From: Variovorax sp. PAMC26660
GTDB lineage: Bacteria > Pseudomonadota > Gammaproteobacteria > Burkholderiales > Burkholderiaceae_C
Direction: 5' to 3'
NCBI RefSeq assembly: GCF_014302995.1
Contig: NZ_CP060295.1
Span: 3,897,501 to 3,961,500, forward strand
Length of the DNA stretch: 64,000 nucleotides
The notes beneath the pieces are model-generated. The model had not been told where the DNA came from. It ran no database searches and saw nothing but the letters and a program-made list of their open reading frames with translations. Positions 1 through 64,000 of the stretch are shown piece after piece; positions within the stretch are counted from its first letter, which is position 1, and every line of letters begins with the position of its first letter. Position numbers and translations under genes: made by a program.

Positions 1-2
1 TG

Positions 3-710
3 CGCCTGCGAGAAGACAAGAGCTGGCAGGCCGTCGGCCGCCCGATTCCCGCCTTCGCCAGCATGATGACCGAGTACGCCGATCCGCGTGCCGCACCCGA
101 GATGCTCACGCTGCGCGAGCAGATGCGCTCCTGGCGCTTCTACGATCACTTCCGTTCCGACGCCGACGCGCCCGCGCGCCAGCCGCAGCTCGGCACCTAC
201 ACGCCGGTGCTCGCCAACGACGGCGCCGATCTGGCCGCGGCGCTGCAGACCATCCGCGAGATCGGTGACGACGAAGCGCTCGACCGCGCCGTCGACGACG
301 CCTTCCCGGGCGCCCGCATCGAGATCCGCGTGGTCGAGGACCGCTTCGAGACCCTGATGCACCAGCACGGTCTGCTGCGTCCGCTGACCGCCGCAGAGCT
401 TTCGGACGGCACGCTGCGCTACCTTCTCTGGATCGCCGCGCTGCTCACGCCCCGGTCGCCGTCGCTGCTGGTGCTCAACGAGCCCGAAACCAGCCTGCAC
501 CCAGACCTGCTGCCCGCACTTGGGCGCCTCATTGCGCAGGCGGCGCGTGGGTCGCAGGTGATCGTGGTGTCGCACGCGGCGCGCCTGATCGCTGCGCTCG
601 AAGACGGCGAAGACCTGCAATCGGTGGTGCTCGAAAAGCAGTTCGGCGAAACCCGCATCGCGAACCTCGACATGAGCGAGATTCCGCGCTGGGAGTGGCC
701 CGCGCGGTAG
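3..710 (+). CDS. AAA family ATPase, 3' portion (5' end outside window)
   Basis: The reading frame is open from the first bases of the window, so only the C-terminal 235 residues are visible and the start lies upstream. Seen: an ABC/SMC-type signature LSDGTLRYL, followed about 25 residues later by a Walker B stretch LLVLNEPETSLHP and a switch histidine in VIVVSHAARL. This arrangement is typical of the stand-alone AAA_21/RecF-like ATPases, which are not transporter subunits. The P-loop must lie upstream. It ends 16 bp before the stop codon of the convergent binding-protein gene. The biological role cannot be assigned; such ATPases are often annotated only as predicted ATPases, some in defence or DNA repair contexts. 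Confidence 0.85.
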   Translation, partial: RLREDKSWQAVGRPIPAFASMMTEYADPRAAPEMLTLREQMRSWRFYDHFRSDADAPARQPQLGTYTPVLANDGADLAAALQTIREIGDDEALDRAVDDAFPGARIEIRVVEDRFETLMHQHGLLRPLTAAELSDGTLRYLLWIAALLTPRSPSLLVLNEPETSLHPDLLPALGRLIAQAARGSQVIVVSHAARLIAALEDGEDLQSVVLEKQFGETRIANLDMSEIPRWEWPAR

Positions 711-726
711 CCGGGACGGCGCTGGC

Positions 727-1659
727 CTACTCGGCCTTCACCTTCATCGTCTGGATGATCGTTTCGAGTTGCGCGCTCATCGGCAGGTCGATGCTTGCGC
801 CCGAGGGCAGCTTGCGCAGGAACCAGCGCTTGTATTGCCGGTCGATTTCGCCGTCTTCCGCCAGCACCTGGAAGGTATCGATGACGAGCTTGTTCAGTTG
901 CGCGTCGCCCTTGCGGTACATGATCCCGTAGGGGTCGTAGGAGAGGAAGTCGCCGACCACCTCGTAGTCGGCCTTGGCGGCGTCCTGTGCGATCAGGCCG
1001 TAGAGCAGCACATCGTCGGTGGCGAAGGCGTCGGCCTGGCCGCTCTTCACGAGCCCGAAGGATTCGGCGTGGTCGCGCGCCACCTGCAACTGGATGCCGA
1101 GCTTGAACTTCTCCGAAAGGTCGCGCAGCGTCTTCTCGTTGGTGGTGCCGGCCGTCACCGCCACCTTCTTGCCGGCCAGGTCGCGGAAGGACTTGATCGG
1201 CGATCCCTTCTTCACCAGCACCTTGGTGCCCGAGACGAACATCGTCGGCGAGAAGCTCACGCGCTTCTGGCGTTCGAGATTGTTGGTGGTCGAGCCGCAT
1301 TCCAGGTCGACCTTGCCGCTGGCGACCGCGTCGATGCGCGAATCGGAAGTCACGGGCACCCACTTGATCGCGAGGCTCTTGTTCACCGCGTCCTCGACGG
1401 CCGTCACCAGTGCGCGGCAGAGTTCGATCGAATAGCCGATGGGCTCCTTGCGCGCATTGAGGTACGAGAAGGGCACCGACGACTCGCGGTAGCCGATGGT
1501 GATGGCGCCGGTCTCGCGCGCCTTGGCCAGGGTGCCGGTCAGTGTTGTCAGGCCCTGGTCTTGCGCTTGCGCCGGCCCGGCAGCGAGGGCTGCGGCCGCC
1601 AGCAGCAAGGCGACCAGGAAACGCGGCAGCGGGCCTGTGCGCTTCATGGCGTGGCTCAT
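727..1659 (-). CDS. Periplasmic amino-acid-binding protein (GltI-like)
   Basis: Family 3 extracellular solute-binding protein, about 310 aa, that binds amino acids (glutamate/aspartate type) in the periplasm. A signal peptide (MKRTGPLPRF, a leucine/alanine-rich core, then AQAQ) starts at the internal Met at 1647. The start at 1659 is chosen because it forms an ATGA overlap with the dctA stop, implying translational coupling. The mature part shows the usual fold: GAITIGYRESSVPFSY near the N-terminus, the SIELCRALV helix and GSTTNNLERQKRVSFSPTMF. No ABC permease or ATPase lies beside it. Its only partner is the overlapping symporter gene, which is odd for this family. Substrate is inferred. Confidence 0.88.
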   Translation of the reverse strand: MSHAMKRTGPLPRFLVALLLAAAALAAGPAQAQDQGLTTLTGTLAKARETGAITIGYRESSVPFSYLNARKEPIGYSIELCRALVTAVEDAVNKSLAIKWVPVTSDSRIDAVASGKVDLECGSTTNNLERQKRVSFSPTMFVSGTKVLVKKGSPIKSFRDLAGKKVAVTAGTTNEKTLRDLSEKFKLGIQLQVARDHAESFGLVKSGQADAFATDDVLLYGLIAQDAAKADYEVVGDFLSYDPYGIMYRKGDAQLNKLVIDTFQVLAEDGEIDRQYKRWFLRKLPSGASIDLPMSAQLETIIQTMKVKAE

Positions 1660-2963
1660 GCGTGGGCCGGGTGGGCGAGGGTGGCGTCGCCTTCCGCGTC
1701 CAGCGCCCGCGCATTGACCTCGGCGTCGCTCTCGGAGAGCAGTTCGCCTTCCCATTTGGCGACCACCGCGGTGGCGATGGAGTTGCCCACCGCGTTGGTG
1801 GCCGAGCGGCCCATGTCCAGGAAGGTGTCCACGCCCAGGATCAGCAGCAGGCCGGCCTCGGGAATGTCGAAGTGGTTCAGCGTGGCGGCAATCACCACCA
1901 GCGAGGCGCGCGGTACGCCGGCCATGCCCTTGGAGGTGAGCATCAGGATCAGCAGCATCGTGATCTGGGTGCTGATCGGCATGTGGATGTCGTAGGCCTG
2001 TGCGATGAACAGCACGGCGAAGGTGCAATACATCATCGAGCCGTCGAGGTTGAACGAGTAGCCCATCGGCATCACGAAGCTGGAGATCTTGCGCTTGACG
2101 CCGAAACGGTCGAGCGCCTGCAGGATCTTGGGGTACGCCGCTTCGGAGCTTGCCGTGGCGAAGGACAGCAGGAAGGCTTCCTTGATGAGCACCAGCAGCT
2201 TGAACACGCGCGGCCCGAGGAACACGAAACCCGCCAGCACCAGAACGCCCCAAAGCACGAACAGGCCCAGGTAGAAGTCGCCCATGAACACCGCGAACTT
2301 GAGCAGGATGCCCAGGCCGTTCACTGCCACCGTGGCGGCCATGGCGGCCATCACGGCCAGCGGCGCGAGCTTCATCACGTAGCCCGTGATCTTCAGCATG
2401 GCGTGCGAGAGCTCTTCGATGGCCGACACCAGCGTCTTGGCCTTGTCGCCGAGCGAGGCGAGGGCCACGCCGAAGAACATCGAGAACACCACGATCTGCA
2501 AAATCTCGTTGTTGGCCAGCGCCTCGATGAAGGACTTGGGCACCGCGTGATAGACGAAATCCCTGAAGGTGAACTTCGAGGTGGCGAGGTTGGTCGAGGC
2601 CCCGATGTCCGGCAGCGGCAGCCCGAGGTTTTCGCCGGGCTTGAGCAGGTTGGCCATGATCAGGCCGATGATCAGCGAGATCAGCGATGCGGTGACGAAC
2701 CAGCCCAGCGACTTGCCGAACACGCGGCCCACCGACTTGGCGTCGCCCATGTGCGCGATGCCCACCACCAGCGTGGAAAACACCAGCGGCCCGATCAGCA
2801 TCTTGATGAGGCGCAGGAACACATCCGAGACGATGGAGACGTAATCTGCGATCTCTTTCGCCGAGCTTTTGTTCGGAAAGCTCGTGAAGATCATGTAGCC
2901 GATGAAGATGCCAAGCACCATGGCGATCAGGATCCAGGCGGCCATCGGCAGCTTTTTCTTCAT
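1656..2963 (-). CDS. dctA: Dicarboxylate/amino acid:cation symporter (DctA/GltP family)
   Basis: Inner-membrane secondary carrier of the DAACS (SDF) family, 435 aa, the expected length. It takes up C4-dicarboxylates or glutamate/aspartate with H+ or Na+. Seen: an N-terminal membrane segment after MKKK, the SSEAAYPK serine motif of hairpin HP1, GYSFNLDGSMMY, GMAGVPRAS of HP2, and the family signature region DTFLDMGRSATNAVGNSIAT. The start at 2963 follows a GGGGAT ribosome-binding site; a longer upstream reading is non-coding shadow. The stop overlaps the start of the downstream binding-protein gene by 4 bp. Whether it prefers dicarboxylates or amino acids cannot be read from the sequence; the linked amino-acid-binding protein hints at the latter. 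Confidence 0.92.
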   Translation of the reverse strand: MKKKLPMAAWILIAMVLGIFIGYMIFTSFPNKSSAKEIADYVSIVSDVFLRLIKMLIGPLVFSTLVVGIAHMGDAKSVGRVFGKSLGWFVTASLISLIIGLIMANLLKPGENLGLPLPDIGASTNLATSKFTFRDFVYHAVPKSFIEALANNEILQIVVFSMFFGVALASLGDKAKTLVSAIEELSHAMLKITGYVMKLAPLAVMAAMAATVAVNGLGILLKFAVFMGDFYLGLFVLWGVLVLAGFVFLGPRVFKLLVLIKEAFLLSFATASSEAAYPKILQALDRFGVKRKISSFVMPMGYSFNLDGSMMYCTFAVLFIAQAYDIHMPISTQITMLLILMLTSKGMAGVPRASLVVIAATLNHFDIPEAGLLLILGVDTFLDMGRSATNAVGNSIATAVVAKWEGELLSESDAEVNARALDAEGDATLAHPAHA

Positions 2964-3128
2964 GCGTATCCCCTTTGTCGTGTAAGAGTGGTTTTCTCGA
3001 ATGCACGGGACCGACCTGCACGTTGTCCCCCATGCAAGCAGCCACAGGGTATCCAAGAAGGCCCCGGGCACGCAATGGCTCGATGCCAAATCCGTGCCAT
3101 GAAGCGCCCGCTGCCTACAATTCCTCAC

Positions 3129-3962
3129 ATGGAAATCAGCTCGATCGAGTTTCGCGGCCAGCCCGCCTTGCGTGCCGTGGGCGCCGATGGAAGCCACCTC
3201 ACGGTGGCTTTGCATGGCGCGCAGGTGCTCTCATGGGCCACGGCCGACGCAGTGGAAAGGCTCTATCTGAGCCCGCGCGCCGTGTTCGACGGGCAGGCGG
3301 CCATTCGCGGCGGCGTGCCCATTTGCTGCCCCCAGTTCAACCAGCGCGGCATGTTGCCCAAGCATGGATTCATGCGTAATTTGCCTTGGGCACAGGAGCC
3401 TGCGGGCACGCCCGACACCTTGCGGCTGACGCTGCGCGACAGCGAAGCCACCCGCCAGATCTGGCCGCACGCTTTTGAGGCGCGGCTCGACGTCACGCTG
3501 TCCGCAGGCCAACTGCGCACGGCACTCAGCCTGACCAACATCGACCATGCGCCCTGGACCTTCGCCGCCGCGCTGCATACGTACCTGCGGGTCGACGACA
3601 TCGCCGAGGTCCGCCTCGAAGGCCTGCAGGGCGCCAACCGCTGGGATTCGCTGCGCGATGACCGCCATGTGGAAACCGCGGCGGCCCTGCATTTCGATGC
3701 CGAGTTCGACAGCGTCTACGCCGCGCCCACCAAGCCGCTGCGGCTGGTGCAGCCCGGCGGCACGCTCGAAATTTCGCAAAGCGCGAGCTGCAGCGAAACC
3801 GTGGTCTGGAACCCCGGCGCTGTGCTCGGTGCGAAACTCGCCGACATGCCCGAAGACGGCTATCGCCACATGCTGTGCGTCGAAGCGGCGCGCATCGACG
3901 AGCCGGTGCTGCTGGCCCCCGGCGCCCAATGGCAGGGCTGGCAACAGCTTCGCGTTCTCTGA
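3129..3962 (+). CDS. D-hexose-6-phosphate mutarotase (GalM/YeaD-like)
   Basis: Aldose-1-epimerase superfamily protein, 277 aa, of the YeaD/D-hexose-6-phosphate mutarotase branch, which interconverts alpha and beta anomers of hexose phosphates in the cytoplasm. Seen: [20 protein letters not shown] (the catalytic histidine region), AALHTYLRV, and CVEAARI near the C-terminus (the catalytic glutamate region). The Met at 3129 is chosen because the beta-sandwich begins immediately after it (EISSIEFRG). The upstream region of the same frame runs antisense through dctA and is not coding. It lies 20 bp upstream of hisF on the same strand and is probably co-transcribed with it, a neighbour unrelated to histidine synthesis. 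Confidence 0.88.
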
Positions 3963-3982
3963 TTTCTTACCGGTTCATTCCC

Positions 3983-4762
3983 ATGCTTGCCAAACGCATC
4001 ATTCCCTGCCTCGACGTCACCGGCGGTCGTGTCGTCAAGGGCGTCAATTTCCTCGAACTGCGCGACGCCGGTGATCCGGTGGAGATTGCCGCGCGCTACA
4101 ACGCGCAGGGCGCAGATGAACTCACCTTCCTCGACATCACCGCCACCAGCGACGGCCGCGACCTGATCCTGCCGATCATCGAGGCGGTGGCTTCGCAGGT
4201 CTTCATTCCGCTGACCGTGGGTGGTGGCGTGCGTACCGTGGCGGACGTTCGGCGGCTGCTCAACGCGGGCGCCGACAAGACCAGTTTCAATTCGGCCGCC
4301 ATCGCCGATCCGCGGGTGATCAACGACGCTTCGCAGAAGTACGGCGCGCAGTGCATCGTGGTGGCCATCGATGCCAAGCGCCGCAGCCCCGAAGATGCGG
4401 CCACGCGCGGCGCGGGCTGGGACGTCTACAGCCACGGCGGGCGCAAGAACACCGGCCTCGATGCCGTCGAGTGGGCGACCGAGATGGTTCGCCGGGGCGC
4501 GGGCGAGATCCTGCTGACCAGCATGGACCGCGACGGCACCAAGAGCGGCTTCGACCTGGCGCTGACCCGCGCGGTGAGCGATGCGGTCAACGTGCCGGTG
4601 ATCGCCTCGGGCGGCGTCGGCAACCTCGACGACCTGGCCGATGGCATCCAGACCGGCGGCGCCGATGCGGTGCTGGCGGCCAGCATCTTTCACTACGGCG
4701 AATACACGGTCGGGCAGGCCAAGGCCCGCATGGCCGAGCGCGGTATCCCTGTGCGCAGCTGA
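3983..4762 (+). CDS. hisF: Imidazole glycerol phosphate synthase cyclase subunit HisF
   Basis: (beta/alpha)8 cyclase subunit, 259 aa, which with HisH glutaminase converts PRFAR and ammonia into imidazole glycerol phosphate and AICAR. Seen: [12 protein letters not shown] with the catalytic Asp at residue 11, the [11 protein letters not shown] strand, [14 protein letters not shown], the second catalytic Asp in VVAIDAKR, and the phosphate-binding loop [12 protein letters not shown]. It starts at the Met at 3983; no strong Shine-Dalgarno is visible, consistent with coupling to upstream translation. It is followed 31 bp later by hisI and then hisE. hisH and hisA, usually directly upstream, are absent here, so the his operon is split in this genome. 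Confidence 0.97.
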
Positions 4763-4793
4763 GCTTCAAGGGTCTTTTTCTATCCCTGACAAT

Positions 4794-5189
4794 ATGCCGA
4801 TGAATTGGCTCGATGAAGTGAAATGGGACGCGAACGGCCTGGTGCCGGTCATCGCGCAGGAACAAGGCAGCAACGACGTGCTGATGTTCGCCTGGATGAA
4901 CCGCGAGGCGCTCGAAAAGACCGCCGAGCTGGGCCGCGCGGTGTATTTCAGCCGCTCGCGCAACAAGCTGTGGTTCAAGGGCGAGGAATCGGGTCACGTG
5001 CAGACCGTGCACGAGATCCGGCTCGATTGCGACAACGACGTGGTGCTGCTCAAGGTCACCCAGCTCGGGCACGAGCCCGGGATCGCCTGCCACACCGGCC
5101 GCCACAGTTGCTTTTTCAGCAAGTACGAGAAGGGCCAGTGGACCGTGGTCGAACCGGTCTTGAAAGACCCGGAGTCGATCTACAAATGA
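4794..5189 (+). CDS. hisI: Phosphoribosyl-AMP cyclohydrolase HisI
   Basis: 131-aa cyclohydrolase that opens the purine ring of PR-AMP, the third step of histidine synthesis. Seen: NWLDEVKWD at the N-terminus, the active-site segment AYFSRSR-like ([11 protein letters not shown]), and the zinc-binding [10 protein letters not shown] near residue 100 with its two Cys and the intervening His. Two in-frame Met codons (4794 and 4800) are possible starts; the first is used here. It is a separate gene from hisE, unlike the fused HisIE of enterics, and its stop overlaps the hisE start in an ATGA, indicating coupled translation. Confidence 0.96.
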
Positions 5190-5566
5190 CGGCCACCGTG
5201 AACACCTCCGACGCCCTTGCACGCCTGGCTGAGGTCATAGAGACCCGCCTGCCCGCGCGCGGCGGCGACCCCGAAAAGAGCTATGTGGCGCGCCTGCTGC
5301 ACAAGGGCCCCGATGCCTTCCTCAAGAAGATCGGCGAGGAAGCCACCGAAGTCGTGATGGCCGCGAAAGACGCCGACCACGGCGGCGACCGCTCGAAAAT
5401 AGTGAACGAAGTGGCCGACCTGTGGTTCCACACCATGGTGGCGCTCGCGCACTACGGTTTCTCGCCGGCCGACGTGGTCGCGGAGCTGGAGCGCCGCGAA
5501 GGCACCAGCGGCATCGAGGAAAAAGCCTTGCGCAAGGTGCACGCCCGCGAGGCTGGCAACGACTGA
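5186..5566 (+). CDS. hisE: Phosphoribosyl-ATP diphosphatase HisE
   Basis: 126-aa all-alpha NTP pyrophosphohydrolase of the MazG-like superfamily that removes pyrophosphate from PR-ATP, the second histidine step. Seen: [13 protein letters not shown], the metal-binding helix [14 protein letters not shown] with its acidic residues, and the second acidic helix [14 protein letters not shown]. The start codon overlaps the hisI stop by 4 bp. The C-terminal [14 protein letters not shown] is typical. The next gene, for a membrane protein, starts 10 bp downstream, so the transcript probably continues. Confidence 0.96.
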
Positions 5567-5576
5567 AAGGACCCTT

Positions 5577-5966
5577 ATGGCCAACGACATCGTGAACGTG
5601 GAACCCGACGACTCCCTCAAGACCTGGGGCTGGGTCAGCTATATCCTGCACCTGATCGTGGCCATCGGCGCCGTGCTGCCGGGCGCGCAGGCCTCGGTGC
5701 TGCTGCTGTTGGTGGCGCTGGTGATCGACTTCGTGAAGCGCGACGACGCAGCCGGCACTTGGCAGGCGTCGCACTTCAGCTGGCGCATCCGCTCGGTGCT
5801 CTGGGCCGGCCTGGCCTACATCCTCACGGCCTGGCTCTGGCTGCTGTTTCTGGTGCCTGGCTGGATCGCCTGGAGCCTGATTTCGCTGTGGTTTCTCTAC
5901 CGGATCGTGAAAGGCATGATCCGCATGAACGACAGCCGCCCCATGGAACCCAAAGATGTCATCTGA
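5577..5966 (+). CDS. DUF4870-like small inner-membrane protein
   Basis: 129-aa protein with three to four hydrophobic segments (about residues 17-50, 77-97 and 98-115) and short charged loops. It resembles the DUF4870 family of small membrane proteins, whose function is unknown. Seen: LKTWGWVSYILHLIVAIGAVLPG near the N-terminus and a conserved DFVKRDDAAGTWQASHF loop. It starts 10 bp after hisE with an AAAGGA ribosome-binding site, and its 3' end overlaps the HIT gene by 11 bp, so it sits in one transcription unit between histidine synthesis and the HIT hydrolase. No function is proposed. Confidence 0.85.
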   Translation: MANDIVNVEPDDSLKTWGWVSYILHLIVAIGAVLPGAQASVLLLLVALVIDFVKRDDAAGTWQASHFSWRIRSVLWAGLAYILTAWLWLLFLVPGWIAWSLISLWFLYRIVKGMIRMNDSRPMEPKDVI

Positions 5967-6315
5967 CCCGAACTGCGTCTTCTGCAAAATCATCGAAGGC
6001 AAGATCCCCTCGCGCAAGGTCTACGAAGACGACGATCTGTTCGGCTTTCACGACATCTCGCCCTGGGCGCCGGTGCATTTCATGCTGGTGCCCAAGAAGC
6101 ACATCGCTTCGATGGCGCAGCTGACACCTGACGACGCGGCGCTGATGGGCAAGATCATGACCCTGGCGCCCAAACTGGCTTTGGAGCAGGGCTGCCGGCC
6201 CTATCCGGACGGCGGATACCGGGTCGTCGTCAATACCGGCACCGAGGGCGGGCAGGAGGTTCACCATCTCCATGTCCATGTCATGGGCGGTCCCCGGCCA
6301 TGGCTTCGCGGCTGA
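5956..6315 (+). CDS. hinT: HIT family purine nucleoside phosphoramidase (HinT-like)
   Basis: 119-aa histidine-triad protein of the Hint branch, a cytoplasmic dimer that hydrolyses adenosine phosphoramidates. Seen: the N-terminal CVFCKIIEGKIPS with its zinc-type cysteine pair, DDLFGFHDISPWAPVH, VPKKHI, and the HIT motif HHLHVHVMGG with the catalytic histidine. The short C-terminal PRPWLRG fits Hint proteins. It overlaps the membrane-protein gene by 11 bp and precedes tatA by 65 bp. That gap carries a TAAAAT -10-like hexamer, so tatA may also have its own promoter. Confidence 0.94.
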   Translation: MSSDPNCVFCKIIEGKIPSRKVYEDDDLFGFHDISPWAPVHFMLVPKKHIASMAQLTPDDAALMGKIMTLAPKLALEQGCRPYPDGGYRVVVNTGTEGGQEVHHLHVHVMGGPRPWLRG

Positions 6316-6380
6316 GCCGCATTAAGCCAAACTGTCACATTCCGCCCGACTAAAATCGGACACATTCTTAGGAGTCTTCC

Positions 6381-6632
6381 ATGGGTTCTTTCTCTATCTG
6401 GCACTGGCTGATCGTGCTGCTCGTCGTGGTCATGATCTTCGGCACCAAGAAGTTGCGGAACATGGGTTCGGACCTCGGTGGCGCCGTCAAGGGCTTCAAG
6501 GACGGCATGAAAGAAGGCGGTTCTTCTGCCGACGCTTCCGCCGCCTCGTCGGCCCCGGCCCAGCAAGTGACCGGCCAGCCGGCCAACAGCGACAAGCCGA
6601 CCATCGACGTCGAAGCGCGTCAGAAGTCCTGA
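6381..6632 (+). CDS. tatA: Sec-independent translocase subunit TatA
   Basis: 83-aa TatA, the pore-forming subunit of the twin-arginine export pathway. Seen: a single N-terminal transmembrane helix (about residues 6-22) followed by the hinge [10 protein letters not shown] and an amphipathic helix containing [12 protein letters not shown], then an Ala/Ser-rich, probably disordered tail. AGGAG precedes the start by 9 bp (TAGGAGTCTTCC-ATG). It is the first gene of tatABC. Two beta-propeller proteins elsewhere in the window carry twin-arginine leaders and are candidate substrates. Confidence 0.96.
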
Positions 6633-6648
6633 GCACGGGCACCGCAAC

Positions 6649-7116
6649 GTGTTCGACCTGGGCATTGAGAAGCTGGCGCTGATCGGCGTCGTGGCGCTGA
6701 TCGTCATCGGGCCGGAAAAGCTGCCGCGCGTGGCCCGCACCGTCGGCACCTTGCTCGGCAAGGCACAGCGCTATGTGAGCGACGTCAAGGCCGAGGTCAA
6801 TCGCTCGATGGAGCTCGACGAGCTTCGCAAGATGAAGACCACCGTCGAGGATGCGGCGCGCGACGTCGAGCACACCATCCACACCGGCGCGAGCGACTTC
6901 GAGAAGCAATTCTCCGGGTCGGGCGAAACGCTTTCGGCGCTGGCCGAGCCCGAGGCTTCGGTGCCCGAATACAGGCACCCTCGCAAGAACTGGCGCCTGA
7001 AGCAGGGCGCCACGCCGCAGTGGTACAAGGCGCGCAACGGCGTGCGCACCAAGGCGCTGTCGGGTGCGGCGCGGGTTGCGCGCTTCCGCCCGCACACGAT
7101 CAACAAGATCAACTAG
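6649..7116 (+). CDS. tatB: Sec-independent translocase subunit TatB
   Basis: 155-aa TatB, which with TatC forms the receptor for twin-arginine signal peptides. Translation begins at a GTG codon (6649) so that the protein starts [18 protein letters not shown], the canonical N-terminus; no ATG fits. Seen: one transmembrane helix, the conserved [14 protein letters not shown] hinge, and a long amphipathic helix with [20 protein letters not shown]. The C-terminal basic tail ([17 protein letters not shown]) is longer than in E. coli alignments I recall but usual for Comamonadaceae. It lies 16 bp after tatA and 66 bp before tatC. Confidence 0.95.
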
Positions 7117-7182
7117 CGCATCCACAACACCGCGTTCTGCACGCGCCGCACGCCGGCCGACGTCACGCTATCTTCTTTTCCA

Positions 7183-8001
7183 ATGGCCGATTCCGACAAC
7201 AAGAACAAAGACAAAGAAGACGAGCTGGCGGGCACCGAACAGCCGTTCGTGGCGCACCTGGTCGAGCTTCGCGACCGCCTGCTTTATTGCGTCTATGGCC
7301 TCGTGATCGCGGGCATCCTGCTGTCCATCTGGCCGGGGCCGGGCGGGCTGATCGACATCATCGCGATGCCGATCAAGGCCCACATGCCGCACGACGCGAA
7401 GCTGATCGCGATCGGCGTGTTCTCGCCGTTCTTCGTGCCGCTCAAGGTGCTGATGATGGCGGCCGTGCTGCTGGCTTTGCCCTGGCTCATGTACCAGGCA
7501 TGGATGTTCGTGGCGCCGGGGCTCTACAGCCACGAAAAGAAGTTCGCGTTGCCGCTGATCTTCTTCGGCAGCCTGCTGGCCTACGGGGGCATCGCCTTCG
7601 TGCAGCTCTTCGTGCTGGACAAGATGTTCAGCTTCATCCAGCGCTTTGCGCCTGCCGCGGTGCAGGCGACGCCGGACATTTCCTCGTACGTCGAGGCGAT
7701 CCTGTCGCTCTACATCGCGTTCGGCGTTGCCTTCCAGGTGCCTATCGTGGTGATGCTGCTGGTGCGCTTCGAGCTGGTGACCATCGACAAGCTGAAGTCC
7801 TTCCGCGGCTACTTCATCGTGGTGGCCTTCGTGGTGGCAGCCGTGCTCACGCCGCCCGACGTGGTGTCGCAACTTGCGCTGGCTGTGCCGATGTGCCTGC
7901 TGTATGAAGTGGGCATCATCGGTGCCCGCTACTTCGCGAGCTCGGGCAAGAAGTCCGAAGAGGAAGAAAAAGAAAACGCCGATTCCTCGGCGTCTTCCTG
8001 A
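7183..8001 (+). CDS. tatC: Sec-independent translocase subunit TatC
   Basis: 272-aa polytopic TatC, the core receptor of twin-arginine export. Seen: the signal-peptide recognition segment FVAHLVELRDRLLY before the first transmembrane helix, six hydrophobic segments, and the TPPDVVSQLALAVPMCLLYEVGI region. The last 20 residues are strongly acidic (KKSEEEEKE). It is the last gene of tatABC and is convergent with the protease gene, the two stop codons being separated by 19 bp. Confidence 0.96.
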   Translation: MADSDNKNKDKEDELAGTEQPFVAHLVELRDRLLYCVYGLVIAGILLSIWPGPGGLIDIIAMPIKAHMPHDAKLIAIGVFSPFFVPLKVLMMAAVLLALPWLMYQAWMFVAPGLYSHEKKFALPLIFFGSLLAYGGIAFVQLFVLDKMFSFIQRFAPAAVQATPDISSYVEAILSLYIAFGVAFQVPIVVMLLVRFELVTIDKLKSFRGYFIVVAFVVAAVLTPPDVVSQLALAVPMCLLYEVGIIGARYFASSGKKSEEEEKENADSSASS

Positions 8002-8020
8002 TCCGGACTATTCCGCAGGC

Positions 8021-9181
8021 CTACTCCGGCTGGTTGGGCACCTGACGCACCGGACTCTTGGGCCGCAGGCCCGGCGTCACATCCAGTTCCATCTTGTCGC
8101 TGCCGCGTTGCAGTGCGAACCGCGAGGTGCTGCCGGGCTTCAAGCTGGCCACCGCGGTCAGCAGTGCCTGCACGTTGTCGGTCTTCTTCTCGCCCACCGA
8201 GGTGATCACGTCGCCCGGCCGGATGCCGGCCTTGGCAGCAGGGCCGTTCTGCAGCACGCCCGTGATGATGACGCCCGCATCCGCCTTCACGCCGAAGGTC
8301 TCGGCCAGTTCGGGCGACAGGTCGCTCGGCTCGACGCCGATCCAACCGCGGCGCACCTGGCCTTCTTTCACGATGCCTTCGAGCACGATCTTGGCCATCG
8401 ACACCGGAATGGCAAAGCCGATGCCCATGCTGCCGCCCGAGCGGGAGTAGATCGCGGTGTTGATGCCCTGCAGGTTGCCGTTGACGTCGATCAGCGCACC
8501 GCCCGAGTTGCCGGGGTTGATGGCCGCATCGGTCTGGATGAAGTTCTCGAAGTTGTTGATGCCCAGCTGGTTGCGGCCCAACGCCGAGACGATGCCGCTG
8601 GTCACGGTCTGGCCCACGCCGAAGGGGTTGCCGATGGCCAGCACCTGGTCGCCCACCTGCAGTTCGTCGGAGTTGCCCAGAACGATCACCGGCAGCTTGT
8701 CGAGCTCGATCTTGAGCACGGCCAGGTCGGTGTCGGGGTCGGTGCCGATCACCTTGCCGCGCGCGTGGCGGCTGTCGTTCAGCGTGACCTCGATTTCGTC
8801 GGCGCCCTCGACCACGTGGTTGTTGGTGAGGATGTAGCCGTCGGGGCTCACGATCACGCCGCTGCCCAGGCCGACCTGGGGCTGGTCGTCCTGGTCGCCG
8901 AAGAAGAAGCGGAACCACGGGTCGTTGCTGCGCGGATGGCGTTGCGCGGCCTTGCTGGTGTTGATGCTCACGACCGCCGGCGAGGCCTTCTTTGCCGGCA
9001 CGCTCAGGCTGCCGGGCGTCGGAATGGCGGGGCTGCCGGCCGGCGCCTCGACGATCGACACCACGCCGCCCAACGAGGTCGCGCGCTTGTTGAGCCATTC
9101 GGGCTTGAGCGTCGCAACGACAAAGTAGGCCGCCAGCAGGACGGTCACGGCTTGGGCAAAGAGCAGCCAGGTGCGTTTCAT
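8021..9181 (-). CDS. Membrane-anchored HtrA/DegS-like serine protease
   Basis: 386-aa S1C trypsin-like periplasmic protease. Seen: an uncleaved-looking N-terminal hydrophobic segment (residues 4-23), then the chymotrypsin-type domain with catalytic His122 (NNHVVEG), Asp152 (DTDLAVLKI) and Ser226 (NPGNSGGAL), and one PDZ domain (about residues 280-370, with AAKAGIRPGDVI). One PDZ and an N-terminal anchor match the DegS layout rather than the two-PDZ DegP. Whether it starts a sigma-E cascade or acts as a general quality-control protease cannot be told. It is transcribed divergently from the Nif3-like gene, with 126 bp between the starts. Confidence 0.94.
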   Translation of the reverse strand: MKRTWLLFAQAVTVLLAAYFVVATLKPEWLNKRATSLGGVVSIVEAPAGSPAIPTPGSLSVPAKKASPAVVSINTSKAAQRHPRSNDPWFRFFFGDQDDQPQVGLGSGVIVSPDGYILTNNHVVEGADEIEVTLNDSRHARGKVIGTDPDTDLAVLKIELDKLPVIVLGNSDELQVGDQVLAIGNPFGVGQTVTSGIVSALGRNQLGINNFENFIQTDAAINPGNSGGALIDVNGNLQGINTAIYSRSGGSMGIGFAIPVSMAKIVLEGIVKEGQVRRGWIGVEPSDLSPELAETFGVKADAGVIITGVLQNGPAAKAGIRPGDVITSVGEKKTDNVQALLTAVASLKPGSTSRFALQRGSDKMELDVTPGLRPKSPVRQVPNQPE

Positions 9182-9307
9182 GAAAATTGAATGAAAAAGG
9201 CGGTGGAGAGCGCCATCTGGCGCGGTACTGGCTGTGATTGTCCCTCAATGATGCGAGTTGGAAACCACGCCGCGTGGCCGTGATCGGGGTGGCGCGACAA
9301 TGTCGCG

Positions 9308-10081
9308 ATGAGCACCACCCGTCACGAACTGCTTCATGCATTCGACCTGCTGCTGGCCCCCGGGCGCTTCAAGGACTATGGACCCAACGGCCTGCAGGTC
9401 GAAGGGCGCACTGTGGTGCGCAAGATCGTCTCGGGCGTGACCGCCAGCCGCGCACTGATCGAGGCCGCGATCCACGCCGAGGCCGATGCCATCTTCGTCC
9501 ACCACGGCCTGTTCTGGCGCGGGCAGGACGGCTGCGTCACCGGCTGGATGAAGCAGCGCTTGGGTCTGCTGCTCGGCCACGACATCAACCTGTTCGCCTA
9601 CCACCTGCCGCTCGACGCGCATCCCGAACTGGGCAACAACGCTCAGCTTGGGCTGCAACTGGGGCTTGTGGCCCACGCGGGTTCGACGGGGAGGTTCGGC
9701 GAGCAGGAGCTGGGCTTTCTCGGCACGCGCGAGAACGGCGAGAACTTCGCCAACGCGAAGGCGCTTGCCACGCATGTCGAGAAGGTACTGAATCGGCCGG
9801 TAACGCTCGTCGACACTGCACATCGCGCTATTAAAAATATAGCGTGGTGCACGGGCGGCGCCCAAGGCTACTTCGAAGCGGCCATCGCGGCCGGTGCCGA
9901 TGCCTTCATCACCGGCGAGATTTCGGAGCCCCAGGCCCACTATGCGCGCGAGATGGGCGTGGCCTTTCTCGCCTGCGGCCACCATGCGACCGAGCGCTAC
10001 GGCGCGCCGGCGGTGGCAGGGCATGTGGCGGCGCAACTCGGCCTGACGCACGAATTCATCGACATCGACAACCCCGCATGA
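9308..10081 (+). CDS. Nif3-like dinuclear metal centre protein
   Basis: 257-aa protein of the NIF3/YbgI (DUF34) family, sometimes called GTP cyclohydrolase type 2-like, a hexameric metal-binding protein of uncertain function. Seen: GPNGLQVEG near residue 25, the metal-binding HHGLFWRGQD (two His), DAHPELGNNAQL, the GAQGYFEAAIAAGADAF segment and the C-terminal HHATERYG metal-binding His pair. The stop codon overlaps the pdxA start in an ATGA, so the two genes are translationally coupled. The metabolic link between them is not established. Confidence 0.92.
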   Translation: MSTTRHELLHAFDLLLAPGRFKDYGPNGLQVEGRTVVRKIVSGVTASRALIEAAIHAEADAIFVHHGLFWRGQDGCVTGWMKQRLGLLLGHDINLFAYHLPLDAHPELGNNAQLGLQLGLVAHAGSTGRFGEQELGFLGTRENGENFANAKALATHVEKVLNRPVTLVDTAHRAIKNIAWCTGGAQGYFEAAIAAGADAFITGEISEPQAHYAREMGVAFLACGHHATERYGAPAVAGHVAAQLGLTHEFIDIDNPA

Positions 10082-11118
10082 ACGACGCCATTGCCATCAC
10101 GCTGGGCGATCCCGCGGGCATCGGCCCGGAGATCATCGCCAAGGCCTTTCGCGACGCACCCGATGCGACGCGTGGCACTTTCGTCGCCGGCGACGTGGCC
10201 ACCGTGCGCCGGGCATCGCAGGCGCTGGCCTCGCCGGGGCAACTGGCGTGGCCCGTGCTGGAAATCGAATCCGTGGCCGAGGTGGCGACGGTGCCGCCCG
10301 GCTGCATCCCTGTGCTGCAGGTGATCGCTGCGCCGACTCACATCGAGCTTGGCCGCGTCAGCGCCGAGGCTGGTCGTGTGGCGGGCGAATGCGTGGTCTG
10401 GGCCGCGCGGGCCGCGTTGCGCGGCGAAATCGCCGCCATCGTGACCGCGCCTTTGCACAAGGAGGCGCTGTCGGCCGCCGGCTTCCCGTACCCCGGCCAC
10501 ACCGAGCTGCTGCAGGCCGAAGCGGCGGCGCACCTGGGCCGCAGCGTGGCCGACGTGCCGGTGCGCATGATGCTGGCCAACGACGAACTGCGCACCGTGC
10601 TCGTCAGCATCCACATGTCACTGCGCCATGCCATCGAGGCCGTGCGCTTCGAGGGTGTGCTCGAGACGCTGCGCATCACGCACCGGGCGTTGACCCAAGC
10701 ATTGGGCCGCATGCCGCGCATCGGCGTCGCGGGCCTCAATCCGCATGCGGGCGAGGGTGGCCTGTTCGGTTCGGAAGAGCGAGAGATCATCTTGCCGGCC
10801 ATCGAGGCCGCGCGTGCCGAGGGCATCGACGCCAGCGGGCCCTTTGCGCCCGACACGGTGTTCATGCGCGCGCGCGCCAAGGCCGGCGTGCCGTCCAGCG
10901 GTGAGTTCGACGTGGTGATTGCGATGTACCACGACCAAGGCCTGATCCCGGTCAAGTACCTTGGTGTGGAGAAGGGCGTGAACGTGACGCTGGGGCTGCC
11001 GCTGGTGCGTACCAGCCCCGATCACGGCACCGCGTTCGACATCGCGGGCAGGGGCCTTGCCGATGCGTCGAGCCTCATCGAGGCGCTGCGCATGGCCCGG
11101 ACCCTGTCCGGCGCCTGA
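10078..11118 (+). CDS. pdxA: 4-hydroxythreonine-4-phosphate dehydrogenase PdxA
   Basis: 346-aa NAD-dependent dehydrogenase of the DXP-dependent pyridoxal phosphate pathway; its product condenses with deoxyxylulose phosphate via PdxJ. Seen: GDPAGIGPEI at the N-terminus, TAPLHKEALSAAG with GHTELL (metal and substrate binding), VGLNPHAGE-like (GVAGLNPHAGEGG), and MYHDQGLIPVKY with LVRTSPDHGTAFD. The length fits the family. It starts on a 4-bp overlap with the Nif3-like gene and ends 6 bp from the convergent mscL stop. A short dyad (CCTGAG/CTCAGG) spans both stops and may serve both directions. Confidence 0.96.
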   Translation: MNDAIAITLGDPAGIGPEIIAKAFRDAPDATRGTFVAGDVATVRRASQALASPGQLAWPVLEIESVAEVATVPPGCIPVLQVIAAPTHIELGRVSAEAGRVAGECVVWAARAALRGEIAAIVTAPLHKEALSAAGFPYPGHTELLQAEAAAHLGRSVADVPVRMMLANDELRTVLVSIHMSLRHAIEAVRFEGVLETLRITHRALTQALGRMPRIGVAGLNPHAGEGGLFGSEEREIILPAIEAARAEGIDASGPFAPDTVFMRARAKAGVPSSGEFDVVIAMYHDQGLIPVKYLGVEKGVNVTLGLPLVRTSPDHGTAFDIAGRGLADASSLIEALRMARTLSGA

Positions 11119-11124
11119 GGTCGC

Positions 11125-11556
11125 TCAGGGGCGCTTCAGGCTGTCGCGAATTTCACGCAGCAGCGTGATGTCTTCCGGCGTGGCGGCCGGAGCCGCAGGC
11201 GCTGCGGCTTCCGTTTTCCGCAGCTTGTTGATCTGCTTGACCATCATGAAGATGATGAAGGCGAGGATCACGAAGTTGACCGCGATGGTGATGAAGTTGC
11301 CATAGGCCAGCACCGGAACGCCAGCCTTCTTGAGGTCGGCCAGCGTGTTGGCCACGCCGGCTGGTGCAGTGCCAAGCACCACATAGAGGTTCGAGAAGTC
11401 GAGCCTGCCGAACACCACACCGACCAGCGGCATGATGATGTCGGCCACGAGCGAGTCGACGATCTTGCCGAACGCTGCACCGATGATCACACCGACCGCA
11501 AGGTCGACCACATTGCCCTTGACGGCAAATTCCTTGAATTCACTGAGGATGCTCAT
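11125..11556 (-). CDS. mscL: Large-conductance mechanosensitive channel MscL
   Basis: 143-aa pentameric inner-membrane channel that opens under hypo-osmotic shock. Seen: the N-terminal amphipathic [22 protein letters not shown] leading into TM1 ([21 protein letters not shown]), a periplasmic loop, TM2 ([21 protein letters not shown]) and the charged C-terminal helix. It is longer than the 136-aa E. coli protein because of an Ala/Pro-rich linker ([14 protein letters not shown]). It is convergent with pdxA. In this genome it lies next to the adhesin block that separates it from petABC. Confidence 0.97.
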
Positions 11557-11615
11557 GATTCAAAAGGCTGCTGGAGCTCTGCTGTTGAAGGAGTGCCGAG
11601 TATGCCCGCGATTGC

Positions 11616-14111
11616 TCACTTCTCCAGTGGGCGCAGCGCAACGCTGACGTGCTCCGCCGGCATCCCTTCACGGCTGCGGGCCGCGATTTGCCTGAACCCG
11701 TCTTCCAGGTGCCGCACGAAGCGCGGTGTGTCGAAGTAGCCCAGGCGCGCTTCCTTGGCTGCAATGAGCCGTGCACGCAGCGCGGCCAGTTCGTCCGGAT
11801 GCGTGGCGTAGTGGATGGCCTTCTGCACGTATTCCGCGTGGTTCGTGGCCACCAGTTCCGGCAGGCCGATGGCGCCCAGCAGGCTGCCCGCCATGCGCGA
11901 GACCATCGTCGAGCCTGCGAGCGCGAGCAGCGGCACGCCCGACCACAGCACGTCGTTCGCAGTGGCGCCGCTGCTGTAGGGGAAGGTGTCGATGAACAGG
12001 TCGGCTAGGCCGATGCGCGCCAGATGCTGGTCGACCGGCATGCGCGGCGACACGATCAGGCGCTCGGCCGCCAAGCCGGCCTTTTCCCAGTGCGCACGCA
12101 GGTTCTGCTCGAAGCCGTTCGGTCCTTGCGCCAGCCACAGCACGGAATTGGGAATGCCCTGCACGATGCGCACCCACGCATCGAAGGTCTCGGGCTGGAT
12201 CTTGAAGGACTGCGAGAAGTTGCACAGCACGAATGCGTCTTCCGGCAGACCGTGCCCGGCGCGTGTGGCCTTGTGCGGATTGACGGGCCGCTTCGTGTCG
12301 ATCACCTGGAAGGTCTCGGGCAGGCGCAGCAGTTTCTCGGTGTAGCAGTCTTCCGTGCCCGGCGGCGAGAGGAAGTTGTCCGACACCAGGTAGTCGTAGT
12401 TGGGTGTGCCGCTGGTGCCCATGTAGCCCAGCCACATGAGCTGCGCGGGCGCCGCGTGGTAGGCCATGACCTGCGGCTTGGCGCCGCGCGTGTCACCGGA
12501 GAGGTCGATCAGGATGTCGACTTCGTCCTCGCGGATGCGCTCGGCCATCTGCTGGATCGACTGGCCGTGCATGTCGACGAAATGCTCGACAGAACCCGCG
12601 ATGCGCGCGCGCGCCGGATGGCCGTCGTCGGAGCCGTAGGAGTACACGAAGACCTCGAAATCCTTGCGGTCGTGCAGGGCGAACAGCTCGGCGGTCAGGT
12701 GGGCGACCGGGTGGTTGCGGAAGTCGAAGGAGTAGTAGCCGACGCGGATGCGGGGCGAGGTGCGGCGTGCGCCGGCATCGGGGAAGGGCTTGATGTTCAC
12801 CGCCTTGTCGGTCAGCGCGGCCGAGTGCTCTGTCCAGGCCCTCAGTCGCCGTGGATCGTCGTAGTTCGACATCAGGATGAACGATGACACCGCCTGGGCT
12901 TTGTGCGGGTTGTCGAGGTTCGCGGCGATTCTCGCGCGCAATTCGGGCACGCCGTCCCAATTGGCGATGTGCGCCTTTTCACCCAGCAGCCACACCATGG
13001 CCGACATGAAATCCGGGTCGTCGCGCAGGCATTGCTCGAACTCTGCTATGGCCGCTTCCGATTGGCTGGCCATGATGTAGGTCACGCCAAGGTTGCAGCG
13101 CGCGAGCACCTGGCGCGGATGCAGCGCCAAGGTCTTCTTGAGGATTTCGATGGCCGAGTCGTACTGTCCCAGCCGGAAATTCGTCGTGCCGAGATTGTTC
13201 AGCAGCGCCTCGTGTTCCGGCAGGGATTCCAGGGCCAGCTTGTACAACTCGCCGGCCTCGGCGAAGCGCATCAAGACACCTTCGAGGGCGCCGCAAACGC
13301 CGTACAGCGCCGCCATGCCGTCGAATTCGGACAGCGCCCTGCCGCGTACTTCCGCGGAAGAATTGCGCATGGCCCGCTGCATCGGTGCAATGGCCTCCTC
13401 GTTGCGGCCGCAGCCGAGCAGCGCGCGGGCAAGCAGATAGGACGCCTCGAAGTCGGGTGGCTCGGTCTGGGCCTGTTCGAGCGAAGGCAGTGCTTCGGCC
13501 CAGTTTTTCTGGTGCGCGTGGATCTTGCCGATGTTCTTGTGTGCGACGACGTAGGTCGGGTCGAGCTTCAGCGCTTGCCGGAATTGGGCAATGGCTTCAT
13601 CGAAACGATCCTGTTCCATGTCGATCGCGCCTGCGTTGTTCCATGCTGCGGGCGCTTGCGGTGCGAGCCGCGTGGCCTCGCCGGCGGCCTCGCGCGCCAG
13701 CCGGTATTTCTTTTGTTGCCGGTAGACCGCCGACAGGTTGACGTAGGCCGCTGGGTAATTCGGCAACGCCTTGATCGCGCGCCGAAGGTCTTGTTGTGCT
13801 TCGGCCAGCAAGCCCATGTGCATGAATATCGTCGCGCGGGTATTGAAATAGAAGTGATGCGGAGATTGCGCAATGGCCCGGTTCACGTAGTTCAACCCCA
13901 GCTTCGGCCTGCCTTGCCGATAGAGGGCTTCGCCGGCCAGGTGCAGCGCGTCGGCATGCTCGGGGAAACTGGAGAGCAGGTCTTCGTAAATCTGCAATGC
14001 CTCTGCGAACCGACCAACCTGGTGCAACGACAGCCCCTGTTCCAGAAGGCGGGCGGCATCGCTGACGGTGGCGACGGGGGCGGGGGCGGGGGCGAGTGAA
14101 GGTGAGTTCAT
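11616..14111 (-). CDS. TPR / GT41 (OGT/SPINDLY-type) protein glycosyltransferase
   Basis: 831-aa cytoplasmic protein. The N-terminal half (about residues 20-400) is a superhelix of roughly ten tetratricopeptide repeats such as AEALQIYEDLLSSFPEHADALHLAGEA-type units. The C-terminal half (about 455-800) is a GT41 catalytic domain: VGYYSFDFRNHPVAHL with the OGT-type histidine, DILIDLSGDTRG, MWLGYMGTSG, the UDP-binding lysine in CNFSQSFKIQPETF, and IDTFPYSSGATANDVLWSG. Family members transfer GlcNAc, fucose or glucose to Ser/Thr or Asn of proteins. It lies 156 bp downstream of the Ser/Thr/Asn-rich adhesin gene on the same strand, though a terminator stands between them. The adhesin is an obvious candidate acceptor; this is inference. 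Confidence 0.93.
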   Translation of the reverse strand: MNSPSLAPAPAPVATVSDAARLLEQGLSLHQVGRFAEALQIYEDLLSSFPEHADALHLAGEALYRQGRPKLGLNYVNRAIAQSPHHFYFNTRATIFMHMGLLAEAQQDLRRAIKALPNYPAAYVNLSAVYRQQKKYRLAREAAGEATRLAPQAPAAWNNAGAIDMEQDRFDEAIAQFRQALKLDPTYVVAHKNIGKIHAHQKNWAEALPSLEQAQTEPPDFEASYLLARALLGCGRNEEAIAPMQRAMRNSSAEVRGRALSEFDGMAALYGVCGALEGVLMRFAEAGELYKLALESLPEHEALLNNLGTTNFRLGQYDSAIEILKKTLALHPRQVLARCNLGVTYIMASQSEAAIAEFEQCLRDDPDFMSAMVWLLGEKAHIANWDGVPELRARIAANLDNPHKAQAVSSFILMSNYDDPRRLRAWTEHSAALTDKAVNIKPFPDAGARRTSPRIRVGYYSFDFRNHPVAHLTAELFALHDRKDFEVFVYSYGSDDGHPARARIAGSVEHFVDMHGQSIQQMAERIREDEVDILIDLSGDTRGAKPQVMAYHAAPAQLMWLGYMGTSGTPNYDYLVSDNFLSPPGTEDCYTEKLLRLPETFQVIDTKRPVNPHKATRAGHGLPEDAFVLCNFSQSFKIQPETFDAWVRIVQGIPNSVLWLAQGPNGFEQNLRAHWEKAGLAAERLIVSPRMPVDQHLARIGLADLFIDTFPYSSGATANDVLWSGVPLLALAGSTMVSRMAGSLLGAIGLPELVATNHAEYVQKAIHYATHPDELAALRARLIAAKEARLGYFDTPRFVRHLEDGFRQIAARSREGMPAEHVSVALRPLEK

Positions 14112-14172
14112 GAATCCGTGTGAGGAACGGGTCAGAAGGTCAGTCGCAGGAGTGCCGACCTTGACACAGGTG

Positions 14173-14207
14173 AAAAAGGCCGGTCACCCAGTATAGGGGC
14201 CGGCCTT
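14173..14207 (-). terminator. Rho-independent terminator downstream of the adhesin gene
   Basis: Read on the minus strand, AAGGCCGG and CCGGCCTT form an 8-bp stem around a 16-nt loop, followed by TTTTTC. It lies about 60 bp after the adhesin stop codon and before the glycosyltransferase start, so the two genes may be separate transcripts or joined by read-through. Confidence 0.7.
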
Positions 14208-14267
14208 CCGCTTCATCTGCTGGCCTGCTCGCGGCGCATCGCAGGCGCCGCGGCCAGGCCGGCTGGA

Positions 14268-16487
14268 TTACCAGGACCAGGATGCGCCCACACCGCCGCC
14301 GACCTTGCCGCTCTGGCCGGTGCCGACATTCACCTTGATCTGCGCCGACTCACTCAGACGGAAGCTGATGGCGGCGGCGATTGCCGAGCGACCGTCATAG
14401 GAGCCCACACCCACACCCACGCCGAACTGCTTGCCGGCTTCGAGTGCCGGCACGGAGGCGGCCGCCAAGGCGATGGATGCACCGGTGCTGCCTGTCTTGC
14501 GCGCGTCCTGTGCTTCGGCACGAACCTGGTTCAACTGCTGCATGTTCGCCGCGTCCGTCGGCAGGATGCCTGCCGACACGTTCTGCACGCGTCCATTCGC
14601 GATCATGCCGTTGCCCGCTGCAATCGTTCCGCCGGCCGACACATTGCCGGTGACGTTGACCGTGCCCGCGTTCAGCGTCGTGACATTGCCGGTCACCGCG
14701 TTGATCGTCGTGATGTTGCCGGTCTGCGTGTTGAGCACAGTGATGTTGCCGTTCGCGGCCGTGATCGTCTGGAAGTTGCCGGTGGTGGCGTTGACCGTGC
14801 TTGCGTTCACCGTCGTGGCGCTCACTGTGTTGGCAGTCAGCGCATTGATCGTGGCACTGGCGGCCGTGAGGTTGGTCGTGCTGATGTTGGTCGAGCTGAG
14901 GTTGTTGATGGTGCCGTTGGCGGCCGTCAATCTGTTGGTGCTGACGTTCGTCGCGTTGACGGTACCGATATTGCCGGTGGACGCATTGACCGTGGTGGAG
15001 TTCAACGTCTGGATCGTGCCATTGGCAGCGGTCAAGCTGGTGGTTGCGAGATCGGTGATCGTGCCGTTGGCCGCGGTGATGGTGTTGGCGTTGACGGTAC
15101 CGATGTTGCCGATGGACGCATTGACCGTGGTCGAGCTCAGTGTCTGGATCGTGCCATTGGCAGCGGTCAGGCTGGTGGTTGCGAGATCGGTGATCGTGCC
15201 GTTGGCCGCGGTGATGGTGTTGGCGTTGACGGTGCCGATGTTGCCGGTGGACGCATTGACCGTGGTCGAGCTCAGTGTCTGGATCGTGCCATTGGCAGCG
15301 GTCAGGCTGGTGGTTGCGAGATCGGTGATCGTGCCGTTGGCCGCGGTGATGGTGTTGGCGTTGACGGTGCCGATGTTGCCGGTGGACGCATTGACCGTGG
15401 TCGAGCTCAGTGTCTGGATCGTGCCATTGGCAGCGGTCAGGCTGGTGGTTGCGAGATCGGTGATCGTGCCGTTGGCCGCGGTGATGGTGTTGGCGTTGAC
15501 GGTGCCGATGTTGCCGGTGGACGCATTGACCGTGGTCGAGCTCAGTGTCTGGATCGTGCCATTGGCAGCGGTCAGGCTGGTGGTTGCGAGATCGGTGATC
15601 GTGCCGTTGGCCGCAGTGATGGTGTTGGCGTTGACGGTACCGATATTGCCGGTGGACGCGTTGACCGTGGTCGAGCTCAGCGTCTGGATCGTGCCATTGG
15701 CAGCAGTCAGGCTGGTGGTTGCGAGATCGGTGATCGTGCCGTTGGCCGCGGTGATGGTGTTGGCGTTGACGGTGCCGATGTTGCCGGTGGATGCGTTGAC
15801 CGTGGTGGAACTCAGCGTCTGGATGGTGCCGTTGGCAGCGGTCAGGCTGGTGGTCGCAAGGTTGGTGACCGTGCCGGCGGCTGCAGTGATGGTGTTGGCG
15901 TTGACGGTGCCGATGTTGCCGGTGGATGCGTTGACCGTGGTGGAACTCAGCGTCTGGATGGTGCCGTTGGCAGCGGTCAGGCTGGTGGTCGCAAGATTGG
16001 TGATCGTGCCGTTGGCCGCAGTGATGGTGTTGGCGTTGACGGTGCCGATGTTGCCGGTGGATGCGTTGACAGTGGTGGAGCTCAGCGTCCGGATCGTGCC
16101 ATTGGCAGCAGTCAGGCTGGTGGTCGCAAGATTGGTGACCGTGCCGGCGGCTGCGGTGATGGTGTTGGCGTTGACGGTGCCGATGTTGCCGGTGGACGCG
16201 TTGACCGTGGTGGAACTCAGCGTCTGGATCGTGCCGCCGGCTGCTGTCAGTGTGGTCGTGGTGAGGCCCCCGTTGGCATTCAGGGCGCCGCCCGTATTGT
16301 TGCCAGCAGCGCCAAATACGCCGTTGTTGACTTTGATGATGTCCGTGCCAATGGTCACCTGCGCCTGCGCAACAGGCAGCGTCATCACATACCCAGCCCC
16401 CACAAGAACCGAAGCAAGCAGCCGGCTGACGCCCGCGCGACGTGGGTTGAAGGACGAGCGTGTAGAAGCGCGCTTGGTAGTAGTCAT
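14268..16487 (-). CDS. YadA-type trimeric autotransporter adhesin with 45-residue repeats
   Basis: 739-aa surface protein. Seen: a long signal peptide (about residues 1-43, basic start, then LLASVLVGAGYVMTLPVAQAQ-type core), a head/stalk of ten tandem 45-residue units of the type TIQTLSSTTVNASTGNIGTV plus NANTITAANGTITDLATTSL, then a degenerate Ser/Thr/Asn stretch, and a C-terminal YadA anchor (about residues 645-739, with MQQLNQVRAEAQDARKTG and ending GASWSW). The anchor would form a 12-stranded trimeric barrel in the outer membrane. Each full unit holds about 38% Ser+Thr and up to three N-x-S/T sequons. AAGG lies 5 bp before the start. A neighbouring GT41 enzyme and LuxR-type regulator suggest a dedicated glycosylated-adhesin locus. 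Confidence 0.9.
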   Translation of the reverse strand: MTTTKRASTRSSFNPRRAGVSRLLASVLVGAGYVMTLPVAQAQVTIGTDIIKVNNGVFGAAGNNTGGALNANGGLTTTTLTAAGGTIQTLSSTTVNASTGNIGTVNANTITAAAGTVTNLATTSLTAANGTIRTLSSTTVNASTGNIGTVNANTITAANGTITNLATTSLTAANGTIQTLSSTTVNASTGNIGTVNANTITAAAGTVTNLATTSLTAANGTIQTLSSTTVNASTGNIGTVNANTITAANGTITDLATTSLTAANGTIQTLSSTTVNASTGNIGTVNANTITAANGTITDLATTSLTAANGTIQTLSSTTVNASTGNIGTVNANTITAANGTITDLATTSLTAANGTIQTLSSTTVNASTGNIGTVNANTITAANGTITDLATTSLTAANGTIQTLSSTTVNASTGNIGTVNANTITAANGTITDLATTSLTAANGTIQTLSSTTVNASIGNIGTVNANTITAANGTITDLATTSLTAANGTIQTLNSTTVNASTGNIGTVNATNVSTNRLTAANGTINNLSSTNISTTNLTAASATINALTANTVSATTVNASTVNATTGNFQTITAANGNITVLNTQTGNITTINAVTGNVTTLNAGTVNVTGNVSAGGTIAAGNGMIANGRVQNVSAGILPTDAANMQQLNQVRAEAQDARKTGSTGASIALAAASVPALEAGKQFGVGVGVGSYDGRSAIAAAISFRLSESAQIKVNVGTGQSGKVGGGVGASWSW
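14965..16232 (-). repeat. 135-bp tandem repeat array inside the adhesin gene
   Basis: Nine full 135-bp units (15018-16232 in the coding sense) and a partial tenth. The three units at 15181-15315, 15316-15450 and 15451-15585 are identical base for base as far as I can read, and the next unit (15046-15180) differs at two positions. The promoter-proximal units (15720-16232) are more diverged and alternate TAAAGTVTN with TAANGTITN/D. Since 135 is a multiple of three, copy-number change keeps the frame and lengthens or shortens the stalk by 45 residues. Confidence 0.95.
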
Positions 16488-16822
16488 TTGGACCTTTTTC
16501 CTTGATCAATCAGTGGCAACTTTTCGACTTCCATGCGCCCTCGCGGCGTGAAAGCAGGGTTGGGTTTCATTGCGTTACCCAATGCAACTGATGCTAGGAA
16601 TGGGGTGTCTTGCTGAACATCACCGGTATCCGTAGTTCTTGATGTGCACGACGCATTCGATGCGCGATCGAAAAATCAAAGCGAGGCTCGCGAAGCCAAC
16701 GCCCATGCGGCTTCGCGGGCATCGCACAAAACATCGAGCGAGGTCTCGACATGCGATGTCGAGCGTGTTTCGTGTGGCGCAGTGCTACGTAACACGCGCC
16801 GTAACTCGCACGTAACAGCGAC

Positions 16823-16849
16823 GCAAAAACGGCCTTCCGAAGGGCCGTT
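16823..16849 (-). terminator. Orphan minus-strand terminator
   Basis: On the minus strand AACGGCC/GGCCGTT pair across an 8-nt loop containing TTCG, and the stem is followed by TTTTTGCG. No minus-strand gene ends here, so it would stop transcription running into the adhesin promoter region or end an unannotated RNA. Confidence 0.55.
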
Positions 16850-16851
16850 CA

Positions 16852-16877
16852 GGGCTGTGTGATGCAGCCCGTTTTTG
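16852..16877 (+). terminator. Orphan plus-strand terminator
   Basis: GGGCTG and CAGCCC pair around a 7-nt loop and are followed by GTTTTTGG. No annotated plus-strand gene ends here; together with the three hairpins upstream it may mark the 3' end of a small structured RNA. Confidence 0.5.
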
Positions 16878-17103
16878 GCAATTTCTTCAACGAAATCAAA
16901 GTGCTACATGCAACTGCGTGGCTGTTTGTCCGGCGCGTTCTCGCGCGGGCATCGTTCCTGCGACGTCTGAAACGAAAGTCAACATTTCGAGGCTACCCAT
17001 GGGTAGCAACAGAGTCAGAGGGACGTCGCATGGTCAATTTGTTTTTGAGCATTGCCAGTGCATCCGCGGACACGTTCCGCTGTGCCACTGGGGGAGCGCG
17101 GTC

Positions 17104-17865
17104 ATGGACATGAGCATCCATTGCGCCGTTGCGCAGCCGGCACTGTCGGCATCTCAGATGTATGGCGGTGTCTTCCACGCCGCGCTGATCGTTGCGGACG
17201 ATCTCGCGGTGGCCGAGCGGATGCGTCGCATCCTTGCCGACCTCGCGCCGCGCCGGCGCATCGTGATTGCGTCCAGCCGCAGCGAAGCCTGCAGCCTGCT
17301 GGCTTCGCTGCCTTATGACCTGGTGCTGGTCGACATGCGGTTGCCATGCCGCGACGGCGTCTCGCTGTTGATGCATGTGCGCCAGATCTATCCGCGCATC
17401 GAAAGTGTCGGCATGTCGGCAACGGACGATCACGAACTGGTGAGCGCCGCGATTGCCGCCGGTGCCATCGGCTATCTGCTGACCGAAGCGGACGAGATCG
17501 AACTCGCCTACCTGCTGCGTTCGATCGAGCGCGGTGGCGCACCGATGGATTCGCGCATCGCGCGGCGCATCCTTTCTTCGATTGCGGCATCGGCGAAGGT
17601 GCGGACCATCGTGCCTATCCGCGTTCAGGTGCCGGCCGTGAATGCGGATACGGGTGCAAAAGTTCCGCCGGGCCTGCTGTCGCCGCGCGAACTCAAGGTG
17701 CTGCGCCTGATCGCGCAGGGCTGGAGCAACAGGCAGATCGCCGAGGCGGTGTACCTGTCGGTCAACACGATCGAGTTTCACGCCAAGAGCATCTATCGCA
17801 AGCTGTCCGTGAAGTCGCGGACGCAGGCGGTTCATGAGGCGACGCAGCACGGTCTTCTGAACTGA
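17104..17865 (+). CDS. NarL/LuxR-type response regulator with atypical receiver
   Basis: 253-aa DNA-binding regulator. Seen: a receiver domain (about residues 26-140) with acidic pair Asp32-Asp33 and phospho-acceptor Asp77 in LVLVDMRLP, and a C-terminal LuxR helix-turn-helix (about 192-250) with LSPRELKVLRLIAQGWSNRQ and VNTIEFHAKSIYRKLSV. The invariant receiver lysine that follows GYLL in most homologues is Thr127 here, so phosphorylation may be altered or dispensable. The start at 17104 follows GGGGAG by 7 bp; Met codons at 17110 and 17158 are alternatives. No histidine kinase is adjacent. Its position next to the adhesin suggests, but does not prove, that it controls it. Confidence 0.9.
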   Translation: MDMSIHCAVAQPALSASQMYGGVFHAALIVADDLAVAERMRRILADLAPRRRIVIASSRSEACSLLASLPYDLVLVDMRLPCRDGVSLLMHVRQIYPRIESVGMSATDDHELVSAAIAAGAIGYLLTEADEIELAYLLRSIERGGAPMDSRIARRILSSIAASAKVRTIVPIRVQVPAVNADTGAKVPPGLLSPRELKVLRLIAQGWSNRQIAEAVYLSVNTIEFHAKSIYRKLSVKSRTQAVHEATQHGLLN

Positions 17866-17959
17866 AGACCGGACGGCGACGGTCCTCGTCGCCAGTCGAT
17901 GCGCGGTCCGTGTGCGCGCCTGTCGTCCACCTGGACGCAGGCCGGGCACATTGCGACCG

Positions 17960-17989
17960 TTGAATTCTCCCCCACCGCCCCGCTACAAT
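17960..17989 (+). promoter_or_regulatory. Sigma70-type promoter of petABC
   Basis: TTGAAT (17960-17965) and TACAAT (17984-17989) are separated by 18 bp, placing the start of transcription near 17996, about 60 nt before petA. It is the best match to the consensus in the intergenic region. Confidence 0.65.
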
Positions 17990-17992
17990 CGC

Positions 17993-18026
17993 GGGTTGAC
18001 CCTGTTCAAGCCAAGGGTTGACCCTG
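17993..18026 (+). repeat. Two direct copies of GGGTTGACCCTG at the petA start site
   Basis: The 12-mer GGGTTGACCCTG occurs at 17993-18004 and again at 18015-18026, 22 bp apart (two helical turns). Each holds the dyad GGGT-TG-ACCC. The first overlaps the predicted transcription start, a position suited to an operator. Confidence 0.7.
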
Positions 18027-18055
18027 CTCCAGCGAAGAAGACAAAGAGGATCCCC

Positions 18056-18673
18056 ATGAGTGACATGACCTCCGGCTCGCCCCGGATCGACACAGGCAAA
18101 CGGACGTGGTTGATCGCATCCAGCTGTGCCGGCGTAGTGGGCGGCGTGGCCACCGCCATCCCTTTCGTGAGCACATTCCAGCCCTCGGAGAAGGCCAAGG
18201 CCGCCGGCGCAGCGGTTGAAGTCGATATCTCGGCCCTCAAGGTCGGCGAGAAAATGACCGTCGAATGGCGCGGCAAGCCGGTCTGGATTCTCAAGCGCAC
18301 CCCCGAGCAGATCGCGGAACTCCCCAAGCTCGACGGGCAACTGGCCGATCCGCTGTCCAAGCGTCACCCCGACGAATTCACGCCCAAGTACGCGCAGAAC
18401 GAGAACCGCTCGATCAAGCCCGAAGTGCTGGTCGTGGTCGGCATCTGCACCCACCTGGGCTGCTCGCCGAGCGACCGTTTCCAGCCCGGCCCGCAGCCCT
18501 CGCTGCCCGCCGACTGGGAAGGTGGCTTTCTCTGCCCCTGCCACGGCTCCACCTTCGACCTGGCCGGCCGTGTCTTCAAGAACAAGCCCGCGCCCGACAA
18601 CCTCCCGGTGCCTCCTCATATGTACCTGTCTGATACCCGCCTGCTCATCGGCGAAGACAGCAAGAAGGCCTGA
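18056..18673 (+). CDS. petA: Cytochrome bc1 Rieske iron-sulfur subunit
   Basis: 205-aa Rieske [2Fe-2S] protein of ubiquinol-cytochrome c reductase. Seen: an N-terminal membrane anchor (about residues 20-42) preceded by GKRTWLIAS, a head domain with the two cluster-binding motifs CTHLGC and CPCHGS (Cys/His ligands), and the proline loop near PAPDNLPVPPH. The anchor is typically Tat-exported and uncleaved. The start at 18056 has GAGGAT 6 bp upstream. It is the first gene of petABC, 14 bp before petB, and preceded by a good sigma70 promoter. Confidence 0.97.
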   Translation: MSDMTSGSPRIDTGKRTWLIASSCAGVVGGVATAIPFVSTFQPSEKAKAAGAAVEVDISALKVGEKMTVEWRGKPVWILKRTPEQIAELPKLDGQLADPLSKRHPDEFTPKYAQNENRSIKPEVLVVVGICTHLGCSPSDRFQPGPQPSLPADWEGGFLCPCHGSTFDLAGRVFKNKPAPDNLPVPPHMYLSDTRLLIGEDSKKA

Positions 18674-18687
18674 GGGAGTCGAAGAAC

Positions 18688-20124
18688 ATGGCTGAATTCC
18701 ACGAAATTTCCCCCAACGCACCCGCCAGCGAAAAGCTGCTCAACTGGGTCGACAACCGCTTCCCGCTGACCAAGCTCTGGAACGACCAGTGGGGCAAGTA
18801 CTACGCACCGAAGAATTTCAACTTCTGGTACATCTTCGGCTCGCTGGCGATGCTGGTCCTGGTGATCCAGATCGTCACCGGCATCTTCCTGGTGATGCAC
18901 TACAAGCCCGATGCGGCCCAGGCTTTCGCCTCGGTCGAATACATCATGCGCGACGTGCCCTGGGGCTGGCTGATCCGCTACATCCACTCGACAGGCGCCT
19001 CGGCGTTCTTCATCGTGGTGTACCTGCACATGTTCCGCGGCCTCATGTACGGCAGCTATCGCAAGCCGCGCGAGCTGATCTGGGTGTTCGGCTGCGCGAT
19101 CTTCCTGTGCCTCATGGCCGAAGCCTTCATGGGTTACCTGTTGCCCTGGGGCCAGATGTCCTATTGGGGCGCCCAGGTGATCGTGAACCTGTTCGCCGCC
19201 ATCCCGTTCATCGGCCCTGACCTGGCCCTGCTGATCCGCGGCGACTACGTGGTGAGCGACGCCACGCTGAACCGCTTCTTCAGCTTCCACGTGATCGCCG
19301 TGCCGCTCGTGCTGCTCGGCCTGGTGGTGGCCCACCTGATCGCGCTGCACGAAGTGGGTTCGAACAACCCCGACGGCATCGAGATCAAGGCCAACCGCGG
19401 CCCCGACGGCCATCCGCTCGACGGCATTCCGTCGCATCCGTACTACACGGTGCACGACATCTTCGGCGTGGTGGTGTTCCTCACGATCTTCTCGGCAGTG
19501 ATCTTCTTCGCGCCGGAAGCCGGTGGGTACTTCCTCGAGTACAACAACTTCATCCCGGCCGATTCGCTGAAGACGCCGAACCACATTGCGCCAGTCTGGT
19601 ACTTCACGCCTTTCTATTCGATGCTGCGTGCAACCACCGACGACATGGTCAACGTGTTCGCGCTGATCATCGGTGCCGCTGCCATCTGGAACTTCATCAA
19701 GGGCAAGTCGGGCACGGCGCTCAAGGTCGCTGCCGTGGTCGTGGCCGCTGTGGTGATCTTCCTGCTCAAGTCCTTCGACGCCAAGTTCTGGGGCGTGGTC
19801 ATCATGGGCGGCTCGGTCATCATCCTGTTCTTCCTGCCGTGGCTCGACCACAGCGAAGTCAAGTCGATCCGCTACCGTCCGAGCTGGCACAAGTATGTCT
19901 ATGGCGTGTTCGTGTTCTTCTTCCTGATCCTGGGCTACCTGGGCATCCAGCCGCCCGGCGTCTGGGGCAACCTGGTCATCGGCTCCTTCGCCCTCGACAT
20001 CGCACAGACCATCTCGCAGATCGGCACGCTCTTCTACTTCGGCTTCTTCCTGCTGATGCCATGGTGGAGCCGCAAGGGTGAATTCAAGCCCGTGCCCGAG
20101 CGCGTGGTTTTTGCCGCCCATTGA
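18688..20124 (+). CDS. petB: Cytochrome bc1 cytochrome b subunit
   Basis: 478-aa di-haem cytochrome b, the quinol-oxidising core of the bc1 complex in the inner membrane. Seen: nine or so hydrophobic segments, haem-binding histidines in YIHSTGASAFFIVVYLHMFRG-type and HVIAVPLVLLGLVVAHLIALH segments, GYLLPWGQMSYWG in the Qo region and the PDNYIPA-equivalent FIPADSLKTPNHIAP with the PEW-like PVWYF. GAGGGAGTC lies upstream of the start. It is longer than the ~400-aa alpha-proteobacterial form because of additional C-terminal hydrophobic helices, usual in beta-proteobacteria. Confidence 0.97.
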   Translation: MAEFHEISPNAPASEKLLNWVDNRFPLTKLWNDQWGKYYAPKNFNFWYIFGSLAMLVLVIQIVTGIFLVMHYKPDAAQAFASVEYIMRDVPWGWLIRYIHSTGASAFFIVVYLHMFRGLMYGSYRKPRELIWVFGCAIFLCLMAEAFMGYLLPWGQMSYWGAQVIVNLFAAIPFIGPDLALLIRGDYVVSDATLNRFFSFHVIAVPLVLLGLVVAHLIALHEVGSNNPDGIEIKANRGPDGHPLDGIPSHPYYTVHDIFGVVVFLTIFSAVIFFAPEAGGYFLEYNNFIPADSLKTPNHIAPVWYFTPFYSMLRATTDDMVNVFALIIGAAAIWNFIKGKSGTALKVAAVVVAAVVIFLLKSFDAKFWGVVIMGGSVIILFFLPWLDHSEVKSIRYRPSWHKYVYGVFVFFFLILGYLGIQPPGVWGNLVIGSFALDIAQTISQIGTLFYFGFFLLMPWWSRKGEFKPVPERVVFAAH

Positions 20125-20158
20125 GACAAGCTGCCCAAGAGAGCTGAGAGAACACACG

Positions 20159-20932
20159 ATGAAGAAAAGCATTTCCGGCTGGCTCGCGGTCCTGGGTCTC
20201 GCGCTGGGCCTGACCTTCTGTGCAACGGCATCCGCCGAGTCCGAGGGCATTGCCTGGGACAAGGCGAATCCCAAGACCAACGACGTGGTCGCCCTGCAAA
20301 ACGGCGCCAAGCTGTTCGTCAACTACTGCCTGAACTGCCATTCGGCAGCCTTCATGCGCTACAACCGCCTGCAGGACCTCGGCATCACCGAGCAGCAGAT
20401 CAAGGACAACCTTCTGTTCACGACCGACAAGGTCGGCGAGACCATGAAGGCGAACATCGACCCGCGCCAGGCCAAGGACTGGTTCGGCACGACGCCACCC
20501 GACCTCACGCTGGTTGCGCGTTCGCGCGCCGGCCATGGCGGCACCGGCGCCGACTATCTCTACACGTATCTGCGCACCTATTACCGCGACGACACCAAGG
20601 CCACCGGCTGGAACAACCTCGCGTTTCCGAGCGTCGCCATGCCGAACCCCTTGTGGGAACTGCAGGGCGAGCGCCGGCCGGTCTACACCAAAGTCGAACA
20701 GCACGGTCACGAAACCGAAGTGTTCAAGGGCTGGGAGCAAGTCACTCCCGGCACCCTGACATCCGTGCAGTACGACAATGCGGTGGGCGACCTGGTGAGC
20801 TACCTGCAATGGATGGCCGAGCCCGCACAGAACACCCGTATTCGCATCGGCGTCTGGGTGCTGCTGTTCCTGGTCATGTCCGTGGTTTTTGTGTGGCGAC
20901 TGAACGCCTCGTACTGGAAAGACGTCAAGTAG
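20159..20932 (+). CDS. petC: Cytochrome bc1 cytochrome c1 subunit
   Basis: 257-aa periplasmic cytochrome c1 anchored by a C-terminal helix. Seen: a signal peptide (MKKSISGWLAVLG through TASAES), the haem c motif CLNCHS near residue 59, YCLNCHSAAFMRYNRL, the axial-Met region FPSVAMPNPL, and a C-terminal membrane segment IRIGVWVLLFLVMSVVFVWRL ending in a short basic tail. The start at 20159 was chosen because the signal peptide begins there. It closes petABC and is followed by a terminator. Confidence 0.97.
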   Translation: MKKSISGWLAVLGLALGLTFCATASAESEGIAWDKANPKTNDVVALQNGAKLFVNYCLNCHSAAFMRYNRLQDLGITEQQIKDNLLFTTDKVGETMKANIDPRQAKDWFGTTPPDLTLVARSRAGHGGTGADYLYTYLRTYYRDDTKATGWNNLAFPSVAMPNPLWELQGERRPVYTKVEQHGHETEVFKGWEQVTPGTLTSVQYDNAVGDLVSYLQWMAEPAQNTRIRIGVWVLLFLVMSVVFVWRLNASYWKDVK

Positions 20933-20974
20933 TTCCGTCCACGCCGACCGGACGCCTCGTGTATCCGGTCCCAC

Positions 20975-21006
20975 AGAGTGGGTTGCCAACGCGACCCACT
21001 CTTTTT
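20975..21006 (+). terminator. Rho-independent terminator of petABC
   Basis: AGAGTGGGT and ACCCACTCT form a perfect 9-bp stem around a 10-nt loop, followed by TTTTG and further T residues. It separates petC from sspA. Confidence 0.85.
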
Positions 21007-21027
21007 GATTTTTAGGAGTCTTTCGCC

Positions 21028-21639
21028 ATGATGGTCTTGTATTCAGGAACGACCTGCCCGTTTTCCCACCGCTGCCGCTTCGTCTTGTTCGAAAAGGGCA
21101 TGGACTTCGAGATCCGCGACGTCGATCTCTACAACAAGCCCGAAGACATCAGCGTGATGAACCCGTACGGCCAGGTGCCGATTCTGGTCGAGCGCGACCT
21201 GATCCTGTACGAGTCGAACATCATCAACGAGTACATCGACGAGCGCTTCCCGCATCCGCAACTGATGCCCGGCGACCCGGTCGACCGCGCCCGCGTGCGC
21301 CTGTTCCTGCTCAATTTCGAGAAGGAACTGTTCGTTCACGTGTCGACGCTCGAGAATCGCACCGTCAAGGGCAACGACAAGGCGCTCGAAAAGGCCCGCT
21401 CGCACATCCGTGACCGCCTCACGCAACTCGCTCCCGTGTTCCTCAAGAACAAGTACATGCTGGGCGACAACTTCTCGATGCTCGACGTGGCCATTGCACC
21501 GCTGCTCTGGCGCCTCGACTACTACGGCATTGACCTCAGCAAGAATGCGGCACCGCTGCTGAAGTACGCCGAGCGCATCTTCTCGCGTCCGGCCTACATC
21601 GAAGCACTCACGCCTTCTGAAAAGGTCATGCGAAAGTAA
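21028..21639 (+). CDS. sspA: Stringent starvation protein A (GST-like)
   Basis: 203-aa glutathione-S-transferase-fold protein that, in studied bacteria, binds RNA polymerase holoenzyme rather than acting as an enzyme. Seen: the thioredoxin-like N-domain with SGTTCPFSHRCRFVLFEKGM, the conserved NPYGQVPILVERD with the cis-proline, ESNIINEYIDERFPHP, and the all-alpha C-domain with FSMLDVAIAPLLWRL. AGGAG lies 10 bp before the start; a second Met follows immediately at 21031. It is paired with sspB as in other proteobacteria. Confidence 0.94.
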   Translation: MMVLYSGTTCPFSHRCRFVLFEKGMDFEIRDVDLYNKPEDISVMNPYGQVPILVERDLILYESNIINEYIDERFPHPQLMPGDPVDRARVRLFLLNFEKELFVHVSTLENRTVKGNDKALEKARSHIRDRLTQLAPVFLKNKYMLGDNFSMLDVAIAPLLWRLDYYGIDLSKNAAPLLKYAERIFSRPAYIEALTPSEKVMRK

Positions 21640-21680
21640 GTAAGCTGCGTGCCTGCTTCCACCGTTTTCCGTCGTTTTTC

Positions 21681-22250
21681 ATGATCAACGCGCTCGAGTC
21701 GTCTTCCACCCGCCCGTACCTCATCCGGGCCCTGTACGAATGGTGCACCGACAACGGGTTCACGCCCTATGTCGCGGTGCAGGTCGACGACAGTGTCCAG
21801 GTTCCGCGCGAGTACGTGAAAAACGGCGAGATCGTGCTCAACATCAGCTTCGACGCGACCAGCTCGCTCAAGCTCGGCAATGATTTCATCGAGTTCAAGG
21901 CCCGTTTTGCGGGCAGTGCGCGTGAAATCAGCGTGCCGGTGGGGCGCGTGATCGCGATCTACGCGCGTGAAAACGGGCAGGGTATGGCCTTTCCGGCACC
22001 CGCGCCTGCCGCGGCAGACAACGGCAATGGCGATGCGCCCCCTGTTGTGCCTGCGCACACGGGCCCGGCGCGCATGCCCTTGCGCGACGCTTCGCGTGGC
22101 ACCGAAGGCGATGCAGGCAAGATCGTCCACCTGGTGACGGGCGAGGACGCCGACGAAGCGGTCGAAGCGAGCCAGACCGATCCGGTCGACGAGCCACCGC
22201 GCCCGCCGGCCGGTGGCGGTTCCAGGCCATCGCTCAAGCGCGTCAAGTAG
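21681..22250 (+). CDS. sspB: ClpXP protease specificity-enhancing factor SspB
   Basis: 189-aa adaptor that tethers ssrA-tagged proteins to ClpXP. Seen: the substrate-binding domain at about residues 8-110 (STRPYLIRALYEWCTDNGFTPY-type start, VLNISFDATSSLKLGNDFIEFKARFAG), a long Ala/Pro/Asp-rich flexible linker, and the extreme C-terminal ClpX-docking tail RPSLKRVK, equivalent to the PALRVVK of E. coli. It lies 41 bp after sspA on the same strand. The linker is longer than in E. coli (165 aa). Confidence 0.94.
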   Translation: MINALESSSTRPYLIRALYEWCTDNGFTPYVAVQVDDSVQVPREYVKNGEIVLNISFDATSSLKLGNDFIEFKARFAGSAREISVPVGRVIAIYARENGQGMAFPAPAPAAADNGNGDAPPVVPAHTGPARMPLRDASRGTEGDAGKIVHLVTGEDADEAVEASQTDPVDEPPRPPAGGGSRPSLKRVK

Positions 22251-22321
22251 ACAGACGGCGGCACCGGCGCCCTGAACTGGGTGCCACGCCGCGCGGCTAG
22301 AATCCCGCAGAGAAAAAATAC

Positions 22322-22397
22322 GCCGCTTTAGCTCAATTGGTAGAGCACCCGCCTTGTAAGCGGAAGGTCGTCAGTTCGATTCCGACAAGCGGCACCA
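22322..22397 (+). tRNA. tRNA-Thr (anticodon TGT)
   Basis: 76 nt including an encoded CCA (22395-22397). The acceptor stem GCCGCTT/AAGCGGC pairs perfectly, the D arm contains AGCTCAATTGGTAGAG, the anticodon loop is CTTGTAA with TGT at 22355-22357, and the T arm carries GTTCGATTC. A TAGAAT hexamer at 22298 could be its -10 element. Confidence 0.97.
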
Positions 22398-22428
22398 TCA
22401 CACTGTCCTCGGCCACCGAGGGCACCCC

Positions 22429-22466
22429 AATCCCCAGGATTTCCAGAAAATTCGGGGATTTTTTAT
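22429..22466 (+). terminator. Terminator after tRNA-Thr
   Basis: AATCCCC and GGGGATT form a 7-bp stem around an 18-nt loop, followed by TTTTATT. It lies 32 bp after the tRNA and before the acyltransferase start. Confidence 0.65.
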
Positions 22467-22496
22467 TGAGCGCCACTTTCTCGTGAAGCCCGCCGA

Positions 22497-23600
22497 ATGC
22501 GCGAATCGAAAACAGCCCTCGACCACGATGTCTACCTGAAGACCTCGTATTTCCCCGCCCTGGACGGGCTGCGGGCGATTTCGGTCTTTCTTGTTTTCGC
22601 GGTTCATTTCGGCGGAGAGATGTCGGGCACGCGGACCGGCTGGCTCGGTGTCTACGTTTTCTTCGTGCTCTCCGGCTTTCTGATCACGACGCTGTTGCTG
22701 CGCGAGTGGGACGCCACCGGTTTCGTATCGCTGAAGGCGTTCTATATCCGGCGCAGCACGCGGCTGATGCCTGTCTACTTTCTCGTGTACCTGCTGGTCA
22801 TGGTCCTGAGTTACTTCTCGCAGGGCCTGGCCTGGACCGAAATGAAGGCGGCGACGCCTTACATGCTCACTTTCCTGAACGAATTTGCCGGGCCATCGCC
22901 CTGGGCCATTACCTGGTCGCTGGGCGTGGAGTGGAAGTACTACCTGGTGTGGCCGTTGCTGTTCGCCCTGTTCGGGCGCACGTCGACCTCCCGCATGGGC
23001 CTTGCGCTGCTTTGCCTCGGAGTGACGGGCGTTCTTCTGGTCGGCAGCTTCTATCCCGCCTGGTTCACGCCGTGGTTCTATTTCGGGCTGATCCTGGGTT
23101 CGCTCATTGCCGTGGCCATGCATTCGCGGATCGTGTTCGACAGGCTTCGCGGCCTCATGACCAACAAGGCCGCATTCATCATCGCCTTCGTGCTGTTCGT
23201 CTGGTACAGGCGAGGCGCTCTTTTCGAGGCGCACCTCGGTCATGCGACGCTGATCGTGGTGTTCAGTTTGCTGATCGGACTGTTGATGCCGTCCCTCATC
23301 GTGAACAGCACCTACCTGAGCCGCGCGCTGGCATGGCGGCCGCTGGTGTTCATCGGCCAGCGTTCGTACGCCATGTACCTGATCCAGGTCATGGCAGTGC
23401 AGGCTGTGCTCTTCGTGTTCCCCGGCATGCTCTTCGGTCCGTTCCTGTTGTTCAGCGGCTTTGCCGTCGCGCTGCTGGTTGCCGATGTTTTCTATCGGTG
23501 GTTCGAGCGCCCGATCGCGCGTTGGGGCCATGGATGGGCCAAGGCAGTGAAGGACAGCGGCGATGGCGCCCAGCGCGCACCGGGCGTGAAACCCAGCTAG
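22497..23600 (+). CDS. Acyltransferase family 3 membrane protein (OafA-like)
   Basis: 367-aa polytopic inner-membrane acyltransferase (Acyl_transf_3). Such enzymes O-acetylate or otherwise acylate O-antigen, exopolysaccharide, peptidoglycan or lipids. Seen: the diagnostic ALDGLRAISVFLVFAVHF with the catalytic-type His near residue 39, GWLGVYVFFVLSGFLIT, the IRRSTRLMPVYF arginine motif, TWSLGVEWKYYLVWPL and about ten hydrophobic segments. No SGNH domain is fused. It starts 31 bp after the tRNA terminator and is convergent with the SWIM-protein gene (6 bp between stops). The acceptor is unknown and no glycan locus is adjacent. Confidence 0.9.
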   Translation: MRESKTALDHDVYLKTSYFPALDGLRAISVFLVFAVHFGGEMSGTRTGWLGVYVFFVLSGFLITTLLLREWDATGFVSLKAFYIRRSTRLMPVYFLVYLLVMVLSYFSQGLAWTEMKAATPYMLTFLNEFAGPSPWAITWSLGVEWKYYLVWPLLFALFGRTSTSRMGLALLCLGVTGVLLVGSFYPAWFTPWFYFGLILGSLIAVAMHSRIVFDRLRGLMTNKAAFIIAFVLFVWYRRGALFEAHLGHATLIVVFSLLIGLLMPSLIVNSTYLSRALAWRPLVFIGQRSYAMYLIQVMAVQAVLFVFPGMLFGPFLLFSGFAVALLVADVFYRWFERPIARWGHGWAKAVKDSGDGAQRAPGVKPS

Positions 23601-23606
23601 TTCCGG

Positions 23607-25763
23607 TCAAGGCTCGGCCGACTGCGCAACGCCCTGCATCAGCAGTCCCAACATCGCCAGTTGCGCCACCAGCGCCGGACGCTGTGCGGAGCGCATGTTT
23701 TCGAGCACGCCGCCCAGCAGCTTTGCGCTGTGACCCAGACCCGATTGCTTCAACCGCAGCACCTGCGCCTCGGCCCGTGACCATGCGCCGCCGCCCTGAT
23801 GGCGCAGGCCCTGGCGCAGCCAGAGCGCGAGCAGTTCGAGCGTGTCGCCGGCCAGCGCATTCAACGCAGGCACTTCCTCGGTGTCGCTCTGCAAATCCAG
23901 CGGCTGCGGCATCGGCGCTTCGGCCTGCAGCACCACGGCGCGCTGCGCCGTCAGCAGGCTCAACGGTTGCATGATCGCGCGACCGCCTTGCAGATGCACC
24001 GTGCCGGCCACGGCACGCAGGGCGCCCCATTCGCCTGCGAGCGCGCGTGCCAGTGCGTCGACGGCACCCGGTGAGACGGTGCGATGTGGCAGTGCGAGGT
24101 GCAGCAATCCATCGCTGCCGCTTTCATCCGCTGCCTGTGGCCCGTCCAGCGCCGCCTGCCCCAGCCTCGCGTGCAGCACCTGCGCCGCCGCATCCCAGTG
24201 GCAGGACGCCACCTCCATGCGATCGAAGGCCACCACATGCAGTTGCCCCGCTGCACCGGCCGACGCGCCACTCGCGGCCTGGCGCGGCCGCACGAAGTCC
24301 GGTGGCGCCTCGCGCAGATGCGCCACCAGCGCGGCCACGCTGTCCTGCCGCAGCGGCGCGACGAGGTCGTCCCATGATTTCGGCGACAGCGGCAGCACGC
24401 CGGTCTGGCGCGCGCCGGGGGCGATGTCGATCAGCCCGTTGGCGCGCCGCGTCGCGGTCTTGGTGATGACCTGCCCGCTCGCCAGTTGCCGCAGCGGAAA
24501 GCCCGCGACGCGGCGGCCGAGCAGGTTGGGCGCGGCGCCGCCGGTGGCGATGTCCGCCGCGCGCGACCACTGGCGTTCCAGCACCGTCACGTTCTGCGTG
24601 TCGGGGTCGGCAAAGAGAATGCTCGCCCCTTCGGCCGTGTCGTCGGACCAGAGTTCAGCGCCGAGCGACACCAGCCGCAGGTGGTCGAGCGCGACCTCTC
24701 CCTTCACGCCGATGCCCAGGATCTGGCTCGCCAGCAGCGCAGGCCGCGCCTGCGGGCGCTCGGCCTGCGCGGCCGCCTGAAGCCGGGCCCACAGCTCGGC
24801 CAGCACGCGCACCAGTCGCAAGGGCTCGAAGCGGCTGCTGCGCGCCTGTTGGGCCTGCAGCAGTTGCCAGAGTTCGTCGAGCGCGTCGTCGACCCAGTTC
24901 CAGGCCAGCGCGCGCGCCTGGTTGCGCACCGCCTCGAAGCGTGCCGCCAGCGCCATCAACGGCTGGCTCGATCCGTCGAGCCAGAGCGACAGCAGCAAGG
25001 CGTCGATCTGCGCGCGCAGCATGCGTGCGGCCTCGCCCTGCATCGCTTGCGGCGAAGAGTTGCCATCGGCCGCGTCGGCGCTGCCCGAGGCCGGCGACCG
25101 CACTTCGACCATGACCTCGGCCGAGCCCGGCAGCAACGCACCCGCCTGCCGGAAGGCCCAGAGCGCGATCACCACGTGCGCGCAGCCGCTGCCCTGCTTG
25201 CAGTCGCAGCGCGCATGCACGAGCGAACTGCGCGAGAAGAAGCGCACGCTGCACATCGGCAGCCGCGCCACCGGCGGTGCGCTGGCACTGCGCCACGCCT
25301 GCACGCCGACCACGGGCCGCGCCGCAGCGAACTTGTGGGCCTGTTCGAGCACGGAAGGCGCAAGGCTGGCTGCCAGCGCGGCATCGTCGAACTCGGCGGG
25401 ACTCCATGCACCGGCTGATTCCGTGGGCGCTTCGGTGTCGTCGGCCGATGGTGCCTGCGCGGTGGCCACGGAAGCCGCCTGCGCCTGATAAGCCAGCACC
25501 AGCATCACCCGGTGCCGGCACATGCCGCTCGCGGGGCAACTGCATTGCGCATCGCGCAGCGTGCGCCCGGGTGGCAGGCTGGTGCGCACGCCGTCGTCGA
25601 AGTGGGCCTGCACCACGCCGTCCGCGCCGGTCTCCAGCCGCGGCAGCAGGCCGGCCGCCACGTCCTTTTGCGCACGCTTGACGAAGCCCGCGTTGGCCAG
25701 CGCGGTCAACGCCTCTGGCGTCAGTTCGAGCAGGTCGGCGCGCAGTTCGGTCATCGCGCTCAT
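23607..25763 (-). CDS. SWIM zinc-finger protein (YehQ-like)
   Basis: 718-aa protein with two SWIM-type C-x-C-x(n)-C-x-H fingers, not one: Cys74/Cys76/Cys82/His84 (AQCSCPASGMCRHRVM) and Cys186/Cys188/Cys194/His196 (RCDCKQGSGCAHVVIA). SWIM fingers bind DNA or proteins. The remaining 500 residues are alpha-helical and Ala/Leu-rich, with no recognised enzyme motif. It is the last gene of the six-gene operon and starts on an ATGA overlap with the VWA gene. It resembles, by memory of domain layout, E. coli YehQ. The function is unknown. Confidence 0.85.
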   Translation of the reverse strand: MSAMTELRADLLELTPEALTALANAGFVKRAQKDVAAGLLPRLETGADGVVQAHFDDGVRTSLPPGRTLRDAQCSCPASGMCRHRVMLVLAYQAQAASVATAQAPSADDTEAPTESAGAWSPAEFDDAALAASLAPSVLEQAHKFAAARPVVGVQAWRSASAPPVARLPMCSVRFFSRSSLVHARCDCKQGSGCAHVVIALWAFRQAGALLPGSAEVMVEVRSPASGSADAADGNSSPQAMQGEAARMLRAQIDALLLSLWLDGSSQPLMALAARFEAVRNQARALAWNWVDDALDELWQLLQAQQARSSRFEPLRLVRVLAELWARLQAAAQAERPQARPALLASQILGIGVKGEVALDHLRLVSLGAELWSDDTAEGASILFADPDTQNVTVLERQWSRAADIATGGAAPNLLGRRVAGFPLRQLASGQVITKTATRRANGLIDIAPGARQTGVLPLSPKSWDDLVAPLRQDSVAALVAHLREAPPDFVRPRQAASGASAGAAGQLHVVAFDRMEVASCHWDAAAQVLHARLGQAALDGPQAADESGSDGLLHLALPHRTVSPGAVDALARALAGEWGALRAVAGTVHLQGGRAIMQPLSLLTAQRAVVLQAEAPMPQPLDLQSDTEEVPALNALAGDTLELLALWLRQGLRHQGGGAWSRAEAQVLRLKQSGLGHSAKLLGGVLENMRSAQRPALVAQLAMLGLLMQGVAQSAEP

Positions 25764-26884
25764 CCCTGCACCTTCTCGGCCAGCCAGCCCGCGAGCTGGC
25801 CCGGCGTCATCGCGCCGATCTGCGCGCCTTCGCGCACCAGCCGCGCGGCCATCTCGCGGTCAAAGGCCGGCTCGGCCTGCGCATCGAGCGCGGCCAGCCC
25901 GAGCACCTTGGCACCCGACTCGACCAGCGCCTTCACCCGCCGCACCAGCTCGTGTTCGCTGCCGCCTTCGTAGAAGTCGCTCACCAGCACCACGATGCTC
26001 TTGCGCGGATTGGCAATCAGCGACTGCGCATAGGCCACGGCCTTCGCGATGTCGGTCCCGCCGCCCAGTTGCACCTTCATCAGCAGCTCGACCGGATCGG
26101 ACACATCGGATGTGAGGTCGACCACCGCCGTGTCGAAGGCCACCAGCCGCGTGCGCATGCCGGGCAACTGCCACAGGCACGCAGCCATCACCGCGCTGTG
26201 GATCACCGAGTCGACCATCGAGCCGCTCTGGTCGATCAGCAGGATGATGTCCCACGGCTCGGCGTGCCGCTTGGTGCGGCTGATGAACACCGGCCGCTCC
26301 ACATAGAGCTTGCGGCGTTCCGGGTCGTAGCGGTGCAGGTTGGCGGCCAGCGTCTGCTTGAAGTCGAAGTTGCGCGCGATCTTCATGCGCGATCGGCGGC
26401 GCCGGTCGCGGCTGCCGCTGAAGGCCTGCCGCACTTCGGTGGCCAGCTTTTCCATGATGCGGCGCACCACCTCGGCCACCAGCTTGCGCGCGGCCGCGAG
26501 CACCTGCGGGTTCATCAGGTGCTTGGTGTGCAGCACCGCGCGCAGCAGCGATTCGGAAGGCTCGATGCGCTCCAGCACTTCGAGGTTGGTCACCACCTCG
26601 TCGATGCCGTAGCGCTCGACCGCGTCCTGCTCCAGCCGCTCGATCACTTCCTTCGGAAAGAGCGAGTGGATGGTGTTGATCCAGTCCGGCGTGCTGAGCG
26701 CCGACGGGCCGAGGCCCGCGCTGCGTTCGCCGCGGCTGGCGCGGTCGCTGTCGCGGCCGTAGAGCCAGTCGAGCGCGGCGTCGGCCGCCTTGGCCTCGGC
26801 GCTCAGGCCGCCGCAGCACGCTTCGGCCGGATCGCCCAGCAGCAGGCGCCAGCGTTGCAGCGGATCGGGAATGTCCAGGCTCAT
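25760..26884 (-). CDS. VWA-domain protein partner of MoxR ATPase (YehP-like)
   Basis: 374-aa cytoplasmic protein without signal peptide or membrane segment. The N-terminal ~200 residues are helical. The C-terminal von Willebrand A domain (about 210-370) has an intact metal-ion-dependent adhesion site: Asp218-x-Ser220-x-Ser222 in DQSGSM, Thr277 in GGGTDI, and Asp303 in SDFYEGG. In RavA-ViaA and CbbQ-CbbO such proteins are the substrate adaptors of MoxR ATPases, and the MoxR gene lies two genes upstream. It overlaps both the DUF5682-type gene and the SWIM gene by 4 bp. Confidence 0.92.
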   Translation of the reverse strand: MSLDIPDPLQRWRLLLGDPAEACCGGLSAEAKAADAALDWLYGRDSDRASRGERSAGLGPSALSTPDWINTIHSLFPKEVIERLEQDAVERYGIDEVVTNLEVLERIEPSESLLRAVLHTKHLMNPQVLAAARKLVAEVVRRIMEKLATEVRQAFSGSRDRRRRSRMKIARNFDFKQTLAANLHRYDPERRKLYVERPVFISRTKRHAEPWDIILLIDQSGSMVDSVIHSAVMAACLWQLPGMRTRLVAFDTAVVDLTSDVSDPVELLMKVQLGGGTDIAKAVAYAQSLIANPRKSIVVLVSDFYEGGSEHELVRRVKALVESGAKVLGLAALDAQAEPAFDREMAARLVREGAQIGAMTPGQLAGWLAEKVQG

Positions 26885-29331
26885 GGGCGGGGGCTTCCGT
26901 CGAAGTCCTTGTCGTTGTTGTCGAGCGTGACGCCCCAGGCCGCGAGGCGCGCGAGCACGGCGTCTTCCACCATGCGCGCCTGCGCCAGCGCTTCCGGCGC
27001 GGCCTCGCCGGAGTGCGTGGCCGTGAGCGCGCGGCGCGACAGATGAGCGGCGTCGTGCAGCTTCAGCACCTGCTCGGCCAGCAATCCGCGCTCTTGCGGC
27101 GGCAGCCAGGCAAAGGCGGCGCGCAGGCTGGGCATGGCGCGCACGAAGTCGGCGTTGTCCAGCGCCTGCACCGTGCGGTCCATGCCGGCGACGAAGGCCG
27201 GTTCGGACGACAGCGTTTCGCGTGCCAGCGCGAGCAGGCCGGTGAGCGCATCGCCGAGCACCGGCGCAGGCAGCGAATGCAGCAGTTGCATCGCTTCATT
27301 CACGCCGGCATCGTGCGGCTGCGCGTGTGCAGCCCGCCCCGCCAGGCTCAGCGTGGCGCCCAGCGCGGCGCCACGGCTCACGGGCGCGGCGCTGGCATCG
27401 GCCGCCTTGCGCTGCCAGACCGCGAGCGCGCGCGCCGGCTCCACGTCGAGCAGCTTCGGTGCGTCGGCGTCGTGCGATGTGTCGGCCGCATGGGCCAGCA
27501 CGTCGGCCACGATCCGCCGCAGCGCGAGGTGGCCCTGCAGATGCGCGTCCATGTCGGCTGGCGTGACGGCGGCGGGCGGCTCCAGCAGCCACAGCGCGCG
27601 GTCGAAGCCCGACTCGATCACCACGCGCAGCACCGGCGCATCGGCCATGCCCAGCATCTGGCCGTGGCGCAGCAGCGTATGCAGCACCGACAAGGCCGGG
27701 CCCAGCGCCTCGAAGCGCGGCTCGTTGGCGATGGCGCCCTGCAGCTCGCCCAGCAGCGAATCGCTGAGCGCCGACAGCCCCGCCCACGCGGCCTGGTTGA
27801 GCCCATCGGCCAACGGACCGATGCGGCCCTGTGCCTGGCGCAGATCGTCTTCGAGCCGGGCCCGCGCCGCGTCATGCAGGCTCGCGCCCCAGGCGCCGGC
27901 CTCGATCAGCGCGGCCTGCTGCTCCAGCGGCTCGGCCAGCGACCAGACTTCGGTGCGTTCGCCCGACATTGCCAGCTTCGGCCCTTGCGTGCGTCGCACG
28001 CCGGGCAGTCGCAGGATCGACAGCCGGTGCAGCACGCGGCTCTTCGCGCGGTCGGCGTCGGCCAGCAGGTCGATCTTGAGCTGGCCGCGCAGCACGATGC
28101 CGTGCGCAGCGAGTTCGGCCGCCACCGCAGCCACCAGCGGCGGCTGCGGCGTGCCGGGCGCGAGGCGGCCGACGGTGTCGCCGGCCAGCACATCCATGGC
28201 CTGCACCAGCACCGGGTCGGTGCCGGGGCGGATCGCGCCGCGGTAGGTCCAGGGCAGCGGCGCATCGAGCGCGTCTTTTACCAGCGCGCCGGCCAGCGCG
28301 TCGAGCCAGTCGGAGCGCAGCGGCTTCTCGTGACCGCGCAAACGCGCGAGGCCTTGCGCACGCAGATGCACGGCCATTAGGTCGGCGGTGGAGGCGGGCA
28401 GTTTCTTGTCGCGCAGCCGTTGCATCACGTGCTGCAGCGCGCGATGTGCGGCGCCTTCGGGGCCGTGCTCCCAGACCCACTGGTAGTAGGCGGGGGAGGG
28501 CATGCCCGAGGCATAACCGGCGAAGGCATCGAGGCGCTTGAATGTGTACGGCACGAGGTAGGAGCCGAAGCGCAGCGGCGCATCGGCTCTGTCGTCCTGG
28601 CCTCCTTCATTGCAGGGTTCGAGCGATGGCTCTGGGGTTGCGGGCAGCTCGGCCGGCAGGCCCTGCCAGAGCCGCGCCAGCGCAGGCGCGTGGTAGCCGC
28701 CGCACACCACCAGCACCTGCGCGCGGCCGGGCTCAACCGGCTGCGCCATCGCCCAGGCGATCCAGCGCGCCATCATCTGTTCGCGCGCCTGGTTGCCCAG
28801 CGAGCCGGGGTCTTCGCCGCGCAAATGATCGAAGTAGGTGGCCAGGCGCTGCGCCAGCTCGGCCGCATCGCAGCCGTCCTCGAACAGGTGGTCCCACAGT
28901 GCATCGCGGCCCTGCACCGAGAGCTTCTCGGTCAGCGCGCGTTCGTAGGCTTCGGCGCGTTCTTCATGCTGCGCATCGGCCACGTCGGCGTATCGGTTCT
29001 CCATGCGCGAGAAGGCGTCGTGCCACGCAGGCAGGTCGATGAAGCGCACCTGCGCGCCGACTTCGCGCGCCACCTGCAGCGCCTGCCATTCGGGCGAGTG
29101 CTCGGCAAAGGGCGACCACGAGCCGCGATGCGTTTCGTCGCCCGAGAGGTAGCTGTAGATCGCCACCGGCAACTGGTGCGGCAGGTACAGCTCGGCCAGT
29201 CGTTCGTTGAAATCGGCTGGCCCTTCGATCAGCACATGCGCGGGGCGCAGGGTGCGGATGCGCTCGGCGACCAGCCGCGCGCAGGCAGGGCTGTGGTGAC
29301 GCACGCCGACGATGTGGGGCTGCTGTGTCAT
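26881..29331 (-). CDS. DUF5682-type protein, possible EreA/ChaN-like enzyme
   Basis: 816-aa cytoplasmic protein. The N-terminal ~230 residues show VGVRHHSPAC (Arg11, His12, His13), VLIEGPADF (Glu36), FIDLPAWHDA (Asp99), REQMMARWIAWA (Arg183-Glu184) and VVCGGYHAPAL (His214). This H...E...R(E/D)xxMA...GxxH order recalls the erythromycin-esterase/ChaN/TIKI superfamily, so a hydrolase-like site is plausible; this is inference. The rest is helical, with many Ala/Leu repeats. The ATG at 29331, 10 bp after the MoxR stop, is preferred; a GTG at 29376 is an alternative. It overlaps the VWA gene by 4 bp. E. coli YehM is, from memory, a homologue. Confidence 0.85.
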   Translation of the reverse strand: MTQQPHIVGVRHHSPACARLVAERIRTLRPAHVLIEGPADFNERLAELYLPHQLPVAIYSYLSGDETHRGSWSPFAEHSPEWQALQVAREVGAQVRFIDLPAWHDAFSRMENRYADVADAQHEERAEAYERALTEKLSVQGRDALWDHLFEDGCDAAELAQRLATYFDHLRGEDPGSLGNQAREQMMARWIAWAMAQPVEPGRAQVLVVCGGYHAPALARLWQGLPAELPATPEPSLEPCNEGGQDDRADAPLRFGSYLVPYTFKRLDAFAGYASGMPSPAYYQWVWEHGPEGAAHRALQHVMQRLRDKKLPASTADLMAVHLRAQGLARLRGHEKPLRSDWLDALAGALVKDALDAPLPWTYRGAIRPGTDPVLVQAMDVLAGDTVGRLAPGTPQPPLVAAVAAELAAHGIVLRGQLKIDLLADADRAKSRVLHRLSILRLPGVRRTQGPKLAMSGERTEVWSLAEPLEQQAALIEAGAWGASLHDAARARLEDDLRQAQGRIGPLADGLNQAAWAGLSALSDSLLGELQGAIANEPRFEALGPALSVLHTLLRHGQMLGMADAPVLRVVIESGFDRALWLLEPPAAVTPADMDAHLQGHLALRRIVADVLAHAADTSHDADAPKLLDVEPARALAVWQRKAADASAAPVSRGAALGATLSLAGRAAHAQPHDAGVNEAMQLLHSLPAPVLGDALTGLLALARETLSSEPAFVAGMDRTVQALDNADFVRAMPSLRAAFAWLPPQERGLLAEQVLKLHDAAHLSRRALTATHSGEAAPEALAQARMVEDAVLARLAAWGVTLDNNDKDFDGSPRP

Positions 29332-29341
29332 TGCCGCGCGC

Positions 29342-30490
29342 TCAGGGAAGACGATGCCGCGCCTCGTAGTACGCACGCCAGTGCGCGCCGTTGCGCTTGG
29401 CGGCCTTCTGCTCGAAGTAGCGGCGCAGCTTGGCGCGATCGTCCGCGTTGTCTTTCACCACCGTGCCCGCGATGCAATCGACCAGATCGGCCGGCGAGCC
29501 CTCGCGCTGTTCGAGGAACCACGCGCGCACGCCGACCGCATGCGCCACGTTCACCGCTTCGGCGGTCGACATCACGGCCGTGAGCCGGTCCATCGCTGCG
29601 TCGCCACCATTGCCGTTCCCGCCTTCCTTGGCCGGCGCGCCGCGCAGGTCGCGGAAGGTCGACACCAGCAGTTCCAGCACCGGCGCGGGAATGGTCTTCG
29701 GAATGCCGCTCTGTGCCAGAAGGCGCGCGGACGACTCCTGCACCAGCGCCAGTTCGCGGTCGAAGTCGAGGATGGGGAACACGGTCTCGAAATCGAAGCG
29801 GCGCTTGAGCGCCGCGCTCATCTCGTTCACGCCACGGTCGCGCGTGTTGGCGGTGGCGATGATGTTGAAGCCCTCGCGCGCATAGAGCATGCCGTGCTCG
29901 CCCGACAGCTCGGGCACCGCCATCACGCGGTCCGACAGCATGCCGAGCAGGCAGTCCTGCACTTCGAGCGGCGCGCGCGTGATTTCCTCGAAGCGCACCA
30001 CCTGGCCCTTCTGCATGCCCAGGTAGAGCGGCGCCGGCACCATCGCGCGCGGGCTCGGCCCTTCGTTGATGAGCAGCGCGTAGTTCCAGCCGTACTTGAT
30101 CTGGTCTTCGGTGATCGATGCGCCGCCCTGGATGGTGAGCGTCGAGATGCCCGAGATGGCGGTGGCCAGCAGCTCCGACAGCATCGACTTCGCCGTGCCC
30201 GGCTCGCCCACCAGCATCAGCCCGCGTCCGGTGGCCAGCGTGACCAGCATGCGTTCGATGCTGGCCACGGGCGCGACGATCTTGGGCGCGATGTCGAGCG
30301 ACGCATCTCCGAGGATGAAGGCGCGGGCGGCTTTCAGCCCCAGCACCCAGCCGGGCGGGCGCGGGTCCTTGTCCTGCGCCTGCAAGCGCGCGAGCTGCGC
30401 GGCGTACTGGATCTCGGCCGGCGGGCGTTGCAACTGCGTTGGCGTTTGCGGCGCACCGGTGTCTTTGGAGCTTTTGCTGGATGTGGCCAT
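29342..30490 (-). CDS. MoxR-family AAA+ ATPase (YehL-like)
   Basis: 382-aa MoxR ATPase, a ring-forming chaperone-like AAA+ protein. Seen: Walker A GEPGTAKS (residues 95-102), Walker B VVRFEEI (164-170), sensor 1 Asn215 in ATANT, arginine-finger pair Arg230-Arg231 in LKRRFDF, and the helical lid beyond residue 250 with a Gly/Asn-rich insert (EGGNGNGG). The start at 30490 is chosen because the preceding frame is antisense-type shadow. It lies 17 bp after the small secreted-protein gene. MoxR proteins act with VWA partners, here encoded two genes downstream, to remodel or insert cofactors into client proteins. The client is unknown. Confidence 0.94.
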   Translation of the reverse strand: MATSSKSSKDTGAPQTPTQLQRPPAEIQYAAQLARLQAQDKDPRPPGWVLGLKAARAFILGDASLDIAPKIVAPVASIERMLVTLATGRGLMLVGEPGTAKSMLSELLATAISGISTLTIQGGASITEDQIKYGWNYALLINEGPSPRAMVPAPLYLGMQKGQVVRFEEITRAPLEVQDCLLGMLSDRVMAVPELSGEHGMLYAREGFNIIATANTRDRGVNEMSAALKRRFDFETVFPILDFDRELALVQESSARLLAQSGIPKTIPAPVLELLVSTFRDLRGAPAKEGGNGNGGDAAMDRLTAVMSTAEAVNVAHAVGVRAWFLEQREGSPADLVDCIAGTVVKDNADDRAKLRRYFEQKAAKRNGAHWRAYYEARHRLP

Positions 30491-30507
30491 GGTGGATGCT
30501 GATGAAA

Positions 30508-30945
30508 CTAGAGGAGCTTGTACTCGCCGGGCTTGCCGGTCTCGATGGTGATGTCCGAGCTGTCCTGCGAATAGGTGTGAGTGGCGCGCAGCCGGATGCG
30601 CCCGCCCTGGAAGGTCTCGCGCCGGTTGCCGGCTTCGAGGACGTTCATGCCACCCGAGAGCTCCTTCACGAGCACGCGCGCCACCCGCCGTGGCGCACCG
30701 CGTTCGCCGACCGTCAGCCATTCGATCCACAGCCGTGAATGCACATGCGAGAACCCCGTGTCGGCGATCACCACGCGAAGCACGCCGCTGCCCTTCGGCG
30801 AGGTCCACTCGCCGCCGGTGGCCACAGTGGTCACGCGCGGCGAGACCTCGGGCGCGTTGCCTTCGGCCGCTGTTGCTGCTGTGGCCGCCAAGGCCGTGGC
30901 CGCGATGGCCAGGCCCGCCGCCAGCATCCACGCGCGCCGCTTCAT
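30508..30945 (-). CDS. Small secreted protein of unknown function within the MoxR operon
   Basis: 145-aa protein with a clear signal peptide (MKRRAWMLAAGLAIAATALA, cleavage predicted after ATAA or AAE near residue 28). The mature ~117 residues are rich in Val, Arg and Thr with alternating hydrophobic residues (RLWIEWLTVGE, IRLRATHTYSQDSSDITIE), suggesting a beta-sandwich. There are no cysteines. It starts on an ATGA overlap with the giant WGR gene and ends 17 bp before the MoxR gene, so it is firmly part of the operon. I do not recognise the family. It is the only exported product of the module, which makes it a candidate client or sensor. Confidence 0.8.
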   Translation of the reverse strand: MKRRAWMLAAGLAIAATALAATAATAAEGNAPEVSPRVTTVATGGEWTSPKGSGVLRVVIADTGFSHVHSRLWIEWLTVGERGAPRRVARVLVKELSGGMNVLEAGNRRETFQGGRIRLRATHTYSQDSSDITIETGKPGEYKLL

Positions 30946-33900
30946 GCCCGCAGCCCTTCCATGTCGCGGATCAGTTCGCTCGCCGAGATCGGGTCGAGCA
31001 GGTGCAGTGCTTCGGCATCGCGCATGTCGCCCCAGCCCGAGGGCTGGCCGACCTGCACCTGGCCCAGCGTCTGCTCGGGATATTCGTCCACCATGCCGAC
31101 GATGATGCCGGGGTCCAGGCTCAGCTCGATCACGCGGTTCGTGCCCAGCGGCTTGCTGAAGTACCAGATGCAGCCGGCGTCTTGCGCCTGGCCGCGGCGC
31201 CAGCCCTTGTTGGCCAGGCCCAGCACGCGACCGGTGGGCACCTTCACGTCTTTCCAGCGCTCGAGCTTCAAGCTCTTCTTTTCTTCGTCGGTCAGCGTGT
31301 AGATGTCGCGGCCGATCTGGGCGAAGGGCTGCAGCAGCTCGTAGTCGGCGAACACCTGGCCGAAGGCGGCGGCATCGGCGGGCGACAGGTCCAGCGCATG
31401 CGGCACGCCGATGCGGATGTTGTCGCCCGTAGGCAATTCGAAGGGGTCGTCTTCGGCCGTGGTGTAGCTGCCGTCCTCCGCCACGCGGAAGCATGCCTGC
31501 AGCGTGCCGCCGTAGCTGTTGTCGCCCTCCACCGCGTACACCCCCCAGATCAGCCGCTGCACGATGTGGCGCACCAGCGGATGCTCGACCAGGAAAAGGC
31601 GAAACACCTCGGGCGTCCAGCGCCGGCGTGCGCACATCGCCACTTCGAGGCGCAGCAGTTGCTGGCTCGCGATGGTGCGTGCGTCCTTCTTGAGCAGCTT
31701 GAAGCGCTCGACCGCTTCCTTGCCCAGTGCGTCGTCGTCGGTCTTCTTGGGCTTGGGCAGGTCGGGCAGCCGCGCGCCATCGACGCCACCGGTGCTCTCG
31801 CGCACATAGGGCTTGAGCGCTTCGTCGAACCCGACCTTGAAGGCGCGCGGGCCGAAGTCCAGCAGCATCGTGCCCTGCTCGTCGAGGCCGAGGTCGGGTG
31901 CGAGCCGGTCTTCGAGTTCCTCGGTGCTCAGGCCGCGCGCCTCGGCGATGGCGTCGATCTTCTCGCGCGCCTTGTCCTGCAGGCCCTTGAACTTGACCTT
32001 CTGCGCGATGCCGTTGAGCAGCATCAGCGCGACGTCGCTGCCGATGGTGGCCAGCACGTCGAGCCCGGTCACGGCGCGCGCATGCGCAGCCTCGCCGGGC
32101 CAGGCGCGAATGAAGGGTGTGAGCTTGCGCGCCGTGTCGTCGTTGCCGAACAGGCCCAGCGAGGTGAGCGCCCAGCCTTCCTTGCTCGGCCCGCTGGCTT
32201 CGAGCCAGGCGGTGAAGGCGTCCCATGCGAACTCGGCCAGCGAGTCGGCGTCGCAGGCCTCCTTGACCACGGGGATGCCACCGTAGATGCCTTCGGTGGT
32301 CGGAAAGGTCAGCATCTGGCCGAAGTGGTCGAGCGCATCGTCGGGCAGCGCCTTGCCGTTCCTGAGCGTCGGGCGGCGCCAGCCGCGCGGTTGCCAGAAC
32401 TCGGGCAGCTTGGCGCGCTTGGTGGGAAAGCGGTCGAGCGGGCTTTCGTCGAGCACGGCGCGCAGCGCCTGCACCACCTCGGGCTGGCGGTAGCGGCCGG
32501 CCACTTCGAGCAGCAGCGCCTCGTGGCCGTTGGCCTGCAGGAGGCGCAACGCCGAGCCCGCGCAGTCGCGTGCCTCGCCGGCCTTGCCGAGCGCAGGCGC
32601 GATCAGGCCGCAGGCGGCGTGCTCGGGATACTTCAGCAGCCATTCGCGGCCGGCGGCGCGCAAGGTCTTGAGCTTGGCGAAGGCGCGGGCGGCCGGCATG
32701 GCCAGGTCGGGCGTGCCGTAGTTGAGCGCGTACGACAGGTTCTCGGAGGGTTTCGACCGCACCATCGCAATCAGGCCCGGCATCACGGCCTGGCCGTGCG
32801 TGGCGAGCACCATGCCGATGTCGTCGCTTTCCGCCTCGCTCGCAATCGCGTTCCAGAACGGCACGCCGACTGCAGCCGGCAGCAGCGTGACGAAGCTCGA
32901 TGTGAAGCAGAACCAGTTGTAGCGCTCCTTCTTGCGCTCGACCACCATGGCGCGCCAGTTGGCGATCAGCCCCTGCGCATCGCCGTCGCGGATCGCGGCT
33001 TCGGCCGCCTTGGCGAGCGGGCCGTGTGATTTTTGCTTCTTGATGTCGAAGCCCAGTTCATCGAGCAGCACCGCCATGTTCTGGCGCGCCGATGCATGGC
33101 GATTCATTTGCCACGAGTTCAGGCGCAACGCCTTCTCGCGTTCGCCTTCGTTCCACTGTTCAGCCGTAGCCAGCGCAAGCGGTTCCAGCACCAGCGTGGC
33201 GGCGGCTTTCTTCTGCACTTTGGCAAGCCACGGTGGCGCGGCCAGCACGGGCGGCAGTTCGTCGGCATCGGCCACTTCGGCGGGGCCGGACAGCAGCGCG
33301 AGTTGCCGGTCGATGGCGGCCTGCGCGCCAGCATCCAGCCAGGGCCGCAGCGCGGGCAGCAGGGCTGCGCTGTGCGCGCGCAGCAGGCGCGTGAGGCTGG
33401 GCGTGACGAGGTTGGCGTCCTTGCCGCCAGCCGCGACCAGCCGTGACAGCGCGGCGATGGCCGCCGCCGGCCAGCGGTCGACCGACAGCGCAAGCCGCGC
33501 CAGCGCGCCCTTCGATTGGCTCGCCACGCGGGCCAGCGCCTGCACCGCCTCGGGCGTGCCGATGCATGCGAGCGCGTCGCCCGCGTCGTCGTTGGCGGCG
33601 CCGCGCTCCAGCACGGGCACGGCCTCGGTGCCGCGCTCCTGCACCAGCGTGCTCGTCATGTGGCTGTCGCCCCAGAAGCCGCTGGAATAGCTGAGCTTGA
33701 CCTTGGCGGCCAGCGCGATGGCGGCCAGGTCGGTGGCCGTCAGCAGCAGCCAGTGCGTGGTTTCGGGCGTGCCCTTTTCGGCTGCGAGCGCATGCACCAT
33801 CGCGTTCGAGATCTCGGGGGCGTCGGGCAGCATCAGGGCCAGCGTGGGTTGGCGGCTGGGGTGCACGCCGGGCAACGCGGCTTCGATCTTGTCGCGGCAG

Positions 33901-35102
33901 GCTTGCCAGACCTCGGGCTCGGCGGCGGCCAGGTGCGCGCGCAGCGCTTGCTCGCCTTGCCCCAGCGGGCCGTAGTAGCTGTTGCCCATGGCGCGGCTCA
34001 CCGCGCTGCCGAAACTGCTGCGGCGGACCTGGGCTTGCCGGTCGTAGTCGGTCTGGACCTGGATCTGCTGCGCCGACAGCAGGATGTCGATGGCACCCGG
34101 CAGTCCGTATTGCGCCACCAGGTAGTTCGCCACCATTTCGCCGGGCTCGTTCTCGCCGTAGTGGCCGCCGGTGCTCAGCGCCAATGCCATCAGCACGGTG
34201 TCGGACTCGGCATCGGCAGAGGGCTCGCGCAGCGCCACGCGATCGAGCATGCGTTGCACCGCAGGCTGCAGGGCCGCATCGCTGTTGCCGACATCGACCT
34301 TCGGATCGAGCTGGCGGCGCACCAGCTGCCAGGTGGCGGCCGCACCCGTGCTTGCAGCAGGCTTCGGAGGGAAGCGGCGCGAGGGAAAGGCCTGGCGCAG
34401 CATCTCGGGCGAGAGCCGCACGGGCGCACCGCTGGCAAGCCACGGCGGCGTGTCGGCGCTGACGGGCATCTCGGCGCCGATGGATGCTTCCGCGGCTGCG
34501 TTCGGTGCGGTTGCACCCAGTTCCTTCGCAAGCGCCTGCGCGTTCTTGACGGGCGTGCAACTGGTGCCCCAGCCGTCCAGCAGGCCCTGTGCCTTGAGCC
34601 GCTTGAACGCCAGCGCGGCGCCTTGCTCGCTCACGCCATGCTGGCGCTTGAGCATGCCGGGCGACAAGGTGTCCTTGGTCGTGAGTTCGCCCGCTTCCAT
34701 CTTTGCGCGCACGGCTTCGAACACGCGGTCGGCCTGGCTGTCGATGCTTTCGGTGGAGGGCGCTGCGGCTTCCTGCGCGGGCGCGCTGGCGTCGGCCGCT
34801 GCCGTGGATTCCGCCGCTGCCGGCGAGGCTGTTTTTTCGGCGGTGGCTTCGGCCTTCGGCTTGGCCTCGGTCTTGCCGATGGCCGCGCCGGTGGCCACGC
34901 CGACTTCGCCGTAGCCCTTGCCGGTCTTCTCGGCGGCGAGCTTGGTCAGCGCGGCATCGGCCTTGGTGGCGTCGGCGAAAGACTTGGTCTGGCTCTGGCC
35001 TGCGGTGCCGATGCGGCCCCAGCGGATGTTGAGGTCGGAGCCGACCTGTTCCACTTCCCAGAATTTGCTGGCGGTTCCTTCGATCAGTTCAAAACGGCGC
35101 AT
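30942..35102 (-). CDS. WGR-domain / DUF4132 giant protein (MolR/YehF-like)
   Basis: 1386-aa cytoplasmic protein, first gene of the operon. Seen: an N-terminal WGR domain (residues 1-70, NIRWGRIGTAGQ), a Lys/Ala/Pro/Glu low-complexity linker (70-118), a winged-helix-like segment (119-186, TLSPGMLKRQHGVSEQGAAL then FKRLKAQGLLDG), a long helical HEAT-like middle (DALACIGTPEAVQALARVA), and a C-terminal DUF4132 region (about 1120-1300, RLEVAMCARRRWTPEVFRLF and HPLVRHIVQRLIWGVYAVEG). WGR domains of PARPs sense nucleic-acid or phosphate ends; DUF4132 has no known function. AGGAGG lies 10 bp before the start. Its stop overlaps the next start (ATGA). E. coli MolR/YehF and YehI have related parts, from memory. 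Confidence 0.88.
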   Translation of the reverse strand: MRRFELIEGTASKFWEVEQVGSDLNIRWGRIGTAGQSQTKSFADATKADAALTKLAAEKTGKGYGEVGVATGAAIGKTEAKPKAEATAEKTASPAAAESTAAADASAPAQEAAAPSTESIDSQADRVFEAVRAKMEAGELTTKDTLSPGMLKRQHGVSEQGAALAFKRLKAQGLLDGWGTSCTPVKNAQALAKELGATAPNAAAEASIGAEMPVSADTPPWLASGAPVRLSPEMLRQAFPSRRFPPKPAASTGAAATWQLVRRQLDPKVDVGNSDAALQPAVQRMLDRVALREPSADAESDTVLMALALSTGGHYGENEPGEMVANYLVAQYGLPGAIDILLSAQQIQVQTDYDRQAQVRRSSFGSAVSRAMGNSYYGPLGQGEQALRAHLAAAEPEVWQACRDKIEAALPGVHPSRQPTLALMLPDAPEISNAMVHALAAEKGTPETTHWLLLTATDLAAIALAAKVKLSYSSGFWGDSHMTSTLVQERGTEAVPVLERGAANDDAGDALACIGTPEAVQALARVASQSKGALARLALSVDRWPAAAIAALSRLVAAGGKDANLVTPSLTRLLRAHSAALLPALRPWLDAGAQAAIDRQLALLSGPAEVADADELPPVLAAPPWLAKVQKKAAATLVLEPLALATAEQWNEGEREKALRLNSWQMNRHASARQNMAVLLDELGFDIKKQKSHGPLAKAAEAAIRDGDAQGLIANWRAMVVERKKERYNWFCFTSSFVTLLPAAVGVPFWNAIASEAESDDIGMVLATHGQAVMPGLIAMVRSKPSENLSYALNYGTPDLAMPAARAFAKLKTLRAAGREWLLKYPEHAACGLIAPALGKAGEARDCAGSALRLLQANGHEALLLEVAGRYRQPEVVQALRAVLDESPLDRFPTKRAKLPEFWQPRGWRRPTLRNGKALPDDALDHFGQMLTFPTTEGIYGGIPVVKEACDADSLAEFAWDAFTAWLEASGPSKEGWALTSLGLFGNDDTARKLTPFIRAWPGEAAHARAVTGLDVLATIGSDVALMLLNGIAQKVKFKGLQDKAREKIDAIAEARGLSTEELEDRLAPDLGLDEQGTMLLDFGPRAFKVGFDEALKPYVRESTGGVDGARLPDLPKPKKTDDDALGKEAVERFKLLKKDARTIASQQLLRLEVAMCARRRWTPEVFRLFLVEHPLVRHIVQRLIWGVYAVEGDNSYGGTLQACFRVAEDGSYTTAEDDPFELPTGDNIRIGVPHALDLSPADAAAFGQVFADYELLQPFAQIGRDIYTLTDEEKKSLKLERWKDVKVPTGRVLGLANKGWRRGQAQDAGCIWYFSKPLGTNRVIELSLDPGIIVGMVDEYPEQTLGQVQVGQPSGWGDMRDAEALHLLDPISASELIRDMEGLRA

Positions 35103-35399
35103 GGAAAAACGTCCTCCTGTGAATCGACGACGCGCCCTGTCGGCGCTGAATGTGGCGGATGAATCGGGGCGATGGCGGCGGTCTGGACATCTGCCGGTCG
35201 GCATGCGCGATGGGGCTCAACCACGCATCTGTGCATGCCGTGTTCGCGACCGAGGATAAAGGCCCGATGTGAAAGCCCGACCCGTCAGCAACGTGACGGT
35301 CGGGCGCTCGATGGTGCGTAAAAAACAGGCAGTAGAAAAGAAGGAAATCTCATGCCTGAATCATGCACCGTGCCTCATGCGGCGGCAGGTACGAAAAAT
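35103..35399. other. Intergenic region with WGR-operon promoter and a GGDEF-gene hairpin
   Basis: 297 bp separating two minus-strand transcription units. A strong hairpin at 35275-35305 (GCCCGACCCGTCA against TGACGGTCGGGC, one bulge, 6-nt loop) is followed on the minus strand only by TTTC, a weak terminator for the diguanylate cyclase gene. No convincing promoter hexamers for the WGR operon could be picked by eye, although its ribosome-binding site is excellent. Confidence 0.5.
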
Positions 35400-36539
35400 T
35401 CATTCATGCAGTTCGCCGGCGAACGCATAGGCCGGGCCCATGCGTTGTTGCTCGCAGTGGCGCAGTGCGCGGTCGGCGGCCTGCACGATGCTTTCAAGCG
35501 TGTCGCCGTCGACCGGGTGGCTGGCAATGCCGAAGTTCAGTTCGCCGCCCGCGAGCAGCCGGCCATCGTGCTCGACCGGCCGGGCGCCGGCGGTCAGCAT
35601 GCGTATCGCCATCTCCGCGAGCTTGTGCCGCGCCGGTGTGCCGACCAGCAGGATCGCGAACTCGTCGCCACCGAGCCGGGCCACCATGTCGTCCGCGCGC
35701 ACCTGCTGGCGCAGGCGCCGGGCCATGGCGGCCAGCACCGCATCGCCGCCTGCGCGTCCATGCCGTTCGTTCACGCGGCTGAAGCCGTTCAGGTCGGCCA
35801 GCATCAGCGAGAACGGCCGGCCTTCGCGCAACCAGTCGCGGCCGCGGCTCTCGAAGCCGGCGCGGCTGGTGGCGCCGGTGAGCGCGTCGGTGCCCAGGTC
35901 TTCCACCTTTTGCTGCGTGCGAGCTTCGAGCGCCCGATCGGCGCGCAGGCGCACGCCGATGGCGATGACGAACACCATCAGCTCCGCAATCACGGCGGCC
36001 TGCGCGAAGTTCATGCGGCGGGGTGCCCAGGCCGGGTCCAGCCAGATCGACATCGGGGTGGCCGAGATGCCGCCGATCAGCAGCGCCGCGCCGGCCAGGA
36101 ACAACGCCGCCGGCCAAGGCAGGCGGCGCAGCACCATCACCGCGCCCACTGCAAGGATCACCGTGGAGGCCACTGCCAGTGCCTGCACCGTGCGCAGCGT
36201 CCACACGAGCTGTGTTTCGAGGGCGGCATAAAGCACGGCGATCGCGAAGAGGACCAGCGTGGCCTGCGCGACCCGGTCCAGGCGCGGCGCGAAATCCTTC
36301 AGCCGCAGCAGGTGCCGCCCGAACTGAAGCCGGCAGACCGTCCACAGCACCAGCGCCGCCGCCGGCCAATGGGCGGATGGGCCGCGCGGCGCCAGGCCGT
36401 TCAAGCCGGCAAAGGCGACCAGTGCACAGGCACAGGCCAACGCGTAATAACCGTGGATGACGCTGCCGAACACCAGCAGCAATACCAGACCGCACACCAT
36501 GAGGCCCGCCAGCAGGCCATAGCTCGCGCCATCGATCAT
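35400..36539 (-). CDS. Membrane diguanylate cyclase (GGDEF)
   Basis: 379-aa protein that would make cyclic di-GMP at the inner membrane. Seen: seven hydrophobic segments in residues 1-198, an MASE-like sensor module of unknown ligand, then a GGDEF domain with intact active site GGDEF at residues 290-294, the metal/substrate segment ADLNGFSRVNERHG, and the inhibitory I-site RxxD at Arg281-Asp284. It therefore looks catalytically active and product-inhibited. No EAL domain is present. The ATG at 36539 is used; a TTG six bases upstream is possible. It stands alone between two other transcription units. Confidence 0.93.
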   Translation of the reverse strand: MIDGASYGLLAGLMVCGLVLLLVFGSVIHGYYALACACALVAFAGLNGLAPRGPSAHWPAAALVLWTVCRLQFGRHLLRLKDFAPRLDRVAQATLVLFAIAVLYAALETQLVWTLRTVQALAVASTVILAVGAVMVLRRLPWPAALFLAGAALLIGGISATPMSIWLDPAWAPRRMNFAQAAVIAELMVFVIAIGVRLRADRALEARTQQKVEDLGTDALTGATSRAGFESRGRDWLREGRPFSLMLADLNGFSRVNERHGRAGGDAVLAAMARRLRQQVRADDMVARLGGDEFAILLVGTPARHKLAEMAIRMLTAGARPVEHDGRLLAGGELNFGIASHPVDGDTLESIVQAADRALRHCEQQRMGPAYAFAGELHE

Positions 36540-36683
36540 GGGCAAGCGCCGGTGGAGGAGGGGGAGCGGTGACAGGAAGGCATCCGGGCGTCTCGAAGTT
36601 TTTCTTTTGACAGGTTGGGTAACCGATCGTATCTCCGAAGCCCCGGGGGCGCGTGTCCCCTAAGTCACGCGCCTTTGCGCAGG

Positions 36684-38405
36684 CTAGAACTCCGCGCCTT
36701 CAACCAGAAAGCGCAGGCGGCGCACGCCCTGCCATTCGTCCGCATCGAGCCGGAACGCCAGCTTGACCTTGGGCGGCAGCGGATCGGTGTGGCTGAACCA
36801 GATCGCGTCGATCGGCTGCCCCTGGTGCTTGAGCTTGAGCGCCAGGTGTTTTTCGCCCACCAGCCGCTGCGACACCACCTCGACTTCTTCGCTGAAGGTC
36901 GGCGGCGCGAAGCCCTGGCCCCACACCTCCTTGTGCAGCGTGTCGACCAAGTCGATGCGCATGTACTCGCGTGCGATGGGCCCGTCGGTTTCGATCTGCC
37001 GCGTGAGCGCGGAGGCGGCCAGCCATTCGCCGGCCACCTGCGCCAGCCCCTGCTCGAAGGTCTTGAAGTGCTCGCGCGCCACGGTGCAGCCCGCGGCCAT
37101 GGCATGCCCGCCGAAGCGCAGCAGCACGCCCGGATGGCGCTTGGCCACGAGGTCGAGCGCATCGCGCAAATGAAAGCCCGGGATCGAACGGCCTGAGCCC
37201 TTCAGCTCGTGTTCCTTGCCCGGTGCGCCGCTCGCTGCGAACACGAAGGTCGGCCGGTGAAAGCGGTCCTTGATGCGCGAGGCCACGATGCCGACCACGC
37301 CTTCGTGGAAGTTCGCGTCGAACACGCTGATGGCCGGCGGCGGCGCCTCGATGCCTTCGCCGTCGGTGGCGAACAGCGACTCGGCCAGCAGCAGCGCCTG
37401 GTCGCGCATGCCGCCTTCGATGTCGCGCCGCTCGCGGTTGATGCCGTCGAGCATGCGCGCGAGTTCGTCGGCGCGGCCTGCGTCGTCGGTCAACAGGCAT
37501 TCGATGCCCAGCGTCATGTCGGCCAAGCGGCCGGCCGCGTTGATGCGCGGGCCCAGGGCAAAGCCGAAGTCGAAGGTGGTGGCGACCGACGCGGTGCGGC
37601 CTGCGGCCTTGAAGAGCGCGGCTACGCCGGCAGGCATGACGCCAGCGCGGATGCGGCGCAGGCCCTGCGCCACCAGCCGGCGGTTGTTGGCGTCGAGCTT
37701 CACCACGTCGGCGACCGTGCCGAGCGCCACCAGCGGCAGCAGCGCGTCGAGCTTGGGCTGTGTTGCCACGTCGAACACGCCGCGCTTGCGCAGCTCGGAG
37801 CGCAGCGCCAGCAGCACATAGAACATGACGCCGACACCGGCGATGCTCTTGCTCTCGAACTCGCAGCCGGGCTGGTTGGGGTTCACCAGCACGTCGGCCA
37901 CCGGCAGTTCGGGGCCGGGCAAGTGGTGGTCGGTCACCAGCACCTGCAGGCCGCGTGCCTTGGCGGCCGCAACACCCTCGACGCTGGCGATGCCGTTGTC
38001 GACGGTGATCAGCATGTCGGCGCCGCTGTCGGCCACGCGCTCGGCAATCGGTGGGGTCAGGCCGTAGCCGTCGACCACGCGGTCGGGCACGAGGTAGCTC
38101 ACGTTCTTGGCGCCCAGCAGGCGCAGGCCGCGCACGCCGACCGCGCAGGCAGTGGCGCCGTCGCAGTCGTAGTCGGCCACGATGCACAGGCGCTTGTCGA
38201 GCGCCATGGCATCGGCCAGCAGCACCGCGGCTTCGCGCGTGCCGCGCAGCGTGTCGGGCGCCAGCAGCCGGGCCAGGCCGTCGTCGAGTTCTTCCTTGGC
38301 GCGTACGCCGCGTGCCGCAAAGAGGCGCGCGAGCAGCGGGTGCACGCCGGCCTGTTCCAGCGCCCAGACGGTGCGCGGCGGGATTTCTCTGGCGACGATC
38401 TTCAC
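36684..38405 (-). CDS. recJ: Single-stranded-DNA-specific exonuclease RecJ
   Basis: 573-aa DHH-family 5'-3' exonuclease acting in RecF recombination and mismatch repair. Seen: ADYDCDGATA, DNGIAS, VTDHHLPGPE (the DHH motif), GPRINAAGRL, the DHHA1 glycine motif RFGGHAMAAG, and a C-terminal OB-like region. It starts at a GTG (38405) that overlaps the stop of the upstream gene in a GTGA, and MKIVAREIPPRTVW is the expected N-terminus; no ATG lies nearby. The RpfE-like gene and recJ are thus translationally coupled, an arrangement also found in Xanthomonas, as I recall. Confidence 0.95.
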   Translation of the reverse strand: MKIVAREIPPRTVWALEQAGVHPLLARLFAARGVRAKEELDDGLARLLAPDTLRGTREAAVLLADAMALDKRLCIVADYDCDGATACAVGVRGLRLLGAKNVSYLVPDRVVDGYGLTPPIAERVADSGADMLITVDNGIASVEGVAAAKARGLQVLVTDHHLPGPELPVADVLVNPNQPGCEFESKSIAGVGVMFYVLLALRSELRKRGVFDVATQPKLDALLPLVALGTVADVVKLDANNRRLVAQGLRRIRAGVMPAGVAALFKAAGRTASVATTFDFGFALGPRINAAGRLADMTLGIECLLTDDAGRADELARMLDGINRERRDIEGGMRDQALLLAESLFATDGEGIEAPPPAISVFDANFHEGVVGIVASRIKDRFHRPTFVFAASGAPGKEHELKGSGRSIPGFHLRDALDLVAKRHPGVLLRFGGHAMAAGCTVAREHFKTFEQGLAQVAGEWLAASALTRQIETDGPIAREYMRIDLVDTLHKEVWGQGFAPPTFSEEVEVVSQRLVGEKHLALKLKHQGQPIDAIWFSHTDPLPPKVKLAFRLDADEWQGVRRLRFLVEGAEF

Positions 38406-39367
38406 AGGGCCTCCAGCACGCTGGATGCGCGTGTGCGGTCGAACAGGCTCTTGGCCCAGCGGGCCAGGCCGCGCTGCTGCACGGTGTAGCGCTGCGCGGC
38501 GCGGTCGCCGCACAGCGTGAGCGCCACGTCGGCACCGCGCGTGTAGTCGGTCAGCAGGTCGGCGATGGCGCCGGCGTCCAGCGCCTGCCAGGCGGCGGCC
38601 CAGGCCGCGCCATCGTCGCGCAGCGCGGCGATGCGCAAGGCATCGCTGACTTCGGGCGTTGCGACGGGTCGCGTCGGCTCTTTCTTCAGCACGCCGGTGC
38701 CGCTGAGCCAGAAGGAGTTGATCGGTGGCACGCCGCGCGCGGCGCGGTCGTCGTTCACGCGCTGCGTGTAGAGCAGCATCTGCATCTCGTTCTGCAGCCG
38801 GCGCAAGGGCCGCGACGAATCGCCCAGCGGCGACCACTGCGAGATCGGGCAGCCCACCGCACGGTCGATGGAGGCGGTGGCCAGCCCGTCGAAGATGGGC
38901 GCGCGTGCGAGCCAGCGGCCCGGCGTATCGGAGGGATACAGCCTGATGCCGTCTTCTTCGAAGAAGGGTTGTGCGACGGCCAGCAGGGCCATCGATTCGG
39001 CGGCGTCGATCTCGATGGCGGACGGGTCGCCCAGCGCCACATCGTCGATGCCGACCTGCCAGTTGCACAGCGTCACGAGGCCCCAGGCTTCGTGGTCGTC
39101 GGGCGCGGCCAGGCCGGTTTTCCGGGCTTCCAGCGCGGCCCAGGGGATGCAACCGTCGGCAGCGGAAATGCCCAGCGCCTGCGCGAGCGCGCGTTCATGC
39201 GGAGGCGAGCGCGTGCTTTCGTCCTGCGTGTCGGTGTCCGCCAGGCTCAGTCGCAGCAGCAGGGTTTCGAGGTTGGGCAGTCGCAGGGTGAGCAGTGCCG
39301 CACGGCAAGCCGGGGAACCGCGGCCGGCAAAGGGGATCAACAAGTGACGTGGGAGGGTTTCGGCCAT
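38402..39367 (-). CDS. RpfE-like / phosphoglycerate-mutase-like hypothetical protein
   Basis: 321-aa cytoplasmic protein resembling the conserved family found upstream of recJ in beta- and gamma-proteobacteria, variously annotated as RpfE-type regulatory protein or cofactor-independent phosphoglycerate-mutase-like. Seen: an N-terminal LLIPFAGRGSPACRAALLTLRLPNL, YPSDTPGRWLARAP, the central Trp/Pro-rich PINSFWLSGTGVL, and a helical C-terminus. No metal-binding site of true phosphomutases is evident to me. It is coupled to recJ by a 4-bp overlap. The function is unknown. Confidence 0.82.
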   Translation of the reverse strand: MAETLPRHLLIPFAGRGSPACRAALLTLRLPNLETLLLRLSLADTDTQDESTRSPPHERALAQALGISAADGCIPWAALEARKTGLAAPDDHEAWGLVTLCNWQVGIDDVALGDPSAIEIDAAESMALLAVAQPFFEEDGIRLYPSDTPGRWLARAPIFDGLATASIDRAVGCPISQWSPLGDSSRPLRRLQNEMQMLLYTQRVNDDRAARGVPPINSFWLSGTGVLKKEPTRPVATPEVSDALRIAALRDDGAAWAAAWQALDAGAIADLLTDYTRGADVALTLCGDRAAQRYTVQQRGLARWAKSLFDRTRASSVLEAL

Positions 39368-39475
39368 CTCCCTATTGTCCGGGAAGCCCTGAGGTCATCC
39401 GGAATGCCACAATTCCGCCGTATGACCTACCCCCTCGCTCCTCACTTCGTGTGTTCGCTGCCCCCCGAGGGCGGG

Positions 39476-39510
39476 CAAATTTCCCTTGAGGCGGCTCGGC
39501 GGGAAATTTG
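39476..39510 (+). repeat. Perfect 10-bp inverted repeat abutting the lolC start codon
   Basis: CAAATTTCCC (39476-39485) and GGGAAATTTG (39501-39510) are exact reverse complements around a 15-nt loop. The right arm ends one base before the ATG and covers the place where a ribosome-binding site should be. Confidence 0.8.
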
Positions 39511-40767
39511 ATGCGACTTCCTTACGAACTGCAGCTCGGCTGGCGCTACACGCGCGCAGGCCGGGCGACGCGGCGCAACGGCTTCATCTCCTTCATCTCC
39601 GGTGTCTCGATGCTTGGCATCGCCCTGGGCGTGGCGGCGCTGATCATTGTGCTCAGTGTGATGAACGGCTTCCAGAAAGAGGTGCGCGACCGCATGCTCG
39701 GCGTGGTGTCGCACATCGAGATCTTCTCGCGCGACGGCCAGGCACTGCAGGACCTCGACCAGATCATGGCGGCGGCGCGCAAGAACCCCGAGGTGATCGG
39801 CGCGGCACCCTTCATCAACACGCAGGCGCTGATTGCGCGCGGCGAAGACATGAAGGGCGCCATCATTCGCGGCATCGACCCCAAGCTCGAACCCGAAGTC
39901 ACCGACACCAACGGCATCGCCTCCAAGGGCACCTTCGACAAGCTGGTGCCGGGCCAGTTCGGCATCGTGCTGGGCATCGAGCTGGCACGCTCGATGTTCG
40001 TGCAGCCGGGCGACCAGGTGACGCTGGTGGCGCCGGGCGGACAGGTCACGCCGGCCGGCGTGGTGCCCAGGCTCAAGCAGTTCACCGTGGTCGGCACCTT
40101 CGATTCGGGCCACTACGAGTACGACTCGGCACTGGCCATGATCCACGAGCAGGACGCGGCCAAGGTGTTCCGCCTCGAAGGCCCGACCGGCATCCGCCTG
40201 AAGCTGAAGGACCTGAACGAGGCCCGCGACATCGCCGACCAGCTCGCGGTGAGCCTGCCCGGCGAGTTCCTGATCCGCGACTGGACGCGCCAGAACAAGA
40301 CCTGGTTCGCGGCCGTGCAGGTCGAGAAACGCATGATGTTCATCATCCTCACGCTGATCGTGGCGGTGGCCGCCTTCAATTTGGTCTCGACGCTGGTGAT
40401 GACGGTGACCGACAAGCGCGCCGACATCGCCATCCTGCGCACGCTCGGCAGCTCGCCGCGCAGCATCATGGCCATCTTCGTGGTGCAGGGCGCCATGGTG
40501 GGTGTGATCGGCACCGTGGCCGGCCTGTTGCTGGGCCTGGGCATCGCCTACAACATCGACGTGATCGTGCCCTTCCTCGAACATCTCTTCCACGCCAGCT
40601 TCCTGCCCAAGGACATCTACCTGATCAGCAAGATGCCGAGCGATCCGCAGCGCAGCGACATCATGCCCATTGCCATCATTTCCCTCGTCCTGTCTTTCCT
40701 GGCCACGCTGTATCCGAGCTGGCGCGCCAGCCGCGTGAACCCCGCCGAGGCGCTGCGCTATGAGTGA
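39511..40767 (+). CDS. lolC: Lipoprotein-releasing ABC transporter permease LolC/LolE
   Basis: 418-aa inner-membrane permease of LolCDE, which extracts lipoproteins for LolA. Seen: [15 protein letters not shown] at the N-terminus, first transmembrane helix [20 protein letters not shown], a large periplasmic domain (about residues 50-270), then three C-terminal helices of the FtsX type ([19 protein letters not shown]) ending [18 protein letters not shown] at 39511 is used; the TTG one codon before lies in the hairpin. There is only one permease gene beside lolD, as in bacteria with a LolCD/LolF-type arrangement. The gene overlaps lolD by 8 bp. Confidence 0.94.
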
Positions 40768-41437
40768 CGTCGTATTGAAGGCCCGCGGCCTGACCAAGCG
40801 CTTCCACGAAGGCCGCCTCGACCTCACCGTGCTGCACGGTGTCGACCTCGACGTGCATGCCGGCGAAACACTGGCCATCGTCGGTGCTTCAGGCTCCGGC
40901 AAGAGCACGCTGCTGCACCTGATGGGTGGGCTCGATGCGCCCACGTCCGGCAAGGTCGAACTGCTGGGCAAGGACATCGCGCATGCCGATGCCGCCGAGC
41001 AAGGCCGCCTGCGCAACCAGCACCTGGGTTTCGTCTACCAGTTCCATCACCTGCTGCCCGAGTTCAGCGCGCTCGACAACGTGGCGATGCCGCTGAAGAT
41101 CCGTCGCGTGGAGCCCGCGCAGGCGGCGCAGGCCGCCACGAAGATCCTGTCGAGCGTGGGCCTGGCCGAGCGCCTGCACCACCGGCCGGCCGAACTGTCG
41201 GGCGGCGAACGCCAGCGCGTGGCAATCGCGCGCGCACTGGTCACGCAGCCTGCCTGCGTGCTGGCCGATGAGCCCACCGGCAACCTCGACCGTGGCACCG
41301 CCGACACCGTGTTCGCGCTGATGCTCGACCTGGCGCACCGGCATGGCACGGCCTTCGTGATGGTCACGCACGACCAGGATCTGGCCAAGCGCTGCGACCG
41401 GGTGCTGCAATTGGTGGCAGGGCGGCTCGCCGGCTGA
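40760..41437 (+). CDS. lolD: Lipoprotein-releasing ABC transporter ATPase LolD
   Basis: 225-aa cytoplasmic ATPase. Seen: Walker [10 protein letters not shown], the LolD-specific [15 protein letters not shown]-loop [11 protein letters not shown], signature [15 protein letters not shown], Walker [12 protein letters not shown] and switch His in VMVTHDQDL. It overlaps lolC by 8 bp, so coupled translation ensures stoichiometry. It is convergent with the kinase-like gene (13 bp between stops). Confidence 0.97.
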
Positions 41438-41450
41438 CCGGGGGCGCCGG

Positions 41451-42002
41451 CTAGAGGCCGCGCGCCGCCCAGTACTTCAGGTCGAGCTGCAGCGCGCCGC
41501 TGGCGAGTTTGCCTTCGATCTCGCGCGCGACAGCCTCAGGTGGCCGGTCCGCCGTCGGGACCCCGTGGCTTTCGAGCCCGGGCGCCTGCTCGAATGCTGC
41601 GTGCATCGTGCGCACCATCGACGCCATGTCCGGACCCGAGCGGGCGTTCACGCGCGCCAGCGCTTCGTCCAGGCCGATGTCGAGCCGCACATACGCCACC
41701 CGGCTGCCCGCCGCGTCGAACTCGCGCGCGACCAGGGGCAGAAACCATGGCCCGAAGACGCCGTCCAGGCAGACCCGGTAGCCGTCGGATGCGAAGGACG
41801 CCGCCGCGCGGCAAACCGCCTTGATCACGGCCGCATTCTGTTCGTTGGCCTCTGCACGGTAAGGCGGCACGGGGTGCGCGGGGAAGTCGTAGAAGAGGTC
41901 GGACGGAATGTGCAGGCCGCGCGGATCGGCATGTGCCAGCAATGTGGACACGGACGTCTTGCCCGATCCAGGCGGCCCGGAGACGATGACGACGAGGCTC
42001 AA
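41451..42002 (-). CDS. P-loop kinase-like NTPase (AAA_33/zeta-toxin-like fold)
   Basis: 183-aa protein with Walker A SGPPGSGKTS near the N-terminus and a DGVFGPWFLPL segment in place of a classical Walker B, resembling small-molecule kinases of the AAA_33 group (gluconate kinase, chloramphenicol phosphotransferase, zeta toxin). Substrate unknown. Translation appears to begin at a TTG (42002) preceded by GGAGGA, giving MSLVVIVSGPPGSG; this start overlaps the sigma-factor stop in a TTGA. The pair is therefore co-expressed. No antitoxin-like gene is beside it. Confidence 0.82.
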   Translation of the reverse strand: MSLVVIVSGPPGSGKTSVSTLLAHADPRGLHIPSDLFYDFPAHPVPPYRAEANEQNAAVIKAVCRAAASFASDGYRVCLDGVFGPWFLPLVAREFDAAGSRVAYVRLDIGLDEALARVNARSGPDMASMVRTMHAAFEQAPGLESHGVPTADRPPEAVAREIEGKLASGALQLDLKYWAARGL

Positions 42003-42790
42003 GTTGCGACTTCCTCCAGCGCGTCCGTCGTGGCCACGCAGCTCGTGTCCAGCGGCAGCACGCACAACACCTTGCCGCCCAGCGTCAGCACAAGGCCGAT
42101 CCGGCCGCCGATCTGCATGACCTGGCAGACCGCGCGTGGCGCACCGGCATTGGCCACCGAGGCCGACATCGTGAAGGCTCGCGTCGGCGGCTGCCGCAGC
42201 ATCGCGAACAATTGCGTTGGATCGCAGGCATGCAGCGCCTGCCGGTACACGCGAAAGCTGGCTTCCGATTCGCCATCGCCCCAGCCGTCGTCCAGGCTCT
42301 TGTCCTGACGCAGCCGCAACAGCGCGCGATGCAGTTGTTGCCGGCATGCCGCTTCGGTCTTGCCGCTGGCCTGTGCAATCTCCTTGAAGCTGGCCTCGAA
42401 GACTTCACGCAGCAGCACGGCGGCGGCGTCCGGCGGCGACAACCGGGTGGCCAGCAGGCGCAATGCCTGTGCCGTCGACTCGGCCACCGCTGCGTCGTCC
42501 TCCGCCGAAGGCGCCTCGTGCGCGATGGTGTGCTGCGCTTCGGCGCCCTGCAGCCACGCCTGCATCCAGTTGCGCCGCCGCAGCCGGTCGATGGCCAGGT
42601 GCTGCATCACCGTGGTCAGCCAGGCCTGCGCTGCATCGAGTTCGTGGGTGTGTCCGGCTTCCAGCGCGCGCAGGTAGGTGTCCTGCACCGCATCCTCGGC
42701 CTCCGCCTTGCCGCCGAGCAGGCGCATGGCGGCGCGAACCAGCCGGCCGCGGTGCGCCGGGAATTGCGACAGATAGCGTTCATCGAGCAT
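41999..42790 (-). CDS. ECF-type RNA polymerase sigma factor with C-terminal extension
   Basis: 263-aa sigma-70-family factor of the extracytoplasmic function type. Seen: region 2 (residues 10-75, LVRAAMRLLGGKAEAEDAVQ, TYLRALE, HLAIDRLRRRNW) and region 4 (about 120-175, LSPPDAAAVLLREVFEASFK, EIAQASGKTEAACRQQLHRA). About 80 extra residues follow (FRVYRQALHACDPTQLFAML and a beta-rich tail with VCQVMQIGGRIGLVLTLGG), recalling the C-terminal sensor domains of SigJ/ECF41-type factors but without their signature motifs. No anti-sigma gene is adjacent; the extension may replace one. Start Met at 42790. Confidence 0.88.
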   Translation of the reverse strand: MLDERYLSQFPAHRGRLVRAAMRLLGGKAEAEDAVQDTYLRALEAGHTHELDAAQAWLTTVMQHLAIDRLRRRNWMQAWLQGAEAQHTIAHEAPSAEDDAAVAESTAQALRLLATRLSPPDAAAVLLREVFEASFKEIAQASGKTEAACRQQLHRALLRLRQDKSLDDGWGDGESEASFRVYRQALHACDPTQLFAMLRQPPTRAFTMSASVANAGAPRAVCQVMQIGGRIGLVLTLGGKVLCVLPLDTSCVATTDALEEVAT

Positions 42791-42873
42791 CGGCGCAGCT
42801 TGCCACAGCGCAGGCAATGTCACGAAACTGTGGGCTTGTTCGTCAAGACAGTTCAACCACAGGAGCTTTCTCC

Positions 42874-43488
42874 ATGCAGCCGATGTTCTCAATGGAAACC
42901 GACGACGACACCAAGCCTGCGGCCATCGCCGAGCCGCGCAACTCCTACCTGGAGGAAAAGGCATTCAAATCGCGCACGCTGCTGATTTTCGGCACCATCA
43001 CCGACGTCGTGGCCGCCGACGTGACGCGCCGGCTCATCGCGCTCGATGCGGACAGCCAGCAACCCATCGACATCCTCGTGAGTTCGCCGGGCGGCCACCT
43101 GGAGTCGGGCGATGCCATCCACGACATCGTGCGTTTCATCAGCGCGCCGGTGAACATGATCGGCACCGGCTGGGTCGGCAGCGCGGCCACGCATCTGTTC
43201 CTGTCGGCGCCACGCGAACGGCGCGTGTGCCTGCCCAACACGCGCTTCCTGATCCACCAGCCCAGCGGTGGTGCGGGTGGTCAGGCTACCGACATCGCGA
43301 TCCAGGCGCAGGAAATCATCAAGGCCCGCCTGCGCATCGCGCACGAGATCGCGCGGGAAACCGGCAAGCCGCTGGAGGTGGTGCTGGCCGACATCGAGCG
43401 CGACCGCTGGCTGTCGGCCCAGGAGGCGGTGGAATACGGACTGGTCTCGCGCATCATCCAGCGCAAGACCGAGCTGCAGCAGGCCTGA
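42874..43488 (+). CDS. Orphan ClpP-like serine peptidase
   Basis: 204-aa protein of the ClpP family, divergent from canonical ClpP. The catalytic triad is intact and correctly spaced: Ser103 (GWVGSAATHL), His128 (FLIHQPSGG) and Asp177 (IERDRWLSAQEAVEYGL), the 25- and 49-residue intervals of E. coli ClpP. The usual GQAASMG around the serine is replaced by GWVGSAA, and the N-terminal ~30 residues are longer and acidic. No clpX or clpA is adjacent, so this is probably a paralogue of the housekeeping ClpP. AGGAG lies 8 bp before the start. It is divergent from the sigma gene. Confidence 0.9.
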   Translation: MQPMFSMETDDDTKPAAIAEPRNSYLEEKAFKSRTLLIFGTITDVVAADVTRRLIALDADSQQPIDILVSSPGGHLESGDAIHDIVRFISAPVNMIGTGWVGSAATHLFLSAPRERRVCLPNTRFLIHQPSGGAGGQATDIAIQAQEIIKARLRIAHEIARETGKPLEVVLADIERDRWLSAQEAVEYGLVSRIIQRKTELQQA

Positions 43489-43496
43489 TCAGGCCT
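43481..43496. repeat. 16-bp perfect palindrome containing two opposed stop codons
   Basis: AGGCCTGATCAGGCCT is its own reverse complement. Its centre TGATCA supplies the TGA of the ClpP-like gene on one strand and the TGA of the RidA gene on the other, with no base between the two genes. It may act as a compact bidirectional transcription stop. Confidence 0.85.
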
Positions 43497-43878
43497 TGGG
43501 CTTGTAGGCGACCACGTCGATCTCGACGCGCGCATCGATCATCAACCGTGCCTCGGTGGTCGAGCGTGCCGGCTTGTTCTCACCGAAGTAGCCCATGTAG
43601 ATGCGGTTGAAGGCACCAAAGTCGCGCGCATCCTGCAGCCACACGGTGCTCTTGCACACGTCGTCGAGCGTGGCGCCGGCCAGTGCCAGCACGGTCTTCA
43701 GGTTCTCCATCACCTGGCGCGTCTGCGCCTCGATGCCGCCCACCACGAGCTCGCCTTCCTTGTTCACGGGCACCTGCCCCGACACATAGACGAAGTCGCC
43801 GGCACGCACGGCCGGGGAGAAGGGGCGGACCTGGCGGTCGGAAGCAAGGGGCGGGGCGCCGAGGTATTCGAGCGGCAT
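43489..43878 (-). CDS. RidA family enamine/imine deaminase
   Basis: 129-aa RidA/YjgF/YER057c protein; members hydrolyse reactive enamine/imine intermediates such as 2-aminoacrylate released by PLP-dependent dehydratases. Seen: the N-terminal PFSPAVRAGDFVYVSGQVPV, IEAQTRQVMENLKTVLALAG, the conserved CKSTVWLQDARDFGAFN, and the arginine-bearing RSTTEARLMIDARVEIDVVAY (RidA has the critical Arg at this point). It is divergent from the D-amino-acid catabolic operon (191 bp between starts) whose PLP-dependent deaminase would generate such intermediates. Confidence 0.92.
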   Translation of the reverse strand: MPLEYLGAPPLASDRQVRPFSPAVRAGDFVYVSGQVPVNKEGELVVGGIEAQTRQVMENLKTVLALAGATLDDVCKSTVWLQDARDFGAFNRIYMGYFGENKPARSTTEARLMIDARVEIDVVAYKPKA

Positions 43879-43934
43879 GGAGATCTCCTGAGTTGGAAAA
43901 AGAATGGGGGAAAGGGAGCGCCGAGTATCAATCC

Positions 43935-43977
43935 AATCTGAAAATCTATTTCAGATTAACCCTTCAACAAGGGTTAA
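43935..43977. promoter_or_regulatory. Two adjacent perfect dyads, candidate RpiR-family operators
   Basis: AATCTGAAA-ATCTA-TTTCAGATT (43935-43957) and TTAACCCTT-CAAC-AAGGGTTAA (43956-43977) are two perfect 9-bp-arm inverted repeats that share two bases. They lie between the divergent ridA and the peptide-binding-protein gene, 90-135 bp upstream of the latter. The GAAA-N5-TTTC core resembles sites I recall for RpiR-family regulators, one of which is encoded in the operon. Confidence 0.6.
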
Positions 43978-44069
43978 CACGGATGATTTGGCATGAATAC
44001 TGCTTCAAAGTCCGGGCCGAAAAGAAAATTTCTTTCACAAACCTCGATCGCCCCATGAAGGAGTTCCCC

Positions 44070-45656
44070 ATGACCCATGCCGCCCACGCCGGTCTTGTCG
44101 TCCAGCGCCTGCCGAAGCTGTCCAAGCGCAGCCTGCTGGGTGCGTCCCTGCTCGCGATGCTGTGCGCCGCGCTGCCCCAGCAGCAAGCGCATGCGCAAGG
44201 CCCGCGCAACTTCGCCACGCTGGCGATGGTGGCCGAGCCGCAGACGCTCGACCCTATGGCGTCGACCGCCGACCTGGTCGGAACCATCATGCAGCACGTG
44301 TACGAAACGCTCTACACCTTCGACGCCAAGTGGAACGTGGTGCCGATGCTGGCCGAGGGCATGCCGAAGATTTCAGCCGACGGCAAGACCTACGCGATCA
44401 CCCTGCGCAAGGGCGTGATGCTGCACAACGGCCGCGAACTCACGGCCGACGATGTGGTCGCCAGCCTGCAGCGCTGGATGGACCAGTCGCCGCGCGGCAA
44501 GGCCGTGGGCAAGGAAATAGACAGCCTCAAGGCCAAGGGCCCGCTCGCCATCGAGGTCGTGCTGAAAGAGCCCTATGCGCCGCTGCTCTCGCAGTTCGCG
44601 CTGCCCAGCGGCATGGCGGCCATCATGGCGAAGGACTCGATCGCTTCGCCGCTGAAGGAATTCGTCGGCACCGGCCCCTACAAGTTCAAGGAGCGCCGCC
44701 CCGACCAGTTCGTGCTGCTCACGCGCTTCGACAAATATTCGGCGCGCAAGGAGCCGGCCAGCGGCTACGGCGGCAAGCGCGAAGCCGCCATCGAAGAGCT
44801 GCGCTTCGTGCCCGTGCCCAACGCCAGCACGCGCGTTGAAGGCGCGCTGGCCGGCCAGTACGACTTTGCCGACCTGCTGCCTGTGGAAGCCCTGCCGCGC
44901 CTGGAAGCCTCGGGCGGCAAGACGCTGCCGATCATGACGCCGTCCTTCGGCTTCCCGTACCTCGTGCTCAACACCAAGGAAGGCGTGGCCGCCAACCCGG
45001 CCGTGCGCCAGGCGATCCAGACCGCCCTGGGCGAAGGCGAAATGCTCGCGGCCGGCTTCGGCGACACGCGCTTCTTCGTGGCCGAGGGCAACCACTTCCC
45101 CAAGGGCTCGCCGTTCTATTCGGCCTCGGGCGTCACGCAGTACAACCAGCGCAACGCACCCAAGGCCAAGGAACTCGCGGCCAAGGCCGGCTACAAGGGC
45201 GAGCCGATCCGCGTGCTCACCAGCCGCCAGTACGACTTTCACTACAACATGGCGCTGCTGATGGCCGAGCAGCTCAAGCGCGCCGGCTTCAAGGTCGACC
45301 TCAACGTGGTCGACTGGGCCACGCTGGTGCAGCGCCGCAACGACTCGAAGCTGTGGGACATCTACGTCACCCACTCGGGCCAGTTCCCCGAGCCGATGCT
45401 CTCGCCGCCGCAGCTCGGCGACGGCGCGCCCGGCTGGTGGGATTCGCCCGCCAAGAAGGCGGCGCTGAATGCCTTCAACACCGAGAGCGATCCGGCCAAG
45501 CGCGGCGCGCTGTGGGGCAAGGTGCAGCAGGTCGTCTATGACGAAGTGCCGTACATCAACATCGGCAAGTTCAACGGCCTCTCGGCCAAGAGCCCGGCGC
45601 TGGACAACTACACGCCCGCGACCTGGCCGTTCTTCTGGAACGCGAAGATCAAGTAA
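44070..45656 (+). CDS. Peptide ABC transporter substrate-binding protein (family 5)
   Basis: 528-aa periplasmic binding protein of the DppA/OppA family. Seen: a long basic signal peptide with LPKLSKRSLLGASLLAMLCA ending AHAQ near residue 43, then LAMVAEPQTLDPMASTADL, the family signature around TYAITLRKGVMLHNGRELTADDV, and EVPYINIGKFNGLSAKSP at the C-terminus. The Met at 44070 is preferred over that at 44055 because AAGGAG stands 6 bp before it. First gene of the importer operon; substrate inferred to be peptides or N-acyl-D-amino acids from the downstream enzymes. Confidence 0.93.
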   Translation: MTHAAHAGLVVQRLPKLSKRSLLGASLLAMLCAALPQQQAHAQGPRNFATLAMVAEPQTLDPMASTADLVGTIMQHVYETLYTFDAKWNVVPMLAEGMPKISADGKTYAITLRKGVMLHNGRELTADDVVASLQRWMDQSPRGKAVGKEIDSLKAKGPLAIEVVLKEPYAPLLSQFALPSGMAAIMAKDSIASPLKEFVGTGPYKFKERRPDQFVLLTRFDKYSARKEPASGYGGKREAAIEELRFVPVPNASTRVEGALAGQYDFADLLPVEALPRLEASGGKTLPIMTPSFGFPYLVLNTKEGVAANPAVRQAIQTALGEGEMLAAGFGDTRFFVAEGNHFPKGSPFYSASGVTQYNQRNAPKAKELAAKAGYKGEPIRVLTSRQYDFHYNMALLMAEQLKRAGFKVDLNVVDWATLVQRRNDSKLWDIYVTHSGQFPEPMLSPPQLGDGAPGWWDSPAKKAALNAFNTESDPAKRGALWGKVQQVVYDEVPYINIGKFNGLSAKSPALDNYTPATWPFFWNAKIK

Positions 45657-45674
45657 GGCACAGGGAACACAGCC

Positions 45675-46934
45675 ATGCCATCGCGTCGCCAACTTCTGCA
45701 AGCCAGCGCACTGGCCTCCGGCCTCGGAGCCCTTGGCCTCACGGCCTCTACCGTCCAGGCCGCAACGTCCGGCCCGGTCTATGCCTACGTCGGCACCTAC
45801 AGCGACGGCGGCAAGCCGTGGCGCGGCGGGCGTGGCCTGGGCGTGCACCAGTTCGTGGTCGACAGCGCCACCGGTGCGCTCAAGCCCATCCCCGGTGCAC
45901 CACCGGCCGTGGCCAGCACCGGCGACAACGCCAAGCTGCGCAACCCTGCATCGCTGGCGCGCCATCCGACCTTGCCCATGCTCTATGCGGCCAACGAGTT
46001 CGAGGCCGGTTCGGTCTCGGCCTTTCGCATCGGCGCGAACGGCGCGCTGTCGTTCGTGGCCGAGGTGGCCTGCGGCGGCAAGGACCCGGCCTACATCAGC
46101 GTGCATCCCGATGGGCGCTTTCTCTTCACGGCCAACTATGCCAGCGGCGATGTCAGCGTGATCGCCTTGCGCGCCGACGGCACGCCGGATGCCGACCGCG
46201 CGGCCGTCGTCTACAAGGACGTCGAGGCCTGTGGCGCATCCACCCCATGCAAGCCCGGCGCCGACGTGGTGCCGGCCGCGGCCCGTTCGCATGAAGGCTT
46301 TGCCACCAGCGACCACGACGGCCCGCACGCCCACATGGTGCACAGCGACCCCGGCGGCAACTTCGTGCTGGTGGCCGACCTGGGGCTCGATCGCGTCATC
46401 TCTTACCGCTTCGACCGCAGCACCGGCGTGCTGAGCCAGCCCAGCACGGTGGCGGTGTCCGAAAGCTCGGGTGCGCGCCATTTCATCTTCCATCCGAACG
46501 GCAAGTGGTTCTATCTGGTGAATGAAGAGGCATCGACCATCGCCTTCATGCGCTACGACAACCGCACCGGCGTGCTGACGCCGGTGAGCGAAACCTCGGC
46601 GCTGCCGGCCGGCTTCAAGGGCACCAGCTATGCATCGGGCATCCGCATGCTGCCGGATGGCCAGCACTTCGTGTCGCTGAACCGCCTGCACGATTCGATC
46701 TCGCTGTTCAAGATCGACGCACGCACCGGCGCGCCCACGCTGGTGCGCGAGGAATGGACGCGCGGCAACTACCCGCGCAGCTGCACGCTCGACCCGAGCG
46801 GCAAGTTCCTCTATGTGTGCCACAACAAGCAGGGTGACAACGTGACGGTCTTCCGCGTGCAGGGCGGCGACGTCAAGTTCACCGGCCAGTACGTGGCCGT
46901 GGGCAGCGCGGCAGCCATCGAGTTTTCGCGCTGA
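45675..46934 (+). CDS. Tat-exported seven-bladed beta-propeller lactonase
   Basis: 419-aa protein of the 6-phosphogluconolactonase (Pgl/lactonase) beta-propeller family. Seen: a twin-arginine leader (SRRQLLQASALASG through VQAA), then YAYVGTYSDGG, SLARHPTLPMLYAANE, PAYISVHPDGRFLFTANY, HDGPHAHMVHSDPGGNFVLV, and repeated blade motifs to the C-terminus. Export by TatABC is inferred from the leader. It lies between the binding protein and permease genes of an ABC importer, an unusual place, so it may act on the imported compound in the periplasm. A diverged paralogue lies at the far end of the locus (54607-55881). Confidence 0.88.
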   Translation: MPSRRQLLQASALASGLGALGLTASTVQAATSGPVYAYVGTYSDGGKPWRGGRGLGVHQFVVDSATGALKPIPGAPPAVASTGDNAKLRNPASLARHPTLPMLYAANEFEAGSVSAFRIGANGALSFVAEVACGGKDPAYISVHPDGRFLFTANYASGDVSVIALRADGTPDADRAAVVYKDVEACGASTPCKPGADVVPAAARSHEGFATSDHDGPHAHMVHSDPGGNFVLVADLGLDRVISYRFDRSTGVLSQPSTVAVSESSGARHFIFHPNGKWFYLVNEEASTIAFMRYDNRTGVLTPVSETSALPAGFKGTSYASGIRMLPDGQHFVSLNRLHDSISLFKIDARTGAPTLVREEWTRGNYPRSCTLDPSGKFLYVCHNKQGDNVTVFRVQGGDVKFTGQYVAVGSAAAIEFSR

Positions 46935-46948
46935 GCGAGGAGATATTC

Positions 46949-47890
46949 TTGTTTCGCTACATAGCTTCCCGCCTTGCCGGCATGCTCGTCGTGCTGGGCA
47001 TCGTGGCGGTGCTCGTCTTCGTGCTCACGCGCGCAGCCTCGGGTGATCCGATCTCGGTGCTGCTGGGCGACCAGGCCACGGCCGTGGACATCGCCCGCGT
47101 GCAAAAGGAATACGGCCTCGATAAGCCGCTGCCCGTGCAGTTCGGCTACTGGCTGCGCGAAGTGCTGCAGGGCAATCTCGGCACCTCGATCTTTCTGCAG
47201 CGCCCGGTCACGCAGGCACTGTGGGAGCGCGCAGAACCCACCACGCTGCTCGCGTTGATGGCCGTGGCCATCGCCGCGCTGATCGGCGTGCCCTGCGGCA
47301 TCGTCTCCGCCGTGTTCCGCGGGCGCGTGGTCGACCAGCTCTTCACCGGCATCGCGATGCTGGGCGCGAGCATCCCGAGCTTCTGGCTCGGCATCGTGCT
47401 CATACAGATCTTTGCCGTGTCCTTCGGCTGGTTTCCGGTGTCGGGCTACGGCGCACCCGATGCGGCACTGGCCGAGCGGCTGCACTCGCTGGTGCTGCCG
47501 GCTGCCGTACTGGGCCTCTTGAACTCGGCGCTCATCATCCGCTTCACGCGCGCCTCGATGCTCGACGTGCTCGGTGAAGACTATGTGCGCACCGCGCGCT
47601 CCAAGGGCCTGAGCGAAAGCACGGTGGTGCTCAAGCACGCGCTGCGCAATGCGCTGGTGCCCATCGTCACGGTGATCGGCCTGACGGTTGCGCTGATGAT
47701 CGGCGGCGCCGTCATCACCGAGACCGTGTTCGGCCTGCCCGGCGTGGGCAACCTCGTGGTGAGCGCGGTGCTGCGCCGCGACTACCCCGTCATTCAGGGC
47801 GCGCTGCTGGTGATTGCGGCGATCTACGTGCTGATCAATTTCTCCATCGACCTGCTGTACGCGGTGGTCGACCCGCGCGTGAAGGTCTGA
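46949..47890 (+). CDS. Peptide ABC transporter permease (DppB-like)
   Basis: 313-aa inner-membrane permease. It begins at a TTG (46949) preceded by GAGGAG, giving MFRYIASRLAGMLVVLGIVA, the canonical N-terminus; no ATG fits. Seen: six hydrophobic segments, the conserved large periplasmic loop, and the cytoplasmic EAA-type loop EDYVRTARSKGLSESTVVLKHALRNAL that contacts the ATPases, ending LLYAVVDPRVKV. It lies 3 bp before the second permease gene. Confidence 0.93.
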   Translation: MFRYIASRLAGMLVVLGIVAVLVFVLTRAASGDPISVLLGDQATAVDIARVQKEYGLDKPLPVQFGYWLREVLQGNLGTSIFLQRPVTQALWERAEPTTLLALMAVAIAALIGVPCGIVSAVFRGRVVDQLFTGIAMLGASIPSFWLGIVLIQIFAVSFGWFPVSGYGAPDAALAERLHSLVLPAAVLGLLNSALIIRFTRASMLDVLGEDYVRTARSKGLSESTVVLKHALRNALVPIVTVIGLTVALMIGGAVITETVFGLPGVGNLVVSAVLRRDYPVIQGALLVIAAIYVLINFSIDLLYAVVDPRVKV

Positions 47891-47893
47891 AGA

Positions 47894-48729
47894 ATGCAAA
47901 TGCCAAGAATGCTCCGCCAGCTGATGCACCGCCGCATCGTGATGGTCTCCGCGCTGGTGCTGCTGGTCATCGCGATCATGGCGATCGGCGCGCCGCTGTT
48001 CGCCTCCGCAGACCCCAACGACACGGCCGTGCTGCAGCGCCTGAAGGCACCGAGCGCCGAACACCTGCTGGGCACCGACGAACTCGGGCGCGACATGTAT
48101 TCGCGCATCGTGCACGGTGCGCGCTACTCGCTGGCCATCGCTGCGCTCACTGCCCTGGGCTCGGTCATCGCAGGCACGGTGCTGGGCCTGATGGCCGGCT
48201 TCTTCCGCCGGCTCGACACGCCGCTGATGCGCGTGGTCGACGCGATGATGTCCTTCCCCGACATCCTGCTGGCCATCGCGTTGGTGGCCATCCTCGGGCC
48301 CTCGCTGATGAACACCGTGCTGGCGCTGGTGCTGGTCTACACGCCGCGCGTGGCGCGGGTGGTGCGGGCCTCGACGCTGGTGGTGCGCGAGCTGCTGTTC
48401 GTGGAAGCGGTGCGCGCGCTGGGTGTTCGCACCTCGCGCATTTTGTGGCGCCACATATTGCCGAACCTGATGTCACCGATCCTCGTGCAGGTGTCTTTCA
48501 TCTTTGCCTACGCGATCCTGGCCGAAGCAGGCCTGTCGTTCCTCGGCGTTGGCGTGCCGCCCGAGATTCCGACCTGGGGCACCATGGTCGCGGGCAGCCA
48601 GCAGTACGCGCACCAGGCCTTCTGGGTGGTGCTGTTCCCGGGGCTCGCGATCATCTTCACGGCGCTGTCGCTGCAGTTGCTGGGTGACGGGGTGCGCGAC
48701 CTGCTCGACCCCAAGCTCAAGAAGACTTC

Positions 48730-48733
<4 letters not shown>
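47894..48733 (+). CDS. Peptide ABC transporter permease (DppC-like)
   Basis: 279-aa second permease. Seen: an N-terminal segment VMVSALVLLVIAIMAIGAPL, the conserved HLLGTDELGRDMYSRIVHGARYSL, and the EAA-loop equivalent RELLFVEAVRALGVRTSRILWRHI, ending GDGVRDLLDPKLKK. The stop overlaps the start of the first ATPase in an ATGA. Together with the upstream permease it forms the translocation channel. Confidence 0.94.
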
Positions 48734-49770
<1,037 letters not shown>

Positions 49771-49792
49771 GAAGCGCACTGCCTGGCGTGTT

Positions 49793-49909
49793 GCTCCTTC
49801 CCCTTCCGGGGGAAGGCTGGGATGGGGACAAGCGGCGTTCGTTCGGCGCAGTGCTTCATCCAATGCCGTCGTGCCCCCACCCCAACCCTCCCCCGGAAGG
49901 GGAGGGAGC
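49793..49909. repeat. Long imperfect inverted repeat inside the transporter operon
   Basis: Arms at 49793-49829 and 49871-49909 are reverse complements over about 36 bp with roughly four mismatches (core CCCTTCCGGGGGA / TCCCCCGGAAGGGG). The loop is about 41 nt. It lies between the two ATPase genes and resembles the dispersed intergenic palindromes of Comamonadaceae genomes. Each arm can also fold on itself through CTTCC..GGAAG. Confidence 0.75.
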
Positions 49910-49927
49910 CAATACAAAACACCCACG

Positions 49928-50905
49928 ATGACCACCGCAGCTCCCCTCATCGAAGTCCGCGGACTCAAGAAATACTTCGGCAGCAGCGACCGCCCGGTGC
50001 GCGCGGTCGACGACGTGTCGTTCGCCATCCAGCCCGGTGAAACGCTCGGCCTCGTCGGCGAATCCGGCTCGGGCAAGAGCACCATCGGCCGCACTGTGCT
50101 GCGGCTGATCGAGCGCACCGAAGGCCAGGTGCTCTACCGGGGCGAGGACATCGGCGCGCTCTCGGGCGAGCGCATGCGCAAGCTGCGCAGCAAGCTGCAG
50201 ATCATCTTCCAGGACCCGTACGCGAGCCTGAACCCGAAGATGCGCATCAGCGCCATCCTCGGCGAGGCGCTGTCCACGCACGGCCTGCACAAGGGCGCGG
50301 CCGCGCGTGACAAGCGCATTGCCGAGCTGCTCGAAACCGTCGGCCTGCGCGCCGAGCACGCGAGCCGCTTTCCGCACGAGTTCTCGGGCGGGCAGCGCCA
50401 GCGCATCGGCGTGGCGCGCGCGCTCGCGGTTGAGCCGGAGTTCATCGTGGCCGACGAGCCGCTGTCCGCGCTCGACGTGTCCATCCAGTCGCAGGTCATC
50501 AACCTGCTGGCCGACCTGCGCGAGCGTCTTGGCCTGACCATGCTCTTCATCTCGCACGACCTCGACGTGGTCGAGTATCTGTGCGATCGCGTGGTGGTGC
50601 TGTACCTGGGCAAGGTGATGGAAGTCGCCACCACCGACGAACTGTTCGCCCGCCCCTCGCACCCCTACACCCAGGCGCTGCTGGCCGCGAGCCCCAAGCC
50701 CGACCCCGAAGTGCAGACCGAGCGCATCGCGCTCAAGGGCGACATTCCCAGCCCCATCTCGCCGCCTTCTGGCTGCGTGTTCCGCACCCGTTGCCCGCAT
50801 GCCATCGAGATCTGCGCGCAGACTGTGCCCGCGCTCGAAGAAATTTCGACCGGACACTACAGCGCCTGCCTCCGCAAAGAACTGCTCTCCAACATTGCCG
50901 CATGA
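49928..50905 (+). CDS. Peptide ABC transporter ATPase (DppF-like)
   Basis: 325-aa cytoplasmic ATPase, partner of the DppD-like subunit. Seen: Walker A GESGSGKST, IIFQDPYASLNPK, signature FSGGQRQRIGVARAL, Walker B IVADEPLSALD, switch His in FISHDLDVV, and the C-terminal cysteine segment PPSGCVFRTRCPHAIEIC. The start at 49928 gives MTTAAPLIEVRGLKKYF. The stop overlaps the deaminase start in an ATGA, tying transport to catabolism. Confidence 0.96.
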   Translation: MTTAAPLIEVRGLKKYFGSSDRPVRAVDDVSFAIQPGETLGLVGESGSGKSTIGRTVLRLIERTEGQVLYRGEDIGALSGERMRKLRSKLQIIFQDPYASLNPKMRISAILGEALSTHGLHKGAAARDKRIAELLETVGLRAEHASRFPHEFSGGQRQRIGVARALAVEPEFIVADEPLSALDVSIQSQVINLLADLRERLGLTMLFISHDLDVVEYLCDRVVVLYLGKVMEVATTDELFARPSHPYTQALLAASPKPDPEVQTERIALKGDIPSPISPPSGCVFRTRCPHAIEICAQTVPALEEISTGHYSACLRKELLSNIAA

Positions 50906-52209
50906 CCATGACCGACACAGCCACCAAGGACTTCCAGGACCCATTGCTGGGCAGCAATTTCAAGGGCTACCCGCGCACCCAGCCGCCGCGCCGACGCAGC
51001 GAGATCGGCGCGGCCGGCTGGAATGTGCTGGCCGGTGACCTGCCGCTGCCGCTGGCCATCCTCAAGCGCGAGGCGCTCGAACACAACCTGGCGTGGATGC
51101 AGGCGCGGGTGCGCGAATGGGGCATCGACCTCGCACCGCACGGCAAGACGACGATGTCGCCGCAGCTCTTCAAGCGCCAGCTCGACGCGGGCGCCTGGGG
51201 CCTGACCTTCGCCACCGTCACGCAACTGGCCGTGGGCGTGGCGGCCGGTGCGCGCCGCGCGCTCATCGCCAACCAGGTGGTGAGCGACGAAGACCTGGCT
51301 GGCATCCAGATGCTGCTGCGCGCACATGCCGACCTGCGCATCGTGTTCCTGGTCGACTCGCTCGCGCAACTGGCGCTGATCGAAGACTGGAAGAAGCGCC
51401 ACCCTGCGAGCGTGCCTTTCGACGTGATGATCGAGATCGGCGTCGATGGCGGCCGCACCGGCTGCCGCACGCATGAAGACGCCATCGCGCTCGCGACCCG
51501 GCTGCGCGCCAGCGATGCGGTCAAGCTCGTGGGCATCGAGACTTATGAAGGGCAGGGCGCCACCGGTGCCAGCGAACCGGACACGGCCTATGCCAACACG
51601 CTGATGGACCGCGTGGAAGCCGTCGCGCGCCACTGCGACACGCAGCAATTGTTCGAGACTGACGAGGTGCTGGTCTCGGCCGGCGGCTCGGCCATCTTCG
51701 ACCTCGTGGCCGGGCGCCTCAAGCCTGCATTGGGTTCGCCTGTTCGTGGCCTGCTGCGTTCGGGTTGCTACGTCACGCACGACCACGGCTTCTACAAGCG
51801 CATGGTGAACGCGGTGGATGAGCGCCTGGGCTGCGGCTGCGGCGAGGGCCTGACGCCGGCGATGGAAGTCTGGGCCACCGTGCAATCGCGCCCCGAACCC
51901 GGCCTGGCGATCCTTGCCGTGGGCAAGCGCGACATCTCCTTCGACCTGTCGATGCCCGTGCCGATCGCCCGCGCCGCACGCGGCGCATTGCAGCCGCAGG
52001 CCGTGCCCGCCGGCTGGAAGATCACCGCACTGAACGACCAGCATGCCTACCTGCGCTGGGATGCCACCGAAGAGACACAGGCCCCGGCCGTGGGCGACCG
52101 CGTCGGCCTCGGCATCTCGCACCCTTGCACCACCTTCGACAAATGGCACTGGATGCCTGTCGTCGAGAACGACTACCGCGTGAGCGACGCCGTCGCCATG
52201 CATTTCTGA
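50902..52209 (+). CDS. D-amino-acid deaminase/aldolase (DSD1/alanine-racemase-fold)
   Basis: 435-aa fold-type III PLP enzyme of the amino acid deaminase/aldolase group that includes D-serine dehydratase DSD1 and D-threonine aldolase. Seen: the PLP lysine Lys82 in APHGKTTMSP, the barrel strand EIGVDGGRTGCR, VSAGGSAIFD, a GSPVRGLLRSGCYVTHDHGFY segment, and the C-terminal ISHPCTTFDKW whose His and Cys match the zinc-binding pair of DSD1-type enzymes. It should convert D-hydroxy-amino acids to keto acids plus ammonia, or cleave them. Start at 50902 overlaps the ATPase stop; Met at 50908 is an alternative. Confidence 0.9.
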   Translation: MTMTDTATKDFQDPLLGSNFKGYPRTQPPRRRSEIGAAGWNVLAGDLPLPLAILKREALEHNLAWMQARVREWGIDLAPHGKTTMSPQLFKRQLDAGAWGLTFATVTQLAVGVAAGARRALIANQVVSDEDLAGIQMLLRAHADLRIVFLVDSLAQLALIEDWKKRHPASVPFDVMIEIGVDGGRTGCRTHEDAIALATRLRASDAVKLVGIETYEGQGATGASEPDTAYANTLMDRVEAVARHCDTQQLFETDEVLVSAGGSAIFDLVAGRLKPALGSPVRGLLRSGCYVTHDHGFYKRMVNAVDERLGCGCGEGLTPAMEVWATVQSRPEPGLAILAVGKRDISFDLSMPVPIARAARGALQPQAVPAGWKITALNDQHAYLRWDATEETQAPAVGDRVGLGISHPCTTFDKWHWMPVVENDYRVSDAVAMHF

Positions 52210-52219
52210 ACTTGCACCG

Positions 52220-53119
52220 ATGACCCCTTCACTGCTTCAGAAAGTCGCGCAGATCCGCAGCAGCGCCCCGGCGACGCGGCGCGCGATTCTCGACCTGATC
52301 CTCGAAGACCCCGACCGCGTGCTCGAAGAGAGCTTCGAGCAGTTGGCCGAGCGTTCGCGCAGCTCGGTGCCGACCATCATGCGCACCTGCCGCGACCTCG
52401 GCTTTGCCGGCCTGCGCGAGTTCAAGCTCGCGCTGGCGCAGGAGCTGGCGCTCGGCGGCTCGCCGCTGCACCGCCGCGTCAACATCGAGGATGCAGCCGA
52501 CGAAGTGGTCGGCAAGATCGCACGCAGCGCGGCCGCTTCGGTCTCGGGCGTGCGCGGCCAGCTCGACATGCAGGTGCTCGACGGCGCCGTGGCGGCCATC
52601 GCTGCCGCGCCGCATGTGGATCTGTACGGCGCGGGCGCGACCTCGTGGTTCATGGCCAACGACCTGCAGGCGCGGCTGTTCCGCCTCGGCCTCTCGGCCA
52701 ACGCCTGGGCCGACTACCACCTGCAGCAGGTGGCCGGTGCGGCGCAGCGGCCCGGCGGCGTGGTCATCGCGATCTCGCACGTCGGCGGCATGCCCTCGCT
52801 GCTCGACGCGGTGGACATCGCGCGCGGGCAGGGCGCCAAGGTGGTCGCGCTCACACGGCCCGGCACGGCCCTCGCGGCCAGGGCTGACTTTCTGCTCGGC
52901 CTCTCGGTGCCCGACGACGCGGTGATGCACGTGGGCATCGACGCCTACCTGACGCACCTGACCGCCATCGAAATTCTCACGGTGCTGGTGGCCCAGCGCC
53001 GTGGCGAGCCCGCGGTGCAGCGCCTGCAGCGCGCACGCGATGCCTTCCAGCGGCACGGCATCGATGCCGCCACGCACCCGCTGCAAAGCTGGGACGGCGG
53101 AGGTATCAAGCATGGCTGA
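52220..53119 (+). CDS. RpiR/MurR family transcriptional regulator
   Basis: 299-aa regulator. Seen: an N-terminal HTH_6 domain (residues 1-77, EESFEQLAERSRSSVPTIMR and CRDLGFAGLREFKLALAQEL) and a C-terminal SIS sugar-phosphate-isomerase-like domain (about 120-265, VDLYGAGATSWFMANDLQAR, VIAISHVGGMPSLLDAVDIA, VVALTRPGTALA). Such proteins usually bind a phosphosugar or amino-sugar-like ligand; here the operon suggests a D-amino-acid-related ligand, an inference. It lies inside the operon, between deaminase and D-aminoacylase, and overlaps the latter by 8 bp, so it probably controls its own operon at the dyads near 43950. Confidence 0.93.
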   Translation: MTPSLLQKVAQIRSSAPATRRAILDLILEDPDRVLEESFEQLAERSRSSVPTIMRTCRDLGFAGLREFKLALAQELALGGSPLHRRVNIEDAADEVVGKIARSAAASVSGVRGQLDMQVLDGAVAAIAAAPHVDLYGAGATSWFMANDLQARLFRLGLSANAWADYHLQQVAGAAQRPGGVVIAISHVGGMPSLLDAVDIARGQGAKVVALTRPGTALAARADFLLGLSVPDDAVMHVGIDAYLTHLTAIEILTVLVAQRRGEPAVQRLQRARDAFQRHGIDAATHPLQSWDGGGIKHG

Positions 53120-54599
53120 GCAACGACAACAACAAATGAAGAGCGCCACGCTGCTCGAAGGCGGCCTGGTGGTCGACGGCTCCGGCGGCCCTTCGTGGCC
53201 CGGTGACGTGTTGCTGCAGGGCGATCGCATCCTCGCGCTCGGCGCGGGCCTGCGCGAGCGGCTGCCCGCTGGCCTGGTGCTTGCGGATGTCGAGGTGGTC
53301 GATTGCCGCGCCAAGGTGATCGCGCCCGGCTTCATCGACGCCCACACGCACGACGACGCGATCGTGCTGCGCGACCCGCTGTGCCTGCCCAAGGTGTCGC
53401 AGGGCATCACCACGGTGGTGACGGGCAACTGCGGCATCTCGCTCGCGCCGTACCGCACGCCGCAGTCCAAGCCGCCGCTCACGCTTCTGGGCGCGGAATC
53501 GTTCAAGCACGCGACCATGGCCGAGTACCGCGCGGCCGTCGATGCGACGCAGCCCGCGCTGAACGTGGCCGCACTCATCGGCCACACCACGCTGCGCTTC
53601 GCGACCATGGAAGCGCTCGACCGACCTGCGAGTGCCGATGAGCTGGCGCGCATGGAAGCGCTGCTCGACAGTTGCATGGCTGACGGCGCGCATGGCATGT
53701 CCTCGGGCCTGTTTTATGAAGAAGCCTTTGCGGCACCGGCCGAGGAAGTGACGGCGCTTGCGCGTGTGGTGGCGCGCCACGGCGGCGTGTACGCCACCCA
53801 TCTGCGCAGCGAGATGCAGCAGATCATCGAAGCGCTGCACGAAGCGGGCGACTCGGCCTTCAACGCCGGCGTGCCGCTCGTCATCTCGCACCACAAGTGC
53901 GCCGGCCCCGCCAACTGGGGCCGCACCAAGGAAACGTTGCCGCTGATCGAAGCCCTGGCCAAACGCCAGAAGATCGCGATGGACGTGTACCCCTACGTGG
54001 CCGGCTCCACCGTGCTGCGCGAAGACCTGGTCGATGGCGTCATCGACGTGCTGCTGACCTGGTCCGACCCGCATCCCGAAATGACGGGCCGCCTGATTTC
54101 CGACATCGCGCGCGAGTGGGGCACCACCGAACAAGAGGCCTGCCTGCGCCTGAAGCCCGGCGGCGCCTGCTATTTCCAGATGCAGGAAGAAGACGTGGAG
54201 CGCGTCATCGCGCATCCGTTCACCATGATCGGCAGCGACGGCCTGCCGCACGACCGCCATCCGCATCCGCGCCTGTGGGGTGCGTTCCCGCGCGTGTTTG
54301 CGCGCTACTGGCGCCAGCGCAAGCTGTTCACGCTGGAACAGGCGGTGCACAAGATGACCGGCATGACTGCGCGCAACCTGCGCATTGCCGACCGTGGCTT
54401 GCTGCGTGCAGGCTCCATGGCCGACGTGGTGGTGTTCGACCCTGAGACCATCACCGACACCGCCACCTACGACAAGCCGCACGGCGTGAGCGAAGGCGTC
54501 GAACACGTGTTCGTGAACGGCGTGCTGGCCTACCGCGGCGGCGAGCCCGAAGCCCGGGTGATTGCGCGCGCGGGGCGGATGCTCACGCGCGGGAGCTAG
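53112..54599 (+). CDS. N-acyl-D-amino-acid deacylase (D-aminoacylase)
   Basis: 495-aa amidohydrolase-superfamily enzyme that releases D-amino acids from N-acyl-D-amino acids. Seen: metal ligands His78 and His80 in DAHTHDD, the bridging Cys107 in TGNCGIS, further His residues in YATHLRSE and ISHHKCAGPANWG, and the catalytic Asp in IGSDGLPHDRHPHPR. The carboxylated lysine of other amidohydrolases is replaced by this Cys, the mark of D-aminoacylases. Start at 53112 lies 8 bp inside the regulator gene; a Met at 53136 is possible. Last gene of the operon, 7 bp from the convergent lactonase stop. Confidence 0.94.
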   Translation: MAEQRQQQMKSATLLEGGLVVDGSGGPSWPGDVLLQGDRILALGAGLRERLPAGLVLADVEVVDCRAKVIAPGFIDAHTHDDAIVLRDPLCLPKVSQGITTVVTGNCGISLAPYRTPQSKPPLTLLGAESFKHATMAEYRAAVDATQPALNVAALIGHTTLRFATMEALDRPASADELARMEALLDSCMADGAHGMSSGLFYEEAFAAPAEEVTALARVVARHGGVYATHLRSEMQQIIEALHEAGDSAFNAGVPLVISHHKCAGPANWGRTKETLPLIEALAKRQKIAMDVYPYVAGSTVLREDLVDGVIDVLLTWSDPHPEMTGRLISDIAREWGTTEQEACLRLKPGGACYFQMQEEDVERVIAHPFTMIGSDGLPHDRHPHPRLWGAFPRVFARYWRQRKLFTLEQAVHKMTGMTARNLRIADRGLLRAGSMADVVVFDPETITDTATYDKPHGVSEGVEHVFVNGVLAYRGGEPEARVIARAGRMLTRGS

Positions 54600-54606
54600 T
54601 TAGCCG

Positions 54607-55881
54607 TTAGGCAAATACAAGGCACACCGGTGTGGGCACTTGCGCGACCTGCACCGGCTGGTCGAGCTTGCCGCTCGCGGGGTCGATGCGCAGGCGCAAG
54701 ATGGTGTCGCCCTTCTGGCTGAGTGCGTAGAGGTGACTGCCACCGGGTGCCATCGCCAACGCGCGCGGGAAGCGCAGGCCTTCGCCCCAGTGCTGCAGCG
54801 GTGTCAGCGCGCCGCTGGTTGCATCGATGCGGAATGCGGCGATGCTGTCGGCCATCGGATGGTCCGACTTCAACCGGCGGTTGGTCGCATACAGAAATTG
54901 CCCTGAGGGATGCATCACCAGCGCCGCCGCGTTCTTCTGGCCGGTGAAGCCCTCCGGCACGGTCGAGATGCGTTGGCGTTGCTCCCCGACCTTGCCGCTC
55001 GCCGCGTCGTAGCCGAAGCAGGCGACCGTGGCGTCGAGTTCGCTCACCACGTACAAAAAGCGCTGCGACGGAAGCAGCGCCAGGTGGCGCGGGCCGCTGC
55101 CGGGCGACACGGGTGTGCGGCCGAGCAGGCTCAACTTGCCATCGGCGAGCGAGAAGACGTTGATGCGGTCGCTGCCCAGATCGGTGGCGATCACGCGCTG
55201 ACCCGACGCATCGAACAGCACCATGTGCGGATGCGGTGATTCCTGTCGTTCTGCATCGGGGCCGGAGCCGGTTTCCTTTTCAATGCCCGAGACCTTGCCG
55301 AGCGTTCCGTCCGCACCGATCGGCAGCACGTTGTAGGCACCGCCGCCATACAGCGCGACGACCAGGGCGCGCCCATCGGGCGACACGGCCAGGTGCGCAG
55401 GAACCACGCCCGACAGCGACAGCGGCTGGCGGTTGATCAGCGTCAGGCGGCCGCTGCGCTCATCGATGGCATAGGCCTCGGCCGTTCCGGTGGGCAGGCC
55501 TTGGTAGGTGTCGATTTCGTTGATCGCATACAGGAAGCCCCGGCTGGGATGCACCGCAAGAAACGAAGGGTTCGCGCTGGCGACCGTCTGCACTTGCGGC
55601 CAGCCACCGTCCGCGAAGGCCAGCACATGGATGCCTTTCGACGCAGGCCCTCCGGCAGTGCCGCCGGGTGCATTGCTGGTGTAGGTGCCGACGTAGGCGA
55701 AGCGGGGTGTTGGTGTCTCGTTGACTGCCACGCCCGCCGTTGTTGCACCGGGGCTTGCCGCGTTCGGGGTTTGTGCGTTGGCGGGCAGCAACGGAGTCAA
55801 GGCGCCGAGGGCGGAAGCGCCGCCGATCCATTGCATGACGGCGCGGCGTTTCTGGCCGGGTTGACTTGGGCGATATGTCAT
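54607..55881 (-). CDS. Second Tat-exported beta-propeller lactonase
   Basis: 424-aa lactonase-family beta-propeller. Seen: a leader with twin arginines (QKRRAVMQWIGGASALGALT, cleavage after ANAQ near residue 37), an Ala/Thr/Pro linker, then FAYVGTYTSNAPGG, SFLAVHPSRGFLYAINE, PAHLAVSPDGRALVVALYGGG, PHPHMVLFDASGQRVIATDLG, RHLALLPSQRFLYVVSE. It is related to but clearly diverged from the protein at 45675-46934. It probably follows the FAD-oxidase gene, 342 bp upstream on the same strand. That gap is filled by nested inverted repeats. Confidence 0.88.
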   Translation of the reverse strand: MTYRPSQPGQKRRAVMQWIGGASALGALTPLLPANAQTPNAASPGATTAGVAVNETPTPRFAYVGTYTSNAPGGTAGGPASKGIHVLAFADGGWPQVQTVASANPSFLAVHPSRGFLYAINEIDTYQGLPTGTAEAYAIDERSGRLTLINRQPLSLSGVVPAHLAVSPDGRALVVALYGGGAYNVLPIGADGTLGKVSGIEKETGSGPDAERQESPHPHMVLFDASGQRVIATDLGSDRINVFSLADGKLSLLGRTPVSPGSGPRHLALLPSQRFLYVVSELDATVACFGYDAASGKVGEQRQRISTVPEGFTGQKNAAALVMHPSGQFLYATNRRLKSDHPMADSIAAFRIDATSGALTPLQHWGEGLRFPRALAMAPGGSHLYALSQKGDTILRLRIDPASGKLDQPVQVAQVPTPVCLVFA

Positions 55882-56223
55882 GGGGTTCCTCTCTTGGTTG
55901 AGGCGGGCGTTTTTGGTGCTGCTGTTTTCAGGGCGAGTGCGAATGACACCGGGTGCTCCCCTCCGCGAATGTCCCCCGCTTCGCTCCTCCTTTATTTCGC
56001 TGCGGGGAGCACCCGGTGTCATTCGCACAGGGGCACGCTGCTGGTGATCCTGCGATCAACAACCGCTCTGAGCGCTCACGTCGATACGGGGCTCTTTTTC
56101 GCGAAATAAAGGAGGAGCGAAGCGGGGGACATTCGCGAAAAAGAGCACCGTGTCGGCGTGAGCGACGCCCTGAACAGCAGCGAACAAAACGCCCAGCAAG
56201 AAGAACAGAACAGCGAAGTTTCA
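55882..56223. repeat. Nested inverted repeats between FAD-oxidase and lactonase genes
   Basis: Three interlocking perfect inverted repeats: 55937-55961 with 56004-56028 (25 bp), 55964-56000 with 56101-56137 (37 bp), and 56091-56105 with 56132-56146 (15 bp, extending to about 27 with three mismatches). The first hairpin's loop is the left arm of the second, so the foldings are mutually exclusive in part. No gene is visible in the 342 bp. The element resembles a dispersed repeat family rather than a transposon, as it has no coding capacity. Confidence 0.88.
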
Positions 56224-57753
56224 TCAGGGCCGCACCGACATGGCATGGTGAAAGATGTTGTTCGGGTCATAGCGCCGCTTCACCTTCTGCAGAAAGCCAT
56301 AGAGCCCTTGATCGCCGTAGTAAAGCTGCGACCAGAACGGGTACGCCAGCATGTCGTTGTCCGGATAGTTGATGTAGCAGCCCTCGTAACGTTCACCGGG
56401 GTAGGGCGTGCCGGCATAACGTTCAGGCACCTCGGGCGTGCCGTACACGTCGCGGTAGAAGTCGCTGATCCAGCGCAGGTGGCCGGCATCGTCAGCGGCA
56501 CTGCGCCAGTAGGTCTGGTACTGCAGCTTCATGATCGAGGCGCGTTGCGGCACCGCCGTGTCGTTGATGCGCTCGGGCTTGTTGATGGCGCCGCCGTATG
56601 AATCCACCTGCACCAACGACTGGCTGAGATCGACGCCCGGCATCACGCGCGTCAGGTGCGTGTAGATGCGCCGCGCCTCGCGTGCGCTGAAGTTCTGCTT
56701 CATGTAGGCCGACTTGTATTTGCCGCGCTGGTTGTCGCCCGAACCGTTGAGGTACTGCGTGGCCGTGAGCCAGTCGTAGCGCGTCACCGTATGCGGCTTG
56801 GAGCACAGCAACTGCCCCGCATCGCGCTGCGGTGCCGGGCCCACGCCCGGCGCACGGCCCTTGGCGGGCACCGGTGCGCAGGCCTGGAAGCGACTCAGGA
56901 ATTCGTTGAGCACCGTCAGGTCGTTGCAGGTGCCGTCGGGGTTGCAGAACTGCGTCAGCATCACGATCTGGCCCGACGAACGATGCGTGAGCTTGAGCAG
57001 CGAGAACATGCCCCAGGTGTCGGGCGACTTGCCGCGCGTTTCCCAGTATTCGCCGTAGATCGAGAGCAGCGTGGCGAAGCGCTCGGGCGTCATGGTGGCC
57101 CAGTCGAACGCGACCACCGCCAATGCCACCTCGCGCGGCGCTTGCGGCAAGGTGTCGAACACATAGCCGGTGATCGCGCCGAAGTTGCCGCCGCCCGCAC
57201 CGCGACAGGCGCGAAACAGCTCGGGCTCGTGGCTCGCATCCACGGTGCGCGGCGCCACTTTGCCGTGGTTGTCCACCGTCAGGATGTCGACCGCAGACAG
57301 CCAATCGACCGTCAACCCCTGCAGGCGCGAGAGGAGACCGTAGCCACCGCCGCAGATATGCCCGCCCGCACCGACCGAGTAGCAGGAGCCGCCGGGCAGC
57401 GTGACGTTGCTGCGCTTGTACAGGTCAAGGTAGCCGGTCCAGTTCTGCGTGCCGGGGCCGATGCGATGGCGCCCATCGGCCTTGGCGGTGCTCGTCTGGG
57501 TGAGCAGGCTCAGATCGAGGATTGCGCCTTCGGGATTGTTGGAAACGAAGTCTTCATAGCAATGGCCGCCGCTGCGCAATGTGGGCCGAAGGCCCGCATC
57601 GACGATGCGCTGCAGGGCGGCAGTGGCATCGGCGGCGCTCTCCGGCAGCTCGATGCGCGAGGCCGCATCCGATTCCGTTGCAGGCCATCGCAGGTTGAAG
57701 CCCTTTTTCAAGGTGTTGTAGCGGGCATCCTGGCGTGTCACGGTGATGGTCAT
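56224..57753 (-). CDS. FAD-linked oxidase, berberine-bridge-enzyme type
   Basis: 509-aa flavoprotein with an N-terminal PCMH FAD-binding domain (about residues 30-210) and a C-terminal BBE segment (about 455-505, [10 protein letters not shown] and [13 protein letters not shown]). Both residues of bicovalent FAD attachment are present: His64 in RSGGHCYED and Cys134 in [10 protein letters not shown]. Such enzymes oxidise sugars, oligosaccharides or alkaloid-like substrates with O2, often giving lactones. The start at 57753 gives no signal peptide and an extension to 57837 adds none, so it appears cytoplasmic. A lactonase gene follows downstream, but its product is exported. Confidence 0.9.
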
Positions 57754-58076
57754 GTGCACTTTCTGATGGACGTCTTGCGACGATGGAAGGCAGGGAACAC
57801 AGGGCGTTTGCGCGGCTTCTGGCGAGCTTTCAAGCAAGACTCAGGAATGAAAGATTTTTTCTCAATTCCATCGAATCGAAGTTGAAATCACGGAATGTCG
57901 CGAATATTGACGCAAATTTGGCTGTTTTTGAAATATGTTTTCACCAAATCAGCATTGGATCGACAGCCACCAAATCCAGGTCGGTGCAGCAAGAGTTTCC
58001 TAAAGTTCTAACGTTCCAGAAGAAAATCAGTCAAACTGATGAACGCAGGGTGGAAGGCACGCAGACAGGAGCGCAG
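57754..58076. other. AT-richer divergent intergenic region
   Basis: 323 bp between the FAD-oxidase start and a small gene on the opposite strand. Its central 180 bp are clearly richer in A and T than the surroundings. A plus-strand TTGAAA (57882-57887) and TATTGA (57905-57910) are 17 bp apart, a moderate promoter match. No gene is visible. Confidence 0.45.
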
Positions 58077-58262
58077 ATGGACAAGGACGCAGAGGGTCTT
58101 GGCGCCGACTTCGAGTTGTGGCAACAGCTCACGGACGACTACGAACAAGCACTGGCTGCCCTGGCCCGCGGGGAGCCCGGCGCGCGCGACCTTGCCATGA
58201 AACTGTCACTGGCACTGCGGCGACTGCACCCTGAAACACCCCGCCTCGGCAGCCCCGACTGA
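58077..58262 (+). CDS. Small hypothetical protein (61 aa)
   Basis: A 61-residue acidic-to-neutral protein starting MDKDAEGLGADFELWQQLTD, predicted to be two helices (DYEQALAALARGEPGARDLA and AMKLSLALRRLHPETP). AGGAG stands 7 bp before the ATG, which supports translation. A longer reading in the same frame from upstream crosses the AT-rich promoter region and is unlikely. A short dyad CGCCTC/GAGGCG overlaps its stop codon. No family is recognised; it could be a small cytoplasmic adaptor, but nothing shows this. Confidence 0.55.
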   Translation: MDKDAEGLGADFELWQQLTDDYEQALAALARGEPGARDLAMKLSLALRRLHPETPRLGSPD

Positions 58263-58483
58263 GGCGCCCCTCTTGCAAGAACGACAGCAGGCGTTGGCAC
58301 AGATAGTGCAACGGTGTTGCGTCGTTTGCGAGGGAGGAGTTCATCACCAGACGGGCCGGCCATCAAGCCGCAGCCCGCGATAACGCTCGACTCCCGGACA
58401 TCCAGACACTCGCAGGAGCGCGACCTTCGTCACGCGAGTGGCGCGCTCTCGTTGTGCATCGAGAGAGTCAGGGAGAGAAAAAT

Positions 58484-60904
58484 ATGAATGTCGAATGTGC
58501 GAAGCGCGTGCCGCAGGCGTGCGCGTTCTTTCTGGTGTTTGCCTTGTTGGGGGGATGTGGCGGGGGTAGCGGAGGTGGAGGGATGCCCATCGCTGCAATG
58601 CCGCCGGCACCTTCCGCTGTGACCGAGCCTGCCGCGCAGCCTGCGCCAACGGCCTCGGTCGCGGTCATGCCGAACCCGACAGACCCTTCCGAGATCACCC
58701 GGTATTCGTCTGCCGTGCCCTTCGGTGAAAAAGGGGACTTCGTGTCTTCCGAGCAGGTGGTCTATCGGCTCGGCACCACAGCGGTGTCCGATCCGCTGAA
58801 CAAGGACGTGATCTACACGGTGCCTCTGCGTGGCACGGTGAGATACCCGGTCGGCGAGGCCGCCGCTTCGCGGGGCCTGTCGAAGGTGCAGGTCTCGCCC
58901 TCGGGCGGTTTCCCGGTGGTCGTGTTCCTGCATGGCATGCACGATGACACAGAACTCAACAACGCGAAGGGCTACGACTACTTGCAGAAGAGCCTGGCCG
59001 AGCAAGGCTATGTGGCGCTTTCCATCGATGCGGGGAAGATCAACGGGCTCAACAACAGCAACGCTTCCGATGCCGGCGCATTGGCACGCGGACAGTTGCT
59101 CATGACGACGCTCGACCTGCTGCGCACGGGCAATGCCACGGGTGTCTTCAATGGTGTCGAGCTGGCGGGGCTCAAGGGCAAGCTGGACCTCGATCGCGTG
59201 GGCATCCTCGGGCACTCGCGCGGTGCGGAGGCAGTGGCCTATGCGGTGGAGTTGAACAAGCAGCGCATCGGCATCAGCTACGAAGATGTCGAGACGGTGC
59301 GCTGGCTCCGGTTCGCCGCTGCATTGACTGCGGCTGTCGAGACGCGGGTGGATGCGGCCACGACTGCCGACCGCGCAGCAAGTGCCGAGCTGACCAAGGC
59401 AAAGAGCGCGCTCGCCGCGCTGCCGGCGGGCTCGCCTTCCATTTCTGCCTTCACCCAAGCGGTGGCACAGCGCCTGGCAGAGTCGCTGCAAGCAAAGGAA
59501 AAGCTCGGCGCAGAGACGCTCGAACTGGAGAAGGCCAAGGTCAAGCTCAGGCAGGCTCAGGCGATCAGGCCGAAAAGCATCAACGCGGACAGCTCGAAAT
59601 GGCTGGAGCAGACGACCTCGCCGGACGCACTGGCGGCGTCCGGGATCGTGTTGCCGTCCAGCACCGAAGCGCCACACAAGCTCCGCGCGGTTTTCTCGTT
59701 GGCGCCGATCAATGCCAGGCAACTGTCGCGTGTGACCCATGTGCCGTTCGCGACCCTGCTGCCCACCTGCGATGGCGACGTCTACAACATGCCGGGCGCG
59801 CAGATCTTCGACGACAGCCGCTACACCGCGCAGGACGAGAGTGCGCCGAAGTATCAGATCGTCGTGAGGGGCGCCAATCACAATTTTTACAACGATCATT
59901 GGTCCGAAACCGACGATGCCTTGGGGTCCGTGATCGACTACGACTACCAGGGTTTTAAGTTGTTCAGCCCTGGTACTGCGCCGCTCCATTGCAAGCAAAC
60001 AGGAAGGATGGACTCTCTTCGCATGAGTGCTGACGATCAACGGCGCAATGGCGCCTTCCTGATCGAATCGTTCATGCGCTACTTCGTTGGTGATGAAGTC
60101 CAGTTCGCGCCTTACTGGAAGGGACAGGCACCCACACCCGCAGCGGGATGCCCGGCGGGCGAAACCACTTGCGACGAACGCGTGGTCCTGACCATTCATC
60201 AGCCGGCGGCGCAGCGCAAGCTGCTCCAGGGCTTTCGCAATGCCGACAGCATTGCGAAGAACCCCAGCGGGTTGTCGACCGTGCTTGCGAACTTCAATCG
60301 GTTGGTGCAATGCCAGTTTCTGGGAATCCGCGGGTCGCAGATCACACCGACGAGGCCAGTGGCATGCACCGATCCTGTGACCAACATCTCCGTTGCGTCC
60401 CTGTTCGGGGAAGGTGAGAAGTACAGCCCGCGCTCCTACGACCCGAAGACCTTGCTGATCTGGTCGGTCACGGACCAGGCCCAACTGCAATGGGACGCGC
60501 CCGGTCCGACCATGACCGTCAACACCGGTGACCTTTCTGCCAAGGGCTTCGACACCCTCAGCTTCCGTGTTGCCGTCGCGGCGCCGATCGGGCAGGAGGT
60601 CGAGGTCTCCGTGGTCGACACGCAGGGGCGCAAGGTGGCGCTGAAAGGCAGCGATTTCAGTGACGCGCTCTACGGCATTGCGCGCAAGCCCAACGGCACG
60701 ATCCCGCTGGTCGATGCGCCTGAAGACGCGATCTACGCAGACACCGGCACCACGCGCCCATTGCTGAACATGGTGGCCGTGCCGCTCAGGGCCTTCGCGC
60801 TGCACGAGGTGGACCTTGAACACATCGCGCAGGTGCAGCTGCGCTTTCCGAAGGCCTCGGGCAGCGTGGCCGTCACGGACGTCCAGTTGCAACGCATGGA
60901 CTGA
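58484..60904 (+). CDS. Large lipoprotein with alpha/beta-hydrolase domain
   Basis: 806-aa predicted lipoprotein. Seen: signal peptide with lipobox LLGGC (Cys25), a Gly-rich and Pro/Ala-rich linker (to residue ~65), then an alpha/beta-hydrolase core with oxyanion-type VVVFLHGMHDD (His150-Gly), nucleophile Ser245 in GHSRGAE and a probable catalytic His in VVRGANHNFYND. Between core strands, about residues 275-365 form a helical, Ala/Lys/Glu-rich insertion that looks like a coiled coil. The C-terminal ~200 residues appear to be a beta-rich, carbohydrate-binding-like domain. GGGAGAG lies 7 bp before the start. The substrate is unknown; esterase or lipase-like activity is inferred. Confidence 0.82.
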   Translation: MNVECAKRVPQACAFFLVFALLGGCGGGSGGGGMPIAAMPPAPSAVTEPAAQPAPTASVAVMPNPTDPSEITRYSSAVPFGEKGDFVSSEQVVYRLGTTAVSDPLNKDVIYTVPLRGTVRYPVGEAAASRGLSKVQVSPSGGFPVVVFLHGMHDDTELNNAKGYDYLQKSLAEQGYVALSIDAGKINGLNNSNASDAGALARGQLLMTTLDLLRTGNATGVFNGVELAGLKGKLDLDRVGILGHSRGAEAVAYAVELNKQRIGISYEDVETVRWLRFAAALTAAVETRVDAATTADRAASAELTKAKSALAALPAGSPSISAFTQAVAQRLAESLQAKEKLGAETLELEKAKVKLRQAQAIRPKSINADSSKWLEQTTSPDALAASGIVLPSSTEAPHKLRAVFSLAPINARQLSRVTHVPFATLLPTCDGDVYNMPGAQIFDDSRYTAQDESAPKYQIVVRGANHNFYNDHWSETDDALGSVIDYDYQGFKLFSPGTAPLHCKQTGRMDSLRMSADDQRRNGAFLIESFMRYFVGDEVQFAPYWKGQAPTPAAGCPAGETTCDERVVLTIHQPAAQRKLLQGFRNADSIAKNPSGLSTVLANFNRLVQCQFLGIRGSQITPTRPVACTDPVTNISVASLFGEGEKYSPRSYDPKTLLIWSVTDQAQLQWDAPGPTMTVNTGDLSAKGFDTLSFRVAVAAPIGQEVEVSVVDTQGRKVALKGSDFSDALYGIARKPNGTIPLVDAPEDAIYADTGTTRPLLNMVAVPLRAFALHEVDLEHIAQVQLRFPKASGSVAVTDVQLQRMD

Positions 60905-61018
60905 GCCGTCACACGAAGTCACAGGACCGTCACCTTAAGTTCACAGAATCGGGCCGCTTCCGGCGGCTGCGGGCAAAGCCTGCGCCGGCGTGTGTTCAGC
61001 CCCTTTCTGTGGACTTTC

Positions 61019-63169
61019 ATGACGAACTCTCATTGGACCCGCGCGCGCATGGCGGGATTGGTCGGCCTCGCGGCCTTGTCGCTGGCGGCCTGCGGCGGCG
61101 GCAGTGGTGGCGCCGGTTTTTTCCCGGCCACGGGGCCCGTCGCCGGTAACGCCGACGCACCGCCCGTGGCGCTGCAGCCGCTCGCGGGTGGCGCGCAGTA
61201 CGCGGGCACGGCCAGTTTCGGCGACACCGTTTCCATCACGCTCGACCAGCCGGCCACCGGCCAGCTCACGCTGCGCTTTGTCGACTCGCGTTTCGGCCTG
61301 GCCGGCGCACTGAGCGCCAGCTACGCGACCCAGGCCGATGGCTCGCTGCTCGCTACGAAGTTCGCTGCCATTGCGGGCACGGGCGTGCCCGATGCACTCA
61401 CCACCGCCGCGCTGTCCAAATTGAGCCTGCGCTTCCAGCTCGAAGGAGGCCTGCTGAGCGGTTCGCTGGCCCAGGTGCCTAACCTCAAGGCAGCCGACGG
61501 TTCGCTGCTGCAAGGCGAGGTCGCTGCGTCCAACCAGGGCGTGGCCGACGTGGCGCGGCTGGCCGGCGTCTACAGCTTCGTCAAGCGCACGGCCGCCTAC
61601 AACGCCAAAGGCGTGATGCAGGGCGGCGCCGACGCAGCATTCGGACAACTCAGCATCAAGGCCGACGGCAGCGTGCGCGCCTGCGTGGGCCAGGCCTATG
61701 CCGACAACTGCAGCGCCGGCCAGCCCGGCAAGCTCGTGGCCGAAGCCGACCAGAAGACCTACCCGGGCGCCCTGGCCCTGACCATCGACGGCCAGCGGAT
61801 CGGCCGCGTCATGGTCAACGCGCAATCGGGCGCGGCCACGCTGCTGGCCGATGAATTCACCAGCGCCGCCGATGGCAGCTTCCGCACCGGCACCTGGGTG
61901 CTGCAGAGCGCGGCGGTGGCATTGCCCGCCACGGGCCGTACGCAGCGCAACTTTGTCTCGGTGGGCGCCAGCCTGCTGCAGACCGACACCATCGACACCG
62001 ACGTCAAGCTCGGCGCCAATGCCGCCATCGGCGGTGCGGCGACCGCCATCGTCAGCGGCATGAACGGCCTCGTCGCCGGCCAGTGGAGCGACAACCAGAA
62101 GGCCGCACGCGTGCTGCTGCCCGTGGGCAAGCAGACGGCGTACTACATCGGCACTGGCGCCAGCACGGGTGGCACGGCGTCGACCAACATCTCGGGCGTG
62201 TGCCGCGTGTTGCCGGTGCAGCCGGTGATCAATACCTATGCGGCGGCGGCTGTCGATGTTCCCCTGGCAATCCGCATCGGCGACGCCCGCCCGACGCAGC
62301 CGGCCATCGGCTATGACCAGGTCTATTACAAGCAGGCGCGCTACCGGAACAACGGCGGCACCTCGAAGGAGTGGAAGAAGGAGTTCGACGATTTCTGCGA
62401 GGCTTCCGGCCTGACCGACTCGAAGGGCAGCACCGTCATCGCGGGCACCTCGAAGCTCACCGACACCACCACCTTCACCTGCTCCGGAAAAACGGTTGAC
62501 AAGAGCACGATGAAGTCTGCAGTCGTCGGCCCGCGCGGCGTGCTGTACCTCACTGATGGTCACCACACCCTCACCAGCTTCTGGGACGCACCGGACGGCG
62601 GCGGCGCAGAGGTCAAGATTCCTGTGGTGATGAAGGGCAACTTCATGACCCAGAACAACGCGACCTTCTGGCGTGGGATGCGCAAGAACAAGACGGTGTG
62701 GCTCAGGCTGCCCGATGGCCGCGCCATCACGCCTGCGGAACTGCCGCAGCAACTGGGCCTGAGCAACGGTCTGCAGGACGATCCGTACCGCGCGCTGCTG
62801 TACTTCACGCGTGACCTGGGCTACACCCCGCCCACCAACAGCACCGATCCCACCAAGAGCACCGAGTTCCTGGAGTTCTACTGGTCCGAGTGGCTGCAGG
62901 CGAGTCCGCAGAACCTCACGCTGTCGGCGTACAAGCTGACTGACGCGACCAGCTACATGCAGGCCATCGGCACTGCATCGGCCCTGATGAATCGTGTCGA
63001 CCCCGCCACGCTGATCGGCTCGTCGGGGATGACCGCGACGGATATGGGGCAGATCACGAAGCCCTATGACCCGGCAGCCCTGACAGCTCTCTACGTAGCT
63101 GTAGACCCGCTCAAACCCGGCAAGCTGGCGTACGCCCTGAGCTACCGCGCCTTGCTGGCCGCAAAGTAG
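61019..63169 (+). CDS. Lipoprotein with C-terminal ParB/Srx-like domain
   Basis: 716-aa predicted lipoprotein. Seen: lipobox LAAC (Cys25), a Gly/Ala-rich linker, a beta-rich N-terminal half with repeated YSF/GGA motifs (about residues 50-410), and a C-terminal domain (about 415-715) containing IGYDQVYYKQARY and GVLYLTDGHHTLTSFWD with Asp513-Gly-His-His516. The D-G-H-H pattern is that of the ParB-like/sulfiredoxin superfamily (ParBc_2 type), here on an exported protein, where neither plasmid partition nor sulfiredoxin chemistry is expected. The ATG at 61019 is used; a GTG at 60992 is an alternative. It follows the hydrolase lipoprotein by 114 bp. Confidence 0.82.
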   Translation: MTNSHWTRARMAGLVGLAALSLAACGGGSGGAGFFPATGPVAGNADAPPVALQPLAGGAQYAGTASFGDTVSITLDQPATGQLTLRFVDSRFGLAGALSASYATQADGSLLATKFAAIAGTGVPDALTTAALSKLSLRFQLEGGLLSGSLAQVPNLKAADGSLLQGEVAASNQGVADVARLAGVYSFVKRTAAYNAKGVMQGGADAAFGQLSIKADGSVRACVGQAYADNCSAGQPGKLVAEADQKTYPGALALTIDGQRIGRVMVNAQSGAATLLADEFTSAADGSFRTGTWVLQSAAVALPATGRTQRNFVSVGASLLQTDTIDTDVKLGANAAIGGAATAIVSGMNGLVAGQWSDNQKAARVLLPVGKQTAYYIGTGASTGGTASTNISGVCRVLPVQPVINTYAAAAVDVPLAIRIGDARPTQPAIGYDQVYYKQARYRNNGGTSKEWKKEFDDFCEASGLTDSKGSTVIAGTSKLTDTTTFTCSGKTVDKSTMKSAVVGPRGVLYLTDGHHTLTSFWDAPDGGGAEVKIPVVMKGNFMTQNNATFWRGMRKNKTVWLRLPDGRAITPAELPQQLGLSNGLQDDPYRALLYFTRDLGYTPPTNSTDPTKSTEFLEFYWSEWLQASPQNLTLSAYKLTDATSYMQAIGTASALMNRVDPATLIGSSGMTATDMGQITKPYDPAALTALYVAVDPLKPGKLAYALSYRALLAAK

Positions 63170-63197
63170 ACGCCGCGTTTCGCGCTACGCGACGCAC

Positions 63198-63226
63198 AAC
63201 GGCCGGGCTGATGCCCGGCCGTTTTC
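63198..63226 (+). terminator. Rho-independent terminator after the ParB/Srx-like lipoprotein gene
   Basis: AACGGCCGGGC and GCCCGGCCGTT form a perfect 11-bp stem around TGAT, followed by TTC. The reverse strand gives AAACGG...; the stem may also serve the convergent LysR gene that ends at 63255. Confidence 0.85.
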
Positions 63227-63254
63227 ATTGGTGCATCGCGAGAACCAGCGCCGA

Positions 63255-64000
63255 TCAGCCCTTCACCACCTCTTCCTCCCCCTGCGCCTGAAACATCCGC
63301 GTGAAGTCGCAGCACTCCTGCGCCAGCATCACGATGGAAGAGGTGAGGGCGCTGCGGTGCTCGCCCTTGTGCATCGCCACGTAGTTCACCACCGGCAGCG
63401 CGGGCGTCACGTCGATCACCGCGAGCATGCCCGCCGCGACCAGCGGCTCCAGGCACCGGCGCGGCAGGTAGCTCACGCCCAGCCCTGACACGGTGAGCCC
63501 GGTCAGCGCCACGAGGTTGCTCACCACGATCACGTTGGCGGGCTGCACGCCCTGTTCCTTCATCCACGCGTCGTAGGCGCGCCCGGTGCCCGAGTTGTTG
63601 CCCTGCACCAGCATGCGGTGCCGCGCCAGTTCATGCAGCCGCACGGTGCCGGTGGCGGCAGGCACCACGCCGGGCTTGCACATCCATGCGCTCTGCACCT
63701 GCCCGATGAGCTTGCTCGACAGGCGCGAGTCCGCGAAGGTGTCCGGCACGATGACGAGGTCGAGTTCGTCGGCCTGCAGCTTGTCGCGCAGTTGCAGGCT
63801 GTCGTCCACGTCGGGTTCGAGGATCACCTTCGGGTAGTGCTGCTGGATCAGCCCGACCAGCCGAGGCAGCCAGGTCATGGCGGTCAGCTCGGTCACGCCG
63901 ATGCGGATGCGGCGTTCCACCACGCCGGGCTTGCCGAACTGCTCGACAGCCGCATCGCGCTGCGCCAGCAGCTTCTTGGCGAGCACGAACATCTCCTCGC
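63255..64000 (-). CDS. LysR family transcriptional regulator, C-terminal part
   Basis: Only the last ~248 residues are inside the window; the helix-turn-helix N-terminus lies beyond position 64000. Seen: the linker helix EEMFVLAKKLLAQRDAAVEQ, then a periplasmic-binding-protein-like effector domain starting RRIRIGVTELTAMTWLPRLV and continuing LQADELDLVIVPDTF, GLGVSYLPRRCLEPLVAAGM. The ligand and targets cannot be told. It is convergent with the lipoprotein gene. Confidence 0.9.
   Translation of the reverse strand, partial: EEMFVLAKKLLAQRDAAVEQFGKPGVVERRIRIGVTELTAMTWLPRLVGLIQQHYPKVILEPDVDDSLQLRDKLQADELDLVIVPDTFADSRLSSKLIGQVQSAWMCKPGVVPAATGTVRLHELARHRMLVQGNNSGTGRAYDAWMKEQGVQPANVIVVSNLVALTGLTVSGLGVSYLPRRCLEPLVAAGMLAVIDVTPALPVVNYVAMHKGEHRSALTSSIVMLAQECCDFTRMFQAQGEEEVVKG

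Follow-up and report, generated by a model that had tools for sequence, protein, structure and literature searches.

The six adjoining genes described here raise a simple question: do they form one system, and if so, what might that system serve? They lie in Variovorax sp. PAMC26660 (GCF_014302995.1, NZ_CP060295.1, positions 3,897,501-3,961,500 of the forward strand), and we refer to this whole analysed stretch of 64,000 nt as the window. All six are open, lie on the minus strand and span window positions 23607-35102, exactly as laid out in a preliminary description of the same DNA. From the front of the operon they encode a WGR/DUF4132 protein (30942..35102, 1386 aa; the molR/yehI ortholog and the variable component of the group), a small exported-looking protein (30508..30945, 145 aa; its signal-peptide-like start was judged by eye), a YehL-subfamily MoxR AAA+ ATPase (29342..30490, 382 aa), a DUF5682 protein (26881..29331, 816 aa; YehM ortholog), a CoxE-type VWA protein (25760..26884, 374 aa; YehP ortholog) and a SWIM zinc-finger protein (23607..25763, 718 aa; YehQ ortholog). 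ATGA overlaps are found at three junctions (WGR/small protein, DUF5682/VWA and VWA/SWIM), and moxR is flanked by gaps of 17 and 10 bases; all five of the five junctions are therefore tight, where the preliminary description had listed the same overlaps and gaps and counted four. The stretch that separates the operon from the GGDEF gene upstream of it holds a GC-rich hairpin followed by a short T run (35262..35312, minus strand; fold -23.9 kcal/mol, z -3.0), a possible terminator; the terminator scan made no call there.

Pfam recognizes WGR (2e-16), DUF4132 (2e-48), AAA_5 (6e-33), DUF5682 (3e-98), VWA_CoxE (PF05762, 5e-61) and SWIM (3e-6) in these proteins, and assigns no family to the 145-aa small protein. 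The order DUF4132-MoxR-DUF5682-VWA-SWIM is shared with the yeh operon of E. coli K-12 (molR/yehI-yehL-yehM-yehP-yehQ), and identity to the E. coli proteins is 72% for MoxR (over 370 residues), 69% for VWA, 46% for DUF5682, 35% for SWIM and 31% for DUF4132. The locus is, with near certainty, the Variovorax version of that operon, so that the relationship to the yeh genes proposed earlier is one of orthology. The E. coli gene called yehF or yehH is one that we take to be molR. Since molR, the first gene of the E. coli operon, has phenotypes in the literature, the earlier remark that no function is established was nearly, but not entirely, correct.

Do the genes belong together? We fetched 80 loci through moxR and used the 68 with full flanks for counting; all five conserved families were present in 61, which bears out the suggestion of conserved co-location. 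A second, independently drawn sample of 200 Pseudomonadota genomes had DUF4132 in 7/7 of those with a yeh-type DUF5682 versus 1/193 of the others. The grouping exceeds chance. MoxR, DUF5682, VWA and SWIM make up an almost invariant block across Pseudomonadota and Actinomycetota, while WGR/DUF4132 genes differ between loci in copy number and position; with start codons chosen by script, the DUF5682 and VWA genes overlap in 44 of 58 measurable loci and the VWA and SWIM genes in 44 of 60. These figures speak against the idea that MoxR and VWA are one chaperone pair and that the remaining genes have separate functions, being bystanders held by common regulation. It draws some support from the DUF4132 genes found without the operon (the one genome above and 3/147 Burkholderiales genomes lacking yeh-type DUF5682), from two loci (L032 and L034) with no recognizable DUF5682, and from a paralogous operon elsewhere in the host genome, here called type B, that has no DUF4132; given the constancy of the four-family core, we regard it as very unlikely.

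The small exported-looking gene is another matter. It was present in 3/83 mapped loci (the window, L005 and L017), and a search of 5.8 billion proteins returned 17, the window's own included. We have rejected it as a conserved member, contrary to the initial view of an operon with an exported member, and its sequence distribution suggests a later, local and lineage-specific addition.

Walker A and Walker B, the MIDAS of the VWA protein and two CxCx5CxH fingers are all intact in the window copies, in agreement with what had been noted from the sequence, and the pairing of MoxR with VWA stands as well. Among MoxR copies over 330 aa, Walker A is present in 82/82 and Walker B in 81/82. The first SWIM finger (C74-H84, 25512..25544, minus strand) has its three Cys and its His invariant in 39/39 aligned sequences; the second (C186-H196, 25176..25208, minus strand) is found in 39/69 copies, and the 30 that lack it all come from Actinomycetota.

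The variable component is also the largest of the six proteins. Its WGR domain occupies residues 7-67 (34902..35084, minus strand; PF05406, E 2e-16) and its DUF4132 domain residues 1109-1301 (31200..31778, minus strand; PF13569, E 1.9e-48). WGR is a DNA-binding domain in PARPs, and it is present in 50/101 DUF4132 proteins over 900 aa. A structure model of residues 215-1386 has a mean pLDDT of 91, and a structure search with the DUF4132 solenoid gave generic HEAT-type matches only.

The DUF5682 protein (model with mean pLDDT 89.5) had been guessed to be EreA/ChaN-like, and the motif pattern supports this. Its N-terminal part (approximately residues 1-230, 28642..29331, minus strand) carries G9xxH12, E36, R183xxxM187 and G211xxH214, which is the GxxH...E...RxxxM...GxxH order of the TraB and ChaN alignments. 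In 55 sequences H12, E36, R183, M187, G211 and H214 are invariant and G9 is conserved in at least 90%; in a wider set, GxRHHSP is found in 64/75, EGP in 71/75 and GGxH in 72/75. TraB has these four elements in the same order, whereas in ChaN the Arg position varies; DUF5682 differs from the TraB/ChaN/EreA proteins in carrying about 580 additional residues and in matching their sequence profiles weakly. Profile-profile comparison (loci used: TraB 19/20, ChaN 17/19, EreA 8/8) gave probabilities of 19.6% for ChaN, 6.1% for EreA and 2.9% for TraB, each score being reached by 0/50 decoys; for scale, the known pairs TraB-ChaN, ChaN-EreA and TraB-EreA gave 53%, 10.4% and 0.25%. In an earlier run, in which several sequences were on the wrong strand, an unrelated MoxR profile scored about as high as TraB and 1/60 decoys beat EreA. 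Foldseek alone gave no match for DUF5682 at E 0.001, and the TraB and ChaN profiles did not recover the Tetrahymena chain by sequence. The N-terminal domain is probably a TraB/ChaN-type enzyme domain, a prediction made from sequence motifs. We found no mention of DUF5682 or DUF5691 in the literature searched.

How might these parts work together? Our main reading, which we hold tentatively as possible rather than probable, is a MoxR-VWA remodeling machine equipped with a TraB/ChaN-type enzyme; DUF4132 proteins would direct it to its target, and it would serve under genotoxic stress. MoxR would form an AAA+ ring and remodel together with the VWA protein, as RavA and ViaA are described to do (PMC3893208). 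DUF5682 would contribute a helical scaffold bearing the TraB/ChaN/EreA-type enzyme domain, SWIM a zinc-dependent contact to nucleic acid or protein, and the DUF4132 proteins, which are extended helical solenoids with a WGR domain in half of them, the exchangeable target-recognition part. Produced upon DNA damage, such a machine could recognize DNA that is damaged or foreign, or proteins bound to such DNA, and then remodel or hydrolyze the bound component.

The link to stress, already proposed in the preliminary description, has outside support: molR is listed as LexA-regulated in E. coli, and the Deinococcus relatives rise after mitomycin C (DdrO papers). No LexA-like box was found at the window operon itself, whereas a site is detected at the E. 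coli yeh operon. The perfect box CTGT-N8-ACAG occurs nowhere in the window, and three exact LexA patterns found no site before the first gene in 83 mapped loci, some of which stop short of the operon front; these patterns, and a 20-mer search with 3 mismatches, also miss the weak E. coli box. In a scored search, the best site of the window operon was equalled by 343/500 shuffles, and the E. coli site, as positive control, was reached by 5/500. LexA control of the window operon was accordingly rejected. One mapped locus (L025) has two perfect LexA boxes, both ahead of the lexA gene itself. Besides the missing box, several observations run against the main reading: half of the DUF4132 proteins have no WGR, DUF4132 genes occur without the operon, the DUF5682 profile probabilities (2.9-19.6%) are weak against the 53% of TraB-ChaN, and the old molR phenotype relates to molybdate rather than to DNA.

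That phenotype leads to a metal role, which rests on the old molybdate report, after which molR was named (Lee 1990, as cited in later papers), and on the CoxE-type VWA domain. Here a CoxD/CoxE-like MoxR-VWA chaperone would mature a metalloenzyme by inserting or rearranging its cofactor (molybdenum, according to those reports), and the handling of metal or substrate would fall to DUF5682 and SWIM. The VWA_CoxE match at E 5e-61 and the filing of ChaN, a relative of DUF5682, as Cofac_haem_bdg in Pfam both fit. The neighborhood, as far as it was tallied, does not. Our tally covers 139 of 142 selected ORFs, picked by length, some of which are surely not genes; the Pfam families listed for them (25 of 104 matched) are mainly metabolic and include no molybdenum enzyme or cofactor gene. 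No neighbor is widely shared, the widest cluster being found in 8/81 loci, which are all from Streptomyces, and the widest one to cross lineages in 5/81, and moeA and moeB are unchanged under DdrO depletion (PMC8533742). We consider this explanation improbable.

The DUF5682 gene of the operon is found in 23/81 Variovorax genomes and a core gene is broken in 6/10 E. coli strains inspected, and the operon is therefore accessory; the distribution is patchy, the gene tree conflicts with the organisms and copies are often broken. It is apparently a horizontally spread, five-family accessory module. Part of the Variovorax genomes have a variable site between recJ and tRNA-Thr, and one mobilizable plasmid carries all five families adjoining a type I restriction system. 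Together with the near-constant core and the variable, multi-copy component, these features favor a conflict system directed against phages or plasmids and comparable to the MoxR-vWA ternary systems that Kaur et al. 2020 describe, in which DUF4132 would be the variable sensor and DUF5682 the effector. The earlier suggestion of conflict draws little support, mainly from the plasmid copy: PADLOC 2023 matched 0/6 window proteins at E 0.1, and 7 defense families, with at most 2 members each, were matched among the 139 neighboring ORFs. Both a defense-island and a molybdenum context were thus rejected on the PADLOC and listed Pfam tallies. At least 80% of yehK-yehQ is present in 5162/5426 E. coli genomes, which is broad for defense, and the window MoxR scores 15.9 bits against the bpMoxR ternary-system model, below the cut-off of 27. 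A conflict system is on balance unlikely, if marginally less so than a metalloenzyme chaperone.

Returning to the remodeling machine of our main reading, a bolder version would place it in a new class of machines, driven by ATP and serving in conflict or DNA damage, in which MoxR-VWA deploys a putative TraB/ChaN hydrolase, WGR/DUF4132 solenoids serve as fast-turnover, exchangeable recognition subunits, and the DUF5691 operons form a sister class with DUF5691 in that role; this we consider doubtful. Most E. coli carry the module, as do diverse members of the Actinomycetota and Pseudomonadota. The analysis predicts an active site in DUF5682 and a core of four proteins, proposes a variable part for recognition, and suggests DNA damage as the first condition for testing.

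Among known systems, CbbQ-CbbO is a MoxR-VWA remodeling pair and, like CoxD-CoxE, combines MoxR with a CoxE-type VWA protein, as the window does (PF05762, 206 bits); the window-type operon differs in that no client enzyme gene was found conserved alongside in the neighbor clusters of the 81 loci or among the 25 Pfam families listed. RavA-ViaA likewise joins a MoxR ATPase and a VWA protein in one operon, but its MoxR subfamily differs from YehL (PMC3893208), no RavA-specific domain was found in the window MoxR (AAA-type families only; Pfam, E 0.1), and the window adds three families. The MoxR-vWA-VMAP ternary conflict systems share the design of a MoxR-vWA core with a variable component; VMAP and effector-associated domains were not found in the six window proteins, and the main text of Kaur et al. 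2020, searched by term, does not contain YehL, DUF5682 or DUF4132. The E. coli yeh operon has YehK at the place of the exported-looking protein, and ten E. coli strains carry 2 or at least 3 WGR/DUF4132 genes, some broken, versus one in the window. The type B operon (SWIM-DUF5691-MoxR-DUF5682-VWA) shares four families with the window (38% identity for MoxR, 38% for VWA and 27% for DUF5682), but places the SWIM gene first and has DUF5691 in place of WGR/DUF4132.

All six genes placed by the preliminary description on the minus strand between 23607 and 35102 proved real and lie on one strand, in the order WGR/DUF4132, small exported-looking protein, MoxR, DUF5682, VWA, and SWIM. Neighbouring genes overlap by ATGA at three junctions and stand 17 and 10 bases apart at the other two. 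The family assignments are backed by Pfam; zero NCBIfam models reached the cut-off on these proteins, and PADLOC gave zero matches. In this 7.39 Mb, single-contig genome, the SWIM gene stops 7 bases from the end of a convergent acyltransferase gene, and upstream of the operon, on the same strand, come a GGDEF gene (35400–36545) that includes a 7TMR-DISM region and, after it, a stable hairpin (z −3.0). Scanning with promoter consensus sequences gave nothing at the operon front or within 23480–30960, and the four terminator-like sites in that interval are near the shuffle mean of 2.8, so co-transcription is likely.

The exported gene had been proposed as a member of the system and should be dropped from it. 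The grouping of the other five families holds in other genomes. With an alignment of three MoxR sequences as the query against a species-genome collection, we retained the best 80 of at least 534 relatives, 68 of which have about 9 kb or more either side of moxR; all five families occur in 61 of these 68 moxR-selected loci, with DUF4132 in 66, DUF5682 in 65, VWA in 64, and SWIM in 64 (two, in L079 and L083, seen by Pfam alone). L032 and L034 have no recognisable DUF5682, L066 lacks DUF4132, L051 lacks VWA and SWIM, and L082 has MoxR alone; L042 and L055 were also scored without VWA and SWIM, yet their available sequence stops inside a DUF4132 gene. In the Kitasatospora locus L034, a 618-aa frame with no Pfam match (11310–13166) stands between MoxR and VWA, where DUF5682 would be expected.

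Because these loci had been picked via moxR, a separate draw of 200 Pseudomonadota genomes was made, in which DUF5682 was found in 10 and DUF4132 in 8. A wide gap divides the 12 DUF5682 places into five above 700 bits and seven at 328–371 bits, the latter being the yeh type. DUF4132 is present in all seven yeh-type genomes versus 1 of the 193 others (Fisher 3.5e-12, relatedness ignored), lying within 15 kb in six and, in a draft genome of about 200 contigs (G391), on a separate contig. Among 150 Burkholderiales genomes, DUF5682 and DUF4132 were each found in six; the three yeh-type places are all near DUF4132, which occurs alone in 3 of the remaining 147.

MoxR, DUF5682, VWA, and SWIM keep a constant order and strand across loci, sometimes interrupted by DUF4132 or extra genes (e.g., L017, L020, and L051). 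The extra gene between DUF5682 and VWA in L017 (13505–14272) has a very weak DUF4231/SLATT_3 match (E about 0.05, below cut-offs) and an N-terminus that looks membrane-like by eye, and in L051 a 2OG-Fe(II) oxygenase-domain protein (11074–13587) directly follows MoxR. DUF4132 itself is variable: full-flank loci that have it contain one to five open frames, a count that includes fragments of broken genes. Of 116 such frames, 100 precede MoxR, 6 lie between DUF5682 and VWA, 4 follow SWIM, and 6 are elsewhere; WGR is found in 50 of the 101 frames longer than 900 aa. The model of the window protein (residues 215–1386, mean pLDDT 91) is a long helical solenoid with a C-terminal alpha/beta domain, and structure searches returned generic HEAT proteins. 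Across 52 aligned sequences, the final domain of the DUF4132 protein has invariant H, R, D, Y, and Q residues that may point to a binding or active site.

The source genome has a second DUF4132 gene (contig positions 2414290–2414853; open frame 1014 aa), far from both of its DUF5682 genes. Among ten E. coli strains (half of a spread list of 20), seven carry two DUF4132 genes and three carry three or more, and six of the ten have a DUF4132, yehL, yehM, or yehQ gene annotated as broken, while at least 80% of yehK–yehQ was found in 5162 of 5426 E. coli genomes. According to PMC10652928, part of molR and yehI to yehQ are missing from the genome-reduced strain DGF-298; under laboratory conditions these genes are therefore dispensable. 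Transposon TnMB1860 is reported as an insertion in the metG/DUF4132/yeh region of one E. coli ST131 sublineage (PMC9334617).

The yeh-type operon is accessory and apparently mobile. DUF5682 occurs in 33 of 81 Variovorax genomes: 23 have the yeh type (three in pieces), 14 the type B, and 4 both. The paralogous type B operon of the source genome, SWIM-DUF5691-MoxR-DUF5682-VWA, lies at about 1.997–2.005 Mb (L004, 6833–14803), adjoined by an Hsp90 gene. In the moxR-picked set, recJ and the GGDEF gene precede the operon in nine of ten Variovorax loci; neither is in the 5.6 kb upstream sequence of the tenth, L015. Just past SWIM, sspB and tRNA-Thr are found in the window and in five of the ten loci, and are not within about 4 kb in four others. 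Ten Variovorax genomes without yeh-type DUF5682 have recJ, with no relative of the GGDEF gene within 17.7 kb. In four of them, the 1.8–5.3 kb that separates recJ from tRNA-Thr holds other genes, among them short-chain dehydrogenases, a methyltransferase, and a BTAD/AAA_16 protein; in the other six, tRNA-Thr falls outside the examined stretch. The recJ/tRNA-Thr site is thus variable in part of the genus. A tree of 66 loci, in which Stenotrophomonas falls among beta-proteobacteria and Burkholderiales are divided between distant clades, suggests spread by transfer. MoxR relatives at E 1e-60 occur in 31 of 72,556 plasmid records, several of them chromosome-sized; the mobilizable 77 kb plasmid pl1 of Iodobacter fluviatilis carries the complete set of five families next to a type I restriction-modification system, its SWIM annotated as a short gene and an overlapping second gene.

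The E. coli gene molR, which we take to be yehF/yehH, is reportedly the subject of a molybdate report by Lee in 1990. Directly before yehF lies aactggataaaattacaggg, presumably the LexA box of molR; among 500 shuffled versions of its gap, only 5 matched or beat its score. No LexA-like box was found at the window operon, by pattern or by scored search. In published lists, molR is among the LexA-regulated genes of E. coli (PMC11039860, PMC4576408), and the Deinococcus DUF4132 protein DRA0166 and WGR protein DR2173 rise with mitomycin C in wild type and no longer do so without IrrE (PMC8533742); DNA damage thus induces members of the variable family in two unrelated regulons. Slow growth is described for a molR1 lepA double mutant (PMC4245954). 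In Massilia atriviolacea (L025, 427–2543), lexA, with two perfect LexA boxes, lies about 1.5 kb from the start of the operon, and a frame on the opposite strand stands between gene and operon.

The best-supported reading, which we offer as possible rather than probable, is that MoxR and VWA would form a remodelling machine containing a TraB/ChaN-type enzyme, with DUF4132 proteins as exchangeable recognition parts, and that it would serve genotoxic stress; the firmer negative from the scored LexA-box search slightly lowered our confidence in it. Neither DUF5682 nor DUF5691 is named in the literature searched, and the function of the DUF5682 family is testable.

The suspected kinship to the E. 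coli yeh genes can be put more strongly. The K-12 order yehF-yehH-yehI-yehK-yehL-yehM-yehP-yehQ matches that of the window operon, and BLASTP gives identities of 72% for MoxR with YehL (a named subfamily of MoxR, PMC3893208), 69% for VWA with YehP, 46% for DUF5682 with YehM, 35% for SWIM with YehQ, 31% for DUF4132 with YehI, and 53% across 66 residues for WGR with YehF. Given this common order and these identities, the window operon is almost certainly the Variovorax yeh operon.
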